Assembly: GCF_000518865.1 (NCBI RefSeq)
Contig: NZ_JAEK01000001.1
Span: 1-64,000 of the forward strand
DNA length: 64,000 nt
Reading direction: 5' to 3'
Source of the DNA: Bacillus sp. J37
Lineage (GTDB): Bacteria; Bacillota; Bacilli; Bacillales; Bacillaceae
Position numbers and translations under genes: made by a program. The notes under the pieces are model-generated. The model ran no database searches. It had not been told where the DNA came from and was given only the letters and a program-made list of their open reading frames with translations. Shown here in pieces: positions 1 through 64,000 of this stretch (position 1 is its first letter; each line of letters starts with the position of its first letter).

Positions 1-184
1 TTATGAAAAAGCCAAAACATCAAATCTGGAGTATTTTGCCAAGTATTATCAAACAATGGCAAATGAAGGAGTATTCCTTCCTCCTTCACAATTTGAAGGC
101 TTATTCTTGTCTACTGCTCACACAGATGAAGATTTGGATCGTACAATTGAAGCGGCTAATAAAGCATTTTCTTTATTAAAATAA
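1..184 (+). CDS. hemL: Glutamate-1-semialdehyde 2,1-aminomutase, C-terminal fragment
   Basis: Only the last 60 codons are in the window; the gene enters from the left edge in frame 2 and ends with TAA at 182-184. The peptide contains the segment [19 protein letters not shown] followed by a [13 protein letters not shown] helix, which is the characteristic end of HemL. This enzyme is PLP-dependent and makes 5-aminolevulinate for tetrapyrrole synthesis. The PLP lysine lies outside the window. Position directly upstream of spoVID is the same as in B. subtilis, where hemL closes the hem operon. The family assignment is firm; hemL versus its paralogue gsaB rests on the neighbourhood. Confidence 0.9.
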
Positions 185-375
185 AAAAAGATCCATCACA
201 AAATGTGGTAGATCTCAGTTTGTAGACAAAGTAAAATTTGCTAGCCTTTCAGACTGATTGCTAACGCTTGCGTATCAAAGCACGAAGCCTTGTGAGGAGC
301 GGAGTTACCGGTTTTGGTAATGAGCACCCGCAGCAAGGTGAGTAACGAAGAAAGCGAGCGTTTGTCAACAGTCTG

Positions 376-408
376 AGATCCATCACAAAATGTGGTGGAT
401 CTTTTTTT
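376..408 (+). terminator. Intrinsic terminator after hemL
   Basis: A perfect stem (AGATCCA-type arms, 376-402) closes over an AAAAT loop and is followed by seven T residues. It is the second, T-run-bearing copy of the duplicated hairpin described for this gap. Confidence 0.8.
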
Positions 409-431
409 GTACAGGAAAGAGGTAAAATTAA

Positions 432-461
432 TTCATATTTTCCTCCTTTCAGACATACATC
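432..461 (+). promoter_or_regulatory. Candidate sigma-E promoter for spoVID
   Basis: TCATATT at 433-439 and CATACATC at 454-461 are separated by 14 nt. This closely fits the mother-cell sigma-E consensus (about ATATT, then CATACAnT). Established knowledge: spoVID is a sigma-E gene in B. subtilis. The start codon lies about 50 nt downstream. Confidence 0.7.
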
Positions 462-509
462 TGTAATGTCATAGTTATTTTACTAGGCTATTTGAAAGGA
501 GGAATTATT

Positions 510-1700
510 TTGTCACAGGAACAGCAACTGCGTTTTTCTGTTGAAGAATCTGTATGGTTTCAAAAAGGACAGGAAGTATCTGAACTTTTATCTATTTCTT
601 TAGATCCTGATATTTCAATTCATGAACATGATCAGTACATCTCAATTCGTGGAGCACTACTGCTGACAGGTGAATACAAAATAGATCAAGATGGTAGTGA
701 AGGGGATTCCTTTGAATATGCAAACGTAAGATATGTAAATGAGGTGGAAACGAGGGAAGATGGGATTAGTGAATTAAGTCATCGCTTTCCAGTCGATATT
801 ACCATTCCAAGGAATCGCATTTCACAATTAGATGATGTTTATGTTTCGATTGAGTCATTTGATTATGAACTTCCTGAACTAAAATGTTTGAAATTAATAG
901 CAGATTTGTCGATAAGCGGGATTTCAGATAGTGAAGCTGTGCAAAATGAAGAGGTTGAAACAACTAGAGAAGAAGAGCTTGAACCATTGTACAGGGAAAG
1001 TCAAGATGAAACAGAAGTTATTGGTGAGGAATCATTTGCTCAAGCTGAAAGGACAGCAGTATCTCCTTTTTCATCATTTTATGATGTAAGTGAATCGGAT
1101 GATTCGGACATGGACAAATTGTCACCACCATCGATTACCATTCAAAAAGAGGTTAAGGAAAGTCGTGAAGAAAGTGAAGAAGAAACCTTAACTGAAATCT
1201 CTTCACAGGATCTTTCAGCGCAAGTAGAAGAACCCGTAGAGATCGAACCGGAAGAGACTGAACAGCAAGAGGTACTTAATAGTGAGCCAGCTCAAGACGA
1301 AGAGAAAGAGCAGGAAGATCTTTATGATCCGTTCGCAGTAGAAGTAAGAAAAGAAGAACAAAATGAAGAGCCGCAAGAAGTCCAATATTCCTTCTTTTCA
1401 AAATCCGAAGCTGAGGTTGAGGAAGTGGAAGAGCTCCAAGATCAGGATGAGAGAGATAAGAAAGATCAGAAAGATCAGAAGGATGCACATTATTTAACCA
1501 GTTTATTTGCCAGAGATGACGAAGAAGACTTTTCTCGTTTAAAAATGTGCATTGTTCAACAAGGTGATACACTCAATTCAATTTGTGATAGATACGAAAT
1601 ATCAATACAGCAAATTGTACGTGTTAATGATTTTCAAGCTGATCAAGATGTTTATGAAGGACAAATTCTTTATATTCCAGCCTATTCAACCAGCAAATAA
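510..1700 (+). CDS. spoVID: Stage VI sporulation protein D, spore-coat encasement protein
   Basis: 396 residues. The TTG at 510 is chosen because AAAGGAGG (495-502) sits 7 nt upstream; an earlier in-frame TTG at 492 would precede this ribosome site. The first ~140 residues form the conserved N-terminal region (FSVEESVWFQKGQEV...). A long, very acidic, Glu-rich linker with a short DQKDQKDQKD tandem follows. The last ~50 residues are a LysM module (QQGDTLNSICDRYEIS ... VYEGQILYIPAY). SpoVID acts on the forespore surface in the mother cell, where it drives coat encasement with SpoIVA and SafA; safA also lies in this window. The linker length is variable in the family. Confidence 0.93.
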   Translation: MSQEQQLRFSVEESVWFQKGQEVSELLSISLDPDISIHEHDQYISIRGALLLTGEYKIDQDGSEGDSFEYANVRYVNEVETREDGISELSHRFPVDITIPRNRISQLDDVYVSIESFDYELPELKCLKLIADLSISGISDSEAVQNEEVETTREEELEPLYRESQDETEVIGEESFAQAERTAVSPFSSFYDVSESDDSDMDKLSPPSITIQKEVKESREESEEETLTEISSQDLSAQVEEPVEIEPEETEQQEVLNSEPAQDEEKEQEDLYDPFAVEVRKEEQNEEPQEVQYSFFSKSEAEVEEVEELQDQDERDKKDQKDQKDAHYLTSLFARDDEEDFSRLKMCIVQQGDTLNSICDRYEISIQQIVRVNDFQADQDVYEGQILYIPAYSTSK

Positions 1701-1728
1701 AATGATTTGACTTGAGTATGAAGTAATT

Positions 1729-1859
1729 AGAAAAACTTGGCTTGTCGCCAAGTCAAATGGCGAAAGCCTTAGTTTTTCTTATACTATCATTCATAAAATC
1801 TTATACTTACTGATAGTATAAAAAACAGCATGGGGGCTACCTGATCCTCAGCTGTTTTT
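1729..1859 (+). terminator. Three consecutive hairpins between spoVID and ysxE, the last a terminator
   Basis: The spoVID-ysxE gap contains three adjacent stem-loops. Hairpin 1 (1729-1779) pairs AGAAAAACT with AGTTTTTCT, then GGCTT with AAGCC and TCGCCA with TGGCGA around a 7-nt loop. Hairpin 2 pairs TATACTATC (1780-1788) with GATAGTATA (1812-1820). Hairpin 3 pairs AAAAACAGC (1821-1829) with GCTGTTTTT (1851-1859), has an inner TGGGG/CCTCA stem, and runs into T residues, so it should terminate transcription. No ORF is visible. The ysxE ribosome site begins about 20 nt later. Confidence 0.7.
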
Positions 1860-1895
1860 TTCAGTTCAAGCCGATGATTTGAGGTGAAAAAAACT

Positions 1896-2924
1896 GTGCA
1901 ATTGTCATTGAGTGAAATTCGGCCGCTGTTACATGATTATAACCTATCCCCTGAATACACTGAGGATATAAGTAAAAAGGCAATAAAGATATATACAGAT
2001 ACAGGTCCATTTGTATTAAAAAAGCTCTCTAAAGATTTTAATCCTTACTTTGTAGATTCCTTAAGAATTCTAAAAGATAATAAATATTCTCATCATGTAC
2101 CACTAGTCAGCAATAACCAACAGCAACTTTTATCGTACTATAATGGTGAATACTACTATCTAATGCCATGGTTATCAAATGAACAAGAAGAGGAACGAGA
2201 TGCCAGACATCAATATTTATTTAAAGAGGTAGCCACTCTTCATAAAAAAACAGAAAAGAAACTAGACATTAGTACCAAGGATGTATCAAACCATTATGAA
2301 GAAACGGTAAAACGATGGAATCAGGCAAAAGAAATGTACGAAGCATTCGTCGAGCAATGTGAACAAAAAATCTATCTTTCACCTTTTGAATTACAAGCAG
2401 TCACCTACTATACAGAAGTATCCCGTGCGATAGATTTTTCTAAGAAAAAACTTGAAGAATGGTCCAATTTAATGGAAGAAGAAAAGTCAACTAGAGTTGT
2501 CTTAATTCATGGAAAAATATCGGCACGCCATTTTTTATATGATGATGATGGAAACGGGTATTTAACCAATTTTGAGCGATCAAAATATGCCTCACCAATA
2601 GATGATTTTTTGCTGTTTATGAATCGAACGGCAACCACCTATCCGATTCAAAGTGACGATTGTGTTAACTGGTTTTATACGTATCAAAAGGGATACCCTT
2701 ATACTGCTGAGGAAATGAACCTGTTTTTAAGCTATTTGGCATATCCTGATCGTATATGTCATTTAATCAAAACCTATAAGAAGGAGAAGAAAAAGCGCTC
2801 TGAGCTGGACAGAAATAAACATTTAGTAAGGGCATATTGGCAGTTTAAAAATGTAGAATATTTTGTGATGAAAGTATCTGAGATTGAAGAGAAAAAGAAA
2901 ATAGAGGCAGAGGAACAATCATAA
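1896..2924 (+). CDS. ysxE: Spore coat protein YsxE (CotS/CotI-like kinase fold)
   Basis: 342 residues; B. subtilis YsxE is of similar length. GTG at 1896 is preferred because AGGTG (1882-1886) is 9 nt upstream; the in-frame GTG at 1884 overlaps that site. The protein has the aminoglycoside-phosphotransferase/CotS fold: an N-lobe (about 1-95) and a helical C-lobe with the loop HGKISARHFLYD followed by NFERSKYASPIDDF. In active relatives this loop reads HGDxxxxN and the metal motif is DFE. Here the Asp and Asn are replaced, so catalysis looks doubtful. The place after spoVID matches B. subtilis. A coat role is inferred from the family. Confidence 0.88.
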   Translation: MQLSLSEIRPLLHDYNLSPEYTEDISKKAIKIYTDTGPFVLKKLSKDFNPYFVDSLRILKDNKYSHHVPLVSNNQQQLLSYYNGEYYYLMPWLSNEQEEERDARHQYLFKEVATLHKKTEKKLDISTKDVSNHYEETVKRWNQAKEMYEAFVEQCEQKIYLSPFELQAVTYYTEVSRAIDFSKKKLEEWSNLMEEEKSTRVVLIHGKISARHFLYDDDGNGYLTNFERSKYASPIDDFLLFMNRTATTYPIQSDDCVNWFYTYQKGYPYTAEEMNLFLSYLAYPDRICHLIKTYKKEKKKRSELDRNKHLVRAYWQFKNVEYFVMKVSEIEEKKKIEAEEQS

Positions 2925-2930
2925 AGTTTT

Positions 2931-2964
2931 AAAGAGGGAGAGGAAAGCCTCCCCTCTTTTTGTT
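2931..2964 (+). terminator. Bidirectional-type terminator between ysxE and the convergent small gene
   Basis: AAAGAGGG (2931-2938) pairs with CCCTCTTT (2952-2959), with an inner GAGG/CCTC stem and an AAAG loop. T residues follow on the plus strand, and an A-rich stretch precedes it for the minus-strand gene. Confidence 0.8.
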
Positions 2965-3156
2965 TTAAATCCAATCATAACGTAAAGCAATAGCTAACCC
3001 GATTAAGATCCCTAAAAGAAGAACATCAAATGTTGTAGGAAAAAACACAGTACGTATTCCTTGAAAAATGGTTAACGGAATAATGATTTGAATACCAACT
3101 TCACGTATTTGTCTAACCCAGGGTGGTAACGAATACGGATTATAACGCTTCTTCAT
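2965..3156 (-). CDS. Small hypothetical membrane protein
   Basis: 63 residues from ATG at 3156. AAGGAGAG ends 7 nt upstream, so the longer frame up to 3216 is not needed. The N-terminus is basic and polar (MKKRYNPYSLPPWVRQIREV). Two short hydrophobic stretches follow, about 21-36 and 43-58, so one or two membrane passes are likely. It ends in LRYDWI. I do not recognise a named family. It is the only minus-strand gene between hemL and folC, convergent with ysxE and upstream of and divergent from the valS leader. The good ribosome site and protein-like composition support a real gene. Confidence 0.65.
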   Translation of the reverse strand: MKKRYNPYSLPPWVRQIREVGIQIIIPLTIFQGIRTVFFPTTFDVLLLGILIGLAIALRYDWI

Positions 3157-3397
3157 ATCATAACTCTCCTTACACTCATTTTTGGAAAAACTCTCACCTT
3201 TTTGATACATGTTCATAAAATACGTTCAACATCAAATTTTCGTACAAATCGTCCACTAATGTAAGATATTCCAAAAAATGTGATAAGTGCCTGTATGAAT
3301 GGAAGGAATAATGGAGAAAATATTGACGGTAAAATGAATTATTTAGTAATATAAGATAGATGAAAAGAAACAACTACATATTTAGTAAACGTTGATT
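3157..3397. other. Gap between the small minus-strand gene and the valS leader
   Basis: This stretch has no gene I can support. It carries the candidate valS promoter (3323-3352). On the minus strand a 41-codon open stretch (3216-3338) has protein-like content but no usual start codon and no ribosome site. Confidence 0.6.
3323..3352 (+). promoter_or_regulatory. Candidate sigma-A promoter of valS
   Basis: TTGACG (3323-3328) and TAATAT (3347-3352) have an 18-nt spacer. The predicted start falls just before the T-box leader. Confidence 0.55.
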
Positions 3398-3646
3398 GGG
3401 AAGAGTACATTGTCTTCACTTTACAGAGAGAGAGATCATTTGCTGGAAGATTTCTTATGTTGAGGCTTTGGAAGGTCGCCCAGGAGTTACTTCCTTGAAA
3501 GAATAGTAGAAGAGGTCGGTGAAAACCGTTATCATATTGAGTGTATAGAGTTGATTTATGCTTTTTTGCTGAATCAGTCTATAAAAAAAGGTGGTACCGC
3601 GAAATTTTCTCCTTTCGTCCTTTTATGGATGAAGGGAGTTTTTTAT
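3398..3646 (+). promoter_or_regulatory. T-box leader riboswitch controlling valS
   Basis: The leader has the standard parts. GGGAAGAGTA at the 5' end is the AGTA-bearing side of stem I. CAGAGAGAGA and TGCTGGAAGATTTC form the stem I arms. A candidate specifier codon GTC (valine) lies at 3475-3477. The conserved T-box AAAAAGGTGGTACCGCG ends at 3601. The terminator pairs about 3609-3620 with 3627-3638 and is followed by a T-run. Uncharged tRNA-Val should pair with the specifier and the T-box to favour antitermination. The exact specifier register is inferred from its valine identity and a preceding GAA. Confidence 0.9.
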
Positions 3647-3697
3647 TTTTACTATCAAAAATCCAAGGAGAAATATAGTGTGAAGGAGAAAAACGGA

Positions 3698-6346
3698 ATG
3701 GAAAATAATGAACAGCAGCTATCATTACCAACGAAATATGATCCAAATGCAATCGAAAAAAACCGCTATTCCTTTTGGTTAGATGGAAAATACTTTGAGG
3801 CTACAGGGGATGAGAAAAAACAGCCATACACAATTGTCATTCCCCCGCCAAATGTTACAGGTAAACTTCACTTAGGTCATGCCTGGGATACAACATTACA
3901 AGATATCTTGACACGTATGAAAAGAATGCAAGGCTATGATGTATTATGGCTGCCGGGAATGGACCATGCCGGTATTGCTACACAAGCAAAGGTAGAGGCA
4001 AAGCTACGTGAAGAAGGTACATCACGCTATGATTTAGGTCGTGAAAAATTCGTTGAAGAAACATGGAAGTGGAAGGAAGAATACGCAGGCCATATTCGTG
4101 AGCAATGGGCGAAAATTGGTTTAGGTTTAGATTATTCACGCGAACGTTTTACCCTTGATGAAGGCTTATCAAAAGCGGTTCGTGAAGTGTTTGTCACACT
4201 TTACAATAAAGGACTTATTTATCGTGGAGAGTATATCATTAACTGGGATCCGCAAACAAAAACAGCTCTCTCGGATATTGAAGTTATTTATAAAGATGTT
4301 CAAGGTGCTTTTTATCATATGAGCTATCCACTTGCTGATGGTTCCGGTTCAATCGAAGTAGCAACGACTCGTCCGGAAACAATGCTTGGAGATACGGCGG
4401 TCGCTGTTCACCCTGAGGATGAACGTTATAAACACCTAATTGGCAAAAAAGTTATCTTACCAATTGTTGGACGTGAGATTCCAATTGTTGGCGATGATTA
4501 TGTAGATATGGAGTTTGGTTCAGGTGCTGTTAAGATAACGCCTGCACATGACCCGAATGACTTCGAACTAGGAAACCGTCATAATCTTGAACGAATTCTA
4601 GTCATGAACGAAGATGGAACAATGAATTCAAATGCTGGAACTTATAATGGCTTAGATCGCTTTGAATGTAGAAAGAAAATTGTAAAAGACCTACAAGAGC
4701 AAGGTGTATTATTCAAAATTGAAGAACATATGCATTCTGTTGGTCATAGTGAAAGAAGCAATGCAGTTGTAGAACCATATCTTTCCACACAATGGTTTGT
4801 CAAAATGCAGCCACTGTCAGATGAAGCAATTAAACTTCAGGAAAAAGATGAAAAAGTAAACTTTGTTCCTGATCGATTTGAGAAAACGTATTTACGATGG
4901 ATGGAAAACATTCGTGACTGGTGTATTTCCCGTCAGCTTTGGTGGGGACATCGAATTCCTGCCTGGTACCATAAAGAAACAGGAGAGGTATATGTAAACC
5001 AAGAGCCGCCGGCAGATATTGAAAATTGGACACAAGATAATGACGTTCTTGATACTTGGTTCAGTTCTGCCTTATGGCCATTTTCAACAATGGGCTGGCC
5101 TGATACAGAATCAGTTGACTTTAAACGTTATTATCCAACAGATGCTCTTGTAACAGGCTATGATATTATCTTTTTCTGGGTATCTCGCATGATTTTCCAA
5201 GGGCTTGAATTCACAGGTAAACGTCCATTCAAGGATGTCTTAATACATGGACTTGTACGTGATGAGCAAGGTCGTAAAATGAGTAAATCTTTAGGAAATG
5301 GTGTAGATCCGATGGAAGTCATTGATCAATATGGGGCCGATTCACTACGCTACTTCCTATCAACAGGAAGCTCGCCTGGTCAAGATTTACGATTCAGCTA
5401 TGAAAAAGTGGAATCAACATGGAACTTTGCGAACAAAATCTGGAATGCATCCCGATTTGCTCTCATGAATATGGATGGTTTAACATTTGAAGAAATTGAC
5501 TTATCAGGTGAAAAGTCAGTTGCTGATAAATGGATTTTAACTCGCTTAAATGAAACTATTGAAAATGTGACAAAACTGGCTGATAAGTATGAGTTTGGTG
5601 AAGTAGGCCGATTACTTTACAACTTCATTTGGGATGATTTCTGTGATTGGTACATTGAAATGGCGAAGCTGCCATTGTATGGGGAGGATGAAGCAGCGAA
5701 GAAAACAACGCGTTCAATCCTTGCTTATGTGCTAGATAACACAATGAGATTATTACACCCATTCATGCCATTTATAACAGAAGAAATCTGGCAGTCTCTT
5801 CCACATCAAGGGGAGTCGATTACAATCGCAGCATGGCCAACTGTTAATGAAGATTTAACAGATCATAAAGCGGCAACAGAAATGAAACTACTAGTAGAAG
5901 TCATTCGTGCGGTTCGTAATATTCGTTCTGAAGTAAATACGCCAATGAGCAAGCAAATTCCAATGACAATCAAGGCGAAAGATCAAGCTGTGTTAGCACA
6001 ACTGGAAAATAATCTTGCGTATATTGAGAAATTCTGTAACACAAGTTCATTAAATATCGTCACAGAAGTTACAGCGAACGAAAAATCAATGACAGCTGTT
6101 GTAACGGGTGCTGAAATTATCCTGCCGATTGAAGGATTAATCAATATTGAAGAAGAAATTAAACGACTTGAAAAAGAGCGTGAAAAACTCGATAAAGAAG
6201 TGGAACGCGTTCAGAAGAAATTAGGTAATGAAGGTTTCCTTAAGAAGGCACCTGAAAAGGTAATTGAGGAAGAAAAAGCAAAAGAAAAAGATTATCTGGA
6301 AAAACGTGACATCGTTTTAGCTAGAATTCAAGAGCTAAGAGGATAA
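3698..6346 (+). CDS. valS: Valyl-tRNA synthetase
   Basis: 882 residues; the B. subtilis enzyme is about 880. ATG at 3698 has AAGGAG (3683-3688) upstream; the longer open frame back to 3551 runs through the T-box terminator and is rejected. It charges tRNA-Val and edits mischarged threonine. Visible parts are the class I HIGH-type motif ([14 protein letters not shown], about residues 47-60), the CP1 editing insertion with [17 protein letters not shown], the KMSKS motif ([11 protein letters not shown], about 527), an anticodon-binding domain, and a C-terminal coiled coil rich in Lys/Glu. Control is by the T-box leader upstream. Confidence 0.98.
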
Positions 6347-6412
6347 TTGATACCTCAATAACAAGTTAATAGATAAAACATTACTGTCAGTTAAGATTTA
6401 AATAGAAGTGTG

Positions 6413-6450
6413 ACTCGGGTGGTACTAACTATTAGTTCTCCCGAGTTTTT
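6413..6450 (+). terminator. Terminator with T-box-like sequence between valS and folC
   Basis: ACTCGGG (6413-6419) pairs with CCCGAGT (6440-6446) and is followed by T residues. The left arm runs into GGTGGTAC, a core piece of the T-box consensus, and the loop contains AACTATTAGTT. Only 66 nt separate the end of valS from the stem, too short for a full T-box stem I. It therefore acts at most as a plain terminator here. Confidence 0.7.
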
Positions 6451-6474
6451 ACATGGAAAAAGGAGGCTATGTGT

Positions 6475-7791
6475 GTGTGTTCACAGTATGATGATGCAAT
6501 AAACTGGATTCATGACCGTTTAAAATTTGGTGTGAAACCAGGCCTCAAAAGAATGGAATGGCTGTTAAATAAGCTAGACCATCCAGAAAGAAATATCCCG
6601 ACCATTCATGTAGCGGGAACGAACGGAAAAGGGTCCACAATTTCTTATATGCTGCATATCCTTATGGAAGCAGGTTACAAGGTAGGAACTTTTACTTCAC
6701 CTTATATCGAAACATTTAATGAGCGAATAAGTGTAAATGGCCAGCCTATAACAGATGATGAGATGATATCTTTAGTAAATGAAGTAAAGCCTTTTGCAGA
6801 GAAAATAGAAAATACTGACTTAGGCTCACCAACCGAATTTGAAATTATTACAACGATGATGTTTTTATATTTTGGGAAAGTCAATAAACCTGACTTTCTA
6901 TTACTGGAAACAGGACTTGGTGGCCGGTTGGATTCTACTAACGTCATAGATCCTATTTTATCTGTTATTACAAACATAGGGTATGACCACATGAATATAC
7001 TCGGTGACACGATCACTGATATTGCTCGTGAGAAAGCAGGTATCATTAAAAAGGGGAGACCAATTTTCACAGCAGCTGAAAAAAAAGAAGCACTTGAGGT
7101 GCTAGTGCAAACAGCAAAAGAGAAAAATGCTCCTTATTACTCATTTGGTAAAGACATAAGTGTAAAGAACCTCTCACCCTGGGAGCATGGTGAAAAGTTC
7201 TCTGTAAAAACAAAAACCAATACATATGAAGATGCAAAGATTAAGATGAGAGGTAATCATCAAATTAAAAATGCAGCACTTGCTATTTCTGTTATTGACT
7301 ACTTAAAAGAGCAAGGGGCAGTAAAAATAACCTATGATGAAGTTGTAGAAGGAATAAAGAAATCAATATGGAAAGGCCGCTTTGAACTTATTCATCAAAA
7401 TCCGGTCGTGATCGTTGACGGAGCACATAATGATGAAGGAATTGAAAGTTTAATTGATACGATCAAAAGGCATTATCCCCATACACGAATTCATATTTTA
7501 TTCAGCGCACTAAGTGATAAAAATTATAAGAAAATGATTGACCGATTGAGCACTGTTGCGACTACCATGCATTTTACGACGTTTGATTTTCCGAGAGCTG
7601 AAACCGCAATTAACTTATTTTCGTCATGCAGCTTATCAAATAAGTCCTACTCTGAATCATGGCGGAAAAAGTTCGAAGAACTTTTGTTAACCTATAAAGG
7701 ACAAAAGGAAGATGTACTAATCGTTACAGGGTCTTTATATTTTATATCTGAAATAAGAAGTTACTTAATAATGAAAAAAACAAACATGTAA
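6475..7791 (+). CDS. folC: Folylpolyglutamate synthase / dihydrofolate synthase
   Basis: 438 residues. AGGAGG (6461-6466) is 8 nt before GTG 6475 and only 2 nt before ATG 6469, so GTG is preferred. FolC adds glutamate to dihydropteroate and to folates. It belongs to the Mur ligase family: the P-loop is HVAGTNGKGST (about 45-55), SPYIETFNERI is the folate-contact loop, TEFEIITTMMFLYF and LETGLGGRLDSTN follow, and VVDGAHN marks the C-terminal domain. In B. subtilis the next gene is comC; here it is replaced by the pilus locus. The gene converges with the minus-strand minor-pilin genes. Confidence 0.96.
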   Translation: MCSQYDDAINWIHDRLKFGVKPGLKRMEWLLNKLDHPERNIPTIHVAGTNGKGSTISYMLHILMEAGYKVGTFTSPYIETFNERISVNGQPITDDEMISLVNEVKPFAEKIENTDLGSPTEFEIITTMMFLYFGKVNKPDFLLLETGLGGRLDSTNVIDPILSVITNIGYDHMNILGDTITDIAREKAGIIKKGRPIFTAAEKKEALEVLVQTAKEKNAPYYSFGKDISVKNLSPWEHGEKFSVKTKTNTYEDAKIKMRGNHQIKNAALAISVIDYLKEQGAVKITYDEVVEGIKKSIWKGRFELIHQNPVVIVDGAHNDEGIESLIDTIKRHYPHTRIHILFSALSDKNYKKMIDRLSTVATTMHFTTFDFPRAETAINLFSSCSLSNKSYSESWRKKFEELLLTYKGQKEDVLIVTGSLYFISEIRSYLIMKKTNM

Positions 7792-7835
7792 GGTAATTGA
7801 AAATCTGATTATTATTTCCTATGAAATAATTTGTC

Positions 7836-7877
7836 GATAGAAGGAATGAAGAGCTAGGATTCCCCAGCTCTTCTATC
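7836..7877. terminator. Terminator between convergent folC and minor-pilin genes
   Basis: GAAGAGCT (7848-7855) pairs with AGCTCTTC (7866-7873). An alternative outer pairing is GATAGAAG (7836-7843) with CTTCTATC (7870-7877). T-rich sequence follows on the plus strand. It can serve both converging transcripts. Confidence 0.65.
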
Positions 7878-7879
7878 TT

Positions 7880-9322
7880 TTAATTCATTTCCTTTATAGG
7901 CCCTATTGTAAGGTCTGGTTCTTCAACTTCCTGCTTAAAGAATGGTAATAAGGTATTTTCATTAATCTCTTTGTACGTTACCCAGCTACCGCCGTTAATG
8001 GAAAAATAGTCAGAAATGACTGTCCCTATAACTGAGCCACTCCCTGTTAATTGCACCTGTGCAAGAGGTGCAAAAACGAGTCCATTGGCAGCACTGCCCG
8101 CTCCGTTAATTGAAATGTTCTTTCCAAGTGTTAATATGTTTCCGGTTATTTGAGCACTTCCTCCAATAGTAATGTCGGCAGATTCAGCGAAAAAGGAACC
8201 GACCAGTCTTACAGCCCCTCCTGTATCAATAGGAGAAGACCCTTTGTAAAAGATTGTTAGCTTTTCAGGTCCGTTCGAGGAGTTGAAATTGACCTTGCTT
8301 CCATTAGTAATGATAAATGTATTTTCGATATAGAGAGTTAGCTTACCAGAACCAATAATTCGAATGTTCCCTTGATTAAGGATAAGGTCTTTTACTCTAA
8401 TAACTTGATCTTCATTTCCAACATCAATTGTTAAGGTTCGGTCACTTGTAACTGTGATGTTTTGGTAATAGGCATTTTTATTGATGGTCATATCATTAGC
8501 TGGACCACCTTCAATCTTTAAATTGCGGGCGGTGGGAAGTTCTTCCGGAAAAAATGGAAACTTTACAATATCTTTATAGTTCATTGGTGATGGCAGATTG
8601 ATAAATGATTTTACAAAATTCATATGTTGAGGCTTTTTAACAATATTATGTTTCGCTTCAGCCACCTTATAAATACTACCATTCAAACTAGCAGACCAAT
8701 CTACTTCAATAGCTGCTTGGGTTGTAGAGTTTGTTCCAATATGACCATTAATAGTTGAATTAAGAAAAATATCATTATGACTAAATACCGCCATATTGTC
8801 TAATAGTTGAATAGATGAGTTTCCATCTCCGGTTGTATTCCAGTTCACACAGAATGTTTTTTCCACTGTTCTGGACCTCGTTCCTATTTCACCTTCAGAA
8901 ACGATTTTAAAACCTTGTGTTTGTTTTTCTTCGGCATTTCCACATGCTTGCATGGTATTGCTTGAAGATAATTTATATATGTCTAAGTTTGCTTTTGGTT
9001 GTTCGCCGAAAGATTTCTCAAAACCACTATAAGTATCTGGTATATCAACTAATTTTTCATTGATTTCAGAAAAAAAATCATTTTCATTTGTTGCATCTAT
9101 GTCATCAAGAATTTTTGTCACTTCGTTCAGGACATAAGTAGTACCTGATTCTGCAATATAATAGGTTGCTTGATAATCTCTTTCAACTGAACTCATTTTT
9201 ATATTTGCAGCTGACGTTCCTATGAGAGTAATCCCTAATAATGAAATAACTAATAAGACAATCAGCACAGCTACTAATGCAAATCCACTTTCTTCATTTT
9301 TTATTCTCTTAAAAACGGTCAT
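7880..9322 (-). CDS. Large PilX/GspK-like minor pilin with beta-rich C-terminal domain
   Basis: 480 residues from ATG, with AGGTGA 5 nt upstream. The N-terminus has a type III prepilin signal: a short charged leader ending EESG, then FALVAVLIVLLVISLLG. The Glu normally at mature position 5 is absent, as in GspK and PilX proteins that cap the pilus. A region of about 160 residues follows. From about residue 185 to 450 the sequence is a long run of short beta-prone, Gly/Asn/Ser-rich segments suggesting a beta-helix. It is the last of three co-directional minor-pilin genes; the gap to the preceding gene is 8 nt. A tip or adhesive role is inference. Confidence 0.8.
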   Translation of the reverse strand: MTVFKRIKNEESGFALVAVLIVLLVISLLGITLIGTSAANIKMSSVERDYQATYYIAESGTTYVLNEVTKILDDIDATNENDFFSEINEKLVDIPDTYSGFEKSFGEQPKANLDIYKLSSSNTMQACGNAEEKQTQGFKIVSEGEIGTRSRTVEKTFCVNWNTTGDGNSSIQLLDNMAVFSHNDIFLNSTINGHIGTNSTTQAAIEVDWSASLNGSIYKVAEAKHNIVKKPQHMNFVKSFINLPSPMNYKDIVKFPFFPEELPTARNLKIEGGPANDMTINKNAYYQNITVTSDRTLTIDVGNEDQVIRVKDLILNQGNIRIIGSGKLTLYIENTFIITNGSKVNFNSSNGPEKLTIFYKGSSPIDTGGAVRLVGSFFAESADITIGGSAQITGNILTLGKNISINGAGSAANGLVFAPLAQVQLTGSGSVIGTVISDYFSINGGSWVTYKEINENTLLPFFKQEVEEPDLTIGPIKEMN

Positions 9323-9330
9323 TGTTTCAC

Positions 9331-9753
9331 CTAATTTCTTAAATAGATAGAAGTAGATACTTTTATTGGTTGTTCTTCTTTTAAAGGAAGACTTTCAATG
9401 AAAAGATCCATTTTCTTTTTTTCCTCGTTATCAAAAGCAAAAATGAACCGGTTAATATTTTTAATAAAGACTGTATTATTTTTCATAATTGTGTTTGAAT
9501 CGAGCGTGTATTTATCTTTTAAATTAATAATTAATACATCATCTTGTATAGTAACACTCTCTGCCGTTCTTATTTCTTTCGTAATCATATTGAGAGCAGT
9601 TCTAATATTTGCCTGGTTTTGTATTTCGTCCGTTTGACTGGTCATTTGCTTTTGACCAAAAAGATGAAAGGAATTTACCAAAAGAAGAATAATAGATATA
9701 AGAGAAATAGATGCAATTACCTCTATTAAACTAACGCCGCGTTGGTTTTTCAT
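9331..9753 (-). CDS. Minor prepilin (PilW/GspJ-like)
   Basis: 140 residues from ATG 9753. The N-terminus MKNQRG|VSLIEVIASISLISIILLL is a textbook prepilin peptidase site with Glu at mature position 5, followed by one hydrophobic helix. The rest is a small globular domain with alternating beta segments (AESVTIQDDVLIINLKD). It lies between the other two minor-pilin genes with gaps of 8 and 19 nt, so one operon is likely. The PilW/GspJ label comes from position and general form; sequence similarity is too weak to be sure. Confidence 0.8.
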   Translation of the reverse strand: MKNQRGVSLIEVIASISLISIILLLVNSFHLFGQKQMTSQTDEIQNQANIRTALNMITKEIRTAESVTIQDDVLIINLKDKYTLDSNTIMKNNTVFIKNINRFIFAFDNEEKKKMDLFIESLPLKEEQPIKVSTSIYLRN

Positions 9754-9772
9754 CTTTTAATCTCCTTCCATA

Positions 9773-10204
9773 CTATGGTAGTACCGTTTCCATTTGTGCC
9801 TCTAACTTTTGTTTGGATTGATCTTCATAAATTTTAATAATAACGTGTGGTAGCGAATCGTGAGAATTTAAATGGGATAGTTCTGTCCTAACATAATAGC
9901 CGTTCTCTTCTTTGTGAAAGCATAAGCTGCTGCTTTGGCAATTTGCTAAATCTTCTTCATATCCTAAATCTATAAGTTCATTTTGGAGTGTAACATCTGA
10001 GTTTTTACTTATAAAATAAATATCTTCCAAAAGAGATTGAGCAACATATGTAGCATCAATCATCTCTTCAGATTGACTAATAGTACGTGCTGATTGAATA
10101 AACAATGGTATAAAAGAAACGACAATGATACCAAGTATTACGATAGCAACTAATATTTCAATCAAGGTTATTCCCTTTTGGGATCGAATGGACTTATTTA
10201 TCAA
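9773..10204 (-). CDS. Minor prepilin (PilV/GspI-like)
   Basis: 143 residues from TTG at 10204; GGGAG lies upstream, about 12 nt away. The leader MINKSIRSQKG is followed by ITLIEILVAIVILGIIVVSFIPLF, giving a G|I cleavage site and Glu5. Further on are SEEMIDATYVAQSLLEDIY, a pattern typical of GspI/PilV proteins, and a pair of cysteines (CQSSSLC) that could form a disulfide. It is the first gene of the minus-strand minor-pilin operon and is divergent from the main pilus cluster across a 262-nt gap. Confidence 0.82.
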   Translation of the reverse strand: MINKSIRSQKGITLIEILVAIVILGIIVVSFIPLFIQSARTISQSEEMIDATYVAQSLLEDIYFISKNSDVTLQNELIDLGYEEDLANCQSSSLCFHKEENGYYVRTELSHLNSHDSLPHVIIKIYEDQSKQKLEAQMETVLP

Positions 10205-10466
10205 CGGGTAATTGTTCTCCCTTCAAAAGTCGAATGTTTTTTACAAATATTCACTATGTATCATGGTAGATAATAGGTGTAAAAGCCTATCGGTATGAGT
10301 CGAAAGTAGTTGTATGATTAAAAAATACCTTCTTTTAAATAGGCCGACTTTATTATACAATAAGTTATAGTCGAATTTTGTCTTTTTTTAGTTAGTTTTT
10401 ATTAAAAAATTGGTAAAAATAATAGAAAAATAGGAATAAATACTCAATAATTGGTGGGGTGAAGGT
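10205..10466. promoter_or_regulatory. Divergent intergenic region with nested inverted repeats
   Basis: This gap must hold the promoters of both pilus transcripts. GCCTAT (10285-10290) and GGTAT (10292-10296) are complementary, in nested order, to ATACC (10325-10329) and ATAGGC (10339-10344). A TATAAT on the minus strand (10352-10357) is a possible -10 for the minor-pilin operon, which would place the nested stem in its leader. I could not fit it to a known riboswitch class, including c-di-GMP types I and II. Confidence 0.4.
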
Positions 10467-11654
10467 TTGGAGGCATTTTTATTACTCTTAGCTGGATTTG
10501 TATTACTAGTGCCAATTATGTATATTGTGCCATTTGGTATACATATAAAAGGTAAAATGGTTCTAGCTGCAATTGCTTTGTTATGCGCAGCATTATTTAC
10601 TATATCGATTCATGTCATACCAGCTTGGCAAGCAGCAGCAGCAATTTTTGTCATACTGGTTTTAGTTGGATATTTATTAAGTGTAAAACAAGTTTTATTT
10701 GAGCAGGAAAAGCTTCATGAGGTAGATGATTTAGGAATTGAAGTTAAGGATCAAAGGAATAATGGACTGGTAGAAAATACTCAAACCATACCTATAGAGT
10801 CATTTGTAGAAACAGATGATATAGAGAAAGAAAAGATAAGTAATGAAGAAAAAAGTGATATGTCTGCAGTAAAAGGAGAAAAGGAAGAGGCTGCCGATTC
10901 AGTTGAACAATTTGAGGAGAACCCTTGGATGAATGAGGAATTATCTAATGAGCACAAAGCCAAGATAAATTCACTTTCAGAGGTTGCAGCTACAATCGAT
11001 GATGAAACAGTTTTGAAAACCGACAAACATGGAGTTTATGACGACTTTTTATTTGAACTGTTTGAAGGCCGCGAAAGTCAAGAGATCATAGAAGAGAACA
11101 CAACAGAAAAAGTAAATGATCCACATATGGGTGTGTCCAATGACTGGAACGAACTCTTTGAAAATTTGATGAACGATAAAGATTCGAGAGATATTTTAGA
11201 AACGTCTGACTCCCTAGTAGTTGAATTTGAGTCAGGAAATAAAGAAAAGGTATTTTATGAAGAAAATGTTGAAGATGAAGTAATGGTAGAAATTCATGAG
11301 GGTATTTTACCTAAAGAAGAAGGAAATCCAGATGAAGATATTTTTCATATAGAAATCAATACAGAAATACAAAAGTCTAACAAAAAGGATTTGCCTAATA
11401 ATGTTTTGGATATGCTTCTCAATCAATTTCAAATATACAAACAAGTTCTACCTCCTGCAGACTATGAACAAATTTTACAAAAAGCGATTGAGGAAGCCAA
11501 ATCTGAAAAAGACTGCTTTTTATTTGCGAAAGAGCTTTTATTTTATTACGTGCAAACAGACAATAAGGATAAATATGACCTGTTAATACGTGATATGAAT
11601 GAGAAATTGAGAAATTATCCAATCTTAATTCAACAGTTATTATGGATACAATAA
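10467..11654 (+). CDS. Acidic membrane protein of the pilus locus, function unknown
   Basis: 395 residues from TTG 10467, with a GGGGTGA-type ribosome site. Three hydrophobic helices occupy about residues 1-20, 29-48 and 53-72. The remainder is a long, highly acidic, probably disordered cytoplasmic region. A final helical segment (about 305-395: NNVLDMLLNQFQIYKQVLPP...) looks like a small folded helical domain. I do not recognise a family. It is the first gene of the main pilus strand, 36 nt ahead of the PRC-barrel gene, so co-transcription with pilB is likely. A scaffold or regulatory role at the pilus base is a guess. Confidence 0.7.
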   Translation: MEAFLLLLAGFVLLVPIMYIVPFGIHIKGKMVLAAIALLCAALFTISIHVIPAWQAAAAIFVILVLVGYLLSVKQVLFEQEKLHEVDDLGIEVKDQRNNGLVENTQTIPIESFVETDDIEKEKISNEEKSDMSAVKGEKEEAADSVEQFEENPWMNEELSNEHKAKINSLSEVAATIDDETVLKTDKHGVYDDFLFELFEGRESQEIIEENTTEKVNDPHMGVSNDWNELFENLMNDKDSRDILETSDSLVVEFESGNKEKVFYEENVEDEVMVEIHEGILPKEEGNPDEDIFHIEINTEIQKSNKKDLPNNVLDMLLNQFQIYKQVLPPADYEQILQKAIEEAKSEKDCFLFAKELLFYYVQTDNKDKYDLLIRDMNEKLRNYPILIQQLLWIQ

Positions 11655-11690
11655 TCGTTATTAAAAGTATAGAGAATAGGTGTGTGCATA

Positions 11691-12458
11691 ATGAAGAAAA
11701 GTACTGAAATTATAGGTTTACCAATTATTGGTATTTCAGCCGGACTGGAGCTTGGCAGTGTGAAATCACTTGTTGTCAATCCTGAGAAAGGTACAGTTGA
11801 TTTCCTAACTGTTGAGCATGATGACTGGCAAGTAAGTATTAAAGCTATTCCATTTAGTAAGGTGATTGGTATTGGTGAATTTGCGTTAACAATTGATTCA
11901 GATAATGCCATTATTGATTTAAATGAAATACCAATTGCCAATCAACTTGTGAACAAGCGTATTAAAATTACAGATACTAGAGTTATCACCCGTAAAGGCC
12001 AGCTTCTCGGAGAAGCGAAAGAGTTCTTTGTGAATGAAGATACGGGACATATCATTGGATTACATTTAAATGTTAATAACCTAGATGTATTTATTAAATC
12101 AGAGCTTGTCCTTACTTTTGGAAAGGACATTCTGGTAGTAAAAGAAGAAGCTTCTAATGAATTGTTACATTCTGCAGAAAGCTTACTTGAAAACTCTGAA
12201 TACGAAGATGAAGTAATTGAAGATATTTCTCCAGTTCATGAAGTGAAGGGAGAACTCTTGAGTATTCAGGAGGTTGATTCAATGAAAGCAAAGCAAATTG
12301 ATTTACTCGAAGGTAAAACGGTCATTAAAGATATTTACGGTGCAGACCAGCAAGTTATTATTGAAAAAGGCACAATGTTAACAATTAATGACATCAAAAA
12401 AGCGCAGGATGAGGGTCCTAGTACGTTTGTTGAACTATCAATGAATACAGAAATGTAG
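11691..12458 (+). CDS. PRC-barrel domain protein
   Basis: 255 residues. ATG 11691 is preferred over GTG 11682 because AGGTG lies 7-11 nt before it. Two PRC-barrel-like repeats are visible: about 1-80 (STEIIGLPIIGISAGLELGSV ... VNPEKGTVDFL) and about 85-150 (NKRIKITDTRVITRKGQLLGEA ... VNEDTGHIIGL). A C-terminal acidic tail ends in a short beta-rich segment. PRC-barrels are small beta domains used in RNA processing and as membrane-associated adaptors; B. subtilis YrrD has a similar arrangement. No signal peptide is seen, so it is cytoplasmic. Its role beside pilB is unknown. Confidence 0.8.
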   Translation: MKKSTEIIGLPIIGISAGLELGSVKSLVVNPEKGTVDFLTVEHDDWQVSIKAIPFSKVIGIGEFALTIDSDNAIIDLNEIPIANQLVNKRIKITDTRVITRKGQLLGEAKEFFVNEDTGHIIGLHLNVNNLDVFIKSELVLTFGKDILVVKEEASNELLHSAESLLENSEYEDEVIEDISPVHEVKGELLSIQEVDSMKAKQIDLLEGKTVIKDIYGADQQVIIEKGTMLTINDIKKAQDEGPSTFVELSMNTEM

Positions 12459-12476
12459 AAGGAGTAACCGATTTTA

Positions 12477-13817
12477 ATGGCAAACAGCTGGTTGAAAATA
12501 GTTAGTATATTACTTATTTCCACTGTTTATTTAGTTAGCTTCACACATATCGGTGTTATGGCATATGACACATTTCTGAAAAAAGGCTCATTTAAACCAG
12601 GTACTCAAATTGCCTCTATTCAGCTAGAGAACATGACAAAGACACAGGCTGAAAAGGAATTGGAGGAAAAGGTGGCCGCTTGGTTTGCAGAAGAAAACCT
12701 TCAGCTTCTCATTAAAGGAGAGAAGGTTGTGATAAATGAGTTCTTTTTTACCTTTGATTTTCCTGCCACTATTGAGCGAGTCAACGATGGGAAAGGAAAT
12801 GAGTTTGTTGTACATGTCAATCAAGATGTGTATGAAGCAGATTTAAAAAGCGTATTACAAGACCAATATGAAGCAATCGACCATGATCTTATACAATCCA
12901 CTCTTATTAAGTCTGTTAATAACATGCTAAGTGAGAAACAATATTTTACGGTTGAAGCCTTTATGAGAGATGATGTTGATACAATTGCAGCCGAAAATAC
13001 ACTGACAGCATCATTTAATCAAGAAGATGTTCAGAAGGTACTTACTGTCCTTGGGGAAGTGAAGGTCCCGGCTCAATCACAAATCTCTTTTCTTGAATTG
13101 ATTGGAACATCAACGAATCTTTCGCAAGACTCGCTTCATATTGTTTCTTCGGCTATTTATAAAACGTTATTATTGACTAACTTTATAGTTGTTGAACGAC
13201 AAACAAGTGTAACATTACCGAAACATATTGAGTTAGGATATGAAGTTTTTATTGATCCGGATACGTCTGATTTTAAATGGTTTAATCCTAATGAAACGGC
13301 TTATACACTTATCTTTGATTTAAAGAATGATCATCTAAATGTCAAAGTAAATGGTACCCCTTTCCTGCAAAACTATCGCGTGAAGTTTGAAGATAAAACA
13401 TCCTATTCTCCAAAGACAATTGTCCGCTATACGAGCTTACTAGATGAAGGAGAAGAGGTAGTAAAGCAGGCTGGTCAAGAAGGTCTTTTAGTGAAAGTAT
13501 TCAGGGAAGTATATGATGGGAACGATGTGTTAGTTACATCTGAACAGATATCAGAGGATTTTTATCCACCTGCACATAGGGTTATTGAAACGGGACTAAT
13601 TAATAGAATGGTAGAAAATGCTATAAAAATAGTTGATGAGGGAAGTTCTCAAAGCTTAGATGATGACTCGACAAATTCAATGGAAAGCTCTGAAAGTAAT
13701 CAATCCTCTGAGGAACAAGTCAATGATAAAGATGGAAATGAACCATCAGAAACGGAAACAAGTGCTACACAACGTGATGGACTATGGGAAACTCCTACAG
13801 AAGCATTAGAAAAATAA
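12477..13817 (+). CDS. Membrane-anchored G5-domain, peptidoglycan-binding-like protein
   Basis: 446 residues from ATG 12477 (GAAGGAG upstream). An N-terminal signal-anchor (about 6-30) precedes an extracellular region. ASIQLENMTKTQAEKELEE resembles the start of the YoaR/VanW-type putative peptidoglycan-binding domain. About residues 320-375 look like a G5 domain (EVVKQAGQEGLLVKVFREVY ... SEQISEDFYPPAHRVIETG). The C-terminal ~70 residues are Ser/Glu/Asn-rich and probably disordered. It lies 24 nt before pilB. A wall-contact role that helps the pilus cross peptidoglycan is plausible inference. Confidence 0.75.
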   Translation: MANSWLKIVSILLISTVYLVSFTHIGVMAYDTFLKKGSFKPGTQIASIQLENMTKTQAEKELEEKVAAWFAEENLQLLIKGEKVVINEFFFTFDFPATIERVNDGKGNEFVVHVNQDVYEADLKSVLQDQYEAIDHDLIQSTLIKSVNNMLSEKQYFTVEAFMRDDVDTIAAENTLTASFNQEDVQKVLTVLGEVKVPAQSQISFLELIGTSTNLSQDSLHIVSSAIYKTLLLTNFIVVERQTSVTLPKHIELGYEVFIDPDTSDFKWFNPNETAYTLIFDLKNDHLNVKVNGTPFLQNYRVKFEDKTSYSPKTIVRYTSLLDEGEEVVKQAGQEGLLVKVFREVYDGNDVLVTSEQISEDFYPPAHRVIETGLINRMVENAIKIVDEGSSQSLDDDSTNSMESSESNQSSEEQVNDKDGNEPSETETSATQRDGLWETPTEALEK

Positions 13818-13841
13818 CTTCGAGAAAAAGAAGGGATTTAC

Positions 13842-15503
13842 ATGAACGATACAAGAAAGAGATTAGGAGATTTACTGCTGGATTCGGGTCTTATTACAGA
13901 TGAACAGTTACAATCAGCTTTGGCTGAAAAGCAAAAGGGACAACGACTAGGAGATGCATTGCTGGAAAAAGGATATATTACCGAGCAGCAATTAATTGAA
14001 GTTCTGGAGTTTCAATTAGGAATTCCGCATGTTAGTTTGTATCGCTTTCCCTTTGATCAGAAGCTTATAAAGCTGGTGCCTAAAGAAATGGCGAAACGAA
14101 ATCTCTTAGTTCCAATAAAAGTGGAAGGAGATAAGCTATTCGTTGCGATGGCTGATCCGATGGATTTTTTTGCGATTGACGATCTTCGTCTTGCAACAGG
14201 TTTTCACATTGAGACAGCTATTGCTTCAAAGGACGATATCCTAAGAACAATCAACAAATATTATGAAATTGATGATAGCATGTCTGACATCATGAATCAG
14301 CTTCCGGTCCAAGATGAGGTGCAGGAGGAGAAAATCACGAGTGATGATTCACCAGTTGTTCGGCTCGTGAATCAAATTCTCCAAAATGCAGTCCAGCAAA
14401 AAGCAAGTGATATCCATATTGACCCTCAGGAAACAAAAGTACTCATCCGTTTTCGTGTTGATGGAATGTTAAAAAATGAGCGAACATTTCCAAAGCATAT
14501 GCAAAGTGTGTTAATAGCACGTTTGAAAATCATGGCAAATTTAGATATAACGGAGCATCGTGTACCACAGGATGGAAGAATTAAGATGCATATAGAATTC
14601 CATCCTATTGATTTGCGTGTCTCAACACTTCCTACCATTTATGGTGAAAAAATTGTTATGCGTATTTTAGATCTTGGCAGTACCTTAAATGATCTGACTA
14701 AACTAGGGTTCAATCGATTAAACTTACAAAGATTCAAAGAGCTTATCGAAAGTCCGACAGGGATTTTACTTATAACCGGTCCTACAGGTTCCGGAAAATC
14801 ATCGACATTGTACGCAGCTTTGAACCATTTGAATTCAGAAGAAGTGAATATTATTACGATTGAAGATCCTGTTGAATATCAGCTTGAAGGTATTAACCAA
14901 ATACAAGTAAATCCCAATATAGGGATGACGTTTGCAAAGGGATTACGTTCTATCCTTCGTCAAGATCCGAATATTATTATGGTTGGGGAAATCCGTGACC
15001 GTGAAACAGCAGATGTTGCGGTTCGTGCATCTTTAACTGGACACTTGGTCTTAAGTTCACTGCATACAAATGACTCACTTGGAACGATTACCCGTTTAGT
15101 TGATATGGGAGTTGAGCCATTTTTAGTTGCTTCTTCTCTAACAGGGGTTGTTGCACAACGTCTTGTTCGAAAAGTATGTAGAGACTGTTCGGATGAACAG
15201 CAAGCTACACAAAGAGAAATTGAGATTTTTGCCAAACGAGGGCTGACGATTGACCGTGTAGTTAGAGGCAGGGGCTGTGGTACGTGTAATATGACTGGTT
15301 ATAAAGGGCGGTTTGCGATACATGAGCTGCTTGTTTTAAATGATGATATGAAAAAAGTCATTATGAATAGTGAACCATTTTCAAGGCTTCGAGAGCTTGC
15401 GATAAAGCATAAAACAATTTTTTTAATTGATGATGGACTGCTAAAGGTGAAACAAGGCTTGACAACAACAGAAGAAATATTACGCGTAACCGTAGCGGAG
15501 TAG
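13842..15503 (+). CDS. pilB: Type IV pilus assembly ATPase PilB
   Basis: 553 residues. It powers pilin polymerisation at the inner face of the membrane. The N-terminus carries two RLG-starting motifs (about 7-30 and 35-58: RLGDLLLDSGLITDEQL and RLGDALLEKGYITEQQL), matching the tandem layout of the c-di-GMP-binding MshEN domain. Next is the ASDIHIDP segment, then Walker A GPTGSGKSSTLY (about 312-325), the Asp-box ITIEDPVEYQL, Walker B with RQDPNIIMVGEIRD, and the His-box GHLVLSSLHTND. Near the C-terminus is a zinc-binding tetracysteine site (CRDC ... CGTC). It heads the core block pilB-pilT-pilC. Confidence 0.96.
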   Translation: MNDTRKRLGDLLLDSGLITDEQLQSALAEKQKGQRLGDALLEKGYITEQQLIEVLEFQLGIPHVSLYRFPFDQKLIKLVPKEMAKRNLLVPIKVEGDKLFVAMADPMDFFAIDDLRLATGFHIETAIASKDDILRTINKYYEIDDSMSDIMNQLPVQDEVQEEKITSDDSPVVRLVNQILQNAVQQKASDIHIDPQETKVLIRFRVDGMLKNERTFPKHMQSVLIARLKIMANLDITEHRVPQDGRIKMHIEFHPIDLRVSTLPTIYGEKIVMRILDLGSTLNDLTKLGFNRLNLQRFKELIESPTGILLITGPTGSGKSSTLYAALNHLNSEEVNIITIEDPVEYQLEGINQIQVNPNIGMTFAKGLRSILRQDPNIIMVGEIRDRETADVAVRASLTGHLVLSSLHTNDSLGTITRLVDMGVEPFLVASSLTGVVAQRLVRKVCRDCSDEQQATQREIEIFAKRGLTIDRVVRGRGCGTCNMTGYKGRFAIHELLVLNDDMKKVIMNSEPFSRLRELAIKHKTIFLIDDGLLKVKQGLTTTEEILRVTVAE

Positions 15504-16553
15504 GTGAAGACATTGAAGGCAAAAATAGATTCGATCTTAAAGCTTGCCTATGAAAAGCAGGCTTCAGATATTCATTTATCAGTTGGGGTACCACCTGTAA
15601 TGAGAATGAATGGTGATTTAGTAAAAATAGGACAGGATATCCTGCTCCCTGCTGAAACTGAGGAAATGGCAAAAGCAATCATTTCAACATTGAAGTGGCC
15701 AATGTTTATGGAAAAAGGAGAGCTGGACTTTTCATACGGCCTACCGGGTATATCACGTTTTCGTGTAAATGCATTCAGGCAGCGTTCTTGTATATCACTG
15801 GCTATTCGGATCGTACCAAGAACAATTCCTACACTTGATGAGTTGCATTTGCCTGCTATTCTAAAAAAAGTCGTTGAAAAGCCGCATGGCCTTATATTGG
15901 TAACAGGTCCAACTGGAAGCGGGAAATCTACAACTCTTGCATCAATGATCCACTACATGAATCAGACGATGAGGCGTCATATTATAACATTAGAAGATCC
16001 GATTGAGTATTTGCATAAACATCAGCAATGTATAGTCGATCAACGTGAGGTTGGTTTTGACACAATCAGCTTTGCCACAGGGTTAAAATCGGCATTACGT
16101 CAAGACCCTGATGTCATATTAGTCGGAGAGATGCGAGATCTTGAAACGATTCATACCGCAATAACTGCAGCAGAAACAGGGCATTTAGTCTTAGGTACAC
16201 TTCATACTTCTTCAGCAGCATCAACCGTTGATCGGATTATCGATGTTTTTCCGGCAACTCAGCAGCCACAGATACGTCTCCAGCTTGCATCAGTTCTTGT
16301 TGGGATAATCTCGCAAAGACTATTCCCAACTAGCGATAAAACTGGCAGGCGTGCTGTGATTGAAGTATTACTAAATAATTCTGCTATATCAAGCTTAATT
16401 CGAAATGAAAAAACCTATCAAATTCCTAGCGTGATTCAAACAAGCCGGGCACATGGAATGCAATCCTTTGAGAGCTCGTTAATGGAATATGTAAAATCAG
16501 GTATTATTTCAGCTGAAACTGCCATACCATTTAAACAAGGGACGACAGAATAA
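15504..16553 (+). CDS. pilT: Type IV pilus retraction ATPase PilT
   Basis: 349 residues from GTG, which directly abuts the pilB stop; TTG 15513, 5 nt after AGGTGA, is an equal alternative and would remove three residues. PilT depolymerises the pilus, giving twitching movement. It has the PilT start (KQASDIHLSVGVPPVMRMNG), Walker A GPTGSGKSTTLAS, TLEDPIEYLHKH, RQDPDVILVGEMRD, and the family-specific GHLVLGTLHTSSAASTVDRI. The AISSLIRNEK stretch corresponds to the AIRNLIRE motif needed for retraction in PilT. These features separate it from a second PilB. It overlaps pilC by 1 nt. Confidence 0.95.
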   Translation: MKTLKAKIDSILKLAYEKQASDIHLSVGVPPVMRMNGDLVKIGQDILLPAETEEMAKAIISTLKWPMFMEKGELDFSYGLPGISRFRVNAFRQRSCISLAIRIVPRTIPTLDELHLPAILKKVVEKPHGLILVTGPTGSGKSTTLASMIHYMNQTMRRHIITLEDPIEYLHKHQQCIVDQREVGFDTISFATGLKSALRQDPDVILVGEMRDLETIHTAITAAETGHLVLGTLHTSSAASTVDRIIDVFPATQQPQIRLQLASVLVGIISQRLFPTSDKTGRRAVIEVLLNNSAISSLIRNEKTYQIPSVIQTSRAHGMQSFESSLMEYVKSGIISAETAIPFKQGTTE

Positions 16554-17761
16554 TGGCAAGATTTAAATATGAAGGTCGTGACCGTACCGGAAAAAAAACA
16601 GGGAAAATATCAGCAAATTCAAAACGTGAAGCAGTATTAAAGCTTAGTGAACAAGGAATACGTATGATCAGTATTGAAGAAATTCCTGAAACGTTTCTTA
16701 CGAAGGATATTGCAATTGGCAATCCTGTTAAACTTCAAGACTTTGTTATTTATTTAAGGCAATTTTCCACCCTATTACGTGCGGGTGTAACGATTGTAGA
16801 TGCTACAAATATTCTCTCAAAACAAACCAGCAGTAAGGCATTACGAAATGCACTTGAACAAATGGAAGAGGATTTAAAATCAGGACAGGCTTTATCTGTT
16901 AGTGCAGCAAAGCATAAACGGATTTTTTCTTCGATGTTTGTGAACATGATTAAAGCCGGTGAAGCAAGTGGAAGTATGGAAGAGACACTTGACAGATTAG
17001 CGATTCAATATGAAAAACAGCATAGAACAAAGCAAAAAATTCAGTCAGCCTTAGCCTATCCAATGGCAGTTGCGATCGTAGCCATTGTTGTTGTTATATT
17101 CTTATTAGTATCTGTTGTTCCTACCTTCGTGTCAATGTTTGAAGGCTTTGGAGCACAGCTGCCGGCTATTACGTTATTTGTCTTAAACTCTAGTATTTTT
17201 ATGCAAGAATACTGGTATGTCGTTATCCTGTTTTTTGTTGCGATTTTCGTTGGCTTTTATGCTTTACGTAAAAATAAGAAGACGAGATATTATATAGACA
17301 TGATTGCATTAAAAATGCCGATATTTGGGAGCATGATACAAAAAGCAGTACTTGCCAGAATGACAAGGACACTTAGTTCGTTATTTTCAAGTGCAGTACC
17401 TATTCTTCAATCCTTAATGATCGTAGAAAAAATCGTCGAAAATGAAGTGATATCAGAAGTATTGGCGAAATCACGAACTTCATTAGAAAACGGAAGATCT
17501 CTAACAGAGCCAATGAAACAGCATTGGGCCTTTCCGCCGCTTGTTACACAAATGATCGCGATAGGTGAAGAAACGGGTTCTCTTGATGAAATGCTAGGAA
17601 AAGTAGCCGATTTCTATGAAGAAGAAGTAGAAAATAGTACAGATCGTTTAAAGTCATTAATAGAACCGCTAATGATCGTTCTTTTAGCAGGGATCGTTGG
17701 TACTATCGTTATTGCAATAATTGTTCCAATGTTTGATATATTTAATCATATACAGATGTGA
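16553..17761 (+). CDS. pilC: Type IV pilus inner-membrane platform protein PilC
   Basis: 402 residues; the start overlaps the pilT stop (TAATG). It is a polytopic platform that couples the ATPases to the pilin. It has the short N-terminal RFKYEGRDRTGKKTGKI segment and two GspF domains, each about 120 residues (DFVIYLRQFSTLLRAGVTI and ARMTRTLSSLFSSAVPILQSL). Membrane helices lie near 165-190, 215-235 and 370-395, the usual three-helix pattern. The tight coupling to pilT fits a single transcription unit. Confidence 0.95.
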   Translation: MARFKYEGRDRTGKKTGKISANSKREAVLKLSEQGIRMISIEEIPETFLTKDIAIGNPVKLQDFVIYLRQFSTLLRAGVTIVDATNILSKQTSSKALRNALEQMEEDLKSGQALSVSAAKHKRIFSSMFVNMIKAGEASGSMEETLDRLAIQYEKQHRTKQKIQSALAYPMAVAIVAIVVVIFLLVSVVPTFVSMFEGFGAQLPAITLFVLNSSIFMQEYWYVVILFFVAIFVGFYALRKNKKTRYYIDMIALKMPIFGSMIQKAVLARMTRTLSSLFSSAVPILQSLMIVEKIVENEVISEVLAKSRTSLENGRSLTEPMKQHWAFPPLVTQMIAIGEETGSLDEMLGKVADFYEEEVENSTDRLKSLIEPLMIVLLAGIVGTIVIAIIVPMFDIFNHIQM

Positions 17762-17780
17762 ATTTACAAAATTTTTATAT

Positions 17781-17807
17781 TTGTAGTTAGATAGTATCAG
17801 GTATAAT
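17781..17807 (+). promoter_or_regulatory. Candidate promoter ahead of the major pilin gene
   Basis: TATAAT (17802-17807) has TTGTAG (17781-17786) 15 nt upstream, a short spacer. It lies in the 91-nt pilC-pilin gap. Separate transcription of the abundant major pilin would be expected. Confidence 0.45.
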
Positions 17808-17852
17808 GAATAAGAATTAGATAGAATGAACTACTATTTAGGAGGAGAAAAG

Positions 17853-18305
17853 ATGTTGAAGAAATTAATGAAAAATGAGCGAGGTTTAACATTAATTGAG
17901 CTATTAGCAGTTGTTGTTATTTTAGGAATTATTGCTGCGATTGCGATACCGGCTATTGGTGGGATGATTAATAACTCTAGAATTGATGCACATATTTCTA
18001 ATGCTCAACAAATTGCGAATTCAGCAAGGCTATATGTAGCATCTGTTGATCCCGATGCAAAAAAAATTACTCTTGAGCAATTAATTGAAAAAGACCTGTT
18101 AGAGAGTATTGATGATCCACAAACTGATGGAAATTACGATGAAAGTACGGTTGTAAATTTAGTAGAAGTTAGTGGAGACCTTGAATATCAAGTACAATTA
18201 TTCCCTGATGGGTCTGAAACAGGGTACATTAAAGTAAGTGATATTCCAGATGCAAATGATTTAACAAGAGAAGATTTTAAAGAAGCTAAGGTAGAATCTA
18301 AATAA
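17853..18305 (+). CDS. pilA: Major type IV prepilin
   Basis: 150 residues. ATG 17853 has AGGAGG (17840-17845) 7 nt upstream; an earlier in-frame ATG at 17826 precedes that site. The prepilin leader MLKKLMKNERG is cleaved before LTLIELLAVVVILGIIAAIA, with Glu at mature position 5. The transmembrane/polymerisation helix continues to about residue 36, followed by NAQQIANSARLYVAS and a small acidic globular head without cysteines. The own promoter, strong ribosome site and downstream hairpin suit a highly expressed subunit. The gene is called pilA by position and form; it could equally be named a GspG-like pilin. Confidence 0.9.
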   Translation: MLKKLMKNERGLTLIELLAVVVILGIIAAIAIPAIGGMINNSRIDAHISNAQQIANSARLYVASVDPDAKKITLEQLIEKDLLESIDDPQTDGNYDESTVVNLVEVSGDLEYQVQLFPDGSETGYIKVSDIPDANDLTREDFKEAKVESK

Positions 18306-18321
18306 AATAAAACTATAGGTG

Positions 18322-18350
18322 GATAGTCCTTGATTGGACTATCTATCTTT
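18322..18350 (+). terminator. Hairpin after the pilin gene, likely partial terminator
   Basis: GATAGTCC (18322-18329) and GGACTATC (18336-18343) form a perfect 8-bp stem with a 6-nt loop, followed by a T-rich but interrupted tract. It would lower read-through into pilD-pilO relative to the pilin. Confidence 0.7.
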
Positions 18351-18373
18351 CTATTAAAAAAGGAGCTACCAAA

Positions 18374-19147
18374 ATGCCAACAATTATCATCCTACACACC
18401 TATATCTTCATCCTAGGCGCAGTCCTCGGCTCCTTTTACAATGTCGTAGGCCTGCGCATCCCAATCAAAAAATCGATCGCATACCCTGGCTCAGCCTGCC
18501 CTGTATGCAGCGAAAAATTATCAGCAGTTGAATTAATCCCAATCCTATCCTACCTATTTCAAAAAGGTAAATGCCGAAATTGCAAAACTTTTATTTCACC
18601 GTTATATCCTTCAATGGAGTTACTCACCGCAATTCTTTTTACGATTTCACCGCTATTGGTGGGATGGTCAAAAGAATTGGTTATTGCCTGGACACTTATC
18701 TCATTATGTATGATTGTGATGGTTTCTGATTTAAAATATATGATTATCCCTGATAAAGTAAATGTATTTTTTCTTTTCCTATTTTTAGGAGAACGCCTTT
18801 TTATCCAAACAGATCCTTGGTGGGATCCATTTGCAGGGTTAGTGATTGGAACCTTAGTACCGCTTATCATTATTTTAGTAAGTCGCGGCGGCATGGGTGG
18901 CGGTGATATGAAGCTATTGGCTGTATTAGGACTTGCCTTAGGATGGAAACTTGTATTATTATGCTTTTTTCTAGCTACATTAATTGGTACAGTCGTTGGT
19001 ATTATTGGGATGATGATGGGCTTTATTAAAAAGGGAAAACCTTTCCCGTTTGGTCCATTCCTTGTGATCGGTGCATTAATTGCCTATTTTTTTGGCAATG
19101 ATCTTATCCGATTATATCTAACTTATTTTTTCCCTTACTTCTATTAA
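18374..19147 (+). CDS. pilD: Prepilin peptidase PilD/ComC
   Basis: 257 residues from ATG, with AAGGAG upstream. A membrane aspartyl protease (A24 family) that cleaves prepilin leaders and N-methylates the mature end. It contains the cytoplasmic zinc-type CPVC ... CRNC pair (about 38-70), the first catalytic Asp in MVSDLKYMIIPD, and the second in the GGGDMKLLAVLG (GxGD) motif, with about eight membrane helices. It occupies the comC position and may also serve the competence pseudopilins. The first ~60 codons are unusually rich in C-ending codons compared with the rest of the gene. Confidence 0.95.
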   Translation: MPTIIILHTYIFILGAVLGSFYNVVGLRIPIKKSIAYPGSACPVCSEKLSAVELIPILSYLFQKGKCRNCKTFISPLYPSMELLTAILFTISPLLVGWSKELVIAWTLISLCMIVMVSDLKYMIIPDKVNVFFLFLFLGERLFIQTDPWWDPFAGLVIGTLVPLIIILVSRGGMGGGDMKLLAVLGLALGWKLVLLCFFLATLIGTVVGIIGMMMGFIKKGKPFPFGPFLVIGALIAYFFGNDLIRLYLTYFFPYFY

Positions 19148-19161
19148 GAGAGGTTCTGAAT

Positions 19162-20157
19162 ATGGCATATCGTTTATTTTCTCAAAAACAACAAACAGTA
19201 AATTTATATATATCAAATTATTCCATTCAATTACTCGAGCTTAAAAGTATGGATCCATTAGTCGTTCACCGTTTCTATGAAAGCTATCTTCCTGAGGGGA
19301 TAGTAGCAGATGGGCGAATAAAAGATGCAGATAAGCTATCCATGATATTGGGGCAATGTATCCAAGATTGGGGCATTAAGAGGAAACAAGTCCGTTTTAT
19401 TACACCAGATGCTTTTGTAAGTGTCCGAAAGGTAATGGTACCTGTTGATTTAAAGGATGATGAAATAAAAGGATATCTTTATTTAGAGATCGGTCATAAT
19501 ATTCACTTACCATTTGAAGAGCCTGTATTTGATTTTGTTCCATTGCAAGAAAATGAAAAAGATAAGGAAATTCTATTATTTGCAGCACCTGAAGCAATCA
19601 TTAATGATTATACTGAGTTATTAGATGATCTAAAACTAGAAGCGAGTGCAGCCGATTTATCGGCACTCTCTCTTTATCGTTTACTTTTTCATCAAGAACA
19701 TGTGTCTGAGAAGGAAAATACCCTTCTAATAGAGGTAAAGCTTGATTCAATGAATTTAAGCATCTTTGAACAGTTAAAACCAATTTTCACCCGTCATTTA
19801 CCTTTGGATGGCATGCTTACAAATTGGTCTTATAAACTGGATCCCGAAACAAAACTTTATTATCAATACGAAATAAAAGAAAAGGAATTAATGCTTAACC
19901 ATTTCCGTGATACTGTGATGGAAATTGAAAAAATTATTAATTTCTATCGTTTTACACTTCACCAAGGAGACCATCAAATTACTCAGATTATACTTTTGGG
20001 TGATAATCCATATATAGAGAAATTTATGGAGATCTTACAAGAGTCGGTGACAATGATTAATGTGTCCCAACCACTAACAAAGGTGTACACACATAAAAAC
20101 ATGGCTGTTCCTAAAAAGTTTCATACTGTGCTTGGATTAGCATTAAAAGAGGTGTAA
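19162..20157 (+). CDS. pilM: Type IV pilus assembly protein PilM
   Basis: 331 residues. Actin-like (FtsA fold) cytoplasmic protein of the alignment subcomplex. The start (QTVNLYISNYSIQLLELKS) is the first beta-hairpin of the fold. RKQVRFITPDAFVSVRKVMVP and IKGYLYLEIGHNIHLPFEEP match the PilM region that precedes the nucleotide-binding site. A second actin-like half follows. Gaps to pilD and pilN are 14 and 8 nt. PilM normally binds the N-terminal motif of PilN, which is present in the next gene. Confidence 0.88.
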   Translation: MAYRLFSQKQQTVNLYISNYSIQLLELKSMDPLVVHRFYESYLPEGIVADGRIKDADKLSMILGQCIQDWGIKRKQVRFITPDAFVSVRKVMVPVDLKDDEIKGYLYLEIGHNIHLPFEEPVFDFVPLQENEKDKEILLFAAPEAIINDYTELLDDLKLEASAADLSALSLYRLLFHQEHVSEKENTLLIEVKLDSMNLSIFEQLKPIFTRHLPLDGMLTNWSYKLDPETKLYYQYEIKEKELMLNHFRDTVMEIEKIINFYRFTLHQGDHQITQIILLGDNPYIEKFMEILQESVTMINVSQPLTKVYTHKNMAVPKKFHTVLGLALKEV

Positions 20158-20165
20158 AAGCAATC

Positions 20166-20750
20166 ATGTTAGCGGAAATCAATTTACTCCCACAAAAACA
20201 ACAACGAAATTATACCAATTTACTGGTATTGCTGAGTATTGCCATCGTTCTATTAGCAGGGGCTGTTACTGTTTTAATGATGGTTAACCAAAAAAATGAG
20301 CAAATAACACAACTTGAACAAGAATACCAGCAGGTTCAGCAACAAACAGCAGTGCTTCAACAACAGGCAAGTCAAGATGATTCATCTAAGGCTGTAGCTG
20401 AATTGGAAAAAGCGATTGAGTGGTCTACGGAATATCCAATTGACTTTGTCCCTCTGTTAAATGAATTAACGAAAAATCTTCCTGAAAATGGGTATTTTTA
20501 TAGTTTGGAATATGCAAACAATGCCTCTTTAAACTTACTTGTTCAATTTGAATCTTCAAGAGAAGCGGCATATTATTTAAAACGGTTAAAAGATTCTGAG
20601 TTAATCAATGAAGTGAAGCTCGTTACTGTTGAAGCTGTTCCACTGGAGGATCAAGAAGATACAGTTCCACGTTATTTAGCAACCTATGAACTGTCAATAG
20701 ATCGAAATGCGGTAAAGGCTTTTCAAGAAGGGAGAGTGAGCAATGATTGA
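20166..20750 (+). CDS. pilN: Type IV pilus assembly protein PilN
   Basis: 194 residues. The first residues, MLAEINLLPQK, contain the INLLP motif that docks into PilM. A single membrane helix follows (about 19-40), then a Gln-rich coiled coil (about 45-75) and a ferredoxin-like extracytoplasmic domain. It overlaps pilO by 8 nt (ATG 20743 within the pilN end), so the two are translationally coupled. PilN and PilO form the membrane heterodimer that links the motor to the outer parts. Confidence 0.9.
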   Translation: MLAEINLLPQKQQRNYTNLLVLLSIAIVLLAGAVTVLMMVNQKNEQITQLEQEYQQVQQQTAVLQQQASQDDSSKAVAELEKAIEWSTEYPIDFVPLLNELTKNLPENGYFYSLEYANNASLNLLVQFESSREAAYYLKRLKDSELINEVKLVTVEAVPLEDQEDTVPRYLATYELSIDRNAVKAFQEGRVSND

Positions 20751-21504
20751 GTGGAGAAAGAAGCATACAATCCTCACAGTTCTCGCTGTCATTTTAACAG
20801 GTTTATTTGTGTATTTCTCATCTATACTCCTCCTTCAGCCAAAAACACTGGAGATTAAAAGCTTGCAAGGTCAAATTGACACAGAACATACACTTATCCA
20901 AACACTTCAAGCTTCCAATGAAGGAGGTAGTGAAGGGACGCTGCTGTCAGCGGTTGAATTACAAAAGATATTACCTGTCAGCCCATTTGAAGAGCAGTTT
21001 TTATTAGATTTAGAGAAAGCTGAAACCATCTCAAACAGTTTGATTACAACCTTAAACTTCCAAGATGGGGAAACTGTGACAGCCGAAGATGATGATGAAC
21101 TAGTCGAGGCATATGATGAAAAACTAGACCCCGAGAGTGAAACAGCTGGTAGTGAAGATGCTGCAGAGACGACAACATCAGATGTTATGCCAGAAGGAAT
21201 TGAAAAATTAACGGCTGAATTGTCTGTAACTTCTCCTAGCTATGTTGAAGTAGAGGAGTTTCTTAGACAGTTGGAAAGTACAAAAAGAATTACACAAATT
21301 GAGTCTGTTCAAGTAGAGGGAAAACAAGAACTTACACAATTAGCAGAAAATAGTGAGGAAAGTGAATTTACGTATCAAGTGGTTGTCTCGACATTTTATT
21401 TACCGAATCTTGAAGAACTAAAAAGTCAACTCCCACCCTTCAACACACCTCCACCAGGAGATAAAGAAAATCCGTTTATAAATTTAATAGATGAAGATGA
21501 GTAG
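20743..21504 (+). CDS. pilO: Type IV pilus assembly protein PilO
   Basis: 253 residues. One N-terminal membrane helix (about 10-30), a short coiled coil, then a two-part ferredoxin-like domain. Between the two halves lies a strongly acidic, probably disordered insert of about 40 residues (around 109-148, Asp/Glu/Thr/Ser-rich) that is not typical of PilO. A Pro-rich tail follows. It is the last pilus gene and is followed by a terminator. Assignment relies on position after pilN, length and topology; sequence conservation in this family is low. Confidence 0.8.
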   Translation: MIEWRKKHTILTVLAVILTGLFVYFSSILLLQPKTLEIKSLQGQIDTEHTLIQTLQASNEGGSEGTLLSAVELQKILPVSPFEEQFLLDLEKAETISNSLITTLNFQDGETVTAEDDDELVEAYDEKLDPESETAGSEDAAETTTSDVMPEGIEKLTAELSVTSPSYVEVEEFLRQLESTKRITQIESVQVEGKQELTQLAENSEESEFTYQVVVSTFYLPNLEELKSQLPPFNTPPPGDKENPFINLIDEDE

Positions 21505-21535
21505 CAAACTGTCAGAAAATGGCGGAAAATATTAT

Positions 21536-21567
21536 GGACAAGACGACAAATGTCTTGTTCTTTTTTT
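21536..21567 (+). terminator. Terminator at the end of the pilus operon
   Basis: GGACAAGAC (21536-21544) pairs with GTCTTGTTC (21552-21560) over a 7-nt loop, followed by seven T residues. Confidence 0.85.
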
Positions 21568-21629
21568 GCGTGCTTTTGTTAGCATAAGATCAATATGAAT
21601 GCTCGTGCAATAAGAAGGGTGGTAGGCAT

Positions 21630-22646
21630 ATGGACAAGCAGACCTCAGATACTGTGAAAATTAAAATAAATGGAAAGGACCGTCCCTTATCAGAAACAAA
21701 GGAAACGAATGAACAATACCAAATATCCTCATGGGAAGAAAAACGTAAAGCCGAAAAAGAAATGGCTTCTGCCAAAAAAGAAGAAGATGATTTTCCATGG
21801 CTCTTACCAGAGGATGATCCTGTTTTTGAAGAGGATCCAAAAGTAGTTATACCCTCTAAGAAGAAGTTATTATCAAATCAAAATGTGACGCCATTTCAAT
21901 ATTCTCCTAAAAAGAAAACCACCCGTAATCTTGGTTTTCCGATGAAGCAGATGACGACGATTGTATTGTTAGCTGTGGGACTTGGGGTCGGATTTGGATA
22001 TATTGCTTTAAATTTCTTGTCAAATGATGATATGCCAGCTGCAACTACTCCAACAGACGTCATTGTGACAGATGATTCAGAGGCTACTAATCCTTCTGAT
22101 CAAAAAGATGACGATCAGCCGACAAGCACCGCCACTTCAACTGCATCCTTGCAGCTTTATGCGGTACAAGGTGGAATTTTCTCATCAAAAGAAGGAGCGG
22201 AAACTGTAGCCGCGGAAATTAAAGAAAAGGGGTTGGCCTCATCCGTTATTGAAACAGATGGTTCCTTTACGGTGTTAGCAGGATTAGGGAAAGAAAAAAC
22301 AGAAACTAGTACCATGAATGAGCAATATAAACAACAGCAATTTCCGGATTTTTGGGGAGGAAAGCAGCTATCTCTATCCATTTCAACTACAAAAACACCT
22401 GAAGATTGGGTAAGCACCATTACAACGTTAGCTGCATTGTCAGCAGCTGTAACGAATAATCAGAGTGTTAATGCTGATGAACTGACAAAAATAGAACAAC
22501 AATTGAAAGCAATTGAAACAGGAAATGATAATGAAAAAGATTTAATTGAAAAGTTATCTCAAGCTTCAGCAAATATTAAGGAAAATAAAGGCTGGGAAGC
22601 ACAACAATCCATCCTTGACGTTGTTCAAACCTTACAGGGTAGTTAA
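21630..22646 (+). CDS. spoIIB: SPOR-domain protein, stage II sporulation protein B
   Basis: 338 residues. A charged cytoplasmic N-terminus of about 105 residues, one membrane helix (TTIVLLAVGLGVGFGYIAL, about 110-130), a Thr/Asp/Ser-rich linker, and an extracellular SPOR domain (LQLYAVQGGIFSSKEGAETV ... VIETDGSFTVLAGLG, about 170-255). A helical tail follows. SPOR domains bind denuded septal peptidoglycan; SpoIIB localises to the sporulation septum and helps engulfment. Its place before maf matches B. subtilis. Its start ATG follows GGGTGG. Confidence 0.88.
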   Translation: MDKQTSDTVKIKINGKDRPLSETKETNEQYQISSWEEKRKAEKEMASAKKEEDDFPWLLPEDDPVFEEDPKVVIPSKKKLLSNQNVTPFQYSPKKKTTRNLGFPMKQMTTIVLLAVGLGVGFGYIALNFLSNDDMPAATTPTDVIVTDDSEATNPSDQKDDDQPTSTATSTASLQLYAVQGGIFSSKEGAETVAAEIKEKGLASSVIETDGSFTVLAGLGKEKTETSTMNEQYKQQQFPDFWGGKQLSLSISTTKTPEDWVSTITTLAALSAAVTNNQSVNADELTKIEQQLKAIETGNDNEKDLIEKLSQASANIKENKGWEAQQSILDVVQTLQGS

Positions 22647-22648
22647 TA

Positions 22649-22700
22649 CAACTCCAAAGCTCCTTTATTTACATATAGAGGGGATTTGGGGTTGTTTTTT
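22649..22700 (+). terminator. Terminator after spoIIB
   Basis: CAACTCCAAA (22649-22658) pairs with TTTGGGGTTG (22685-22694), followed by six T residues. Confidence 0.8.
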
Positions 22701-22799
22701 ATCCACAAAATTCAAAAATGAAAAATTGTCCAAAAAAACCTCCTTTGGTAAGATATAGAAGTATCTTCTAATCTGAAACGAAGAAAGGATGTTTTACAC

Positions 22800-23369
22800 A
22801 TGAATTCGAACCTCATTTTAGCTTCAGCTTCTCCCCGTAGAAAAGAACTTCTAGAGCTTTTGCAACTTCCTTTTGAAGTGATAAGTAGTGAGGTTGAGGA
22901 GGTTGTAGACGAGAATCTTCATCCGGCAGACATGGTTCAGTCATTGGCCCAACAAAAAGCGGAAAGTGTTGCAAAAACAAAACCGAATTTCTATGTCATA
23001 GGTTCTGATACCCTTGTTGTGTATCAAGGGAAAATGCTTGGAAAGCCAAAAAATGAACAAGAAGCACGGGAAATGCTGACAATGCTTTCAGGACAAACAC
23101 ATGAGGTGTATACAGGTGTTTCAATTATTCACAATGGAAATCACCATTCCTTTTGTGAACAAACAAGTGTCACATTTTATTCATTATCTCAAAGAGAAAT
23201 AGAAGATTATATTCATACAGGAGAACCGATGGATAAGGCAGGGGCCTACGGTATACAAGGATTTGGTGCTCTTTTAGTGAAAGAGATAAAAGGTGATTAT
23301 TATGCTGTAATGGGTTTGCCGATTGCTAGAACAAAAAGAGAACTTCTGCATGCAGGTTTTAAGTGGTAA
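22800..23369 (+). CDS. maf: Maf family nucleoside triphosphate pyrophosphatase
   Basis: 189 residues. It hydrolyses dTTP/UTP and modified nucleotides and is linked to septum control. Motifs: LILASASPRRKELLELL at the start, SDTLVVYQGKMLGKP and GAYGIQGFGALLVKEIKGDY, all diagnostic for Maf/YhdE proteins. An AAAGGATG ribosome site precedes the ATG. It is placed between spoIIB and radC, as in B. subtilis. Confidence 0.97.
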   Translation: MNSNLILASASPRRKELLELLQLPFEVISSEVEEVVDENLHPADMVQSLAQQKAESVAKTKPNFYVIGSDTLVVYQGKMLGKPKNEQEAREMLTMLSGQTHEVYTGVSIIHNGNHHSFCEQTSVTFYSLSQREIEDYIHTGEPMDKAGAYGIQGFGALLVKEIKGDYYAVMGLPIARTKRELLHAGFKW

Positions 23370-23475
23370 CACCTCACTTTTTTAAGTCACCTATGGCATA
23401 AAACTATAGTGTAGGAACATGATAGTACACATAGAGAAAAAGTTTATGAGCAGAAAGGGAAACGAAGGAGGATAA

Positions 23476-24165
23476 ATGGAACCGTCAACCTTTAAAATCC
23501 GGGATTTCCCACAAGATGAACGACCAAGAGAGCGTCTTTTAAATGAAGGAGCTGATAAGCTGTCAAACCAGGAGTTATTAGCTATACTGCTCCGAACTGG
23601 TACGAAAAAGGAATCCGTCTTGGAATTGTCACAGAAATTGTTAAAGCATTTTGAAGGATTGAGAATGTTAAAGGATGCATCAGTTGAGGAAATTACAACG
23701 ATCTCAGGCATTGGAACAGCAAAAGCTGTGCAAATATTATCTGCTTTAGAGTTGGGCAGACGTATGAACCGATTAACATATGATGATCGGTTTGTCATTC
23801 GCTCCCCACAAGACGGGGCCAATTATGTCATGGAGGAGATGCGTTTTTTAAGTCAAGAACACTTTGTCTGCTTGTATTTAAACACCAAAAACCAAGTTCT
23901 TCATAAACAAACAGTGTTCATCGGCAGTCTTAACGCATCGATCGTTCACCCGCGGGAAGTATTCAAAGAAGCTTTGAAGCGGTCTGCTGCTTCTTTAATT
24001 TGTATACATAATCACCCTTCCGGAGATCCGTCACCAAGCCGGGAGGATATCGAAGTGACGAAGCGTCTAACTGAGTGTGGAAAGATGTTAGGGATAGAAC
24101 TTTTGGACCATCTTATTATCGGTGAACAAAAATATGTAAGTTTGAAAGAAAAAGGCTATATCTAA
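23476..24165 (+). CDS. radC: RadC/YsxA family JAB-domain protein
   Basis: 229 residues from ATG 23476 after AAGGAGG. The N-terminal third is a helix-hairpin-helix unit (EITTISGIGTAKAVQILSALELGRR). The C-terminal domain carries the JAMM metalloprotease-like motif HNHPSGDPSPSREDIEVT with an upstream Glu (HPREVFKEALKRSA). Despite the name, a role in DNA repair is not established. It is followed by mreB after a 232-nt gap. Confidence 0.95.
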   Translation: MEPSTFKIRDFPQDERPRERLLNEGADKLSNQELLAILLRTGTKKESVLELSQKLLKHFEGLRMLKDASVEEITTISGIGTAKAVQILSALELGRRMNRLTYDDRFVIRSPQDGANYVMEEMRFLSQEHFVCLYLNTKNQVLHKQTVFIGSLNASIVHPREVFKEALKRSAASLICIHNHPSGDPSPSREDIEVTKRLTECGKMLGIELLDHLIIGEQKYVSLKEKGYI

Positions 24166-24233
24166 TACTTTTTTTTTTGAGTAATTACGATATAATAAGA
24201 TTTATGAGTTTTTTTAGGAAAGAACCAAAAGAC

Positions 24234-24320
24234 TCTTTGTTTTGGGGAAGAGTGAGGAAACATGTCAAAACGTGAAATCTATATTGGGTTGTTTTGACAC
24301 GCACGTTAATCTAACAAAGA
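24234..24320 (+). promoter_or_regulatory. Nested stem structure in the mreB leader
   Basis: Outer arms TCTTTGTT (24234-24241) and AACAAAGA (24313-24320) are perfect complements. Inside them TGTCAAAAC (24263-24271) and GTTTTGACA (24291-24299) form a perfect 9-bp stem. The element lies between a TATAAT at 24191-24196 and the mreB start at 24398. It does not end in a T-run, so it is not a simple terminator. Confidence 0.5.
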
Positions 24321-24397
24321 AGAAAGTTGTATTCTGTCAATTTTCCTGAAAATAATAAGTAAAAAGTACATTCGTTTCAGAAAGGAAGATACACCCT

Positions 24398-25417
24398 ATG
24401 TTCGGAATTGGGACAAGAGACCTTGGGATAGATTTAGGGACTGCAAATACGCTAGTATTTGTAAAAGGAAAAGGAATTGTTGTTCGTGAGCCATCAGTTG
24501 TGGCCCTGCAAACAGACACAAAACAAATTGTAGCTGTAGGTAATGATGCGAAAAATATGATCGGTCGTACGCCTGGAAATGTTGTGGCCCTTCGACCTAT
24601 GAAAGACGGAGTTATTGCAGATTATGAAACAACTGCTACGATGATGAAGTACTATATTAAGCAAGCAACGACAAAAGGTGTTTTCGCAAGAAAGCCTTAT
24701 GTCATGGTATGTGTACCATCGGGAATTACCGCTGTTGAAGAAAGAGCCGTTATTGATGCAACAAGACAAGCCGGAGCCAGAGATGCCTATACAATTGAGG
24801 AGCCGTTTGCTGCCGCTATTGGGGCTAATTTACCTGTTTGGGAGCCAACAGGAAGCATGGTTGTTGATATCGGTGGAGGTACAACAGAAGTAGCCATCAT
24901 ATCACTTGGCGGTATCGTAACAAGTCAATCTATTCGTGTCGCAGGAGATGAAATGGATGAGGCGATTACTACATACATTCGGAAAACATATAACTTAATG
25001 ATTGGTGATCGTACATCTGAAGCTATAAAGGTTGAAATAGGATCAGCAGGTTCACCAGATGGTGTAGAAAACATGGACATCAGAGGACGCGATCTTTTAA
25101 CCGGATTACCTAAAACCATTGAAATTACAGCAGCAGAAATTGCAGAAGCTTTAAAAGATACAGTATATACAATTGTAGACACTGTAAAAAATACATTGGA
25201 AAAAACTCCTCCAGAACTTGCTGCAGATATTATGGATAGAGGAATTGTGTTAACTGGTGGTGGAGCATTGCTCCGAAATCTTGATAAAGTCATCGGGGAA
25301 GAAACCAATATGCCGGTATTGATTGCCGAAGATCCGTTGGATTGTGTTGCAATTGGAACTGGTAAAGCGTTAGAACACATTCATCTATTTAAAAATAAAG
25401 CAAGAGACAGCCGTTAA
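24398..25417 (+). CDS. mreB: Rod-shape determining protein MreB
   Basis: 339 residues. Bacterial actin that organises lateral wall synthesis under the membrane. It begins [20 protein letters not shown] (phosphate 1 motif); further actin motifs are [31 protein letters not shown] (phosphate 2) and [14 protein letters not shown] (adenosine). The N-terminal amphipathic start mediates membrane contact. AAAGGAAG precedes the ATG. The gene is followed by a terminator-like structure before mreC. Confidence 0.98.
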
Positions 25418-25441
25418 GTAAATCGTGAAATAAGTTTTGAA

Positions 25442-25500
25442 ACACCGGTAATTGGATGTAAGGATATACTGCTTACACGTACACGTGCCGGTGTGTTTTT
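25442..25500 (+). terminator. Structured terminator or attenuator between mreB and mreC
   Basis: ACACCGG (25442-25448) pairs with CCGGTGT (25488-25494) and runs into T residues. An inner hairpin TGTAAG/CTTACA forms within the loop (about 25457-25476). It would set mreB expression above mreCD. Confidence 0.7.
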
Positions 25501-25526
25501 AAATTGTAAATAAGAAGGTGTTCATC

Positions 25527-26477
25527 ATGCCACAGTTTTTTCTGAACAAACGCCTAATCTTGTTACTCGTTAGTGTTATTGTGTTAGTGTCATTAATTGG
25601 TTTTTCGTTAAAGGACGACCGACAGCTGTCATGGCCAGAGCAATTCTTACAAGATACGGTAAGTGTTTTTCAGTCTATTTTTCATAAACCTGCTACTTAT
25701 GTATCAAATGTTTTTGGTAATATAAAAGACCTTAAAAATACATACGAAGAAAATGAGCTGTTAAAAAGCAGGCTCGATGAGTATATGCAGCTCGAGGCAG
25801 ATCTTCAAGATTATAAAGTTGAAAATGAAAAATTGAAAATTGAGCTGGGAGAAGTCTCAGATTTACGAAAATACAATCCTATTTATTCAGCTGTTATAGG
25901 GCGGAATCCTGATAAATGGTATGACTATATCTCAATTGATAAAGGTGAACAAGACGGCGTCGAGCCAAATATGGCTGTTGTAACAGCACAAGGTTTGATT
26001 GGGAAAGTGAAATCAACTTCTCAATTTTCGTCAACAGTCCAGTTATTAAGTGCAACAGATTTAAAAAATAGAATTTCAGCTGAGGTACAGCCGGCAGAAG
26101 TGAAAGAGAATGAAGAAGAAAATAAAGATGAAAACAAAGATGAAAACAAAGAGACAACCAAAAGCAATGAAACCGTAACAGGCTTAATAGAGGGGTATGA
26201 CAAAGAAAAAGGCGCCCTTTTACTACGAAAAATTGAGTCTGACGTAAAGCTTGTTGAAGGTCAAAAAGTCATAACATCCGGTAAAGGTGGAGTTTTTCCA
26301 CGAGGAATTTTAATTGGAGAAATAATGGAAGTAGAGCCTGATTCATACGGATTAGAGCAAATGGCTTATATTAAACCAACAGCAGATTTTTACGATGTTG
26401 ATCGGGTATGGGTTGCAGATCGTGTTGCCTCATCTGAGGATCCTGTTGACGCGCTTGCCGAGGAAGAGGAGGAATAA
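25527..26477 (+). CDS. mreC: Rod-shape determining protein MreC
   Basis: 316 residues. ATG 25527 with AAGGTG 6 nt upstream is preferred over the GTG at 25518. One N-terminal membrane helix (about 8-28), a coiled coil (LKNTYEENELLKSRLDEYMQ, about 70-110) and a beta-rich extracytoplasmic domain with GRNPDKWYDYISIDKG. A Glu/Lys/Asn-rich insert (about 190-215, with a repeated KDEN unit) interrupts the second beta-barrel. MreC links MreB to the wall synthases. It is followed 2 nt later by mreD. Confidence 0.95.
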   Translation: MPQFFLNKRLILLLVSVIVLVSLIGFSLKDDRQLSWPEQFLQDTVSVFQSIFHKPATYVSNVFGNIKDLKNTYEENELLKSRLDEYMQLEADLQDYKVENEKLKIELGEVSDLRKYNPIYSAVIGRNPDKWYDYISIDKGEQDGVEPNMAVVTAQGLIGKVKSTSQFSSTVQLLSATDLKNRISAEVQPAEVKENEEENKDENKDENKETTKSNETVTGLIEGYDKEKGALLLRKIESDVKLVEGQKVITSGKGGVFPRGILIGEIMEVEPDSYGLEQMAYIKPTADFYDVDRVWVADRVASSEDPVDALAEEEEE

Positions 26478-26479
26478 TT

Positions 26480-26998
26480 TTGAGACGATTTATTCTTCCT
26501 TTTCTAGTTCTTTTTGTCTTTATATGTGAAAGTACCTTCGCTCAACTTGTGAATATTTCCTTTTTTGGTGAAGATTATTTATATATACCTAGATTTTTGC
26601 TGGTCTTTGTTATCTTTATTACAGTGTATTTAAATCGGACACAAGGTATGTTATTCGGGTTAATATTTGGCTTTTTACATGACGTGGTCTATATTGAAGT
26701 AATAGGGATCTATCTTTTTTCCTATGCTTTTCTTGCTTATCTAGTTTCAAAGGCGATGAAGGTGCTTCATAAACATGTTTTGATTGTCATCTTTTTGTCG
26801 ACTCTTGCCATCGCTATTCTGGAATTTTACGTATATGGCATTAATTACGCAATTGGTGCCACCGAAATGCCGTTATACGATTTTACAACCAAAAGGTTAC
26901 TTACAACCCTTGGGCTGAACTTCATTTTTGCGTTACTCTTTATTTTTCCGCTCAAGTCGTTTTTAACGAAATTAAAAAAAGCAGAATCAGAAGATTAA
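26480..26998 (+). CDS. mreD: Rod-shape determining protein MreD
   Basis: 172 residues from TTG 26480, with GAGGAGG 7 nt upstream, inside the mreC 3' end. A small integral membrane protein with about five helices ([19 protein letters not shown] at the start). It forms the MreBCD elongation complex. Adjacent to mreC and followed by minC, as in B. subtilis. Confidence 0.93.
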
Positions 26999-27129
26999 TA
27001 ATAGGTGTGGATGATTGTTATAAGAAACAAGATAAAAGAGCAACTATAAGAAAAATGATTACTAATTATCTCGTAAAAAAAGGAATTCGGGCAGTTCTGT
27101 CGAATAGTAAAATCGTTGAGGTGAACGTC

Positions 27130-27813
27130 ATGAAGGTCCAAAAACAACAATATGTTACGATTAAAGGCACGAAAGATGGCTTAACGTTGCATCTCGATGA
27201 TTCATGTTCTTTTGACCAATTGCTCCAAGAATTAGAGGAAATGCTATCTTTAAAACAGTATGTTCAACAAACTGGCCCTGTTATTGGAGTAAATGTTAAG
27301 GTTGGAAACCGTTTAATTAATGCGAATCAGCGAGAAAAACTAGAAACAGTTATAAAACAAAAGCGAAATCTTTTAGTTGAATCAATAGAAAGCAATGTCA
27401 TTACAAAAGATGAGGCATTGAGATTAAAAAAAGAAACAGAAATTGTGCCGGTAACCAAAATCGTTCGTTCCGGGCAAATATTAAAAGTAAAGGGAGATTT
27501 ACTGCTCATTGGGGATGTTAATCCTGGCGGAGAAGTAAATGCTTCTGGAAATATTTTTGTTTTAGGTGCTTTAAAAGGGATTGCTCATGCTGGCAATGAT
27601 GGGAATAACCAAGCGGTGATTGCTGCTTCTCTTATGAAGCCGTCACAACTGCGAATCGGTGAGATCATTAATCGGGCACCAGATCATACCCCTCATGAGG
27701 GTTCTGAGATGGAATGTGCTTATTTAAATGAAGATGAAGAAATGGTAATTGAGAGATTACAACAACTAACTCATCTACGACCAAATTTAACAAGGTTTGA
27801 AGGAGGAATCTAA
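27130..27813 (+). CDS. minC: Septum site-determining protein MinC
   Basis: 227 residues from ATG 27130, with GAGGTGA 5 nt upstream; this matches the B. subtilis length (226). The open frame extends 41 codons further up to a GTG at 27007, but that part has no counterpart in the family. It has an N-terminal FtsZ-inhibiting domain ([19 protein letters not shown]) and a C-terminal beta-helix ([23 protein letters not shown] as overlapping segments) that binds MinD. It is the first gene of minCD, 2 nt before minD. Confidence 0.96.
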
Positions 27814-27815
27814 CA

Positions 27816-28619
27816 ATGGGTGAAGCAATTGTCATAACCTCAGGGAAAGGTGGCGTTGGGAAAACAACGACATCGGCAAATATTGGGACAGCTTTAGCTA
27901 TATTAGGCAAACGGGTTTGTCTAGTAGATACAGACATCGGTCTTCGAAACCTTGATGTCGTAATGGGACTTGAAAATCGTATTATCTATGATTTGGTTGA
28001 TGTAGTGGAAGGGCGTTGTAAAATGCATCAAGCTCTCGTCAAAGATAAACGTTTTGAAGATCTGTTATATTTACTTCCAGCTGCACAAACAAGTGATAAA
28101 ACAGCTGTTAAGCCAGAACAAATGAAAAAACTGGTGAATGAATTAAAACAGGATTACGATTATATCGTGATCGATTGTCCTGCCGGTATTGAACAGGGGT
28201 ACAAAAATGCAGTTGCCGGGGCAGATAAAGCAATTGTTGTAACAACACCTGAAATATCGGCTGTTCGTGATGCAGACCGTATTATCGGTTTATTAGAGCA
28301 GGAGGATATTGAACCGCCAAAGTTAGTAATCAATCGTATCCGAAATCATCTTGTGAAAAATGGGGACATGCTTGATGTAGACGAAATTGTTACTCATTTA
28401 TCAATTGACCTTATTGGAATCGTAGCAGATGACGACGATGTCATTAAAGCATCTAATAATGGTGAACCAATTGCTATGGACCCAAACAACCGTGCAGCGA
28501 TTGCTTACAGAAATATTGCACGACGTATTTTAGGGGAATCTGTTCCATTACAATCTTTAGATGAACCAAACAAAGGGATGCTTGTTAAGTTAAAAAGATT
28601 TTTTGGTGTTCGTGTGTAA
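27816..28619 (+). CDS. minD: Septum site-determining protein MinD
   Basis: 267 residues. Membrane-associated ATPase that recruits MinC to block polar division. It has the deviant Walker A (TSGKGGVGKTTTSANIG), the DTDIGLRNLDVVMGLE switch region and YIVIDCPAGIEQG (Walker B). A C-terminal amphipathic membrane-targeting helix is present (GMLVKLKRFFGVRV). Confidence 0.98.
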   Translation: MGEAIVITSGKGGVGKTTTSANIGTALAILGKRVCLVDTDIGLRNLDVVMGLENRIIYDLVDVVEGRCKMHQALVKDKRFEDLLYLLPAAQTSDKTAVKPEQMKKLVNELKQDYDYIVIDCPAGIEQGYKNAVAGADKAIVVTTPEISAVRDADRIIGLLEQEDIEPPKLVINRIRNHLVKNGDMLDVDEIVTHLSIDLIGIVADDDDVIKASNNGEPIAMDPNNRAAIAYRNIARRILGESVPLQSLDEPNKGMLVKLKRFFGVRV

Positions 28620-28647
28620 AACATACATTCATAGATACATAGATTCT

Positions 28648-28684
28648 AGACTAGATTTCTCAAATGAATTCTAGTCTTTTTTCT
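28648..28684 (+). terminator. Terminator after minD
   Basis: AGACTAGA (28648-28655) pairs with TCTAGTCT (28670-28677), followed by a T-rich tract. Confidence 0.8.
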
Positions 28685-28742
28685 TTTCCTTCTTAATCCT
28701 CACTTTAAAGCAAACAACTTTTATCTAGATCCTATAAAAACA

Positions 28743-28772
28743 TTCATATTCCATAAGGACAAGGCATACACT
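28743..28772 (+). promoter_or_regulatory. Candidate sigma-E promoter of the spoIVF operon
   Basis: TCATATT (28744-28750), a 14-nt spacer and CATACACT (28765-28772) match the sigma-E consensus closely. The spoIVF operon is known to be sigma-E dependent in B. subtilis. Confidence 0.8.
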
Positions 28773-28802
28773 TGTACAAACTTGCTAAAAGGATGGATGG
28801 GG

Positions 28803-29597
28803 ATGAGTCATCGAGCGGACGAAATAAGAAAAAGAATTGCAAAAAGAAAACGAGATCGAGGAATAGTAGGTAGTCAAACCAACGAGACATCACAAAGAAC
28901 ATCACTTTTTATGAGTGAGGAAGAGCGATATGGCGGTGTATATTCACCCCCTACCTATGAAGGTGGCCCAGGAAATCAAAGAGGAGCCCACCCACTTTTC
29001 CGTACCGAAGTTTTTATCTTCAAAATTTTATTTTCAGCGGTATTGGTATTAATAACAGCTATCGTCTTTAAAAATGGATCTCCGCTGTTTGATAAGGCGA
29101 AAGAAGTTGTACACTACTCGCTTGAAGAAGAATTTCAATTTGCGACTGTATCTAAATGGTATCGAGATCAGTTCGGTGAACCATTAGCTTTGTTTAACAA
29201 TGGCACGAATGACAATGAAAAAGCAGAAAATGAAACAGAGGTGGCCCAGCTTGCTGTTCCTGCATCAGGGAAGGTGTTGGAATCGTTCAAAGATAATGGT
29301 CAAGGAATTATGGTGGAAACGAATCGACCTTCTGTTGAAGCAATGAATGAAGGAATTATTATTGAGGCTGGTGAAAAAGAAGATACAGGCCTTACGATTG
29401 TCCTGCAGCATGCAGATGGTACGAAATCCTGGTATGGAAATCTAGACAAAATAGATGTGCCGCTTTATGATTTTGTTGAAAAGGGAAAAGAATTAGGCAG
29501 AATTAAGCTTTCAGAAAATCAAAAGGGAACTTATTACTTCGCGATCAAAAAGGGTGATTCCTTTATTGACCCAATACAGGTGATACAATTTGAATAG
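28803..29597 (+). CDS. spoIVFA: Stage IV sporulation protein FA
   Basis: 264 residues from ATG 28803 (AAAGGA 9 nt upstream), equal in length to the B. subtilis protein. Arg/Lys-rich cytoplasmic start (RKRIAKRKRDRG), one membrane helix (about 73-93) and a degenerate LytM/M23-like C-terminal domain (LTIVLQHADGTKSWYGNLDK). SpoIVFA stabilises and inhibits the SpoIVFB protease together with BofA in the outer forespore membrane. Its end overlaps spoIVFB by 8 nt. Confidence 0.95.
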   Translation: MSHRADEIRKRIAKRKRDRGIVGSQTNETSQRTSLFMSEEERYGGVYSPPTYEGGPGNQRGAHPLFRTEVFIFKILFSAVLVLITAIVFKNGSPLFDKAKEVVHYSLEEEFQFATVSKWYRDQFGEPLALFNNGTNDNEKAENETEVAQLAVPASGKVLESFKDNGQGIMVETNRPSVEAMNEGIIIEAGEKEDTGLTIVLQHADGTKSWYGNLDKIDVPLYDFVEKGKELGRIKLSENQKGTYYFAIKKGDSFIDPIQVIQFE

Positions 29598-30456
29598 ATA
29601 CTTATCACTTCTCCAAAAAATACATATACATCCTTTGTTATGGGTCATGATTGCAATTAGTGTCATTACAGCTAACTTTAAACCATTATTTCTCTTAATG
29701 ATCATTATTTTTGTACATGAAATGGGCCATGCAATCAGTGCTCATTTTTTTTCTTGGAGGATAAAGTCCATAATGCTTCTCCCCTTTGGAGGAGTTGCTG
29801 AGGTTGATGAGCATGGAAATCGTTCATTAAGGGAAGAATGTATGGTTGTACTTGCAGGACCATTTCAGCATCTATGGCTTCAGGGAGCAGCTTTTCTCCT
29901 TTATATCTCTCAGGTTATTCATATAAGTGACTATCAATTGTTCACATTTTATAACTTATCCGTTTTATTGTTTAATTTATTGCCTGTTTGGCCATTAGAT
30001 GGCGGTAAGCTATTATTTATTATATTTTCAAAACATTGGTCATACCAAAAAGCTCATTCCTATATGATGATCACATCTATTATCTTTTTAGTTTTTTACG
30101 TAACAGCTATTCTCTTATTTTCTCCTACCCATTTAAATATGTGGATTATTACAACCTTTCTCGTTTATAGTCTCTATCATGAACATAAAAATAAAATGTA
30201 CAGCTGTTTACGTTTTTTAATGGAGAGATATTACGGAAAACAAACCCAAATAAATCGAATTAAACCGATTGTGGTGGAAGAATCTGAATTAGTGTACCAT
30301 GTCCTCCTGCAATTCCAACGAGGCTGCAAACACTTAATCATAGTTGAACGAAATGGAACAAAGGTGTCAGAAATGGATGAAAATGAACTTTTACATGCAT
30401 ACTTTGCAAATAAACTAACAGACTCTAAAATAGGAGACCTTGTGTATGACTATTAA
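29590..30456 (+). CDS. spoIVFB: Intramembrane zinc metalloprotease SpoIVFB (pro-sigma-K processing)
   Basis: 288 residues from TTG 29590, overlapping spoIVFA, with the B. subtilis length. A site-2 protease with six predicted helices. HEMGH lies at residues 43-47 (zinc ligands H43, H47; catalytic E44), and the third ligand is in the PVWPLDGGK motif near residue 137. A C-terminal CBS-like domain (from about 205) senses ATP. It releases pro-sigma-K in the mother cell when the forespore signals. Confidence 0.96.
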   Translation: MNRYLSLLQKIHIHPLLWVMIAISVITANFKPLFLLMIIIFVHEMGHAISAHFFSWRIKSIMLLPFGGVAEVDEHGNRSLREECMVVLAGPFQHLWLQGAAFLLYISQVIHISDYQLFTFYNLSVLLFNLLPVWPLDGGKLLFIIFSKHWSYQKAHSYMMITSIIFLVFYVTAILLFSPTHLNMWIITTFLVYSLYHEHKNKMYSCLRFLMERYYGKQTQINRIKPIVVEESELVYHVLLQFQRGCKHLIIVERNGTKVSEMDENELLHAYFANKLTDSKIGDLVYDY

Positions 30457-30638
30457 AATGGATGTTCTTAAGAGTTCAATGAATAAACTGTATAGGTTGA
30501 ACGAAACGAGCATCCTGGCAACTTCAATTAATCAAAAGAACAGTTTGCAAAACCACCTATTACTTAGATAAGATGCTAGAAGAAGCAACCTGTAGTAAAA
30601 TAGTGACAAAGCCAAAGAAAGAGAGAGTTTAACATAAC

Positions 30639-32105
30639 GTGCGTAAAATAATTATAAATGAAAAAGGCAGAGAAACCCGCTGCGCCATTTTCGAACATGA
30701 ACAATTAGCAGAAATTCACCAATCTTATTCCTCAGAAGACGATATTGTTGGAAACATATATATTGGTCGAGTAAAAAAGGTATTACCAGGCATGCAGGCA
30801 GCCTTTGTAGATATCGGGCTATCACAAAATGGATACCTTCATCGAAACGACATTATACGCTATCAGCAAGCAAATCAATCTGAATCAAATCCATCAATTT
30901 CTCATTATATTAAAGAAGGAGAAAAGATTTTCGTTCAGGTTGTTAAAGTCGGGACAGAACAAAAGGGACCAAAGTTGACCATGAACCTTGAATTTGGTGG
31001 ACATTTACTTGTCTACATGCCGTATGGTAACTATTTGGCGGTTTCGAAAAAACTACAAGATGAACAGGAAAGACAACGGCTTTTAAACATAGCTCAAACG
31101 TTTATACAGGATCAAGAAGGGATTCTTTTTCGTACAGCTTCTAAGGAACAATCAAAGGTGGAGCTGGAAAAAGAGTATGATCATTTAAAACAGAAATTTA
31201 AAGAGGTAAAGAAACAAACACATGATAAGCCTATATGTGTATTCGAATCTAGACATTTTATTGACAGGATTTTATCTGAGATCGTTTTAAAAGATGAGGA
31301 TTTGTTAATTTGTGATCAAATTGAACGGGTCCAGCAGCTAAAGCTGCTTTTTCCTAAAACATCTGTTCACTATCATGAACATAAAGAGGCAATCTTCTCT
31401 ACATATAAAATAGAACAAGAAATCGAAAAATTACTCAAGCCTTTAGTATGGTTGAAAAACGGTGCTTACATCTTTATTGAGCAAACCGAGGCTATGACAA
31501 TTATTGACGTTAATACCGGAAAATTTTCCGGGAAATTATCGATGCGTGACACAGTTTTGAAAACGAACGAACTTGCTGCTATCGAAATAGCGAAACAAAT
31601 TAGGTTAAGAAATCTTAGTGGAATCATCTTGATTGATTTTATTGATATGAAGCATAAACAAGATCAAAACAAGATACTTGAGACGATGAAACGGGAAATG
31701 AATAAGGATCGTGTTCAGCACAAAGTCATCGGCTTTACAGAATTAAATATATTACAGCTAACAAGAAAGAAAATGCGCAAGTCGTTAGAAAGTAATGTGA
31801 CAGATTTTTGTAAAACATGTCGTGGCTCAGGACGTATTGCCTCCGCTGAGTCTGTTGCATATAAATTAGAGAGAGAACTATGGGAATATCAATTTATGGA
31901 TGAAGAAGCCATGTGGATTGAAGCAACAGGGGATGTCATCGACTTATTAAAAGGAACAAATGAAGAACACTTAAAAAGGCTTCAAGATATGTTGAAATTT
32001 AAAATTCTATTCTCAGAGATATTATCACATGTCCCTACGTATCGGATTAAGCAAATGGGTGATGAACGATTACTAATGGAAAAGCTGTCATCAACCCCTT
32101 ATTAA
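30639..32105 (+). CDS. Ribonuclease E/G family protein
   Basis: 488 residues from GTG 30639. It has an S1 domain (GNIYIGRVKKVLPGMQAAFV, about 35-120), an RNase H-like region, and catalytic metal-binding motifs MTIIDVNTGKFSG and IILIDFIDMKHK. The zinc-link CKTCRGSGR follows (about 390). All key residues are kept, so it is probably active in rRNA or mRNA processing. B. subtilis has no RNase E/G; the gene occurs between spoIVFB and rplU in other Bacillaceae. The 182-nt gap before it contains GTTCAA/TTGAAC and AAACTGT/ACAGTTT inverted repeats. Confidence 0.93.
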   Translation: MRKIIINEKGRETRCAIFEHEQLAEIHQSYSSEDDIVGNIYIGRVKKVLPGMQAAFVDIGLSQNGYLHRNDIIRYQQANQSESNPSISHYIKEGEKIFVQVVKVGTEQKGPKLTMNLEFGGHLLVYMPYGNYLAVSKKLQDEQERQRLLNIAQTFIQDQEGILFRTASKEQSKVELEKEYDHLKQKFKEVKKQTHDKPICVFESRHFIDRILSEIVLKDEDLLICDQIERVQQLKLLFPKTSVHYHEHKEAIFSTYKIEQEIEKLLKPLVWLKNGAYIFIEQTEAMTIIDVNTGKFSGKLSMRDTVLKTNELAAIEIAKQIRLRNLSGIILIDFIDMKHKQDQNKILETMKREMNKDRVQHKVIGFTELNILQLTRKKMRKSLESNVTDFCKTCRGSGRIASAESVAYKLERELWEYQFMDEEAMWIEATGDVIDLLKGTNEEHLKRLQDMLKFKILFSEILSHVPTYRIKQMGDERLLMEKLSSTPY

Positions 32106-32121
32106 ATCAATTAAAAATTAG

Positions 32122-32150
32122 TTGCATAATTTAATAGGATTTGTTATTAT
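32122..32150 (+). promoter_or_regulatory. Promoter of the rplU operon
   Basis: TTGCAT (32122-32127), 17-nt spacer, TATTAT (32145-32150) with an extended TGT at 32142-32144. Confidence 0.7.
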
Positions 32151-32162
32151 GTAACATGTTAT

Positions 32163-32250
32163 GACTTGTAGCGCACCCGTGCTACAACCGCTCAAATCAT
32201 GGTTTTTAAAGCAATGCCAGGCATTCACCTGATTTTGGCGAGTCTTAGTT
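32163..32250 (+). promoter_or_regulatory. Ribosomal protein L21 leader
   Basis: The region has the features of the L21 leader seen upstream of rplU in Firmicutes: a TTGTAGC/GCTACAA stem (32166-32172 with 32181-32187), then the conserved ATGGTTTTTAAAGCAATGCC stretch, then a stem with CCAGGCATTCACCTG. It probably mediates autoregulation by L21. Recognised from memory of the motif, without a covariance search. Confidence 0.8.
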
Positions 32251-32267
32251 TATAGGAGGTGCAGAGA

Positions 32268-32576
32268 ATGTACGCAATTATCGAAACTGGTGGAAAACAA
32301 ATCAAGGTTGAAGAAGGTCAAGTAATCTACGTTGAAAAGCTAGGTGCTGACCAAGGTGAATCGGTAACGTTTGACAAAGTTTTATTTGTAGGTGGTGACA
32401 ACGTTCAAGTTGGTAGCCCAACTGTGAGCGGTGCGACTGTTACAGCGAAAGTTGAAAAACAAGGTCGTCAAAAGAAAATCACTGTTTTCAAATATAAAGC
32501 AAAGAAAAACTACCGCAAAAAACAAGGTCACCGTCAGCCATACACAAAAGTTGTGATTGAAAAAATCAACGCGTAA
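32268..32576 (+). CDS. rplU: 50S ribosomal protein L21
   Basis: 102 residues from ATG 32268 (AGGAGGTG upstream), same length as in B. subtilis. Starts [18 protein letters not shown] and ends in the basic RNA-binding tail ([19 protein letters not shown]). First gene of rplU-prp-rpmA. Confidence 0.98.
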
Positions 32577-32587
32577 GGCGATTTGAT

Positions 32588-32920
32588 ATGATAAATGCTA
32601 GAATTTATCGTTCAAATAAGGGACTTATCACATCGTTCACACTCTCTGGACATGCTGCATTCGATGAATACGGCAAAGATATTGTTTGTGCTGGAGCTTC
32701 TGCTGTTACCTTTGGTGCTGTGAATGCAGTACTTTCACTAACAAATATTGAACCACAAATTGATCAAGGTGGAGAAGGAGGATTTTTACAAGTTAAACTT
32801 CCTTCAAATCTCGACGGATCTACAAGTGAAAGAGTTCAATTATTGTTAGAGGGTATGGTTGTCTCTCTCCAAACAATTGAAAGAGATTATGGACAATATA
32901 TCTCGGTATCAGATGAATAA
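32588..32920 (+). CDS. prp: Ribosomal-processing cysteine protease Prp
   Basis: 110 residues. It removes the N-terminal extension of L27. Catalytic His22 (SGHAAFDEYG) and Cys34 (DIVCAGASAV) are in the positions known for the S. aureus enzyme. It lies between rplU and rpmA. The matching cleavage site is present in L27 of this window. B. subtilis name: ysxB. Confidence 0.96.
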   Translation: MINARIYRSNKGLITSFTLSGHAAFDEYGKDIVCAGASAVTFGAVNAVLSLTNIEPQIDQGGEGGFLQVKLPSNLDGSTSERVQLLLEGMVVSLQTIERDYGQYISVSDE

Positions 32921-32932
32921 AGCAGGAGGTGA

Positions 32933-33229
<297 letters not shown>

Positions 33230-33239
33230 GCTTATGAAA

Positions 33240-33273
33240 AACTCTAGCCTAACACCAGGTTAGAGTTTTTTTA
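33240..33273 (+). terminator. Terminator after rpmA
   Basis: AACTCTAGCCT (33240-33250) pairs with AGGTTAGAGTT (33257-33267), with one G-U pair and a 6-nt loop, followed by T residues. Confidence 0.9.
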
Positions 33274-33464
33274 AAGACTTCTTTTCATTTATTCATGAGG
33301 CTAACTCCTAAATGGATTTTAGTTAATGAAGGCAAACAAATTTCTACATAATGCTTCTATATCTAATCTTCTATTAACTCCGGTTTTAAGCAAAAGATAC
33401 GTAATAAATTTCCATGATATTTTATAGAAAGTTTTTATTAAAAGCTCTTTTCCAAAACAATGTT

Positions 33465-33473
33465 TGTTATAAT
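33465..33473 (+). promoter_or_regulatory. Candidate extended -10 promoter of spo0B-obg
   Basis: TGTTATAAT is an extended -10 element; the -35 region is poor. The 308-nt rpmA-spo0B gap otherwise contains the rpmA terminator and AT-rich sequence with no gene. Confidence 0.45.
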
Positions 33474-33537
33474 TTTTAATACAGCCTAAATACGGTAATT
33501 AACTCCTTGATGAAAATAACCTAGTAGGAGAAAATGT

Positions 33538-34101
33538 ATGGAAAATAAACAAAATGAAATAGATATAGTTAATATTTTAAGTCATTCACGTCATGATTGG
33601 ATGAACAAATTGCAATTAATTAAGGGAAATCTTTCTTTGCAAAAATACGATCGTGTCCAAGAAATTCTTGAAGAGATTGTCATTGAAGCGCAACAGGAAT
33701 CAAAACTGTGCAATTTGCAACTACCACTTTTTGCTAGTTACCTGATGACCTTTAATTGGAGCAACCATCATTTTCTATTGGAATATGAGGTACTGGGAGA
33801 GACAAGAAATATTGCTCAATATGATAAACCAATCACCCAATGGAGTAAAAAGTTTTTGGAAATACTGGATCATGTAGTTGATTATTCTGGTGAAAATCGC
33901 GTCTGTATTACATTACATACTGGACATACATCAAGAGAAACTGTGCGTTTCTTTTTTGATTTTGAAGGAATAATAAAAGAGAAAGAACAAGTTACATCAT
34001 GGTTTCAAAATAATGACCATAGTCCAATTTGTATAGAGGAAATTGCTATTGGTACATATCAAATAACAGTAACAGTATCACTAAATGATACGAAAATCTA
34101 A
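33538..34101 (+). CDS. spo0B: Sporulation initiation phosphotransferase Spo0B
   Basis: 187 residues. It passes phosphate from Spo0F to Spo0A in the phosphorelay. The active helix SHSRHDWMNKLQLIKGNLS contains the phosphorylated His (H19), and a degenerate histidine-kinase-like C-terminal domain follows. It is placed before obg, as in B. subtilis, where the two are co-transcribed. Confidence 0.95.
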   Translation: MENKQNEIDIVNILSHSRHDWMNKLQLIKGNLSLQKYDRVQEILEEIVIEAQQESKLCNLQLPLFASYLMTFNWSNHHFLLEYEVLGETRNIAQYDKPITQWSKKFLEILDHVVDYSGENRVCITLHTGHTSRETVRFFFDFEGIIKEKEQVTSWFQNNDHSPICIEEIAIGTYQITVTVSLNDTKI

Positions 34102-34137
34102 GCTAAAGAAGGATACTTCTTTATGAGGGTTATATAG

Positions 34138-35436
<1,299 letters not shown>

Positions 35437-35450
35437 CATAGAAGACTAAG

Positions 35451-35477
35451 AAGAGGGCTGAATACGGCTCTCTTTTT
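35451..35477 (+). terminator. Terminator after obg
   Basis: AAGAGGGC (35451-35458) pairs with GCTCTCTT (35467-35474), followed by T residues. Confidence 0.8.
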
Positions 35478-35598
35478 ATGTATGAACCACATTATGTTGA
35501 TTTTTGGACAAATCTTCTGTTTTTCTTAGAAAAACAGAAGAAATTTAGCCAATATTGTGATAAATTATCTACATTGAGAAAATTGTGGGAGGGAAAAC

Positions 35599-36042
35599 AT
35601 GAAGGATGATACCTTTTATTTAGTGAGAGAAGATATACTTCCGGAAGCAATGAAAAAAACGCTTGAAGTAAAGAAATTAATTGAACGAGGCAAGGTTGAC
35701 TCAGTTGCAGAAGCGGTTCAACGGGTAGATATGAGTCGCAGTGCTTTTTATAAATATCGTGATGCTGTCTTCCCTTTTCATACAATGGTAAAGGAAAAAT
35801 TAATCACCCTTTTTTTCCATTTAGAAGATCGGAGCGGAACACTCTCACAATTGTTGTCAGTCGTTGCAAATGCAGGCTGTAATGTCCTGACGATTCATCA
35901 GACAATCCCGATACAGGGGAGAGCCAATGTGACATTATCTCTCAATACGAATGGAATGAATGAAGATATCAATCACTTAATGGCGAAATTAAAGCGTTTA
36001 GAGTTTGTAGAGAAAGTAGAGATTTTAGGTCAGGGAGCATAA
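35599..36042 (+). CDS. thrR: ACT-domain protein ThrR/PheB
   Basis: 147 residues. The N-terminal half has a helix-turn-helix-like segment ([20 protein letters not shown]) and the C-terminal half is an ACT domain ([20 protein letters not shown]). The B. subtilis orthologue, formerly PheB, has been described as a repressor of threonine genes. It sits 14 nt upstream of pheA. Confidence 0.9.
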
Positions 36043-36056
36043 GGAGTTGAAGATAG

Positions 36057-36941
36057 TTGTCAATTAGAGTAGGATTTTTAGGTCCAAGAGCAACATTTAC
36101 CCACTTAGCTGTGCAATCATATTTCGGGGACGAAATTGAGCAGATTGCCTATTCAACCATTCCTCAATGTATTGATGCTGTGGCGGAGGGTGTAATTGAT
36201 TTAGCTGTTGTACCGACTGAAAATGCACTTGAGGGCTCTGTTAATTTAACAATCGATTATTTAATACATGAACAACCCTTATATATTGTCGGTGAAATAG
36301 TATCACCAATTGAGCAACATTTTATGGTACATCCTTCTAATAAAGAGGCTTGGAGAAATGTTTCCCGTGTATATTCTCATTCCCATGCCATTGCGCAATG
36401 TCATAAATTTTTGCATAAAAACTTTAAGGGGATTACATATGATTATGCAACAAGCACAGGGGCAGCTGCTCAATATGTAAAAAATAATTCTGAAGAATTA
36501 GTGGCAGCCATAGCAAATAAACTTGCAGCTAAGGAATATGGCTTAGAGATCGTACAACCCAATATTCATGATTATCATTATAATCATACCCGGTTTGCAA
36601 TTGTACATCCAACAGTTGATGGTAAATATCCTAGCAAGAAGCTCACAGCTGAAAAAGAAAAAACAACACTCATGGTGACGTTACCGTCTGATCAGTCAGG
36701 TGCTCTTCATCAAGTTTTATCGGCTTTTACGTGGCGAAAGCTAAATCTATCGAAAATAGAATCAAGACCTATGAAAACAGGCTTAGGGAATTATTTCTTT
36801 ATAATAGATATCGATATGAGAGTTGATGAGGTGCTGATTCCGGGAGCGATTGCCGAGTTAGAGGCTTTAGGTTGCGGAGTAAAGCTGTTAGGTACTTATG
36901 AGGCTTATTTTATACGCCAGGAAATTGAAGAAGGTGTCTAA
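36057..36941 (+). CDS. pheA: Prephenate dehydratase
   Basis: 294 residues from TTG 36057 (AAGGAG 10 nt upstream). It converts prephenate to phenylpyruvate for phenylalanine synthesis. The N-terminal catalytic domain has VGFLGPRATFTHLA, VVPTENALEGSVN and SHSHAIAQCHKFL, with TSTGAAAQYV. The C-terminal ACT domain (about 200-280) has the feedback motif ESRPMKTGLGNYFF. No chorismate mutase part is fused. Confidence 0.96.
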   Translation: MSIRVGFLGPRATFTHLAVQSYFGDEIEQIAYSTIPQCIDAVAEGVIDLAVVPTENALEGSVNLTIDYLIHEQPLYIVGEIVSPIEQHFMVHPSNKEAWRNVSRVYSHSHAIAQCHKFLHKNFKGITYDYATSTGAAAQYVKNNSEELVAAIANKLAAKEYGLEIVQPNIHDYHYNHTRFAIVHPTVDGKYPSKKLTAEKEKTTLMVTLPSDQSGALHQVLSAFTWRKLNLSKIESRPMKTGLGNYFFIIDIDMRVDEVLIPGAIAELEALGCGVKLLGTYEAYFIRQEIEEGV

Positions 36942-36970
36942 CCATCCCTTTTTATAGAAACATAAATAAA

Positions 36971-37017
36971 CGCCGCAAATTGGGTGAATAGTCATTTTGC
37001 GGCGCTCCCCTTTTTAT
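36971..37017. terminator. Bidirectional terminator between pheA and niaR
   Basis: CGCCGCAAA (36971-36979) pairs with TTTGCGGCG (36996-37004). T-rich sequence lies on both flanks, on the plus strand after 37010 and on the minus strand before 36971, fitting the convergent genes. Confidence 0.8.
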
Positions 37018-37019
37018 AA

Positions 37020-37568
37020 CTAATTATCCTCTTCCTTTACCAAAATTCCTGCCTTATCTAAATCATGACAAGCACGGTTAAGTTTATCAATTGAATCTGC
37101 TTGTAATGTATGCAAGTGCAGTCCTTCAGTTAATTGTGAAAGATAGGAGGCCTTGTTTAGGCTGATCTTTTTTATAAATTCCTCTACTTCAATACGATTT
37201 CCAACTCTAATAGAGGCAGTTAAATCCCCATAGACAGGATGCTCAACGATGACATCTTTTACAAAGACACCATGGTCAACAAGAATATTTAATTCTTCTT
37301 TTGTATCTGTAGGTGAATGCTTACAAGCAATCAGTCTTTCCAGTAATGGCTGATCGTGTTTATTTTTTTCTAAATACACGTACCCTTGACTTGTTGCGAT
37401 AATAGGGTGGTTTTTTGCTTTTAACAATGAAATATCTTGAACAATCACCTGTCTGCTTACATTAGCAAATGCAGCAAGCTCACCACCTGTTATGGGTTTG
37501 CTTGCTTTTAACAATTTATCCAGTAATAGATTTCTTCTTTCTTCCCCTAGTAATTTCCCGGAATTCAT
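37020..37568 (-). CDS. niaR: Nicotinate-responsive repressor of NAD synthesis, NiaR
   Basis: 182 residues from ATG 37568 (AAAGGAAG upstream). It has an N-terminal winged helix (RRNLLLDKLLKASKPITGGE ... VSRQVIVQDISLLKAK) and a C-terminal 3H domain with its conserved histidines (KHSPTDTKEELNILVDHGVF; VEHPVYGDL; LTEGLHLHTLQ). It represses nad genes when nicotinic acid is plentiful. It lies 12 nt after nifS and is probably in its operon; a matching operator lies in the nifS-nadB gap. Confidence 0.95.
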   Translation of the reverse strand: MNSGKLLGEERRNLLLDKLLKASKPITGGELAAFANVSRQVIVQDISLLKAKNHPIIATSQGYVYLEKNKHDQPLLERLIACKHSPTDTKEELNILVDHGVFVKDVIVEHPVYGDLTASIRVGNRIEVEEFIKKISLNKASYLSQLTEGLHLHTLQADSIDKLNRACHDLDKAGILVKEEDN

Positions 37569-37580
37569 TTTATCTTCCTT

Positions 37581-38708
37581 TCACTTTCGAAAGTTTTCAA
37601 CAATGTTGATCAGTACTTTACTTAGTTTCTCAATTTGTGAATATGTTGTGTCCTTACCTAAAGAGATTCTAACATATTGTTTCGCTTGCTGTTCATTATA
37701 CCCTATAGCCAGTATAGAACGTGAAGGTGCCTGCATGCCAACTTGACATGCACTTCCTGTTGAAATGGCCATACCAAAACGATTTGCTTCCAACATGACA
37801 TATTGCCCCTCAATTCCATTAAAAAGAAGGGGAAGGATATTTGGCAGTGTGTGTGGAAAATGAGCGTTTATTAAGCTGATTTTATCGTGATAAGGCTCGA
37901 AAAACTCAATAAGCTGATTTTTTAATTGGACAAAATGATCATACAACTTTTGTTGATCTTTTGAAATATCGTTGGCAGCTGTAGCGAAAGCTGCTATTGC
38001 GGGAACGTCAACAGTACCGGGCCGGAAGCCTGATTCATGTGTAGTTCCGGGTAAAATAGGCTGCCAATGAACTGAAGGGCTAATATAAGCTGCTCCCACA
38101 CCTTTAGGACCGTAGATTTTATGGCTTGAGATGCTAATTGCATCAATATGTTTAACATCGATCGGAATTTTACCGAACGTTTGGACACAATCACTATGAA
38201 AAAGAATCTTCTCTTCTCTTAAAAATAGGCCAATATGTTCAATAGGATTAATGGTGCCAATTTCGGAATTTCCGTGCTGAATGGAAACAAGGGCTGTATC
38301 CTTACTTACTTCACTTTGAATCTGATTCAATGTAATAATACCTTGCTGATTCGGCTTTAAATATGAAACTCTATATCCCTTTGATTCGAGATTTTTAAAG
38401 AACGTATGAAGAGATGAATGTTCATTTACAGCGGTAATAATATGCCTTTTATGCTTTATACCATTTAATAAAGATTGAACAGTTAAGATATTTGCTTCAC
38501 TGCCACCACTTGTGAAATAAATTCCTTTTTCATGTCCATTGATGATCGTTGCAATAACTTTCCTGGAGGCAGAAAGAGTACGTGCTGATATGTCTCCAAT
38601 ATCGTGAAGGCTACTGCTGTTGCCGTAAGCATTTTTTGCAGCCTTTGTATATATATTAAGTGCATTTTCGCTCATCGGTGTTGTTGCAGCGTAATCAAAA
38701 TAGATCAA
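37581..38708 (-). CDS. nifS: Cysteine desulfurase NifS for NadA Fe-S cluster supply
   Basis: 375 residues from TTG 38708. GGGAG (38717-38721) is 8 nt upstream of this TTG but overlaps the GTG at 38717, and the B. subtilis protein also starts MIYLDYAATTP. It is PLP-dependent: ISSHKIYGPKGVGAAYIS holds the lysine, VQTFGKIPIDVK is the substrate-side loop, and STGSACQVG is the active cysteine loop. In B. subtilis this enzyme feeds sulfur to quinolinate synthase. Divergent from nadBCA. Confidence 0.93.
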   Translation of the reverse strand: MIYFDYAATTPMSENALNIYTKAAKNAYGNSSSLHDIGDISARTLSASRKVIATIINGHEKGIYFTSGGSEANILTVQSLLNGIKHKRHIITAVNEHSSLHTFFKNLESKGYRVSYLKPNQQGIITLNQIQSEVSKDTALVSIQHGNSEIGTINPIEHIGLFLREEKILFHSDCVQTFGKIPIDVKHIDAISISSHKIYGPKGVGAAYISPSVHWQPILPGTTHESGFRPGTVDVPAIAAFATAANDISKDQQKLYDHFVQLKNQLIEFFEPYHDKISLINAHFPHTLPNILPLLFNGIEGQYVMLEANRFGMAISTGSACQVGMQAPSRSILAIGYNEQQAKQYVRISLGKDTTYSQIEKLSKVLINIVENFRK

Positions 38709-38758
38709 TTTTTTCACTCCCGGTTTCTCTTAATCTTTCAGACTATAAATAAAAACTC

Positions 38759-38812
38759 TTGTCATTATTTTAAATTTATGTAAATATAGGTGTCAAGACA
38801 GGTGTAAATTAC
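38759..38812. promoter_or_regulatory. Divergent nifS/nadB promoters with NiaR operator
   Basis: For nadB, TTGTCA (38759-38764) and TAAATA (38781-38786) have a 16-nt spacer. On the minus strand TTGACA (38796-38791) serves as a nifS -35, with a TTAAAA-type -10 17 nt on. An operator-like sequence, AGGTGTCAAGACAGGTGTAA (38788-38807), overlaps the nadB start region and the nifS -35. It resembles the known NiaR consensus built on TGTCTTGACA with ACCTGT half-sites. Confidence 0.75.
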
Positions 38813-38823
38813 AGGAGGGTGCT

Positions 38824-40374
38824 ATGCCTCAAACAGATGTTATTATAATCGGTAGTGGACTTGCGGCTCTAACTGTTGCATACCATCTACGGCATAAACA
38901 TGTAAAAATAATCACGAAATCTTCATGGACACAAAGTAATTCAATGCTTGCTCAAGGCGGTATTGCAGCAGCAGTTGCTAATAATGACTCATGGAAAAAT
39001 CATTTCGAGGATACAATTGCTGCCGGGTGTTATCATAATCACGTTAAAAACGTAGAATATCTCGTTCAAGAAGGTCCTAGAGAATTAAACGAGTGGATTC
39101 AACGAGGTGTAAAGTTTGATTGTGATACAAAGGGACAGCTTTTACTCGGTAAAGAAGGAGCGCATAGCCACCATCGAATTATTCATGCTGGCGGTGATGC
39201 AACAGGGAAAGAGTTAACTAGTTTTCTATTTTATCAATCAAAACCTTACGTACAAATTGTTGAAAATGAAATAGCAATAGATTTAATAATAGAACAAAAT
39301 TGTTGCCAAGGAGTTAACACGAAAAATCGTCAAGGAGAAATAAACTCATATTTTGCCAGTCATGTCATCATAGCAAGTGGAGGTTGTGGTGCGGTTTATG
39401 GTCAAACATCTAATACAGATGTCATTACCGGTGATGGAATCGCCATGGCTTTTCGGGCTGGTGCTGAGTTAGCAGACATGGAGTTTGTTCAATTTCATCC
39501 AACAATGCTTCATATTAATGGAAAATGTGTTGGCCTTATTTCTGAAGCAGTTAGAGGAGAAGGTGCTTCTTTGGTTACACAAAATGGAGAAGAATTTATG
39601 CATACCATCCATCATCAGGGAGATCTTGCTCCAAGAGATGTAGTGTCCAGAGCGATTTTTGATGAGATGAAAAAAGGAAATCAGGTATTTCTTGATATTT
39701 CCTCAATAAATAACTTCAACTCCAGATTTCCAACGATAACAGCACTTTGTAAACAGTATGATATTAATTTAGCAAGTGGTAAGATCCCAGTTGCCCCGGG
39801 AATGCATTTTTTAATGGGGGGGATAAAAACAAATGAGAATGGTGAGACAAATATTCAACGTCTATTTGCAGTAGGCGAGGCAGCTTGTACGGGTGTACAT
39901 GGTGCTAATCGATTAGCAAGTAATTCCCTTCTGGAAGGGCTTGTGTTTGGAAAAAGGATAGCAAACTATATCTCATCCATATCTCCAGAAGTCCCTCAGT
40001 CAAGAACGATAAAAAATACAGCTGAACAAGTAAATGAAAAGCCGAAATTACCAACAAAAAAACAAATACAAGAGGTCATGACCACATATGTTGGAATTCA
40101 AAGGACTAATACAGGATTACAGTTTGCAATAAAGTGGTTTGAAAAATACCGGGAACAGATATCTTTTCAAAATATCAATGTGAAGATTTTCACAATTAAT
40201 GAAATAGAAGTCATCAATATGTTAACAATCGGCTGGATTATTGCAACGTCTGCTTTTAAAAGAACGGAAAGTAGAGGCGGACATTATCGAATCGATTATC
40301 CTGAACGAAATGATCATTATTGGCAAAGAAAACAAGTAATGATAACAAAATCCGAAATGTTTGTGGGGGTTTAA
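38824..40374 (+). CDS. nadB: L-aspartate oxidase
   Basis: 516 residues from ATG 38824 after AGGAGG. This flavoenzyme makes iminoaspartate, the first step to quinolinate. It has the FAD-binding start VIIIGSGLAALTVAYHL, the capping region HRIIHAGGDATGKELT, EFVQFHPTMLH and RGEGASLVT. GVHGANRLASNSLLEGLVFG closes the FAD site. A fumarate-reductase-type helical C-terminus follows. First gene of nadB-nadC-nadA. Confidence 0.97.
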   Translation: MPQTDVIIIGSGLAALTVAYHLRHKHVKIITKSSWTQSNSMLAQGGIAAAVANNDSWKNHFEDTIAAGCYHNHVKNVEYLVQEGPRELNEWIQRGVKFDCDTKGQLLLGKEGAHSHHRIIHAGGDATGKELTSFLFYQSKPYVQIVENEIAIDLIIEQNCCQGVNTKNRQGEINSYFASHVIIASGGCGAVYGQTSNTDVITGDGIAMAFRAGAELADMEFVQFHPTMLHINGKCVGLISEAVRGEGASLVTQNGEEFMHTIHHQGDLAPRDVVSRAIFDEMKKGNQVFLDISSINNFNSRFPTITALCKQYDINLASGKIPVAPGMHFLMGGIKTNENGETNIQRLFAVGEAACTGVHGANRLASNSLLEGLVFGKRIANYISSISPEVPQSRTIKNTAEQVNEKPKLPTKKQIQEVMTTYVGIQRTNTGLQFAIKWFEKYREQISFQNINVKIFTINEIEVINMLTIGWIIATSAFKRTESRGGHYRIDYPERNDHYWQRKQVMITKSEMFVGV

Positions 40375-40375
40375 C

Positions 40376-41206
40376 ATGCATACGATCAAAATAAAAAAGA
40401 AGTTGGAAGAATTCTTTTTAGAGGATCTTGGAGAAATTGATATTTCAAGTCAAACTATTTTTGGCAAGGAATCCAATGGTGAAGCAATTATATTAGCAAA
40501 AGAAGATGGTCTTTTTGCAGGAGCAGATATAATCGGAATGGGTTATTCTTTGTTCCAAAATGATCTTCAAGTAAATGTAAAAAAACAAGATGGAGAAAAA
40601 GTAAAGCAAGGAGATATAATCGCTGAGATAAGGGGCCCTGTTTCTGTTATTTTAAGTGGGGAACGTGTGATTTTAAATATTTTACAACGAATGAGCGGGA
40701 TTGCTACATTAACCAACACAGCTGTTCAGAAGCTAAATTCTAATCACACGAGAATTTGTGATACCAGAAAAACATCGCCAGGCTTTAGAATGTTTGAAAA
40801 ATATGCGGTTCGTTGCGGTGGAGGTTTTAATCACCGATTTGGACTTTACGATGGAGTCATGATAAAAGATAACCACATTGCGTTTGCTGGTTCAATTTCA
40901 AACGCTGTAAAAAAAGTGAGAGATCACACAGGCCATATGGTAAAGATTGAAGTTGAAATTGAGACGGAAGAACAACTTCATGAAGCAATTGATGCGAGAG
41001 CAGATGTTATTATGTTTGATAATCGATCACCTGAAGAAGTGGCAAGATTCGTAGAGATCACGCCAAAATCAATTATAACAGAAGCATCAGGGGGCATTGG
41101 GTTTCATAATCTTTCTGACTATAGAAACACAAATGTTGATTATATTTCCTTAGGGATGCTGACTCATTCATATCAGTCATTGGATATTAGTTTGAACGTT
41201 AAATAG
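40376..41206 (+). CDS. nadC: Nicotinate-nucleotide pyrophosphorylase (carboxylating)
   Basis: 276 residues. ATG 40376 has GGGGG 6 nt upstream and starts 1 nt after the nadB stop; the open frame back to 40361 is not needed. It converts quinolinate and PRPP to NaMN. Motifs: ILNILQRMSGIATLT, CDTRKTSPGFRMFEKYAV, GGGFNHRFGLYDGVMIKDNH and IMFDNRSPEEV, and the final EASGGI and SLGMLTHS loops. Confidence 0.97.
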   Translation: MHTIKIKKKLEEFFLEDLGEIDISSQTIFGKESNGEAIILAKEDGLFAGADIIGMGYSLFQNDLQVNVKKQDGEKVKQGDIIAEIRGPVSVILSGERVILNILQRMSGIATLTNTAVQKLNSNHTRICDTRKTSPGFRMFEKYAVRCGGGFNHRFGLYDGVMIKDNHIAFAGSISNAVKKVRDHTGHMVKIEVEIETEEQLHEAIDARADVIMFDNRSPEEVARFVEITPKSIITEASGGIGFHNLSDYRNTNVDYISLGMLTHSYQSLDISLNVK

Positions 41207-41218
41207 GGGGAATGGAAG

Positions 41219-42328
41219 ATGGAATTACTGGATATTTTAGAACATGAAAAAAGAGAAATGATGCCTGAATCCTATAAAAACTTAACTATTGAGGAAATGG
41301 AAAAACGAGTTCGGGAAATAAAGCGGAAATTTGGCTCAAAGCTATATATTCCGGGACATCATTATCAAAAAGATGAGGTTGTCCAATTTTCTGATGTAAC
41401 TGGAGATTCCCTGCAGCTGGCACAGGCGGCAGCATTAAATAAGGAAGCAGAATTTATCGTTTTTTGCGGTGTTCACTTTATGGCTGAAACAGCGGACATG
41501 CTTACATCCCAAAATCAAAAAGTCATTCTGCCTGACATGAGAGCAGGTTGTTCTATGGCAGATATGGCGGATATTGAACAAACAGATCGTGCTTGGGAAA
41601 AACTTCAAAACATATTTGGAGATACGATCTTACCTTTAACATATGTTAATTCCACAGCTGCTATTAAAGCATTTGTTGGTAAAAATGGTGGGGCAACGGT
41701 CACTTCTTCAAATGCAAAAAAAATGTTGGAGTGGGCTTTTAAGCAAAAAGAAAGAATTTTATTTTTACCAGACCAGCATCTGGGAAGAAATACAGCCTTT
41801 GATTTAGGTATCCCATTAGATCGAATGGCAATATGGAATCCAATCAGTAATAAGCTTGAATACACTGGTAATGTTGAAGATATTATTGTTATTCTTTGGA
41901 AAGGGCACTGCTCGGTCCATGAAAATTTCACAGTGAAAAATATTGAATATATCCGTAAAACAGAACCGGATATGAAGATTATTGTTCATCCGGAATGCAG
42001 CCGTGAAGTTGTAGAGTTATCTGATTATGCGGGATCCACAAAGTATATTATTGACATGATAGAAGCGGCAGAAGAAGGAACAAAATGGGCAATAGGAACG
42101 GAGATGAATCTTGTAAATCGATTAATTCAAGCACACGAAAACAAAAGGATTGTTTCTCTAAACCCTTTTATGTGCCCGTGTTTAACAATGAATCGGATTG
42201 ATCTACCTCACCTTTTATGGACGGTAGAAGGTCTGGAAAATGGCGAAATTATTAATCAAATTACAGTGCCGGAGAATATAACAAAGGATGCAGTCCTGGC
42301 TTTAGACCGTATGTTAGCGAATGTATAA
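41219..42328 (+). CDS. nadA: Quinolinate synthase
   Basis: 369 residues. [4Fe-4S] enzyme that condenses iminoaspartate with [24 protein letters not shown] is the first substrate loop. The cluster cysteines are those in RAGCSMADM (about 110), GHCSVHE (about 230) and FMCPCLTMN (about 320). [14 protein letters not shown] and [10 protein letters not shown] are further conserved parts. The linked nifS supplies its sulfur. Confidence 0.97.
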
Positions 42329-42335
42329 GAGAGTA

Positions 42336-42375
42336 AAGAACCGACCACTATCATTGAAGTGGCCGGTTCTTTTTG
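42336..42375 (+). terminator. Terminator after nadA
   Basis: AAGAACCGACCACT (42336-42349) pairs with AGTGGCCGGTTCTT with one mismatch, followed by T residues. Confidence 0.9.
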
Positions 42376-42460
42376 AGTTTGGATAATATTTCAATCGCCA
42401 TCTTCATATGCATGTTAATAAGTTTGTTTTTATAGGTTTATCCACTTTTAGAGTATTTTT

Positions 42461-42490
42461 ATCATATTCACCACTTTCCATTCATAAATT
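42461..42490 (+). promoter_or_regulatory. Candidate sigma-E promoter of safA
   Basis: TCATATT (42462-42468), 14-nt spacer, CATAAATT (42483-42490). safA is a sigma-E gene in B. subtilis. It lies in the 308-nt nadA-safA gap, which otherwise holds the nadA terminator and no gene. Confidence 0.65.
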
Positions 42491-42636
42491 GTTATGAAGA
42501 TTGTTGGCATTATCATTTGTTTATAACTTGCTCAACATAATGAAATCAATAAATTGGAAGAAGAAAATCATTATGTTCATTCCTCCATCATGAATAAATG
42601 ATGGTAGATTTATTTCTTTGCTTAGGAGGGAAAGCG

Positions 42637-44004
42637 TTGAAAATTCATATTGTCCAAAAAGGCGATACTTTATGGAAAATTGCTAAAAAATATGCGGTTG
42701 ATTTTGAAGAGTTAAAGAGTATGAATACACAATTAAGTAACCCGGATTTAATTATGCCAGGCATGAAAATTAAAGTACCTTCCGGAAATATTGCAGTGAA
42801 AAAAGAAGCGCCGATTCAACAGGCTGCACCAATTAAGAAGGAAATGCCGAAGGCTGAGCATCCATTTGCAAAAGAAAAGCCAAAGGCAGTTGTTGATGTT
42901 GAAGATACAGTTCCAAAAGAGCCTGTAACAGAAAAACCATCAAAACCATTTATACCTCCTGTACCTAATGCTCAACATCCGGTATATACTGGGATGGATG
43001 TGAATAATTATTATACGGTGAATATGGCGATGATGCCAAATATGGCTAATCCACCTTTACCACAAAAGCCGGCAAATGTGTTACCTGAAATGACAAAAGA
43101 AGAGGAAGAAGTAGAAAAAGCAGAGCCATATTACTTACCAGAAGAAAAACATGAGGAGGATTTAAAAGATATGGCAAATATGCCGAATGTACCAAACATG
43201 CCGAACATTCCAAATATGCAGATGCCAACACAAACGCAACCTGCCATGTATCAACCGCAATATGTTGCGCCACAGTACATGGTTCCAGTATCGCCAGTTT
43301 TACCGGGTTCAGGACTTTGTCCACCTTATTATCCAATGCACCCGATGCCATATGGTTACAATCCGGCAATGATGCCGCAGCCTCAACCGCAGCCCTACCC
43401 AACAGCAGTTAGCCCGGCTGAATTTGAGGAAGACGACGATGATGATTATGATTATGAAGATCACACAGGTATGCCAAATATGCCATATCCTCAAGCTGTT
43501 GCTCCTGCTCATTATGGGGCAGGATTCCCGGTTAATCCGTATGCCGGAGTACCTGTTTCACCTGTAATGCCGGGACCGGGATTTGGTGGTTATCCAAATC
43601 AAGTATTAGGAGCATATGGTGAAGCACCTAATGATGATTATGAAAATCACTCAAATATGCCGAATCAACCATATCCGCAAGCAGTGGCTCCTGCGTATGA
43701 TCAAGGAGATTGTGGATGCGGTGGACCGGCAGCACCATCACCATATGGCTATCAGATGCCGATGCAGCAACCATATTACGGTCAGCAGCCCATGATGGCA
43801 CCACAACCTTACTATGGTCAGCAGCCCATGATGGCACCACAACCTTACTATGGTCAGCAGCCCATGATGGCACCACAACAACCATTTGCACCATACGGGC
43901 AGTATGGATTTAATCCGTCGCAACAACAACAAATGCAAATGCCGGGTGCAGGTGGTCAAATGTTTGGGATGCCGAATTATGATCGTGAGGAAGAAGAAGA
44001 TTAA
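42637..44004 (+). CDS. safA: Spore coat morphogenetic protein SafA
   Basis: 455 residues from TTG 42637, with AGGAGG (42624-42629) 7 nt upstream; the start MKIHIVQKGDTLWKIAKKY matches B. subtilis SafA. LysM domain at about 1-50, then EHPFAKEKPKAVVDVED, which is conserved. A long Pro/Met/Gln/Tyr-rich region with NMPNVPNMPN repeats and SPVLPGSGLC and DCGCGG motifs follows. A perfect-type 12-residue tandem repeat occurs near the end. Internal Met codons near 43171 could start the short C30-like form known in B. subtilis. SafA organises the inner coat and binds SpoVID. Confidence 0.95.
   Translation: MKIHIVQKGDTLWKIAKKYAVDFEELKSMNTQLSNPDLIMPGMKIKVPSGNIAVKKEAPIQQAAPIKKEMPKAEHPFAKEKPKAVVDVEDTVPKEPVTEKPSKPFIPPVPNAQHPVYTGMDVNNYYTVNMAMMPNMANPPLPQKPANVLPEMTKEEEEVEKAEPYYLPEEKHEEDLKDMANMPNVPNMPNIPNMQMPTQTQPAMYQPQYVAPQYMVPVSPVLPGSGLCPPYYPMHPMPYGYNPAMMPQPQPQPYPTAVSPAEFEEDDDDDYDYEDHTGMPNMPYPQAVAPAHYGAGFPVNPYAGVPVSPVMPGPGFGGYPNQVLGAYGEAPNDDYENHSNMPNQPYPQAVAPAYDQGDCGCGGPAAPSPYGYQMPMQQPYYGQQPMMAPQPYYGQQPMMAPQPYYGQQPMMAPQQPFAPYGQYGFNPSQQQQMQMPGAGGQMFGMPNYDREEEED
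43771..43878 (+). repeat. Three tandem 36-bp units inside safA
   Basis: Units at 43771-43806, 43807-43842 and 43843-43878 each encode PYYGQQPMMAPQ. Units 2 and 3 are identical and unit 1 differs only at a few third or synonymous bases. Likely to vary in copy number between strains. Confidence 0.95.
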
Positions 44005-44019
44005 AAATAAACGTGAAAG

Positions 44020-44046
44020 CAGGAGTTCTCTTACTCCTGTTTTTTT
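44020..44046 (+). terminator. Terminator after safA
   Basis: CAGGAGT (44020-44026) pairs with ACTCCTG (44033-44039), followed by seven T residues. A TGAGCAT/ATGCTCA hairpin (44120-44138) lies further on, before the next gene. Confidence 0.9.
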
Positions 44047-44174
44047 CATTTCCCATAAATTTAATCGTGTTTCCGATAACTAACAGAGTCATCTCCCTTG
44101 TTAAAGTACAAGATAGTATTGAGCATGTCTTATGCTCATAACTCTTGTAAGTATATTCCAGGGAGGTTGTTGTT

Positions 44175-44900
44175 TTGACAAAAGGTAAAAAAGCTGCAGC
44201 TTTTACTGCAATTGCCCTTTTAACAACGGGTTTAACCGCTTGTAATGGAGATCAAGGTGCGATAGAAAATAGCAGAAACACTGATCAAGCTCAACCGATA
44301 GGATACTATACAAACGAAAATACAAATGGAGCAGATAATGAAGGTCCTGTTACTGAGATGATGGATGGAATGAACGATGGTGATAATAGAAATCATTATT
44401 TTCGCCAAGTAAATAATAGAAATAACACCCGAGATATAAGCAATCCAACAGTTCCATTAGGAGACAGGGATGCCGGTCTTGTTCGTGATAATCGCTACAG
44501 TAACGGTGATGCGAATTATCATAGACATTTAAATGAAGTTGGGTATTATAATCGCGGTGATGGCGAGGCTGCACAAAAAATAAAAAATGCGGTTGAAAAA
44601 ATGGACAATGTTGATCATGCACGAGTTTTAGTCACTGATGATAATGTGTTAGTTGCCGTTGATTCTAATGATAAAAATAATCGAGATATGAAGGAGAAAA
44701 TTACAAGTCAAACTCGTAAAATGGCCAATGGAAGAAATGTTCAAGTTGTAACGGATGAAGGGACATTTACCCGTGTTCGTAACATCGATAATGATATTCA
44801 AAACGGAGTCGATAAAGATGTTATTGATACCGATGTGAACAAATTACTAAACGATCTTGGAAATGCTGTTCAACGTCCTTTTAATGGAAACAACCGCTAA
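44175..44900 (+). CDS. coxA: YhcN/YlaJ family sporulation lipoprotein (CoxA-like)
   Basis: 241 residues from TTG 44175, with GGGAGG 8 nt upstream. Lipoprotein signal with lipobox LTAC at about residues 20-23. An Asn/Asp/Gly-rich linker precedes the conserved YhcN domain (AAQKIKNAVEKMDNVDHARVL ... MKEKITSQTRKM, as overlapping segments). The position after safA is that of coxA (yrbB) in B. subtilis, a spore-cortex protein. The family call is firm; orthology to CoxA rests on synteny. Confidence 0.85.
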   Translation: MTKGKKAAAFTAIALLTTGLTACNGDQGAIENSRNTDQAQPIGYYTNENTNGADNEGPVTEMMDGMNDGDNRNHYFRQVNNRNNTRDISNPTVPLGDRDAGLVRDNRYSNGDANYHRHLNEVGYYNRGDGEAAQKIKNAVEKMDNVDHARVLVTDDNVLVAVDSNDKNNRDMKEKITSQTRKMANGRNVQVVTDEGTFTRVRNIDNDIQNGVDKDVIDTDVNKLLNDLGNAVQRPFNGNNR

Positions 44901-44940
44901 TATAAAAAGCAGGAGGCCTTTGCCTCTTGCTTTTTATATT
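44901..44940. terminator. Long terminator after the YhcN-family gene
   Basis: The arms 44901-44917 and 44922-44938 are complementary over 17 bp with one G-U pair and a CTTT loop. The A-run on the left and T-run on the right could stop transcription in either direction. Confidence 0.85.
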
Positions 44941-45025
44941 AGTTTGGTTTCTTTTGGTTAAAACTTCTACTAATGGCTACAATAATAATGATTGCATGTG
45001 AATTTATATGAATGAGGTGAGATAG

Positions 45026-45559
45026 ATGAGAATGTCTTATCACAGTCACATCCTAACTGTATGTAGTTTTGTTGTTTTTCTCCTTAGTAGTTTTGTAAGC
45101 ATTGATACTACCATGCCTGTTATGGCAGAAGAAAATAGTATTCAACATCCTTTATCTGTAAAAGTAGTGTTACAAAGAAAATATTTAGATGGAGAGATAA
45201 GTGAAGAAATTATCCTGGAGAAAGCAACTTCTATAGGGGAAATAGTGGAAAAGTATTCTGATTGGATACTACTTGATCATAAAAAGGAGAGTGTAGTATT
45301 TCAAAGTAAAGTTGATGATATATCACCATTGTTAAAAACGAATGGATATTTTGGCATTACTGGTGACGGTATATTTTCGATTTTTAATGGGAGACCTGGT
45401 TCCAACGATATTATACAATCATTTTTTCAATTAGATGTGGAGAAATTAGAGAGCCACAAGCACGATGAGTTAATGGAAGGAATAAGAATTGAGTCAAAAG
45501 ATCAATATCTGGAAGTGTTAAAAATATATGAAACATATTCAAAGATTGAAAAGAAGTAA
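45026..45559 (+). CDS. bofC: Forespore checkpoint protein BofC
   Basis: 177 residues; ATG 45032 is an alternative start. Signal peptide (about 1-33), then a secreted domain. DDISPLLKTNGYFGITGDG and IFNGRPG ... IIQSFFQLDVEKLESHKHDEL are close to B. subtilis BofC. It is exported from the forespore into the intermembrane space and restrains SpoIVB, the signal that triggers SpoIVFB, whose gene is also in this window. Terminator GCTAATC/GGTTAGC with T-run at 45573-45610. Confidence 0.93.
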   Translation: MRMSYHSHILTVCSFVVFLLSSFVSIDTTMPVMAEENSIQHPLSVKVVLQRKYLDGEISEEIILEKATSIGEIVEKYSDWILLDHKKESVVFQSKVDDISPLLKTNGYFGITGDGIFSIFNGRPGSNDIIQSFFQLDVEKLESHKHDELMEGIRIESKDQYLEVLKIYETYSKIEKK

Positions 45560-45572
45560 TAGTATTATGAAC

Positions 45573-45610
45573 GCTAATCTGAGAGATAAATATCGGGTTA
45601 GCTTTTTTTT
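45573..45610 (+). terminator. Terminator after bofC
   Basis: GCTAATC (45573-45579) pairs with GGTTAGC (45596-45602), followed by eight T residues. Confidence 0.8.
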
Positions 45611-45665
45611 GTACTTCAAGAAAAATTAACGATTTTGGAATACAAACTAACTGCTATTAATGGTA

Positions 45666-45674
45666 TGATATAAT
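45666..45674 (+). promoter_or_regulatory. Candidate extended -10 promoter of ruvAB
   Basis: TGATATAAT is a perfect extended -10 (TGn-TATAAT). No clear -35 at the right distance. Confidence 0.5.
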
Positions 45675-45745
45675 GATGAGAACAATTGTGCGCTGATGAA
45701 AGAAATAATTTGACACAATGAGGTACAGTCACAAGAGGTGAGGAA

Positions 45746-46354
45746 ATGATTGAATTTGTTAAAGGATTTGTGGATCATATCACTCCTGAGTATATCGTGA
45801 TCGATCATCATGGAATTGGATACCAGATACATGCCCCAAACCCTTTTAGTTACACAAAAAGTCGTAAAGAAGAAACGATTGTCTATACATATCAACATGT
45901 GAGAGAAGATCTAATAGCGTTATACGGGTTCTCTTCCAGGGAAGAAAAAGCTTTGTTCATGAAATTATTGAATGTAACGGGTATTGGACCTAAGGGAGCG
46001 TTGGCTATTTTAGCATCTGGTAATCCCTCCCAGGTAATAGAGGCAATTGAAAATGAAAATGACACGTTTTTAGTGAAATTCCCCGGGGTTGGAAAAAAGA
46101 CAGCACGTCAGATTATTCTGGATTTAAAAGGAAAGCTTGCCGATGTCGCTGCCTTATATTCCCCTGATCTCTTTAACCATGAAGAAATAGAGTATAAAGA
46201 GTCTGCAAATCATGCATTGAACGAAGCAATAGAAGCGTTGAAAGTGCTGGGATATGCTGAACGAGAGATTAAAAAAATTGTTCCATCCTTACAAAAAGAA
46301 ACGTTAACAACAGATCAATATGTAAAAAAAGCATTGCAAAAGCTATTAAAGTAA
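45746..46354 (+). CDS. ruvA: Holliday junction DNA helicase RuvA
   Basis: 202 residues. Tetrameric protein that binds Holliday junctions. N-terminal OB fold ([20 protein letters not shown]), two helix-hairpin-helix units ([39 protein letters not shown]), and the flexible RuvB-binding C-terminal domain ([19 protein letters not shown]). GAGGTGAGG precedes ATG. 9 nt before ruvB. Confidence 0.97.
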
Positions 46355-46363
46355 GGTGATAAC

Positions 46364-47368
46364 ATGGATGAACGCCTTGTTTCGGGTGAAGCGGATATAC
46401 AAGAATCCTATATAGAACAAACCTTAAGACCACAATCACTGTCACAGTATATTGGTCAAGATAAAGTAAAGGAAAATTTAAGAGTATTTATTGAAGCAGC
46501 TAAGATGCGGAGTGAGACACTTGATCATGTACTTTTATATGGACCACCAGGTTTAGGGAAAACAACATTGGCAACAATTATTGCCAATGAAATGGGTGTT
46601 AATATAAGAACAACCTCCGGACCGGCGATCGAGAGACCGGGGGATCTGGCAGCCGTATTAACTGCTCTCGAACCTGGTGATGTTTTATTTATTGATGAAG
46701 TTCATCGTTTGCATCGATCAATTGAGGAAGTTTTATATCCTGCAATGGAGGACTTTTGCTTGGATATCGTCATTGGTAAAGGATCAACGGCAAGATCTGT
46801 CAGGTTGGATCTCCCTCCATTTACATTAATCGGTGCAACAACAAGAGTAGGCCTTTTAACAGCTCCGCTCCGTGATCGATTTGGTGTCTTAAGCAGGCTG
46901 GAATATTATAATGAGAACCAGCTGGCTTATATTATTGAAAGAACGGCTGATCTCTTTGGTATTGGTTTGGAACACGAAGCAGCGATAGAAATGGCCAGAA
47001 GATCAAGAGGTACACCACGTATAGCTAATCGACTTCTTAAGAGGGTGAGAGATTTTGCACAAGTAATGGGTAAAGAAACAATCTCAACCGAATTAGCGGT
47101 GGATGCACTTGAACGTCTTCAGGTAGATAAACTGGGTCTTGATCATATCGACCACAAATTACTTTTAGGAATTATTGAGAAATTTCGTGGCGGACCGGTT
47201 GGAATTGATACAATCTCGGCAACAATAGGAGAAGAATCACATACAATTGAGGATGTTTATGAACCCTACTTATTACAGATAGGTTTCCTGCAACGAACAC
47301 CCAGGGGAAGAATTGTTACAGATCTCGTCTATAAACATTTTCAAATGGAGGCCCCTCATCATGATTGA
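46364..47368 (+). CDS. ruvB: Holliday junction branch migration ATPase RuvB
   Basis: 334 residues. AAA+ motor: Walker [14 protein letters not shown], Walker [10 protein letters not shown], sensor [17 protein letters not shown], arginine finger region [20 protein letters not shown], and a winged-helix C-terminus ([15 protein letters not shown]). Overlaps the next gene by 8 nt. Confidence 0.98.
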
Positions 47369-47561
47369 TTTTCCAAAGGTATTAATGATTATTGGCGGAA
47401 TCCTTCTAGTTGTTGGATTTTTTCTGCAGTTTATTGGAAAACTACCAGGTGATATTGTGTTTAAGAAAGGAAATACGACAGTCTTTTTCCCTATCGTAAC
47501 CTGTATTGTCGTCAGTATTATTCTTTCCTTTGTTTTCTCGTTTTTTGGTCGATTTAAATAA
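47361..47561 (+). CDS. DUF2905 small membrane protein
   Basis: 66 residues from ATG 47361, inside the ruvB end, with GGAGG 9 nt upstream. Two membrane helices (about 5-25 and 43-62) flank the conserved loop [19 protein letters not shown]. The family is common beside ruvB but has no known role. Translational coupling to ruvB is likely. Confidence 0.88.
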
Positions 47562-47609
47562 AAAAGAACATTAAAGTTAAATAAGTAAGTTAGAAATTAG
47601 GTGAATGGT

Positions 47610-48638
47610 TTGAAAGTAGAATTATTTGATTTTCATCTTCCTGAAGAATTAATTGCACAAGTTCCATTAAAAGAACGTGATGCGTCAAGACTAATGGTTC
47701 TTCAAAAAGATAATGGTGAGGTTAAACATGAATCGTTTAAATCAATTATTAATTATTTGCAAGCTGGTGATTGCTTAGTATTAAACAATACCAGGGTGAT
47801 GCCGGCACGTTTATTCGGAACCAAGGAAGATACAGGTGCAAGCATCGAAATATTATTACTAAAGCAGCAGGAAGATGACATATGGGAAACACTGGTGAAA
47901 CCTGCTAAAAGGGTAAAAAATGGTACTGTTATTACATTTGGTTCCGGTAACCTGAAAGCAACATGTGTCGGAACTAGTGATCATGGCGGCCGTTTGCTAA
48001 AGTTTGAATATGAAGGTATTTTTTATGAAGTACTCGAGAAATTAGGAGAGATGCCTTTACCACCTTATATAAAAGAACAATTAGATGATCGTGAACGTTA
48101 CCAAACTGTGTTTTCGCGTGAAATTGGTTCTGCAGCTGCTCCAACTGCTGGATTGCATTTTACAGAGGAAATTCTTGACCAGTTAAAAGAAAAGGGAGTT
48201 CATATAGCCTTTATTACCTTACATGTTGGTTTAGGAACTTTCCGTCCGGTAAGTGCAGATACGGTAGAAGAGCATGAAATGCATGCAGAATTTTATCAAG
48301 TAACCGATGGAACAGCTGCATTGTTAAATAACGTAAGATCTAATGGCGGAAAAATTATCACAGTGGGAACAACTTCTACGAGAACGCTTGAAACCATTGC
48401 ATCTAAACATAATGGTCAATTTGTTGCCGAAAGTGGCTGGACGAATATTTTTATTTATCCAGGCTATGAATTTAAAGGAATTGATGGAATGGTTACAAAC
48501 TTTCACCTTCCTAAATCATCGCTGATTATGTTAGTAAGTGCTTTAGCATCTAGGGAATATGTGATAAATGCGTATGAAACAGCTGTAAGAGAGAAATATC
48601 GCTTCTTTAGTTTTGGAGATGCGATGTTAATCATTTAA
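47610..48638 (+). CDS. queA: tRNA preQ1(34) S-adenosylmethionine ribosyltransferase-isomerase
   Basis: 342 residues from TTG 47610, with TAGGTGA 5 nt upstream; B. subtilis QueA starts MKVDLFDFELPE and is also 342 residues. It makes epoxyqueuosine in tRNA. Motifs: [46 protein letters not shown] and [12 protein letters not shown]. It precedes tgt, which acts one step earlier. Confidence 0.97.
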
Positions 48639-48687
48639 ATAAAAATGGTGTTATTTATAAGAGGTGCTTTTGTACTTCTTGGTTTAA

Positions 48688-49845
<1,158 letters not shown>

Positions 49846-49870
49846 TACCCGCATGAAAGGGGTGATATAA

Positions 49871-50131
49871 ATGGAAATGCTAGGAACAGTCTTACCGTTA
49901 GTATTGATGTTTGCGATTTTTTACTTCTTGCTTATTCGTCCGCAACAAAAACAACAAAAAGCGGTTCGTGAAATGCAAAGTAGCCTAACTAAAGGTGACA
50001 AGATTGTAACAATCGGTGGATTACACGGTATCCTTGACTCAATTGACGAGAACAAAATTGTTCTTAAAGTTGGAGATGGAACTCGTCTTACATTCGATCG
50101 TAAATCTGTACGTGAAGTTATTAGAGATTAA
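49871..50131 (+). CDS. yajC: Preprotein translocase subunit YajC
   Basis: 86 residues. One N-terminal membrane helix (LPLVLMFAIFYFLLIRPQQKQ) and a cytoplasmic domain (SLTKGDKIVTIGGLHGILDS). It associates with SecDF, encoded 5 kb away. AAAGGGGTG precedes the ATG. Called yrbF in B. subtilis. Confidence 0.95.
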   Translation: MEMLGTVLPLVLMFAIFYFLLIRPQQKQQKAVREMQSSLTKGDKIVTIGGLHGILDSIDENKIVLKVGDGTRLTFDRKSVREVIRD

Positions 50132-50143
50132 TAAGTACATAAT

Positions 50144-50172
50144 AAAACCAGGGACATAGGCCCTGGTTTTTA
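50144..50172 (+). terminator. Terminator after yajC
   Basis: AAAACCAGGG (50144-50153) pairs perfectly with CCCTGGTTTT (50161-50170). Confidence 0.9.
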
Positions 50173-50203
50173 TTTGTAGGTAAACATATAGTACTTGGTG
50201 TTG

Positions 50204-50374
50204 GTGTCTAGCTCCAGCGCCTAGCCCCGAAACACAGGATGTTCAAGTGCAGTCAATGCGACAGGACGGTCTGCTTTTGACTGCCTCTAGAGTCTAGCCA
50301 AAATGAATTGAAGACAAGATGTCTCCTATTCATTTGCGTCTTATTTGTCCTAGGCTGATCAAGGCGCTTGCGCA
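50204..50374. repeat. Bacillaceae-type dispersed intergenic repeat
   Basis: About 171 nt without an ORF. It starts GTGTCTAGCTCCAGCGCCTAG and ends with GCTGATCAAGGCGCTTGCGC. The ends pair as GCGCCT/AGGCGC. I recognise this end pair from non-coding repeats scattered through Bacillus and Geobacillus genomes. The GC content is higher than that of the flanks. An internal ACAGGACG/TGTCC-type pairing is possible. Confidence 0.7.
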
Positions 50375-50378
50375 TTTC

Positions 50379-50759
50379 TTATGCCCTGGATGAAGACAAA
50401 TTTACTCCGAAAATACCACCTAACATGGCAACTAATAAAAATCCTCCATGATACATGAGCTCTTGCATCGAGAAGATTTCACCATGACCTAAAAATTTAA
50501 ATAAAAGAATAATGAGTGAAAAAAGAATAGCTGTAATTCCCCCGATTAGCCAGCCTTTTTCCTTTCCGTTTCCTCCTGCGACAAATCCGCCAATGAACAA
50601 AGCTAAAATAGATAAACCGAGAATGAGCCATGTAATAGAAGATTCAGTGAGACTTGTGAATTTTAAAAGCAAAGAAAATATGAGACTCGTAACAAGAGCC
50701 ATAACAAAAATGGTGATAAGACCAAATAGGATCGCTTTTCCCCACTTTTTTGTTTCCAC
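50379..50759 (-). CDS. yrzE: TIGR04086 family membrane protein YrzE
   Basis: 126 residues from GTG 50759; GGGGGA lies just upstream, so the longer frame up to 50786 is not favoured. Four membrane helices and short loops (FGLITIFVMALVTSLIFSLL; GGFVAGGNGKEKGWLIGGI). Function unknown. Its place after yajC is as in B. subtilis. Confidence 0.88.
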   Translation of the reverse strand: METKKWGKAILFGLITIFVMALVTSLIFSLLLKFTSLTESSITWLILGLSILALFIGGFVAGGNGKEKGWLIGGITAILFSLIILLFKFLGHGEIFSMQELMYHGGFLLVAMLGGIFGVNLSSSRA

Positions 50760-50980
50760 AAAGCTTCCCCCTTTCAATCTGTACAAATTTAATTCGAGCT
50801 TGTTTATGCTCGTCTTTATTACAGAATATTCATGGAAGAAAAAAATAGACTATAAATATTTTAGTGGACTTGCATCATATGATGGTAATGGGGACTTGCT
50901 GTTTAATTCACAGAAAAATGCAATGAAAGATTTAACAGATAGATCATGAGAATGAAGGATTTAAAAGGGGGGAGTAGGAA

Positions 50981-52273
50981 ATGTTTACTGTGCTAACAGT
51001 TATGATCTTTCTCATCACATATATAGTTATTATGACGGAGAAGATTGATCGGGCACTAGCAGCCGGCTTAGGTGGAATTGCCATGCTTATTGTAGGCATT
51101 TATGATGTTAACAAGGCATTTGTTACGTATATCGATTGGAATACAATCGCCTTATTATTTGCGATGATGCTTATTGTTATCGTTACAAGTCAGACAGGCG
51201 TGTTTGAATTCTTAGCAATTGTCATGGCAAAAATGGTTAAAGGACGACCTATTCCATTACTAATAGTTATTTCAACTTTAACTGCAATTGGGTCAGCATT
51301 TTTAGCCAATGTTACAATGGTATTATTGCTTGTGCCAATCATCCTAACAATTGTAAGAATGATCCATATACCTGCCATCCCTTATTTAATTTCCATTATC
51401 ATTGCTTCAAATATTGGGGGGACAGCTACTTTAATTGGAGACCCTCCAAATATTATGATTGGTCAGGCAGTTGAGCATTTAACATTTAATGCTTTTCTAA
51501 TTCACTTAAGCCCTATAGTCCTGCTTATTTTTTTCGTGATACTGGGTTATTTAATTTTTGTTTATTGGGACAAATTAAAGGCAGATCATATTGATCAGAA
51601 AAAGTTAACTTCCATTAGAGCCAGGGATTATTTAAAGGTAACACCTGCACTGCCTAAGTCGGTTTCTGTTTTGATCATGACGATCATAGGTTTTATGTTA
51701 AACCCACTTCTTCATATTGATTTAACAAGTATTGCATTAGCAGGGGCTTTGTTATTGTTATTATTAACTCATGATGAATATAAGCCAGATGAAGTATTTA
51801 AGCAGGTAGAATGGGGAACATTATTTTTCTTTATCGGCCTTTTTATGTTAATAGGAGGGCTGGAAGAAGTCGGAATTATTGATGAGCTTGCCAGAGGCTT
51901 AGTTTTTTATACAGAGGGTGATTTACCTAAAACGTCAATGCTAATTCTTTGGATGACAGGTGTCCTATCAGGATTTGTGGATAATATCCCTTTTGTTGCG
52001 GCAATGATACCTGTGATTCTTGAATTCAAAGATTATGGAATGACAAACCTTGACCCATTGTGGTGGTCCTTAGCATTAGGCGCATGTTTGGGAGGTAACG
52101 GCACATTATTGGGAGCAAGTTCAAATCTGGTTGTAGCAGGTTTAGCTGCTAAGGAAAAGGAAGATATTAAATTTATTGAATTCTTAAAAGTTGGGTTTCC
52201 CATCGTCATTATCTCACTCGGAATATCCTCCGTCTATGTGTATATTCGTTACTTAATTCACTTTGCAGTATAA
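50981..52273 (+). CDS. ArsB/NhaD family ion transporter
   Basis: 430 residues from ATG 50981 after GGGGGGAG. About eleven membrane helices. The conserved motifs of the ion transporter superfamily are present: SAFLANVTMVLLLVPIILT, IGGTATLIGDPPNIMIG (first half) and LGGNGTLLGASSNLVVAG (second half, the pseudo-repeat). Substrate could be arsenite, sodium/proton or an organic anion; sequence alone does not decide. It lies between yrzE and yrbG, which are adjacent in B. subtilis. Confidence 0.85.
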   Translation: MFTVLTVMIFLITYIVIMTEKIDRALAAGLGGIAMLIVGIYDVNKAFVTYIDWNTIALLFAMMLIVIVTSQTGVFEFLAIVMAKMVKGRPIPLLIVISTLTAIGSAFLANVTMVLLLVPIILTIVRMIHIPAIPYLISIIIASNIGGTATLIGDPPNIMIGQAVEHLTFNAFLIHLSPIVLLIFFVILGYLIFVYWDKLKADHIDQKKLTSIRARDYLKVTPALPKSVSVLIMTIIGFMLNPLLHIDLTSIALAGALLLLLLTHDEYKPDEVFKQVEWGTLFFFIGLFMLIGGLEEVGIIDELARGLVFYTEGDLPKTSMLILWMTGVLSGFVDNIPFVAAMIPVILEFKDYGMTNLDPLWWSLALGACLGGNGTLLGASSNLVVAGLAAKEKEDIKFIEFLKVGFPIVIISLGISSVYVYIRYLIHFAV

Positions 52274-52350
52274 AGTGAATTCTTTACATAAAACATAGCA
52301 TATCGTTCAAAATAAGGAATAATGTAAGAGGGAGGAAAGGAGAACATATA

Positions 52351-53010
52351 GTGGAATATTATTTAACGATCTTAATTCGGACCCTGTTACTATATTTTCT
52401 CATCGTTTTTATTTTTAGGGTAATGGGAAAAAGAGAAATAGGTGAATTGAGCATCTTGGATCTTGTTGTTTTTATTATGATCGCGGAAATGGCAGTAACG
52501 GCCATTGAAGATCCTAAAGATCCACTCGTACATACTGTCATTCCTATGCTTATCTTAATGATCATTCAAATCTCCTTGGCCTATATCTCCCTGAAAAATC
52601 AAAAAATTAGACATTTATTAGATGGGAAACCGACGATTATCATTAACCAGGGAAAAGTTGATGAGCATGCCATGAGAACACAACGATATAATTTCGATGA
52701 TTTAATGACTCAGCTTCGGGACAAGGATATTAATAATGTAGCGGATGTTGAGTTTGCCATTCTTGAACCTTCAGGAAAACTATCAGTTATAGAGAAACAA
52801 AATAAGGGTAAAAAACAAACGGAATTACAATTGCCGCTCATAGTTGATGGTATCATTCAGGAGAATAATTTGGATATCATTCAAAAAAACAACCTTTGGC
52901 TAAGACAACAGCTTAAAAAACTAGGTTACAAAGAAATGAAACAAATTTCTTTATGTACGTTTGGGAATGGAGTATTTTATATTGATTTAAAGGATGAAGA
53001 TAAAAATTAA
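52351..53010 (+). CDS. yrbG: DUF421 membrane protein YrbG
   Basis: 219 residues from GTG 52351. Three N-terminal helices with the family signature [20 protein letters not shown], then a cytoplasmic domain (about 85-215) with [20 protein letters not shown]. Members of this YetF/YrbG family are linked to spore and membrane functions, with no defined activity. Shares a terminator with spoVB. Confidence 0.9.
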
Positions 53011-53050
53011 AAAAGAGAAGCTGAACACGACATTCAGCTTCTCTTTTTAT
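53011..53050. terminator. Bidirectional terminator between yrbG and spoVB
   Basis: AAAAGAGAAGCTGAA (53011-53025) pairs perfectly with TTCAGCTTCTCTTTT (53033-53047), with A-rich and T-rich flanks. Confidence 0.92.
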
Positions 53051-53058
53051 TTTCTATC

Positions 53059-54630
53059 TTATTTAACAGGAATAAGTCTTGAAAGATAAGAACCAACAAA
53101 GGGTATCCGTTTTACTTCATCCTTTTCAACTAATTTAAAGACAAGAAGGAGTAAACAGTAAACGACCGTTGTGATACTCAAACTAGTAAGTAACCTAAAG
53201 ATAAGAGGAGTCGTTTCGAATATGTACTCATAGGCAAAGAATCCAGCTAATCCTGCAAGCACCATTGTTACACCACTCTTTACATACTCCCTAACATGTA
53301 TTGTGAATGGTACAACCTTTATGACAGTCGCTAAGTGCAATAAGGTTACAAGCATTATTCCGATAACAATAGCGAGTGCAGCCCCCATAATTCCTAGGGA
53401 TGGACGTGTGGCAAGGACAAAGATGAGAGCTGTTTTAACAACTGAGCCAATTAAACTATTGATCATAGCAGCCTTTGCCAAATCCAAGGCTTGTAAAACT
53501 GCCTGCAAAGGACCTTGAAAGTAATGAAAAATAAAGAAAGGGGCCATTACCTGAACAAATATAGCAGATTTATTCGTTCCGTACATAACAGTCATTAACG
53601 GATCTGAAAATACGTATAAAATAACACACGCCAATCCTCCGCTAATAAGAGACAAGCGTAGAGCTTGCTGTAATCGGTGTTCAACTGTTTTTAATTGATT
53701 GTTTGCCATTGCTTCACTAATAGCAGGAACTAATGAGGTTGATAACGAAAAGGTAATAAATGATGGAAGCATAAGTAAAGGTATGGCATATCCGGTGAGT
53801 GCACCGTATTGTTTAGTTGCGGCGGCCGTTGCGACCCCTGCGATATATAAGCTATTTGCAACTACGATTGGCTCAAAAAACCAGGAAATATTTCCGATGA
53901 ATCTACTGCCGGTTGTGGGAAGGGCGATGTTCATTAACTGATTCAATGTTTCTTTCCCGTTTTTTACTGAATTGAAAAACTTTCTGCGAATTTTTATTTT
54001 CTTTTTCATTTTAAACATTGTCACTAAGTATAAAAGGGAAGCCAATTCACCAATAACAGCTGAAATCATCGCACCTGCAGCTGCGTATTCAATACCGTAG
54101 GGCAGGAAAGCACTAGTACAAACTGCAACAAGAGAAATTCGGACAATCTGTTCTAACACTTGGGAAATGGCTGCTGGGCGCATATTTTGTTTTCCTTGAA
54201 AATATCCGCGAATAACCGATGAAATGGCGACAATTGGTACTACTGGTGCAATGGCCAAAAGCGGCCAATAGGTACGGTGATCTGTAAAGACGTGCTGAGA
54301 TAAATAAGGTGCAAGTAAAATCATGGCTGGCGTAAAGATGAGACTTAATGTGCAGGTGACAGAGAGTGAGACAACCAGTATTTTTTTTATTCTCCGAGGA
54401 TCACCCTGTGCTTCCGCTTCTGCAACAAGTTTTGAAATCGCAACAGGTAATCCAAGCTGAGTAATTGTAATAACCAGCACCAGGGTAGGAACTGCCATAT
54501 TATATAGTCCTACTCCTTCTTCACCGATAAAACGAGCAACGACAATTCGATTAATAAAACCTAGGACACGAGTAATAAACCCTGCTAGAATTAAAATAAG
54601 CGTTCCTTTTAGAAACGTCTGCTTTGACAT
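53059..54630 (-). CDS. spoVB: Stage V sporulation protein B (MurJ/MOP-type flippase)
   Basis: 523 residues, about fourteen membrane helices. Begins MSKQTFLKGTLILILAGFIT; GEEGVGLYNMAVPTLVLVIT and IRGYFQGKQNMRPAAISQVLEQ are typical of the SpoVB/polysaccharide transporter family. It is needed for cortex peptidoglycan synthesis, probably as a lipid II-type flippase. A candidate sigma-E promoter on the minus strand has -35 at 54703-54697 and -10 at 54681-54674. Confidence 0.95.
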   Translation of the reverse strand: MSKQTFLKGTLILILAGFITRVLGFINRIVVARFIGEEGVGLYNMAVPTLVLVITITQLGLPVAISKLVAEAEAQGDPRRIKKILVVSLSVTCTLSLIFTPAMILLAPYLSQHVFTDHRTYWPLLAIAPVVPIVAISSVIRGYFQGKQNMRPAAISQVLEQIVRISLVAVCTSAFLPYGIEYAAAGAMISAVIGELASLLYLVTMFKMKKKIKIRRKFFNSVKNGKETLNQLMNIALPTTGSRFIGNISWFFEPIVVANSLYIAGVATAAATKQYGALTGYAIPLLMLPSFITFSLSTSLVPAISEAMANNQLKTVEHRLQQALRLSLISGGLACVILYVFSDPLMTVMYGTNKSAIFVQVMAPFFIFHYFQGPLQAVLQALDLAKAAMINSLIGSVVKTALIFVLATRPSLGIMGAALAIVIGIMLVTLLHLATVIKVVPFTIHVREYVKSGVTMVLAGLAGFFAYEYIFETTPLIFRLLTSLSITTVVYCLLLLVFKLVEKDEVKRIPFVGSYLSRLIPVK

Positions 54631-54673
54631 TTTTCTCCCTGCCTTCTCAAATAACGTGGAATCATATACAATT

Positions 54674-54703
54674 ACTATATGCGAGCCTATAGGCCAAGCA
54701 TGA
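54674..54703 (-). promoter_or_regulatory. Possible sigma-E promoter of spoVB
   Basis: Read on the minus strand: TCATGCT (54703-54697), 15-nt spacer, CATATAGT (54681-54674). The -10 is close to CATACAnT and the -35 is weaker. Confidence 0.4.
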
Positions 54704-54772
54704 CAAGTTCTACGCAGATTGTGAATTGTTGAAATATAAGAAAATGAAATCGACTCGACTAAAAGGAGTGTT

Positions 54773-55069
54773 ATGATGAATAAGCAGCCGTTTGATGAAT
54801 ATCGGGATCATGTAAGGCCGGCAATTAAAAGTAAACTAGAAGAATTTATTTTACTTGGATATGAGGATGTAACAGAAGAAAAGCTATGGACGTACTTAAA
54901 AACGAAGAAGTGGAAAAAAACACCTGAACTATATGTACATGAAGTGGTACGGGATGTACTTGCTCTTAAAGTGGGTGAATTTATGAATTTTGCGACGGTT
55001 GAATCTTTCAAAGGAGGCAACTGGTTTGAAAGTGAGGGAGGACAGGATCTCTTAAAAGGTCTTATTTAG
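54773..55069 (+). CDS. comN: Post-transcriptional regulator ComN family
   Basis: 98 residues; ATG 54776 is an equal start, both after AAGGAG. Contains FDEYRDHVRPAIKSKLEEF and TEEKLWTYLKTKKWKK, the core of the family. In B. subtilis ComN (YrzD) controls comE mRNA localisation and competence. Found between spoVB and secDF, as in B. subtilis. Confidence 0.88.
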   Translation: MMNKQPFDEYRDHVRPAIKSKLEEFILLGYEDVTEEKLWTYLKTKKWKKTPELYVHEVVRDVLALKVGEFMNFATVESFKGGNWFESEGGQDLLKGLI

Positions 55070-55070
55070 T

Positions 55071-55100
55071 TTGCTTCTGCTTTATTTACTATCGTATAAT
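55071..55100 (+). promoter_or_regulatory. Candidate sigma-A promoter of secDF
   Basis: TTGCTT (55071-55076), 18-nt spacer, TATAAT (55095-55100). Confidence 0.55.
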
Positions 55101-55186
55101 TTTTATTGGGAAATGTTGACGTTAGATACATAAAATAAGCATGCCTCCCAAATAGTTCATTTGTTAGAGATTAAGGAGGATACATA

Positions 55187-57430
55187 ATGGTAAAGCGTGG
55201 ACGCATCGTTGCGTTTTTTCTTCTTGTCCTTGTTGTGGGAAGCTTAATAGGTTTTAACACAAATAAGGCAACAAGTAACATCATACTAGGGTTGGATTTG
55301 CAGGGCGGATTTGAAATTCTTTATGAAGTTTCACCTGCAAATGAAGGTGACAAAATAACAAGAGATGTATTAGTCAGTACAGTAAATGCACTTCAAAAAA
55401 GAGCAAATGTACTGGGAGTTAGTGAACCGAACATTCAAATCGAAGGTGATGATCGGATTCGGGTTCAACTAGCTGGAGTGAATGACCAAAGTAAAGCAAG
55501 GGAAATACTTTCGACACAAGCTGAATTAACATTTAGAGATTATGAAGACAAAGAAATGTTAAATGGTTCTGACTTGGTTGAAGGTGGAGCGAAGCAATCA
55601 TTCGATGAACAGGGAAAACCGAATGTTGCGATAAAATTAAAAGATGCATCCAAATTTAAAGAGGTCACACAGGAGATTGTCGGAAATACACCTTATAATC
55701 AGCTTGTCATCTGGCTTGATTATGAAGAAGGAGATTCTTTCCAAGCAGAAGTTAGTAAAGAGAAGCCAAAATTTATATCAGCACCAAACGTTGATCAGGT
55801 TTTTAATCAAAAAGATGTTACAATTACAGGAAACTTTACAATTCAGGAAGCACAGGATTTGGCAAACCTTCTAAATGCAGGTTCTCTTCCAGTGAAACTA
55901 ACTGAACTTTACTCTACATCTGTCGGAGCTCAATTTGGTGAACAAGCCCTTGACAGTACTGTTTTGGCTGGTATAGTCGGTATCGCAATTATTTTCTTGT
56001 TTATGCTTATATTCTACCGCTTACCTGGATTAATTGCTGTTATAACATTATCAACATATATTTATTTAATTCTTCAAGTATTTGATTGGATGAACGGTGT
56101 ATTAACACTTCCTGGAATAGCAGCCTTGATTCTTGGTGTTGGAATGGCTGTAGATGCCAACATTATTACATACGAGAGAATTAAAGAAGAATTAAAATTG
56201 GGCCGCTCGGTTCGTTCAGCATTTAAAGCAGGTTCAAGACGTTCCTTTGCAACAATCTTTGATGCAAATATTACGACCATTTTAGCTGGGGGAGTTTTAT
56301 TTTTCTTCGGGACAAGCTCTGTAAAAGGATTTGCCACAATGCTGATTCTGAGTATTATTGTCAGCTTTATCACAGCTGTGTTCCTATCCAGAATTCTATT
56401 GGCTTTATTAGTTGAAAGTCGATGGCTCGATAAGAAAAAAAGTTACTTTGGTGTGAAAAAGGATGAGATCCTTAGTATCGAAGAAACTGATGATGATACG
56501 ATTGCACCAACAAAGTTTGATCATGTTGATTTCTTAAAGCACCGGAGAAAATTCTTTATGCTTTCAACATTACTTGTTGTTGCAGGGGTTATTGTTATTT
56601 TAGTATTTAAATTAAATCTAGGAATTGATTTTGCAAGTGGTACAAGAATCGAGGTATTAGCGGATAAGAGCTTAACAGCCGAGGAAATTGAGAGTGAAAT
56701 GAGTAAGCTGGACCTCGAAGTGGATGATGTTGTCCTTGCAGGAGAAAACAAAGAGGTTGGAGTTGCACGCTTTATAGGTGTACTTGAACCACAAAAAATT
56801 GCTGAAGTAAAAAGCCATTTCAATGAATTATATGGTTCTGAACCAAATGTAAGTACGGTTTCCCCGACGGTAGGAAAAGAACTTGCAAGGAACGCGTTGT
56901 ATGGAGTGTTAATTGCCTCCATTGGGATTATTATTTATGTATCTATTCGCTTTGAGTTCTATATGGCTCTGGCATCAATTATTGCCTTATTACATGACGC
57001 GTTTTTCATTATTGCACTTTTTAGCATCACTAGATTAGAAGTGGATATTACATTTATTGCAGCCGTGTTGACGATTGTCGGGTATTCAATAAATGATACG
57101 ATCGTTACCTTCGATAGAATCCGTGAATTAAATAAAAAGAAAAAGGCTAAAACGATTGAAGATTTACAGTTTATTGTAAATAGAAGTCTACAACAGACCT
57201 TTACCCGTTCAATTAATACTGTGTTAACAGTTGTTATTGCTGTTGCAGCCCTGTTGGTATTTGGTAGCTCATCCATTACGAATTTCTCCATTGCATTATT
57301 AGTTGGTTTAGTTGCCGGTACCTATTCATCTCTATTTATTGCAGCTCAATTATGGCTGATTTGGAAAGGTAAGCAATTAACTAAAAAGAAAGAAACAGCA
57401 TCTCACGTAACTGATGAACCACAAGTATAA
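55187..57430 (+). CDS. secDF: Fused protein translocase SecD-SecF
   Basis: 747 residues, slightly longer than B. subtilis SecDF (737). Twelve predicted helices. The SecD half starts with GLDLQGGFEILYEV, has a large extracytoplasmic P1 domain, and its membrane part carries GVGMAVDANIITYERIKEEL. The SecF half (from about 440) has NLGIDFASGTRIEV and VGYSINDTIVTFDRIREL. Uses the proton gradient to pull exported proteins. AAGGAGG precedes the ATG. Confidence 0.98.
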   Translation: MVKRGRIVAFFLLVLVVGSLIGFNTNKATSNIILGLDLQGGFEILYEVSPANEGDKITRDVLVSTVNALQKRANVLGVSEPNIQIEGDDRIRVQLAGVNDQSKAREILSTQAELTFRDYEDKEMLNGSDLVEGGAKQSFDEQGKPNVAIKLKDASKFKEVTQEIVGNTPYNQLVIWLDYEEGDSFQAEVSKEKPKFISAPNVDQVFNQKDVTITGNFTIQEAQDLANLLNAGSLPVKLTELYSTSVGAQFGEQALDSTVLAGIVGIAIIFLFMLIFYRLPGLIAVITLSTYIYLILQVFDWMNGVLTLPGIAALILGVGMAVDANIITYERIKEELKLGRSVRSAFKAGSRRSFATIFDANITTILAGGVLFFFGTSSVKGFATMLILSIIVSFITAVFLSRILLALLVESRWLDKKKSYFGVKKDEILSIEETDDDTIAPTKFDHVDFLKHRRKFFMLSTLLVVAGVIVILVFKLNLGIDFASGTRIEVLADKSLTAEEIESEMSKLDLEVDDVVLAGENKEVGVARFIGVLEPQKIAEVKSHFNELYGSEPNVSTVSPTVGKELARNALYGVLIASIGIIIYVSIRFEFYMALASIIALLHDAFFIIALFSITRLEVDITFIAAVLTIVGYSINDTIVTFDRIRELNKKKKAKTIEDLQFIVNRSLQQTFTRSINTVLTVVIAVAALLVFGSSSITNFSIALLVGLVAGTYSSLFIAAQLWLIWKGKQLTKKKETASHVTDEPQV

Positions 57431-57612
57431 CTGACTGTATAAAGGATCAACTCACTCTTTTTGTTACTATGCCATGAGAATGGGGTAATAATAAATAGAG
57501 ATGGGTTGATTCTTATTTATTGTGTTTTAGTTGGTAACACTATATGCTTTGGAGCGAAATAGTGTACTAAAAGCCCTTCAAATTATACTTATTTTAAAAG
57601 GGAGGGAAGCGG

Positions 57613-57933
57613 ATGAAACGTCAGTGGAGTATAATCCTGGCCATTATCTTTGCCTTAATTATTGCGATTTTTGCAGTCATAAATGTGGAAGCTGTAGAGG
57701 TGGATTATTTATTCGGGAAAGCTGAGTGGCCGCTTATTTTAATTATTTTGGGCTCAGTATTTATGGGCGGTTTTATGATTGCCTCTACAGGAGTGGTTAG
57801 AATCCTTTCACTCAATCGAAAATTAAAGGCATTAGAAAAGGAAAACACAAAGTTAAAAGAAGAAATAAAAACTTTAGCAGAAACAGATCAGGCTGTGCAA
57901 AATGATCATCCATTAGAAACAGATCAATCATAA
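57613..57933 (+). CDS. yrvD: LapA-domain membrane protein (YrvD-like)
   Basis: 106 residues from ATG 57613 with GGGAGG upstream. Two membrane helices (about 6-24 and 39-62) with the LapA/DUF1049 pattern FAVINVEAVEVDYLFGKAEWPL, a coiled-coil segment (LKALEKENTKLKEEIKTL), and an acidic tail. It precedes recJ, as yrvD does in B. subtilis. Role unknown. Confidence 0.88.
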   Translation: MKRQWSIILAIIFALIIAIFAVINVEAVEVDYLFGKAEWPLILIILGSVFMGGFMIASTGVVRILSLNRKLKALEKENTKLKEEIKTLAETDQAVQNDHPLETDQS

Positions 57934-57966
57934 ACACTAACATCATACAATGGAAGAATCCTTAAA

Positions 57967-57995
57967 TTGAAACCCCTTGACCACTCTTGTATAAT
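57967..57995 (+). promoter_or_regulatory. Sigma-A promoter of recJ
   Basis: TTGAAA (57967-57972), 17-nt spacer, TATAAT (57990-57995). It lies inside the over-long reading frame and argues for the recJ start at 58018. Confidence 0.75.
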
Positions 57996-58017
57996 GAGAA
58001 GGTTGAGGGGTGAAACT

Positions 58018-60372
58018 ATGTTAAAGGCAAATACAAGGTGGATGATTCAATCATCTGATGAAACCTTCATTCAAAATTTAAGAGAGAATTTATCAGTGAC
58101 ACCACTGGTAGCTTCTTTACTAGTAAATAGAGGAATTAACTCTGTCGAAGCTGCACAGGAATTTTTAGATACGGACTCACAAACTTTTCATGATCCTTTT
58201 CTCTTAAAAGATATGGACAAAGCTGTGCAACGTATTCAAAAGGCAATTCATAATAATGAACATATCTTGGTTTATGGTGATTATGATGCAGATGGAGTAA
58301 GTAGTACGACGGTTTTATTAACGACATTACGAAAATTAGGTGCTAAAGCAGATTTTTATATACCAAATCGATTTTCGGAAGGATATGGACCAAATGAGAC
58401 AGCATTTAGATTAGCTCATGAAAGGGGCTTTTCACTAATCATTACGGTTGATACCGGTATTGCTGCAGTCCATGAAGCAGAAGTTGCGAAGGATTTAGGT
58501 GTGGATTTAATTATCACTGACCACCATGAACCAGGTCCAGTTTTACCTGATGTATTAGCAATCATACATCCTAAACAGCCGGAATGCACGTATCCATTTA
58601 AGGAATTGGCTGGTGTTGGTGTAGCATTTAAATTAAGCCATGCACTGTTGGGGGAAGTCCCAACAGATTTATTAGAGGTTGCAGCAATTGGCACAATTGC
58701 TGATTTAGTTGCCCTGCATGGAGAAAATAGATTAATAGCCAAACGTGGTATAAACCAATTAAAAACAACAAATCGAATCGGGTTAAAAGCTCTATTAAAA
58801 ATTGCCAATGTAAAGCTGAAAGAAATAAATGAAGATACAATAGGTTTCGCTCTTGGTCCTAGAATTAATGCTGTTGGAAGATTACAATCCGCAGATCCAG
58901 CAGTCGACTTACTTCTTTCTGATAATGAAGAAGAAGCAATGATGATCGCTGAAGAAATAGACTTACTAAATAAAGAAAGACAAAAACTAGTGAACACAAT
59001 GACTGAGGAAGCTATTGAAGAGGTTAATACCCGCTTTCCAATTGAGCAAAATCCTGTCCTTGTTATTGCCAGAGAAGGTTGGAATCCAGGTGTTGTTGGG
59101 ATTGTAGCTTCAAGATTAGTTGATCGTTTTTATCGGCCGACAATTGTTTTAAGTATTGACAAAGAAAAAGGGATTGCAAAGGGATCAGCACGAAGTATTG
59201 CAGGCTTTGATTTGTTTGAAAATTTATCAACATGCCGTGATATTTTACCTCATTTCGGAGGTCATCCCATGGCTGCGGGTATGACGTTACAACTTGAAGA
59301 TGTAAATGAGCTTCGCGAGAGACTGGTAGAAAAAGCACATATGATTTTGACTGAAGATGATTTTATTCCTGTTTCCCGAGTTGATGTTAGCTGTAAATTA
59401 GAGGATATAACGGTTAAGTCTATAGAAGAGATGCAGCAGTTATCACCGTTTGGTATGAATAATCCAAAACCGATTATACATTTGGAAGATATGACATTGG
59501 CTAATGTCCGTAAAATAGGGGCAGAGCAAAATCATTTAAAGATTGTCTTTTCACAAGAAGAACAGCAACTCGATTGTGTTGGCTTCGGTATGGGATATAT
59601 TCATGATGAGCTCTCACCTGCTGTTGCGGTATCCGCTATTGGAGAGCTTACAATAAATGAATGGAATAACTTGAGAAAACCACAAATTATGCTGAAGGAT
59701 TTAAAAGTAAATCAATGGCAGCTGTTTGACTTTCGCGGTTCCAGAAATGTTGATCATCTTATTAGCTTACTTTCATCCAATGAAGCTGGGCAGATTATTA
59801 CATTTCAGTCAAAAACATATGAAGAATTGGTTCAAAGAGGACTGGATCATAAAGCACTTCAAGTACAAACGGATGAAGATGCAAAAAATCTTGATGCCCG
59901 TGACAAACATCTTCTTTTACTTGACATTCCTTCTTCAATTGAATTATTGGACGGGCTTTTTTCAAAAGGTAAACCTGCAAGAATTTATTCTGTGTTTCAA
60001 CAAGAAGCGGATCACTTCTTTTCGACAATACCGACAAGAGATCATTTTAAATGGTACTATGGTTTCCTGCTAAAGCAAGGTTCCTTTATGCTTCGTGAAC
60101 AAGGTGAGCTTCTTGCGAAACATAAAGGCTGGACAAAAGAAACAATAGAATTTATGTCACAGGTGTTTTTTGAGCTAGAATTTGTTACAATAGAAAATGG
60201 TGTTATTTCGACAAATTCCACATCTCGAAAAAGAGATTTAAGTGAATCGAAAACGTATACCCAAAAGCAAAACCAAATTGAACTAGAAAAAACGTTATTA
60301 TATACATCTTACATGCAGCTTAAGCAGTGGTTTGAACAAAGGTTTCCATTAGATGCGCCTGTAGGTGTATAA
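58018..60372 (+). CDS. recJ: Single-stranded-DNA exonuclease RecJ
   Basis: 784 residues (B. subtilis 786). ATG 58018 follows GAGGGGTGA and the promoter above; frame back to 57967 is rejected. 5'-3' exonuclease of the DHH family: [15 protein letters not shown] (motif I), ITVDTGIAA (II), [13 protein letters not shown] (III, DHH), then the DHHA1 motif GGHPMAAGM, an OB fold, and the C-terminal extension typical of Firmicutes. 17 nt before apt. Confidence 0.97.
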
Positions 60373-60388
60373 GGAGGACAAAGGAAAA

Positions 60389-60901
60389 ATGGATTTAAAG
60401 CAATTTGTAACAGTCGTTCCTGATTATCCTAAACCAGGAATTCAATTTAAAGATATTACAACATTAATGGATAATGGGGATGCGTATCGATATGCGACAG
60501 ACCAAATTGTGGAATATGCTCGTGAAAAAGAGATTGACATCGTTGTTGGTCCAGAGGCACGTGGCTTTATTATCGGTTGTCCAGTGGCATATTCATTAGG
60601 AGTGGGCTTTGCTCCAGTACGTAAAGAAGGAAAGTTACCACGTGAGGTTGTACGTGTTGAGTATGGTCTTGAGTATGGGAAAGATGTCCTTACACTCCAT
60701 AAAGATGCGATTAAGCCTGGTCAAAGAGTATTAATCACAGATGACCTATTGGCAACTGGTGGAACAATCGAAGCAACAATCAAGCTTGTGGAAGAATTAG
60801 GTGGAGTTGTAGCAGGTATTGCTTTCTTAATAGAATTATCATATTTAGATGGCCGTAATTTATTGGATGGCTATGATGTTTTAACATTAATGACATTTTA
60901 A
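60389..60901 (+). CDS. apt: Adenine phosphoribosyltransferase
   Basis: 170 residues from ATG 60389, same as B. subtilis; the open frame up to 60365 includes the ribosome site AAGGAGG and is not used. It makes AMP from adenine and PRPP. Motifs: [32 protein letters not shown] and the PRPP loop [13 protein letters not shown]. Confidence 0.97.
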
Positions 60902-60906
60902 TTATA

Positions 60907-60974
60907 TGGGGACCCGAGTTATTTACAGTTCGGTCCCCATTATTTTTAGAGGCACTCAAACGGGTGCTTTTTTT
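60907..60974 (+). terminator. Two terminators after apt
   Basis: The first pairs TGGGGACC (60907-60914) with GGTCCCCA (60932-60939), followed by T residues. The second pairs GCACTC (60952-60957) with GGGTGC (60962-60967), followed by seven T residues. Together they separate apt from relA. Confidence 0.85.
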
Positions 60975-61260
60975 GCAAATTGCATTGCATCTACTATTTC
61001 AGTTAACTTGACTTATAAAATCCATTTTACTCCATTTATTTAACGTTTTTTGTGTAAATGGTCATATACCACATTCTGGCTAGTGTGAAAAATACTGTTT
61101 TCTCTTTACATCTCGTGTTTTTTTATTGATAATAGTTACAATATAGTAAAATTTCTAATCGATATAATGAACTTCGTTATTCGGTTTTTATGACAATATA
61201 TAAAACAGCAACAAGGAAAAAGATTTGTAATCAAAGTTTTCAATATAAAAAGGTGATTTC
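60975..61260. other. relA upstream region
   Basis: AT-rich stretch without a gene. It contains a TATAAT at 61163-61168 that could be a relA -10, but no convincing -35. No riboswitch-like structure was recognised. Confidence 0.4.
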
Positions 61261-63471
61261 ATGGCTAATGAACAAGTATTATCTTCCGAGCAAGTAATTC
61301 AAAAAGCACAGCGCTATTTATCAGCCGAAGATACTGATTTTATACAGCGTGCTTATGATTTTGCTGAAGAAGCGCACCGGGAACAATTCCGTAAGTCTGG
61401 CGAACCATATATTATACACCCCATTCAAGTTGCAGGCATTTTGGTAGACTTAGAGATGGATCCTGCTACAATAGCAGGTGGTTTTCTGCATGATGTTGTG
61501 GAGGATACAGATGTTACGTTAGATGACTTACGAGCGGAGTTCAACAATGAAGTGGCAATGCTCGTTGATGGTGTAACAAAGCTGGGGAAAATAAAATATA
61601 AATCAAAAGAAGAGCAACAGGCTGAAAACCATAGGAAAATGTTTGTAGCGATGGCTCAGGATATTCGTGTTATTCTAATAAAGCTTGCAGACCGTCTGCA
61701 TAATATGAGAACTCTTAAACATCTTCCACAGGAGAAACAGCGACGTATTTCAAATGAAACATTAGAAATTTTTGCACCCCTTGCTCATCGTTTAGGGATT
61801 TCGAAAATTAAATGGGAGTTAGAAGATACATCATTAAGGTATTTAAATCCGCAGCAATATTATCGAATTGTGAATTTAATGAAGAAAAAGCGTCAGGAAC
61901 GATTGGAATACTTGGATCAAGTCATTGACGAAGTTCGAGAACGGGTTGATGAGGTCAACATAGAAGCTGAATTTTCAGGAAGACCAAAGCATATATACAG
62001 TATTTACCGAAAAATGGTTCTTCAAAATAAGCAATTTAATGAAATCTATGATTTACTAGCAGTTAGAATTGTTGTCAATAGCATTAAAGATTGTTATGCC
62101 GTATTAGGTATTATTCACACTTGCTGGAAGCCGATGCCTGGTCGTTTTAAAGATTATATTGCCATGCCGAAACCGAATATGTATCAGTCTCTTCATACAA
62201 CCGTGATCGGACCTAAGGGAGATCCGCTTGAGGTGCAAATTCGTACGTTTGAAATGCATCAAATCGCTGAGTATGGGATCGCAGCCCACTGGGCTTATAA
62301 AGAGGGAAAAGATGTTGATGAAAAAACAACATTAGAAAAAAAGCTGTCCTGGTTCAGAGAAATATTAGAATTTCAAAATGATGTAACAAATGCAGAAGAA
62401 TTCATGGAATCCCTAAAAATTGATTTGTTTTCAGATATGGTATTCATCTTCACACCAAAAGGCGATGTAATCGAGTTGCCGTCAGGGTCTGTTCCGATTG
62501 ATTTTGCTTATCGTATTCATTCAGAAATTGGCAATAAAACCATCGGTGCAAAAATTAACGGTAAAATGGTGACCCTTGACTATAAGCTGAAAACAGGCGA
62601 TATTATTGAGATTTTAACATCCAAGCACTCATATGGACCTAGTCAAGATTGGTTGAAACTTGCTCAAACTTCTCAAGCGAAAAACAAAATTCGCCAATTC
62701 TTCAAAAAGCAACGTCGTGAAGAAAACGTTGAAAAAGGGAAAGAAATGGTTGAAACTGAAATAAAAAATTTAGATTTTAATGTCAAAGAAATTATGACAG
62801 CTGATAATTTACAACGAGTAGCTGAGAAGTTCAACTTTTCTAATGAAGAGGATATGTATGCAGCTGTTGGATATAATGGTGTAACGGCACTACAAGTTGC
62901 GAATCGTTTAACAGAAAAATGGCGTAAAAAACGTGATCAGGAAGAACAAGAAAAAAATATACAAGAGGTTATGAATGAGGCGAAACAAATCCCTGCCTCT
63001 ACAACTTCCAAGAAGCGTGATGCAGGTGTACAAGTTAAGGGAATTGATAATTTATTAATTCGTCTCTCAAAATGCTGTAATCCAGTTCCAGGTGATGAAA
63101 TAGTCGGTTTTATAACGAAAGGAAGAGGAGTATCTGTTCACCGTTCTGATTGTACAAATGTCCACACTGACGATGCAAAAGAACGGTTAATTGATGTTGA
63201 ATGGGAAAATCAGCCCTCATCAAGTCGAAAAGAATATAATGTTGAAATTGAAATCTTGGGCTATGATCGTCGAGGTTTGTTAAATGAAGTATTACAAGCA
63301 GTAAATGAGACAAAAACAAATATTTCGTCTGTTGCAGGTAAATCAGACCGTAACAAAGTTGCAACAATTAATATGGCTATTTCTATTTCAAATATTAATC
63401 ACTTACAAAAAGTTGTAGAAAGAATTAAACAGATTTCTGATATATATTCTGTTCGAAGAGTAATGAACTAA
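61261..63471 (+). CDS. relA: Bifunctional (p)ppGpp synthetase/hydrolase Rel
   Basis: 736 residues. HD hydrolase domain at the N-terminus ([45 protein letters not shown]). Synthetase domain about 200-340 ([34 protein letters not shown]). TGS domain about 393-455 ([20 protein letters not shown]), zinc-finger-like region with [13 protein letters not shown], and a C-terminal ACT domain. Hydrolase residues are intact, so it is the bifunctional type. Followed by dtd. Confidence 0.98.
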
Positions 63472-63489
63472 GGTAAGGTAGGTTTTATT

Positions 63490-63930
63490 GTGAAGGTAGT
63501 TGTACAACGTGCAGTTCAAGCGAAGGTTACTGTTGATGAAAAAGTAGTTGGGAAAATTGATAAAGGTGTTATGGTGCTTGTGGGGATTACACATGATGAC
63601 ACAGAAGCAGATGCTGAATACTTAGCTGAAAAAATTGCTCATCTAAGGATTTTTGAAGATGAAACAGGCAAAATGAATCATTCTATTCTTGATGTGGGTG
63701 GTCAGGTTTTATCTGTTTCTCAGTTTACCCTATATGGAGATTGCCGAAAGGGTAGAAGACCTAACTATATGAATGCTGCAAAACCTGATGTAGCAAATGA
63801 GCTTTATGAGTCTTTTAATCGTATGTTAAGAGAAAAAGGCTTGCAGGTTGAAACCGGGATTTTCGGAGCTATGATGGATGTTCAATTTACAAATGTAGGG
63901 CCAGTAACATTGATTATAGAAAGCAAATAA
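63490..63930 (+). CDS. dtd: D-aminoacyl-tRNA deacylase
   Basis: 146 residues from GTG 63490. It hydrolyses D-aminoacyl-tRNAs. Motifs: [21 protein letters not shown] (first strands, shown in part), [17 protein letters not shown] (catalytic region) and [12 protein letters not shown], the Gly-cisPro chirality motif. Placed after relA, as yrvI in B. subtilis. Confidence 0.97.
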
Positions 63931-63977
63931 AAAGGTTATCCTTCTTCTGTATTTGAATGAAGGATAACCTTTTTATA
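63930..63977. terminator. Terminator after dtd
   Basis: AAAGGTTATCCTTC (63931-63944) pairs perfectly with GAAGGATAACCTTT (63959-63972), then T residues follow. A-rich on the left, so it may act in both directions. Confidence 0.92.
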
Positions 63978-64000
63978 TATTATCTTGAGTTATTGTGACG

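Follow-up and report, generated by a model that had tools for sequence, protein, structure and literature searches.

A probable type IV pilus locus at the comC position of a Metabacillus-like bacterium, and a possible source of the lone comC of its relatives

The locus and its surroundings

In Bacillus subtilis, the prepilin peptidase gene comC sits between folC and spoIIB. In the window, i.e., the whole 64-kb stretch of DNA that was analyzed, this place is taken by the 14 intact genes of a type IV pilus (T4P) locus, which code for PilB, PilT, PilC, PilA, PilD, PilM, PilN, and PilO, together with three minor prepilins and three accessory proteins. Are the pilus genes an addition at the comC site, or is a comC without them what is left after their loss? 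The sequence makes it very probable that the locus, from a Metabacillus-like host, encodes a complete type IVa-like pilus, probably a retractable one. The locus is built around pilD, and no other prepilin peptidase was found in the genome. A comC standing by itself between folC and spoIIB is most readily understood as what repeated T4P loss has left behind, a direction of change that we infer from the comparison of loci described below.

The locus is flanked on one side by folC and valS (the latter named by reading) and on the other by a SPOR-domain gene, spoIIB-like by domain and place, with maf, radC, and mreB. All 14 frames are open, and these frames, together with the Pfam matches, bear out the full pil locus that the first-pass annotation had placed at the comC position. 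The minor prepilin genes lie on the minus strand: pX, a large prepilin with PilX_N and DUF7305 β-solenoid parts (7880..9322), minor prepilin 2 (9331..9753; N_methyl, G/VSLIE), and minor prepilin 3 (9773..10204; N_methyl, G/ITLIE), with a terminator-like hairpin at their 3' side (7848..7873, minus strand; 11 pairs, 6 GC; consensus match only). A divergent region (10205..10466) separates them from the second transcription unit and, by gene layout, would hold the promoters; promoter-like matches in the scanned region were not above chance (44 found versus 54.5 expected).

The plus strand begins with the three genes left unassigned in the first-pass annotation, which proved to code for p395 (10467..11654), by eye a membrane protein with a long acidic region and a helical-looking C-terminal segment that matches no Pfam family; a PRC-barrel protein recognized with Pfam (11682..12458); and a G5/VanW membrane protein directly 5' of PilB (12477..13817), composed of an N-terminal helix, a weakly peptidoglycan-binding-like part, a G5 domain, and a low-confidence tail. 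These are followed on the same strand by pilB (13842..15503), pilT (15504..16553), pilC (16553..17761), pilA, which codes for the probable major prepilin (17826..18305; G/LTLIE), pilD/comC (18374..19147), pilM (19162..20157), pilN (20166..20750), and pilO (20743..21504). Two further hairpins, again consensus matches only, lie on the plus strand in the pilA-pilD gap (18317..18348; 13 pairs, 5 GC), as a possible attenuator, and 3' of pilO (21536..21560).

Identity of the pilus machinery

Pfam matches above cut-off were obtained for PilB, PilT, PilC (PF00482, in two stretches), PilD (PF06750 and PF01478), PilM (PF11104), PilN (PF05137), and the four prepilins with a class III signal (three N_methyl and one PilX_N). 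PilT, the retraction ATPase, passes the curated cut-off of TIGR01420 (479.1 versus 319.1 bits) within the same gene row, which supports the earlier suggestion that it points to a retractable pilus. Against this reading, PilB, PilC, and PilM all fall below NCBIfam curated cut-offs. The extension ATPase PilB (PF00437, 457.7 bits) has the PilB model as its best NCBIfam match (625.7 bits versus a cut-off of 675.65), closely followed by the GspE model (614.8 bits); the platform protein PilC scores best with GspF (369.3 bits versus a cut-off of 424) and lower with two PilC models (348.2 and 322.2 bits); and PilM reaches 102.5 bits with TIGR01175 (cut-off, 133). The sole Pfam match of PilO is PilN, below cut-off at 15.4 bits. 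It is named by order, size, and a profile derived from it, which also matches 3' of PilN in relatives.

The N terminus of PilB carries a tandem MshEN motif, a predicted c-di-GMP-binding element (NF053729, 66.1 bits versus a cut-off of 38; also found with Pfam), which is present in all 55 PilB proteins examined (E = 0.001) and suggests that the pilus may be gated by c-di-GMP. No c-di-GMP riboswitch reaches the Rfam gathering score within the window. A profile search of the whole genome found no secretin, as the first-pass annotation had stated for the locus, the positive control matching in 6 of 14 genomes; this rules against a type II secretion system. In the PilP search, the positive control matched nowhere. 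A Com (ComG) pilus was likewise rejected, with PilB scoring 278.5 against a ComGA cut-off of 300 and a comG row lying elsewhere in the genome.

A minor prepilin resembling ComZ

The protein pX, which lacks a Glu at +5 in its sequence, matched only ComZ (6qvi) among PDB profiles at E values up to 0.1 (E = 2.8e-4). Its fold in the AF2 model gave three Foldseek matches below 0.001, all to ComZ (E = 1.2e-5 to 1.5e-4), at TM-scores of only 0.28 to 0.32 and identities of 11 to 14%, which count against the likeness. By profile and predicted fold, pX is thus a ComZ-like pilin with an inserted β-solenoid. It resembles the DNA-binding tip pilin of Thermus and may likewise sit at the fiber tip. The solenoid is nearer to ice-binding folds (VIA Z, 15.6) than to ComZ (13.7), so that ligands other than DNA would also fit.

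A peptidase probably shared with ComG

Three clear pilus-type ATPases were found in the genome, namely, PilB, PilT, and ComGA. The comG row is separate, at C87:192 kb, about 170 kb from the pil locus. A second peptidase with a PilB set elsewhere had been named in the first-pass annotation as evidence that would tell against it; searched for genome-wide, neither a second peptidase nor a second PilB/PilT set was found. With one peptidase, one PilB/PilT set, and comG in an operon of its own, PilD very probably processes the prepilins of both the pilus and ComG, in support of the earlier proposal. Among the 264 PilT-positive genomes, 182 have exactly one peptidase; the 81 with more than one and the one with none stand against a general sharing.

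Distribution of the locus across the order

Of the 397 genomes sampled across the order, 264 encode a PilT that scores above the cut-off. Full-length PilB, PilT, PilC, and PilM occur together in 127 of 180 annotated loci, and on the stretches of these 127 full T4P loci are found PilD (125), SpoIIB, Maf, or RadC (108), p395 (88), and the PRC-barrel protein (41, always with p395). The implication of the first-pass annotation that the locus is an unusual addition at the comC site is not supported by this comparison: the full locus, a probably shared peptidase, and PilT as an argument for retraction hold up, but it is the comC-only arrangement that looks like a remainder. Many relatives have two further genes, one for a diguanylate cyclase and the other for a vWA/Ig-like protein with a Trp or Tyr at its C-terminal end; neither is present at this place in the window. 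Searches of the open-access literature listed no paper on vWA/Big_2 proteins adjoining minor prepilins.

Among loci that lack a T4P but have PilD between folC and SpoIIB/Maf, 10 of 26 contain remnants of pil genes; the control stretches of these 26 loci contain none. One pair with the same genus code, L060 and L130, is colinear from folC to mreB, with blocks of 76 to 93% DNA identity, and L130 differs by two deletions, one on each side of an intact pilD. Lineages with comC alone would have kept pilD because ComG still needs its peptidase.

Alternative explanations

The principal alternative starts from a comC-only ancestor: horizontal transfer would have brought the T4P genes into the comC site, and such gains would have been frequent. 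Several observations favor it and count against loss. No remnant was found in 25 of 35 tested comC-only loci (16 of the above 26 and all 9 of a second set). Over 70 loci, the distances of PilB (r = 0.67) and PilD (r = 0.65) follow those of RadC less closely than do those of MreB (r = 0.83). Five loci were compared, and the window's own locus proved to be a patchwork from three sources or more, nearest to M. bambusae in its flanks, to M. kandeliae in its core, and to Fredinandcohnia in its minor prepilins; genes are therefore also exchanged in place, by which a lost locus could be regained. A T4P has also been reported on a mobile element in Paenibacillus thiaminolyticus (PMC9765702). The remnants without counterparts in control stretches, the L060/L130 deletions, and the recurrence of SpoIIB, Maf, or RadC beside full loci argue the other way, as do at least 17 changes of state on a tree of the flanks, a minimum count that by itself gives no direction. 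On balance, we consider insertion distinctly unlikely and retain repeated loss.

Somewhat less unlikely, though still doubtful, is a pilus devoted mainly to catching DNA, its ComZ-like tip acting in transformation beside ComG or replacing it. The ComZ matches of pX, the DNA binding described for ComZ (PMC6561018), which has two DNA-binding lysines, and the probably common peptidase speak for it; the existing comG row, the low TM-scores, and the nearness of the solenoid to ice-binding folds speak against it. There is little reason to regard the locus as silent or decaying: decaying copies do occur in relatives (L113, L130, L179, and L195), but every frame in the window is open. Least credible of all is a nonretracting pseudopilus or secretion machine, to which the GspE and GspF scores would lend themselves, given PilT in the same row, the presence of PilM and PilN, and the missing secretin.

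Proposed working and implications

For the preferred reading, a retractable pilus, we envisage that PilD cleaves PilA, minor prepilins 2 and 3, and pX, along with the ComG pilins. PilB would extend the fiber via PilC within a membrane frame of PilM, PilN, and PilO, with c-di-GMP acting on the MshEN motif of PilB as the gate, and PilT would retract it. The G5 protein might anchor the machine in the cell wall, and minor prepilins 2 and 3 with pX as a receptor may cap the tip. Across the order, the locus is common at the same place, and the comC-only lineages would have lost the remaining pil genes.

This would explain why B. subtilis has its peptidase gene by itself in the folC-spoIIB interval and at a distance from comG: a lone comC is most simply the piece of a lost pilus operon that was indispensable to competence. 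Two-thirds of the sampled genomes encode PilT, so that B. subtilis represents its order poorly. A wider synthesis is offered tentatively, as somewhat less probable than its negation: the B. subtilis-type lone comC is a pilD orphaned by the loss of its pilus; the ancestor of the order had a T4P that bore a ComZ-like tip and shared its peptidase with ComG, and this pilus was lost many times, with only the shared peptidase retained; and surviving pili are c-di-GMP gated, their tip pilin traveling with exchangeable adhesins perhaps docked by the C-terminal aromatic residue. Such docking, if true, would be a monoderm counterpart of PilY1. Both predictions, a c-di-GMP switch and a tip resembling ComZ, are open to direct testing.

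Comparison with known systems

T4P in Bacillales have been reported since 2011, when operons from Bacillus and Geobacillus were published (PMC3244431), and the window's locus adds another of this kind. The pil operons described there for Bacillus sp. NRRL B-14911, Geobacillus, and Exiguobacterium share with the present genome one pil and one com operon per Bacillales genome, and a pilD/comC homologue is given for each species with a com operon. The passages of that study on these operons give no folC-spoIIB comparison or loss series, and searches of the open-access literature listed no paper on such a series. New details are the ComZ-like pX, MshEN in PilB, the G5 membrane protein 5' of PilB, and the diguanylate cyclase and vWA/Ig-like protein of relatives.

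The T4P of clinical isolates of P. thiaminolyticus likewise has an MshEN PilB, PilT, PilC, PilD, and PilM/N/O in one cluster and is described as closest to those of C. cellulolyticum and NRRL B-14911 (PMC9765702); it lies on a mobile element, unlike the locus at the folC-spoIIB site. The same report describes c-di-GMP-binding PilB in the Gram-positive Clostridium perfringens and C. difficile, a property predicted here from the MshEN motif, and a title that it cites places C. difficile pili under a c-di-GMP riboswitch, of which none reaches the Rfam gathering score in the window. The Com (ComG) pilus of Bacilli shares the peptidase at the comC position, but its machinery as listed in PMC7212644 is without PilM, PilN, and PilO, and the ComGA of this genome, in its separate row, starts without the MshEN part of PilB. 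ComZ of Thermus thermophilus (PDB 6qvi; PMC6561018) is, like pX, a pilin with an inserted β-solenoid, although its host is a diderm, unlike that of pX, and the likeness is one of profile and predicted fold.

Gene content of the pilus locus

The type IV pilus (T4P) locus of the window consists of 14 genes, all with open frames in the window sequence, lying between folC (6469-7791) and a spoIIB-like SPOR-domain gene (21630-22646) that is followed by maf, radC, and mreB. Three minor prepilin genes occupy the minus strand (7880-10204), and eleven genes, from p395, which codes for a membrane protein without a Pfam family, to pilO, occupy the plus strand (10467-21504). The PilT protein scores above its curated NCBIfam cutoff; PilB, PilC, and PilM fall below theirs, yet exceed the Pfam cutoffs, and PilO was named from gene order, size, and a profile built in this analysis. 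Terminator-like hairpins, which are consensus matches only, occur 3' of the gene for the large minor prepilin pX (PilX_N plus DUF7305, ComZ-like), in the pilA/pilD gap, and 3' of pilO, with 12 such matches observed in the scanned region versus 8.9 expected. A T-box leader is also present upstream of a valS frame (3383-3625).

A scan of the whole genome (5.3 Mb, 96 contigs) recovered a single prepilin peptidase, the pilD of this locus, and no secretin. Four T2SSE matches exceeded the cutoff, namely, PilB, PilT, ComGA, and a weak one (26.5 bits). ComGA lies about 170 kb from the pil locus at the head of a row that we take, from reading and the usual gene order, to be comGA, GB, GC, and four more short frames, ending at a shikimate-kinase-like frame.

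Conservation and distribution across the order

We sampled 180 loci, comprising 100 fetched stretches (73 around PilT, drawn from about the best-scoring 150 PilT matches, and 27 around the peptidase of PilT-negative genomes, all among the matches listed) and 80 named loci, the best 80 of 509 in a scan with a PilD alignment. Full-length PilB, PilT, PilC, and PilM occur together in 127 of the 180; PilD is also on the stretch in 125 of these, and SpoIIB, Maf, or RadC is on it in 108, with none of the three on the other 19. PilD is sometimes located 3' of PilO, as in Sporosarcina, Psychrobacillus, and Planococcus. Among the accessory genes of the 127 full loci, G5 is found on 107, p395 on 88, and PRC on 41, never without p395; the p395-PRC pair also occurs together at the opposite end of the locus (L068 and L168). 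Five T4P loci (L104, L106, L132, L135, and L209) have PilB and PilC with no PilT on the stretch, and one (L117, genome G126) is a tandem pair whose first member is without PilD between PilA and PilM.

Of 397 genomes sampled from the order, 264 have PilT (TIGR01420) above its cutoff; 42 of 47 family codes include at least one such genome, and both states are found within 24 (counted by reading of the table). The peptidase domain (PF01478) is matched in 394 of the 397. By tables transcribed by hand, the PilT-positive genomes have one peptidase in 182 cases, two in 70, three in 9, four in 2, and none in 1; the corresponding numbers for the 133 PilT-negative genomes are 90, 33, 7, 1, and 2.

Probable loss and exchange of the pilus genes

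The full T4P locus is best understood as the common state, lost by genomes that keep pilD/comC alone between folC and spoIIB. In 26 of the 180 loci, the full T4P is missing and PilD lies between folC and SpoIIB/Maf, and tblastn with 1,476 T4P proteins detected pil remnants in this interval in 10 of them (including Cytobacillus horneckiae, L190; Neobacillus massiliamazoniensis, L195; and Parageobacillus caldoxylosilyticus, L179), versus 0 of 26 for control stretches from these loci. L060 and L130, which share a genus code, are colinear in blocks at 76 to 93% DNA identity; one deletion in L130 runs from the minor prepilins through most of pilC and another starts inside pilM and ends inside pilO; pilD, which separates the two, is intact. 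Mesobacillus foraminis (L199) has PilD alone and M. subterraneus (L202) the full locus. In genus g2, of the window's family code, PilD stands alone beside folC in 10 of 10 genomes, with no pil remnants in the nine testable ones and no recognized SpoIIB in one; the pil locus is present in the four genomes of genus g3 and in G344, of the same family code. At least 17 state changes are required on a FastTree of Maf, RadC, and MreB (94 rows) and 20 on a PilD tree, branch support not being weighed, and PilD distances correlate with those of the flanks (r, 0.58; top of 500 permutations, 0.20). Such counts say nothing about direction, which is instead given by the remnants in the 10 loci that have them. 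In L131 and L136, full-length G5, PilM, PilN, and PilO lie beside PilD, with no PilB, PilT, PilC, or PilA found at either locus.

By its flanking genes, the closest fetched relative of the window is Metabacillus bambusae (RadC, 93%; MreB, 97%), which was also closest in the flanks when five loci were compared. In that comparison, PilB, PilT, PilC, and PilD are closest to M. kandeliae (PilT, 78% versus 67%), and pX and minor prepilins 2 and 3 are closest to Fredinandcohnia onubensis (40, 50, and 38%; the M. kandeliae pX is not on its stretch). Judged by these sequence affinities, the window locus is a mosaic, which counts against a purely vertical story. Across 70 T4P loci, RadC distances correlate with those of MreB at 0.83 versus 0.65 to 0.70 for five pil genes. 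Together with the mosaic, this weaker correlation suggests that pil alleles have been exchanged in place.

Cyclic di-GMP-related features

The PilB N terminus of the window scores 66.1 bits against the MshEN motif model (NF053729; cutoff, 38) and also hits MshE and PilB structures in the PDB; all 55 aligned PilB proteins (54 relatives and the window) match the model at an E value of 0.001. A PilB predicted to bind c-di-GMP has already been published for a related T4P (PMC9765702). A GAF-GGDEF gene occurs in 26 of the first 100 loci, mostly adjoining folC, and 11 of another 20 flanks have it as well; its domains were assigned by a Pfam scan of three proteins and its membrane part by eye. It is absent from the corresponding place in the window; the best alignments of the genome's nine GGDEF matches to a profile of the locus-adjacent cyclase span only the C-terminal part of that profile. 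Examples between folC and the pil genes are L038 (2064-3776), L058 (3606-5354), and L130 (12036-13772), and the gene is retained after pilus loss in L113, L115, L130, L133, L170, L194, and L239.

Adhesin-like neighbors of pX

In many relatives, a gene beside pX codes for a vWA or Big_2 protein that is apparently secreted. A C-terminal Trp following a flexible-looking tail is present in 19 of 22 distinct vWA-type frames; the exceptions are two short adjoining L179 frames, probably parts of a single broken gene, and a weak match of 63 bits. In a second Big_2 family, the last residue is Tyr or Trp in six of six cases (L158 to L162 and L240). Loci with the Trp-ending vWA/Big_2 proteins include L112 (3521-6319), L149, L152 to L157, and L163 to L166. 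Related proteins are encoded beside pX in L083 (665-1582), L079, L085, and L128, and the one scanned, from L083, has ankyrin repeats; with the flanks of L083, L079, and L085 covered, three of these four loci carry the second adhesin family.

Both folC and pX are visible in 49 loci. Among these, the adhesin accompanies a high-scoring pX (at least 340 bits, a limit chosen after the scores were seen) in 22 of 24 cases and is found in 1 of the other 25, whose pX is short. Over a 47-row tree with seven independent pairs, 6.2 were concordant on average and the opposite direction never occurred (median P, 0.03). The two genes may co-move simply as neighbors. The pX of the window scores 179 bits, and no adhesin gene lies beside it.

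The explanation by loss, the tip, and the c-di-GMP features are what give these observations their value, and all are amenable to simple tests. The proteins ending in Trp or Tyr are a possible monoderm counterpart of PilY1. The T4P locus of the window is real and complete, and its kind has been described in Bacillales before.
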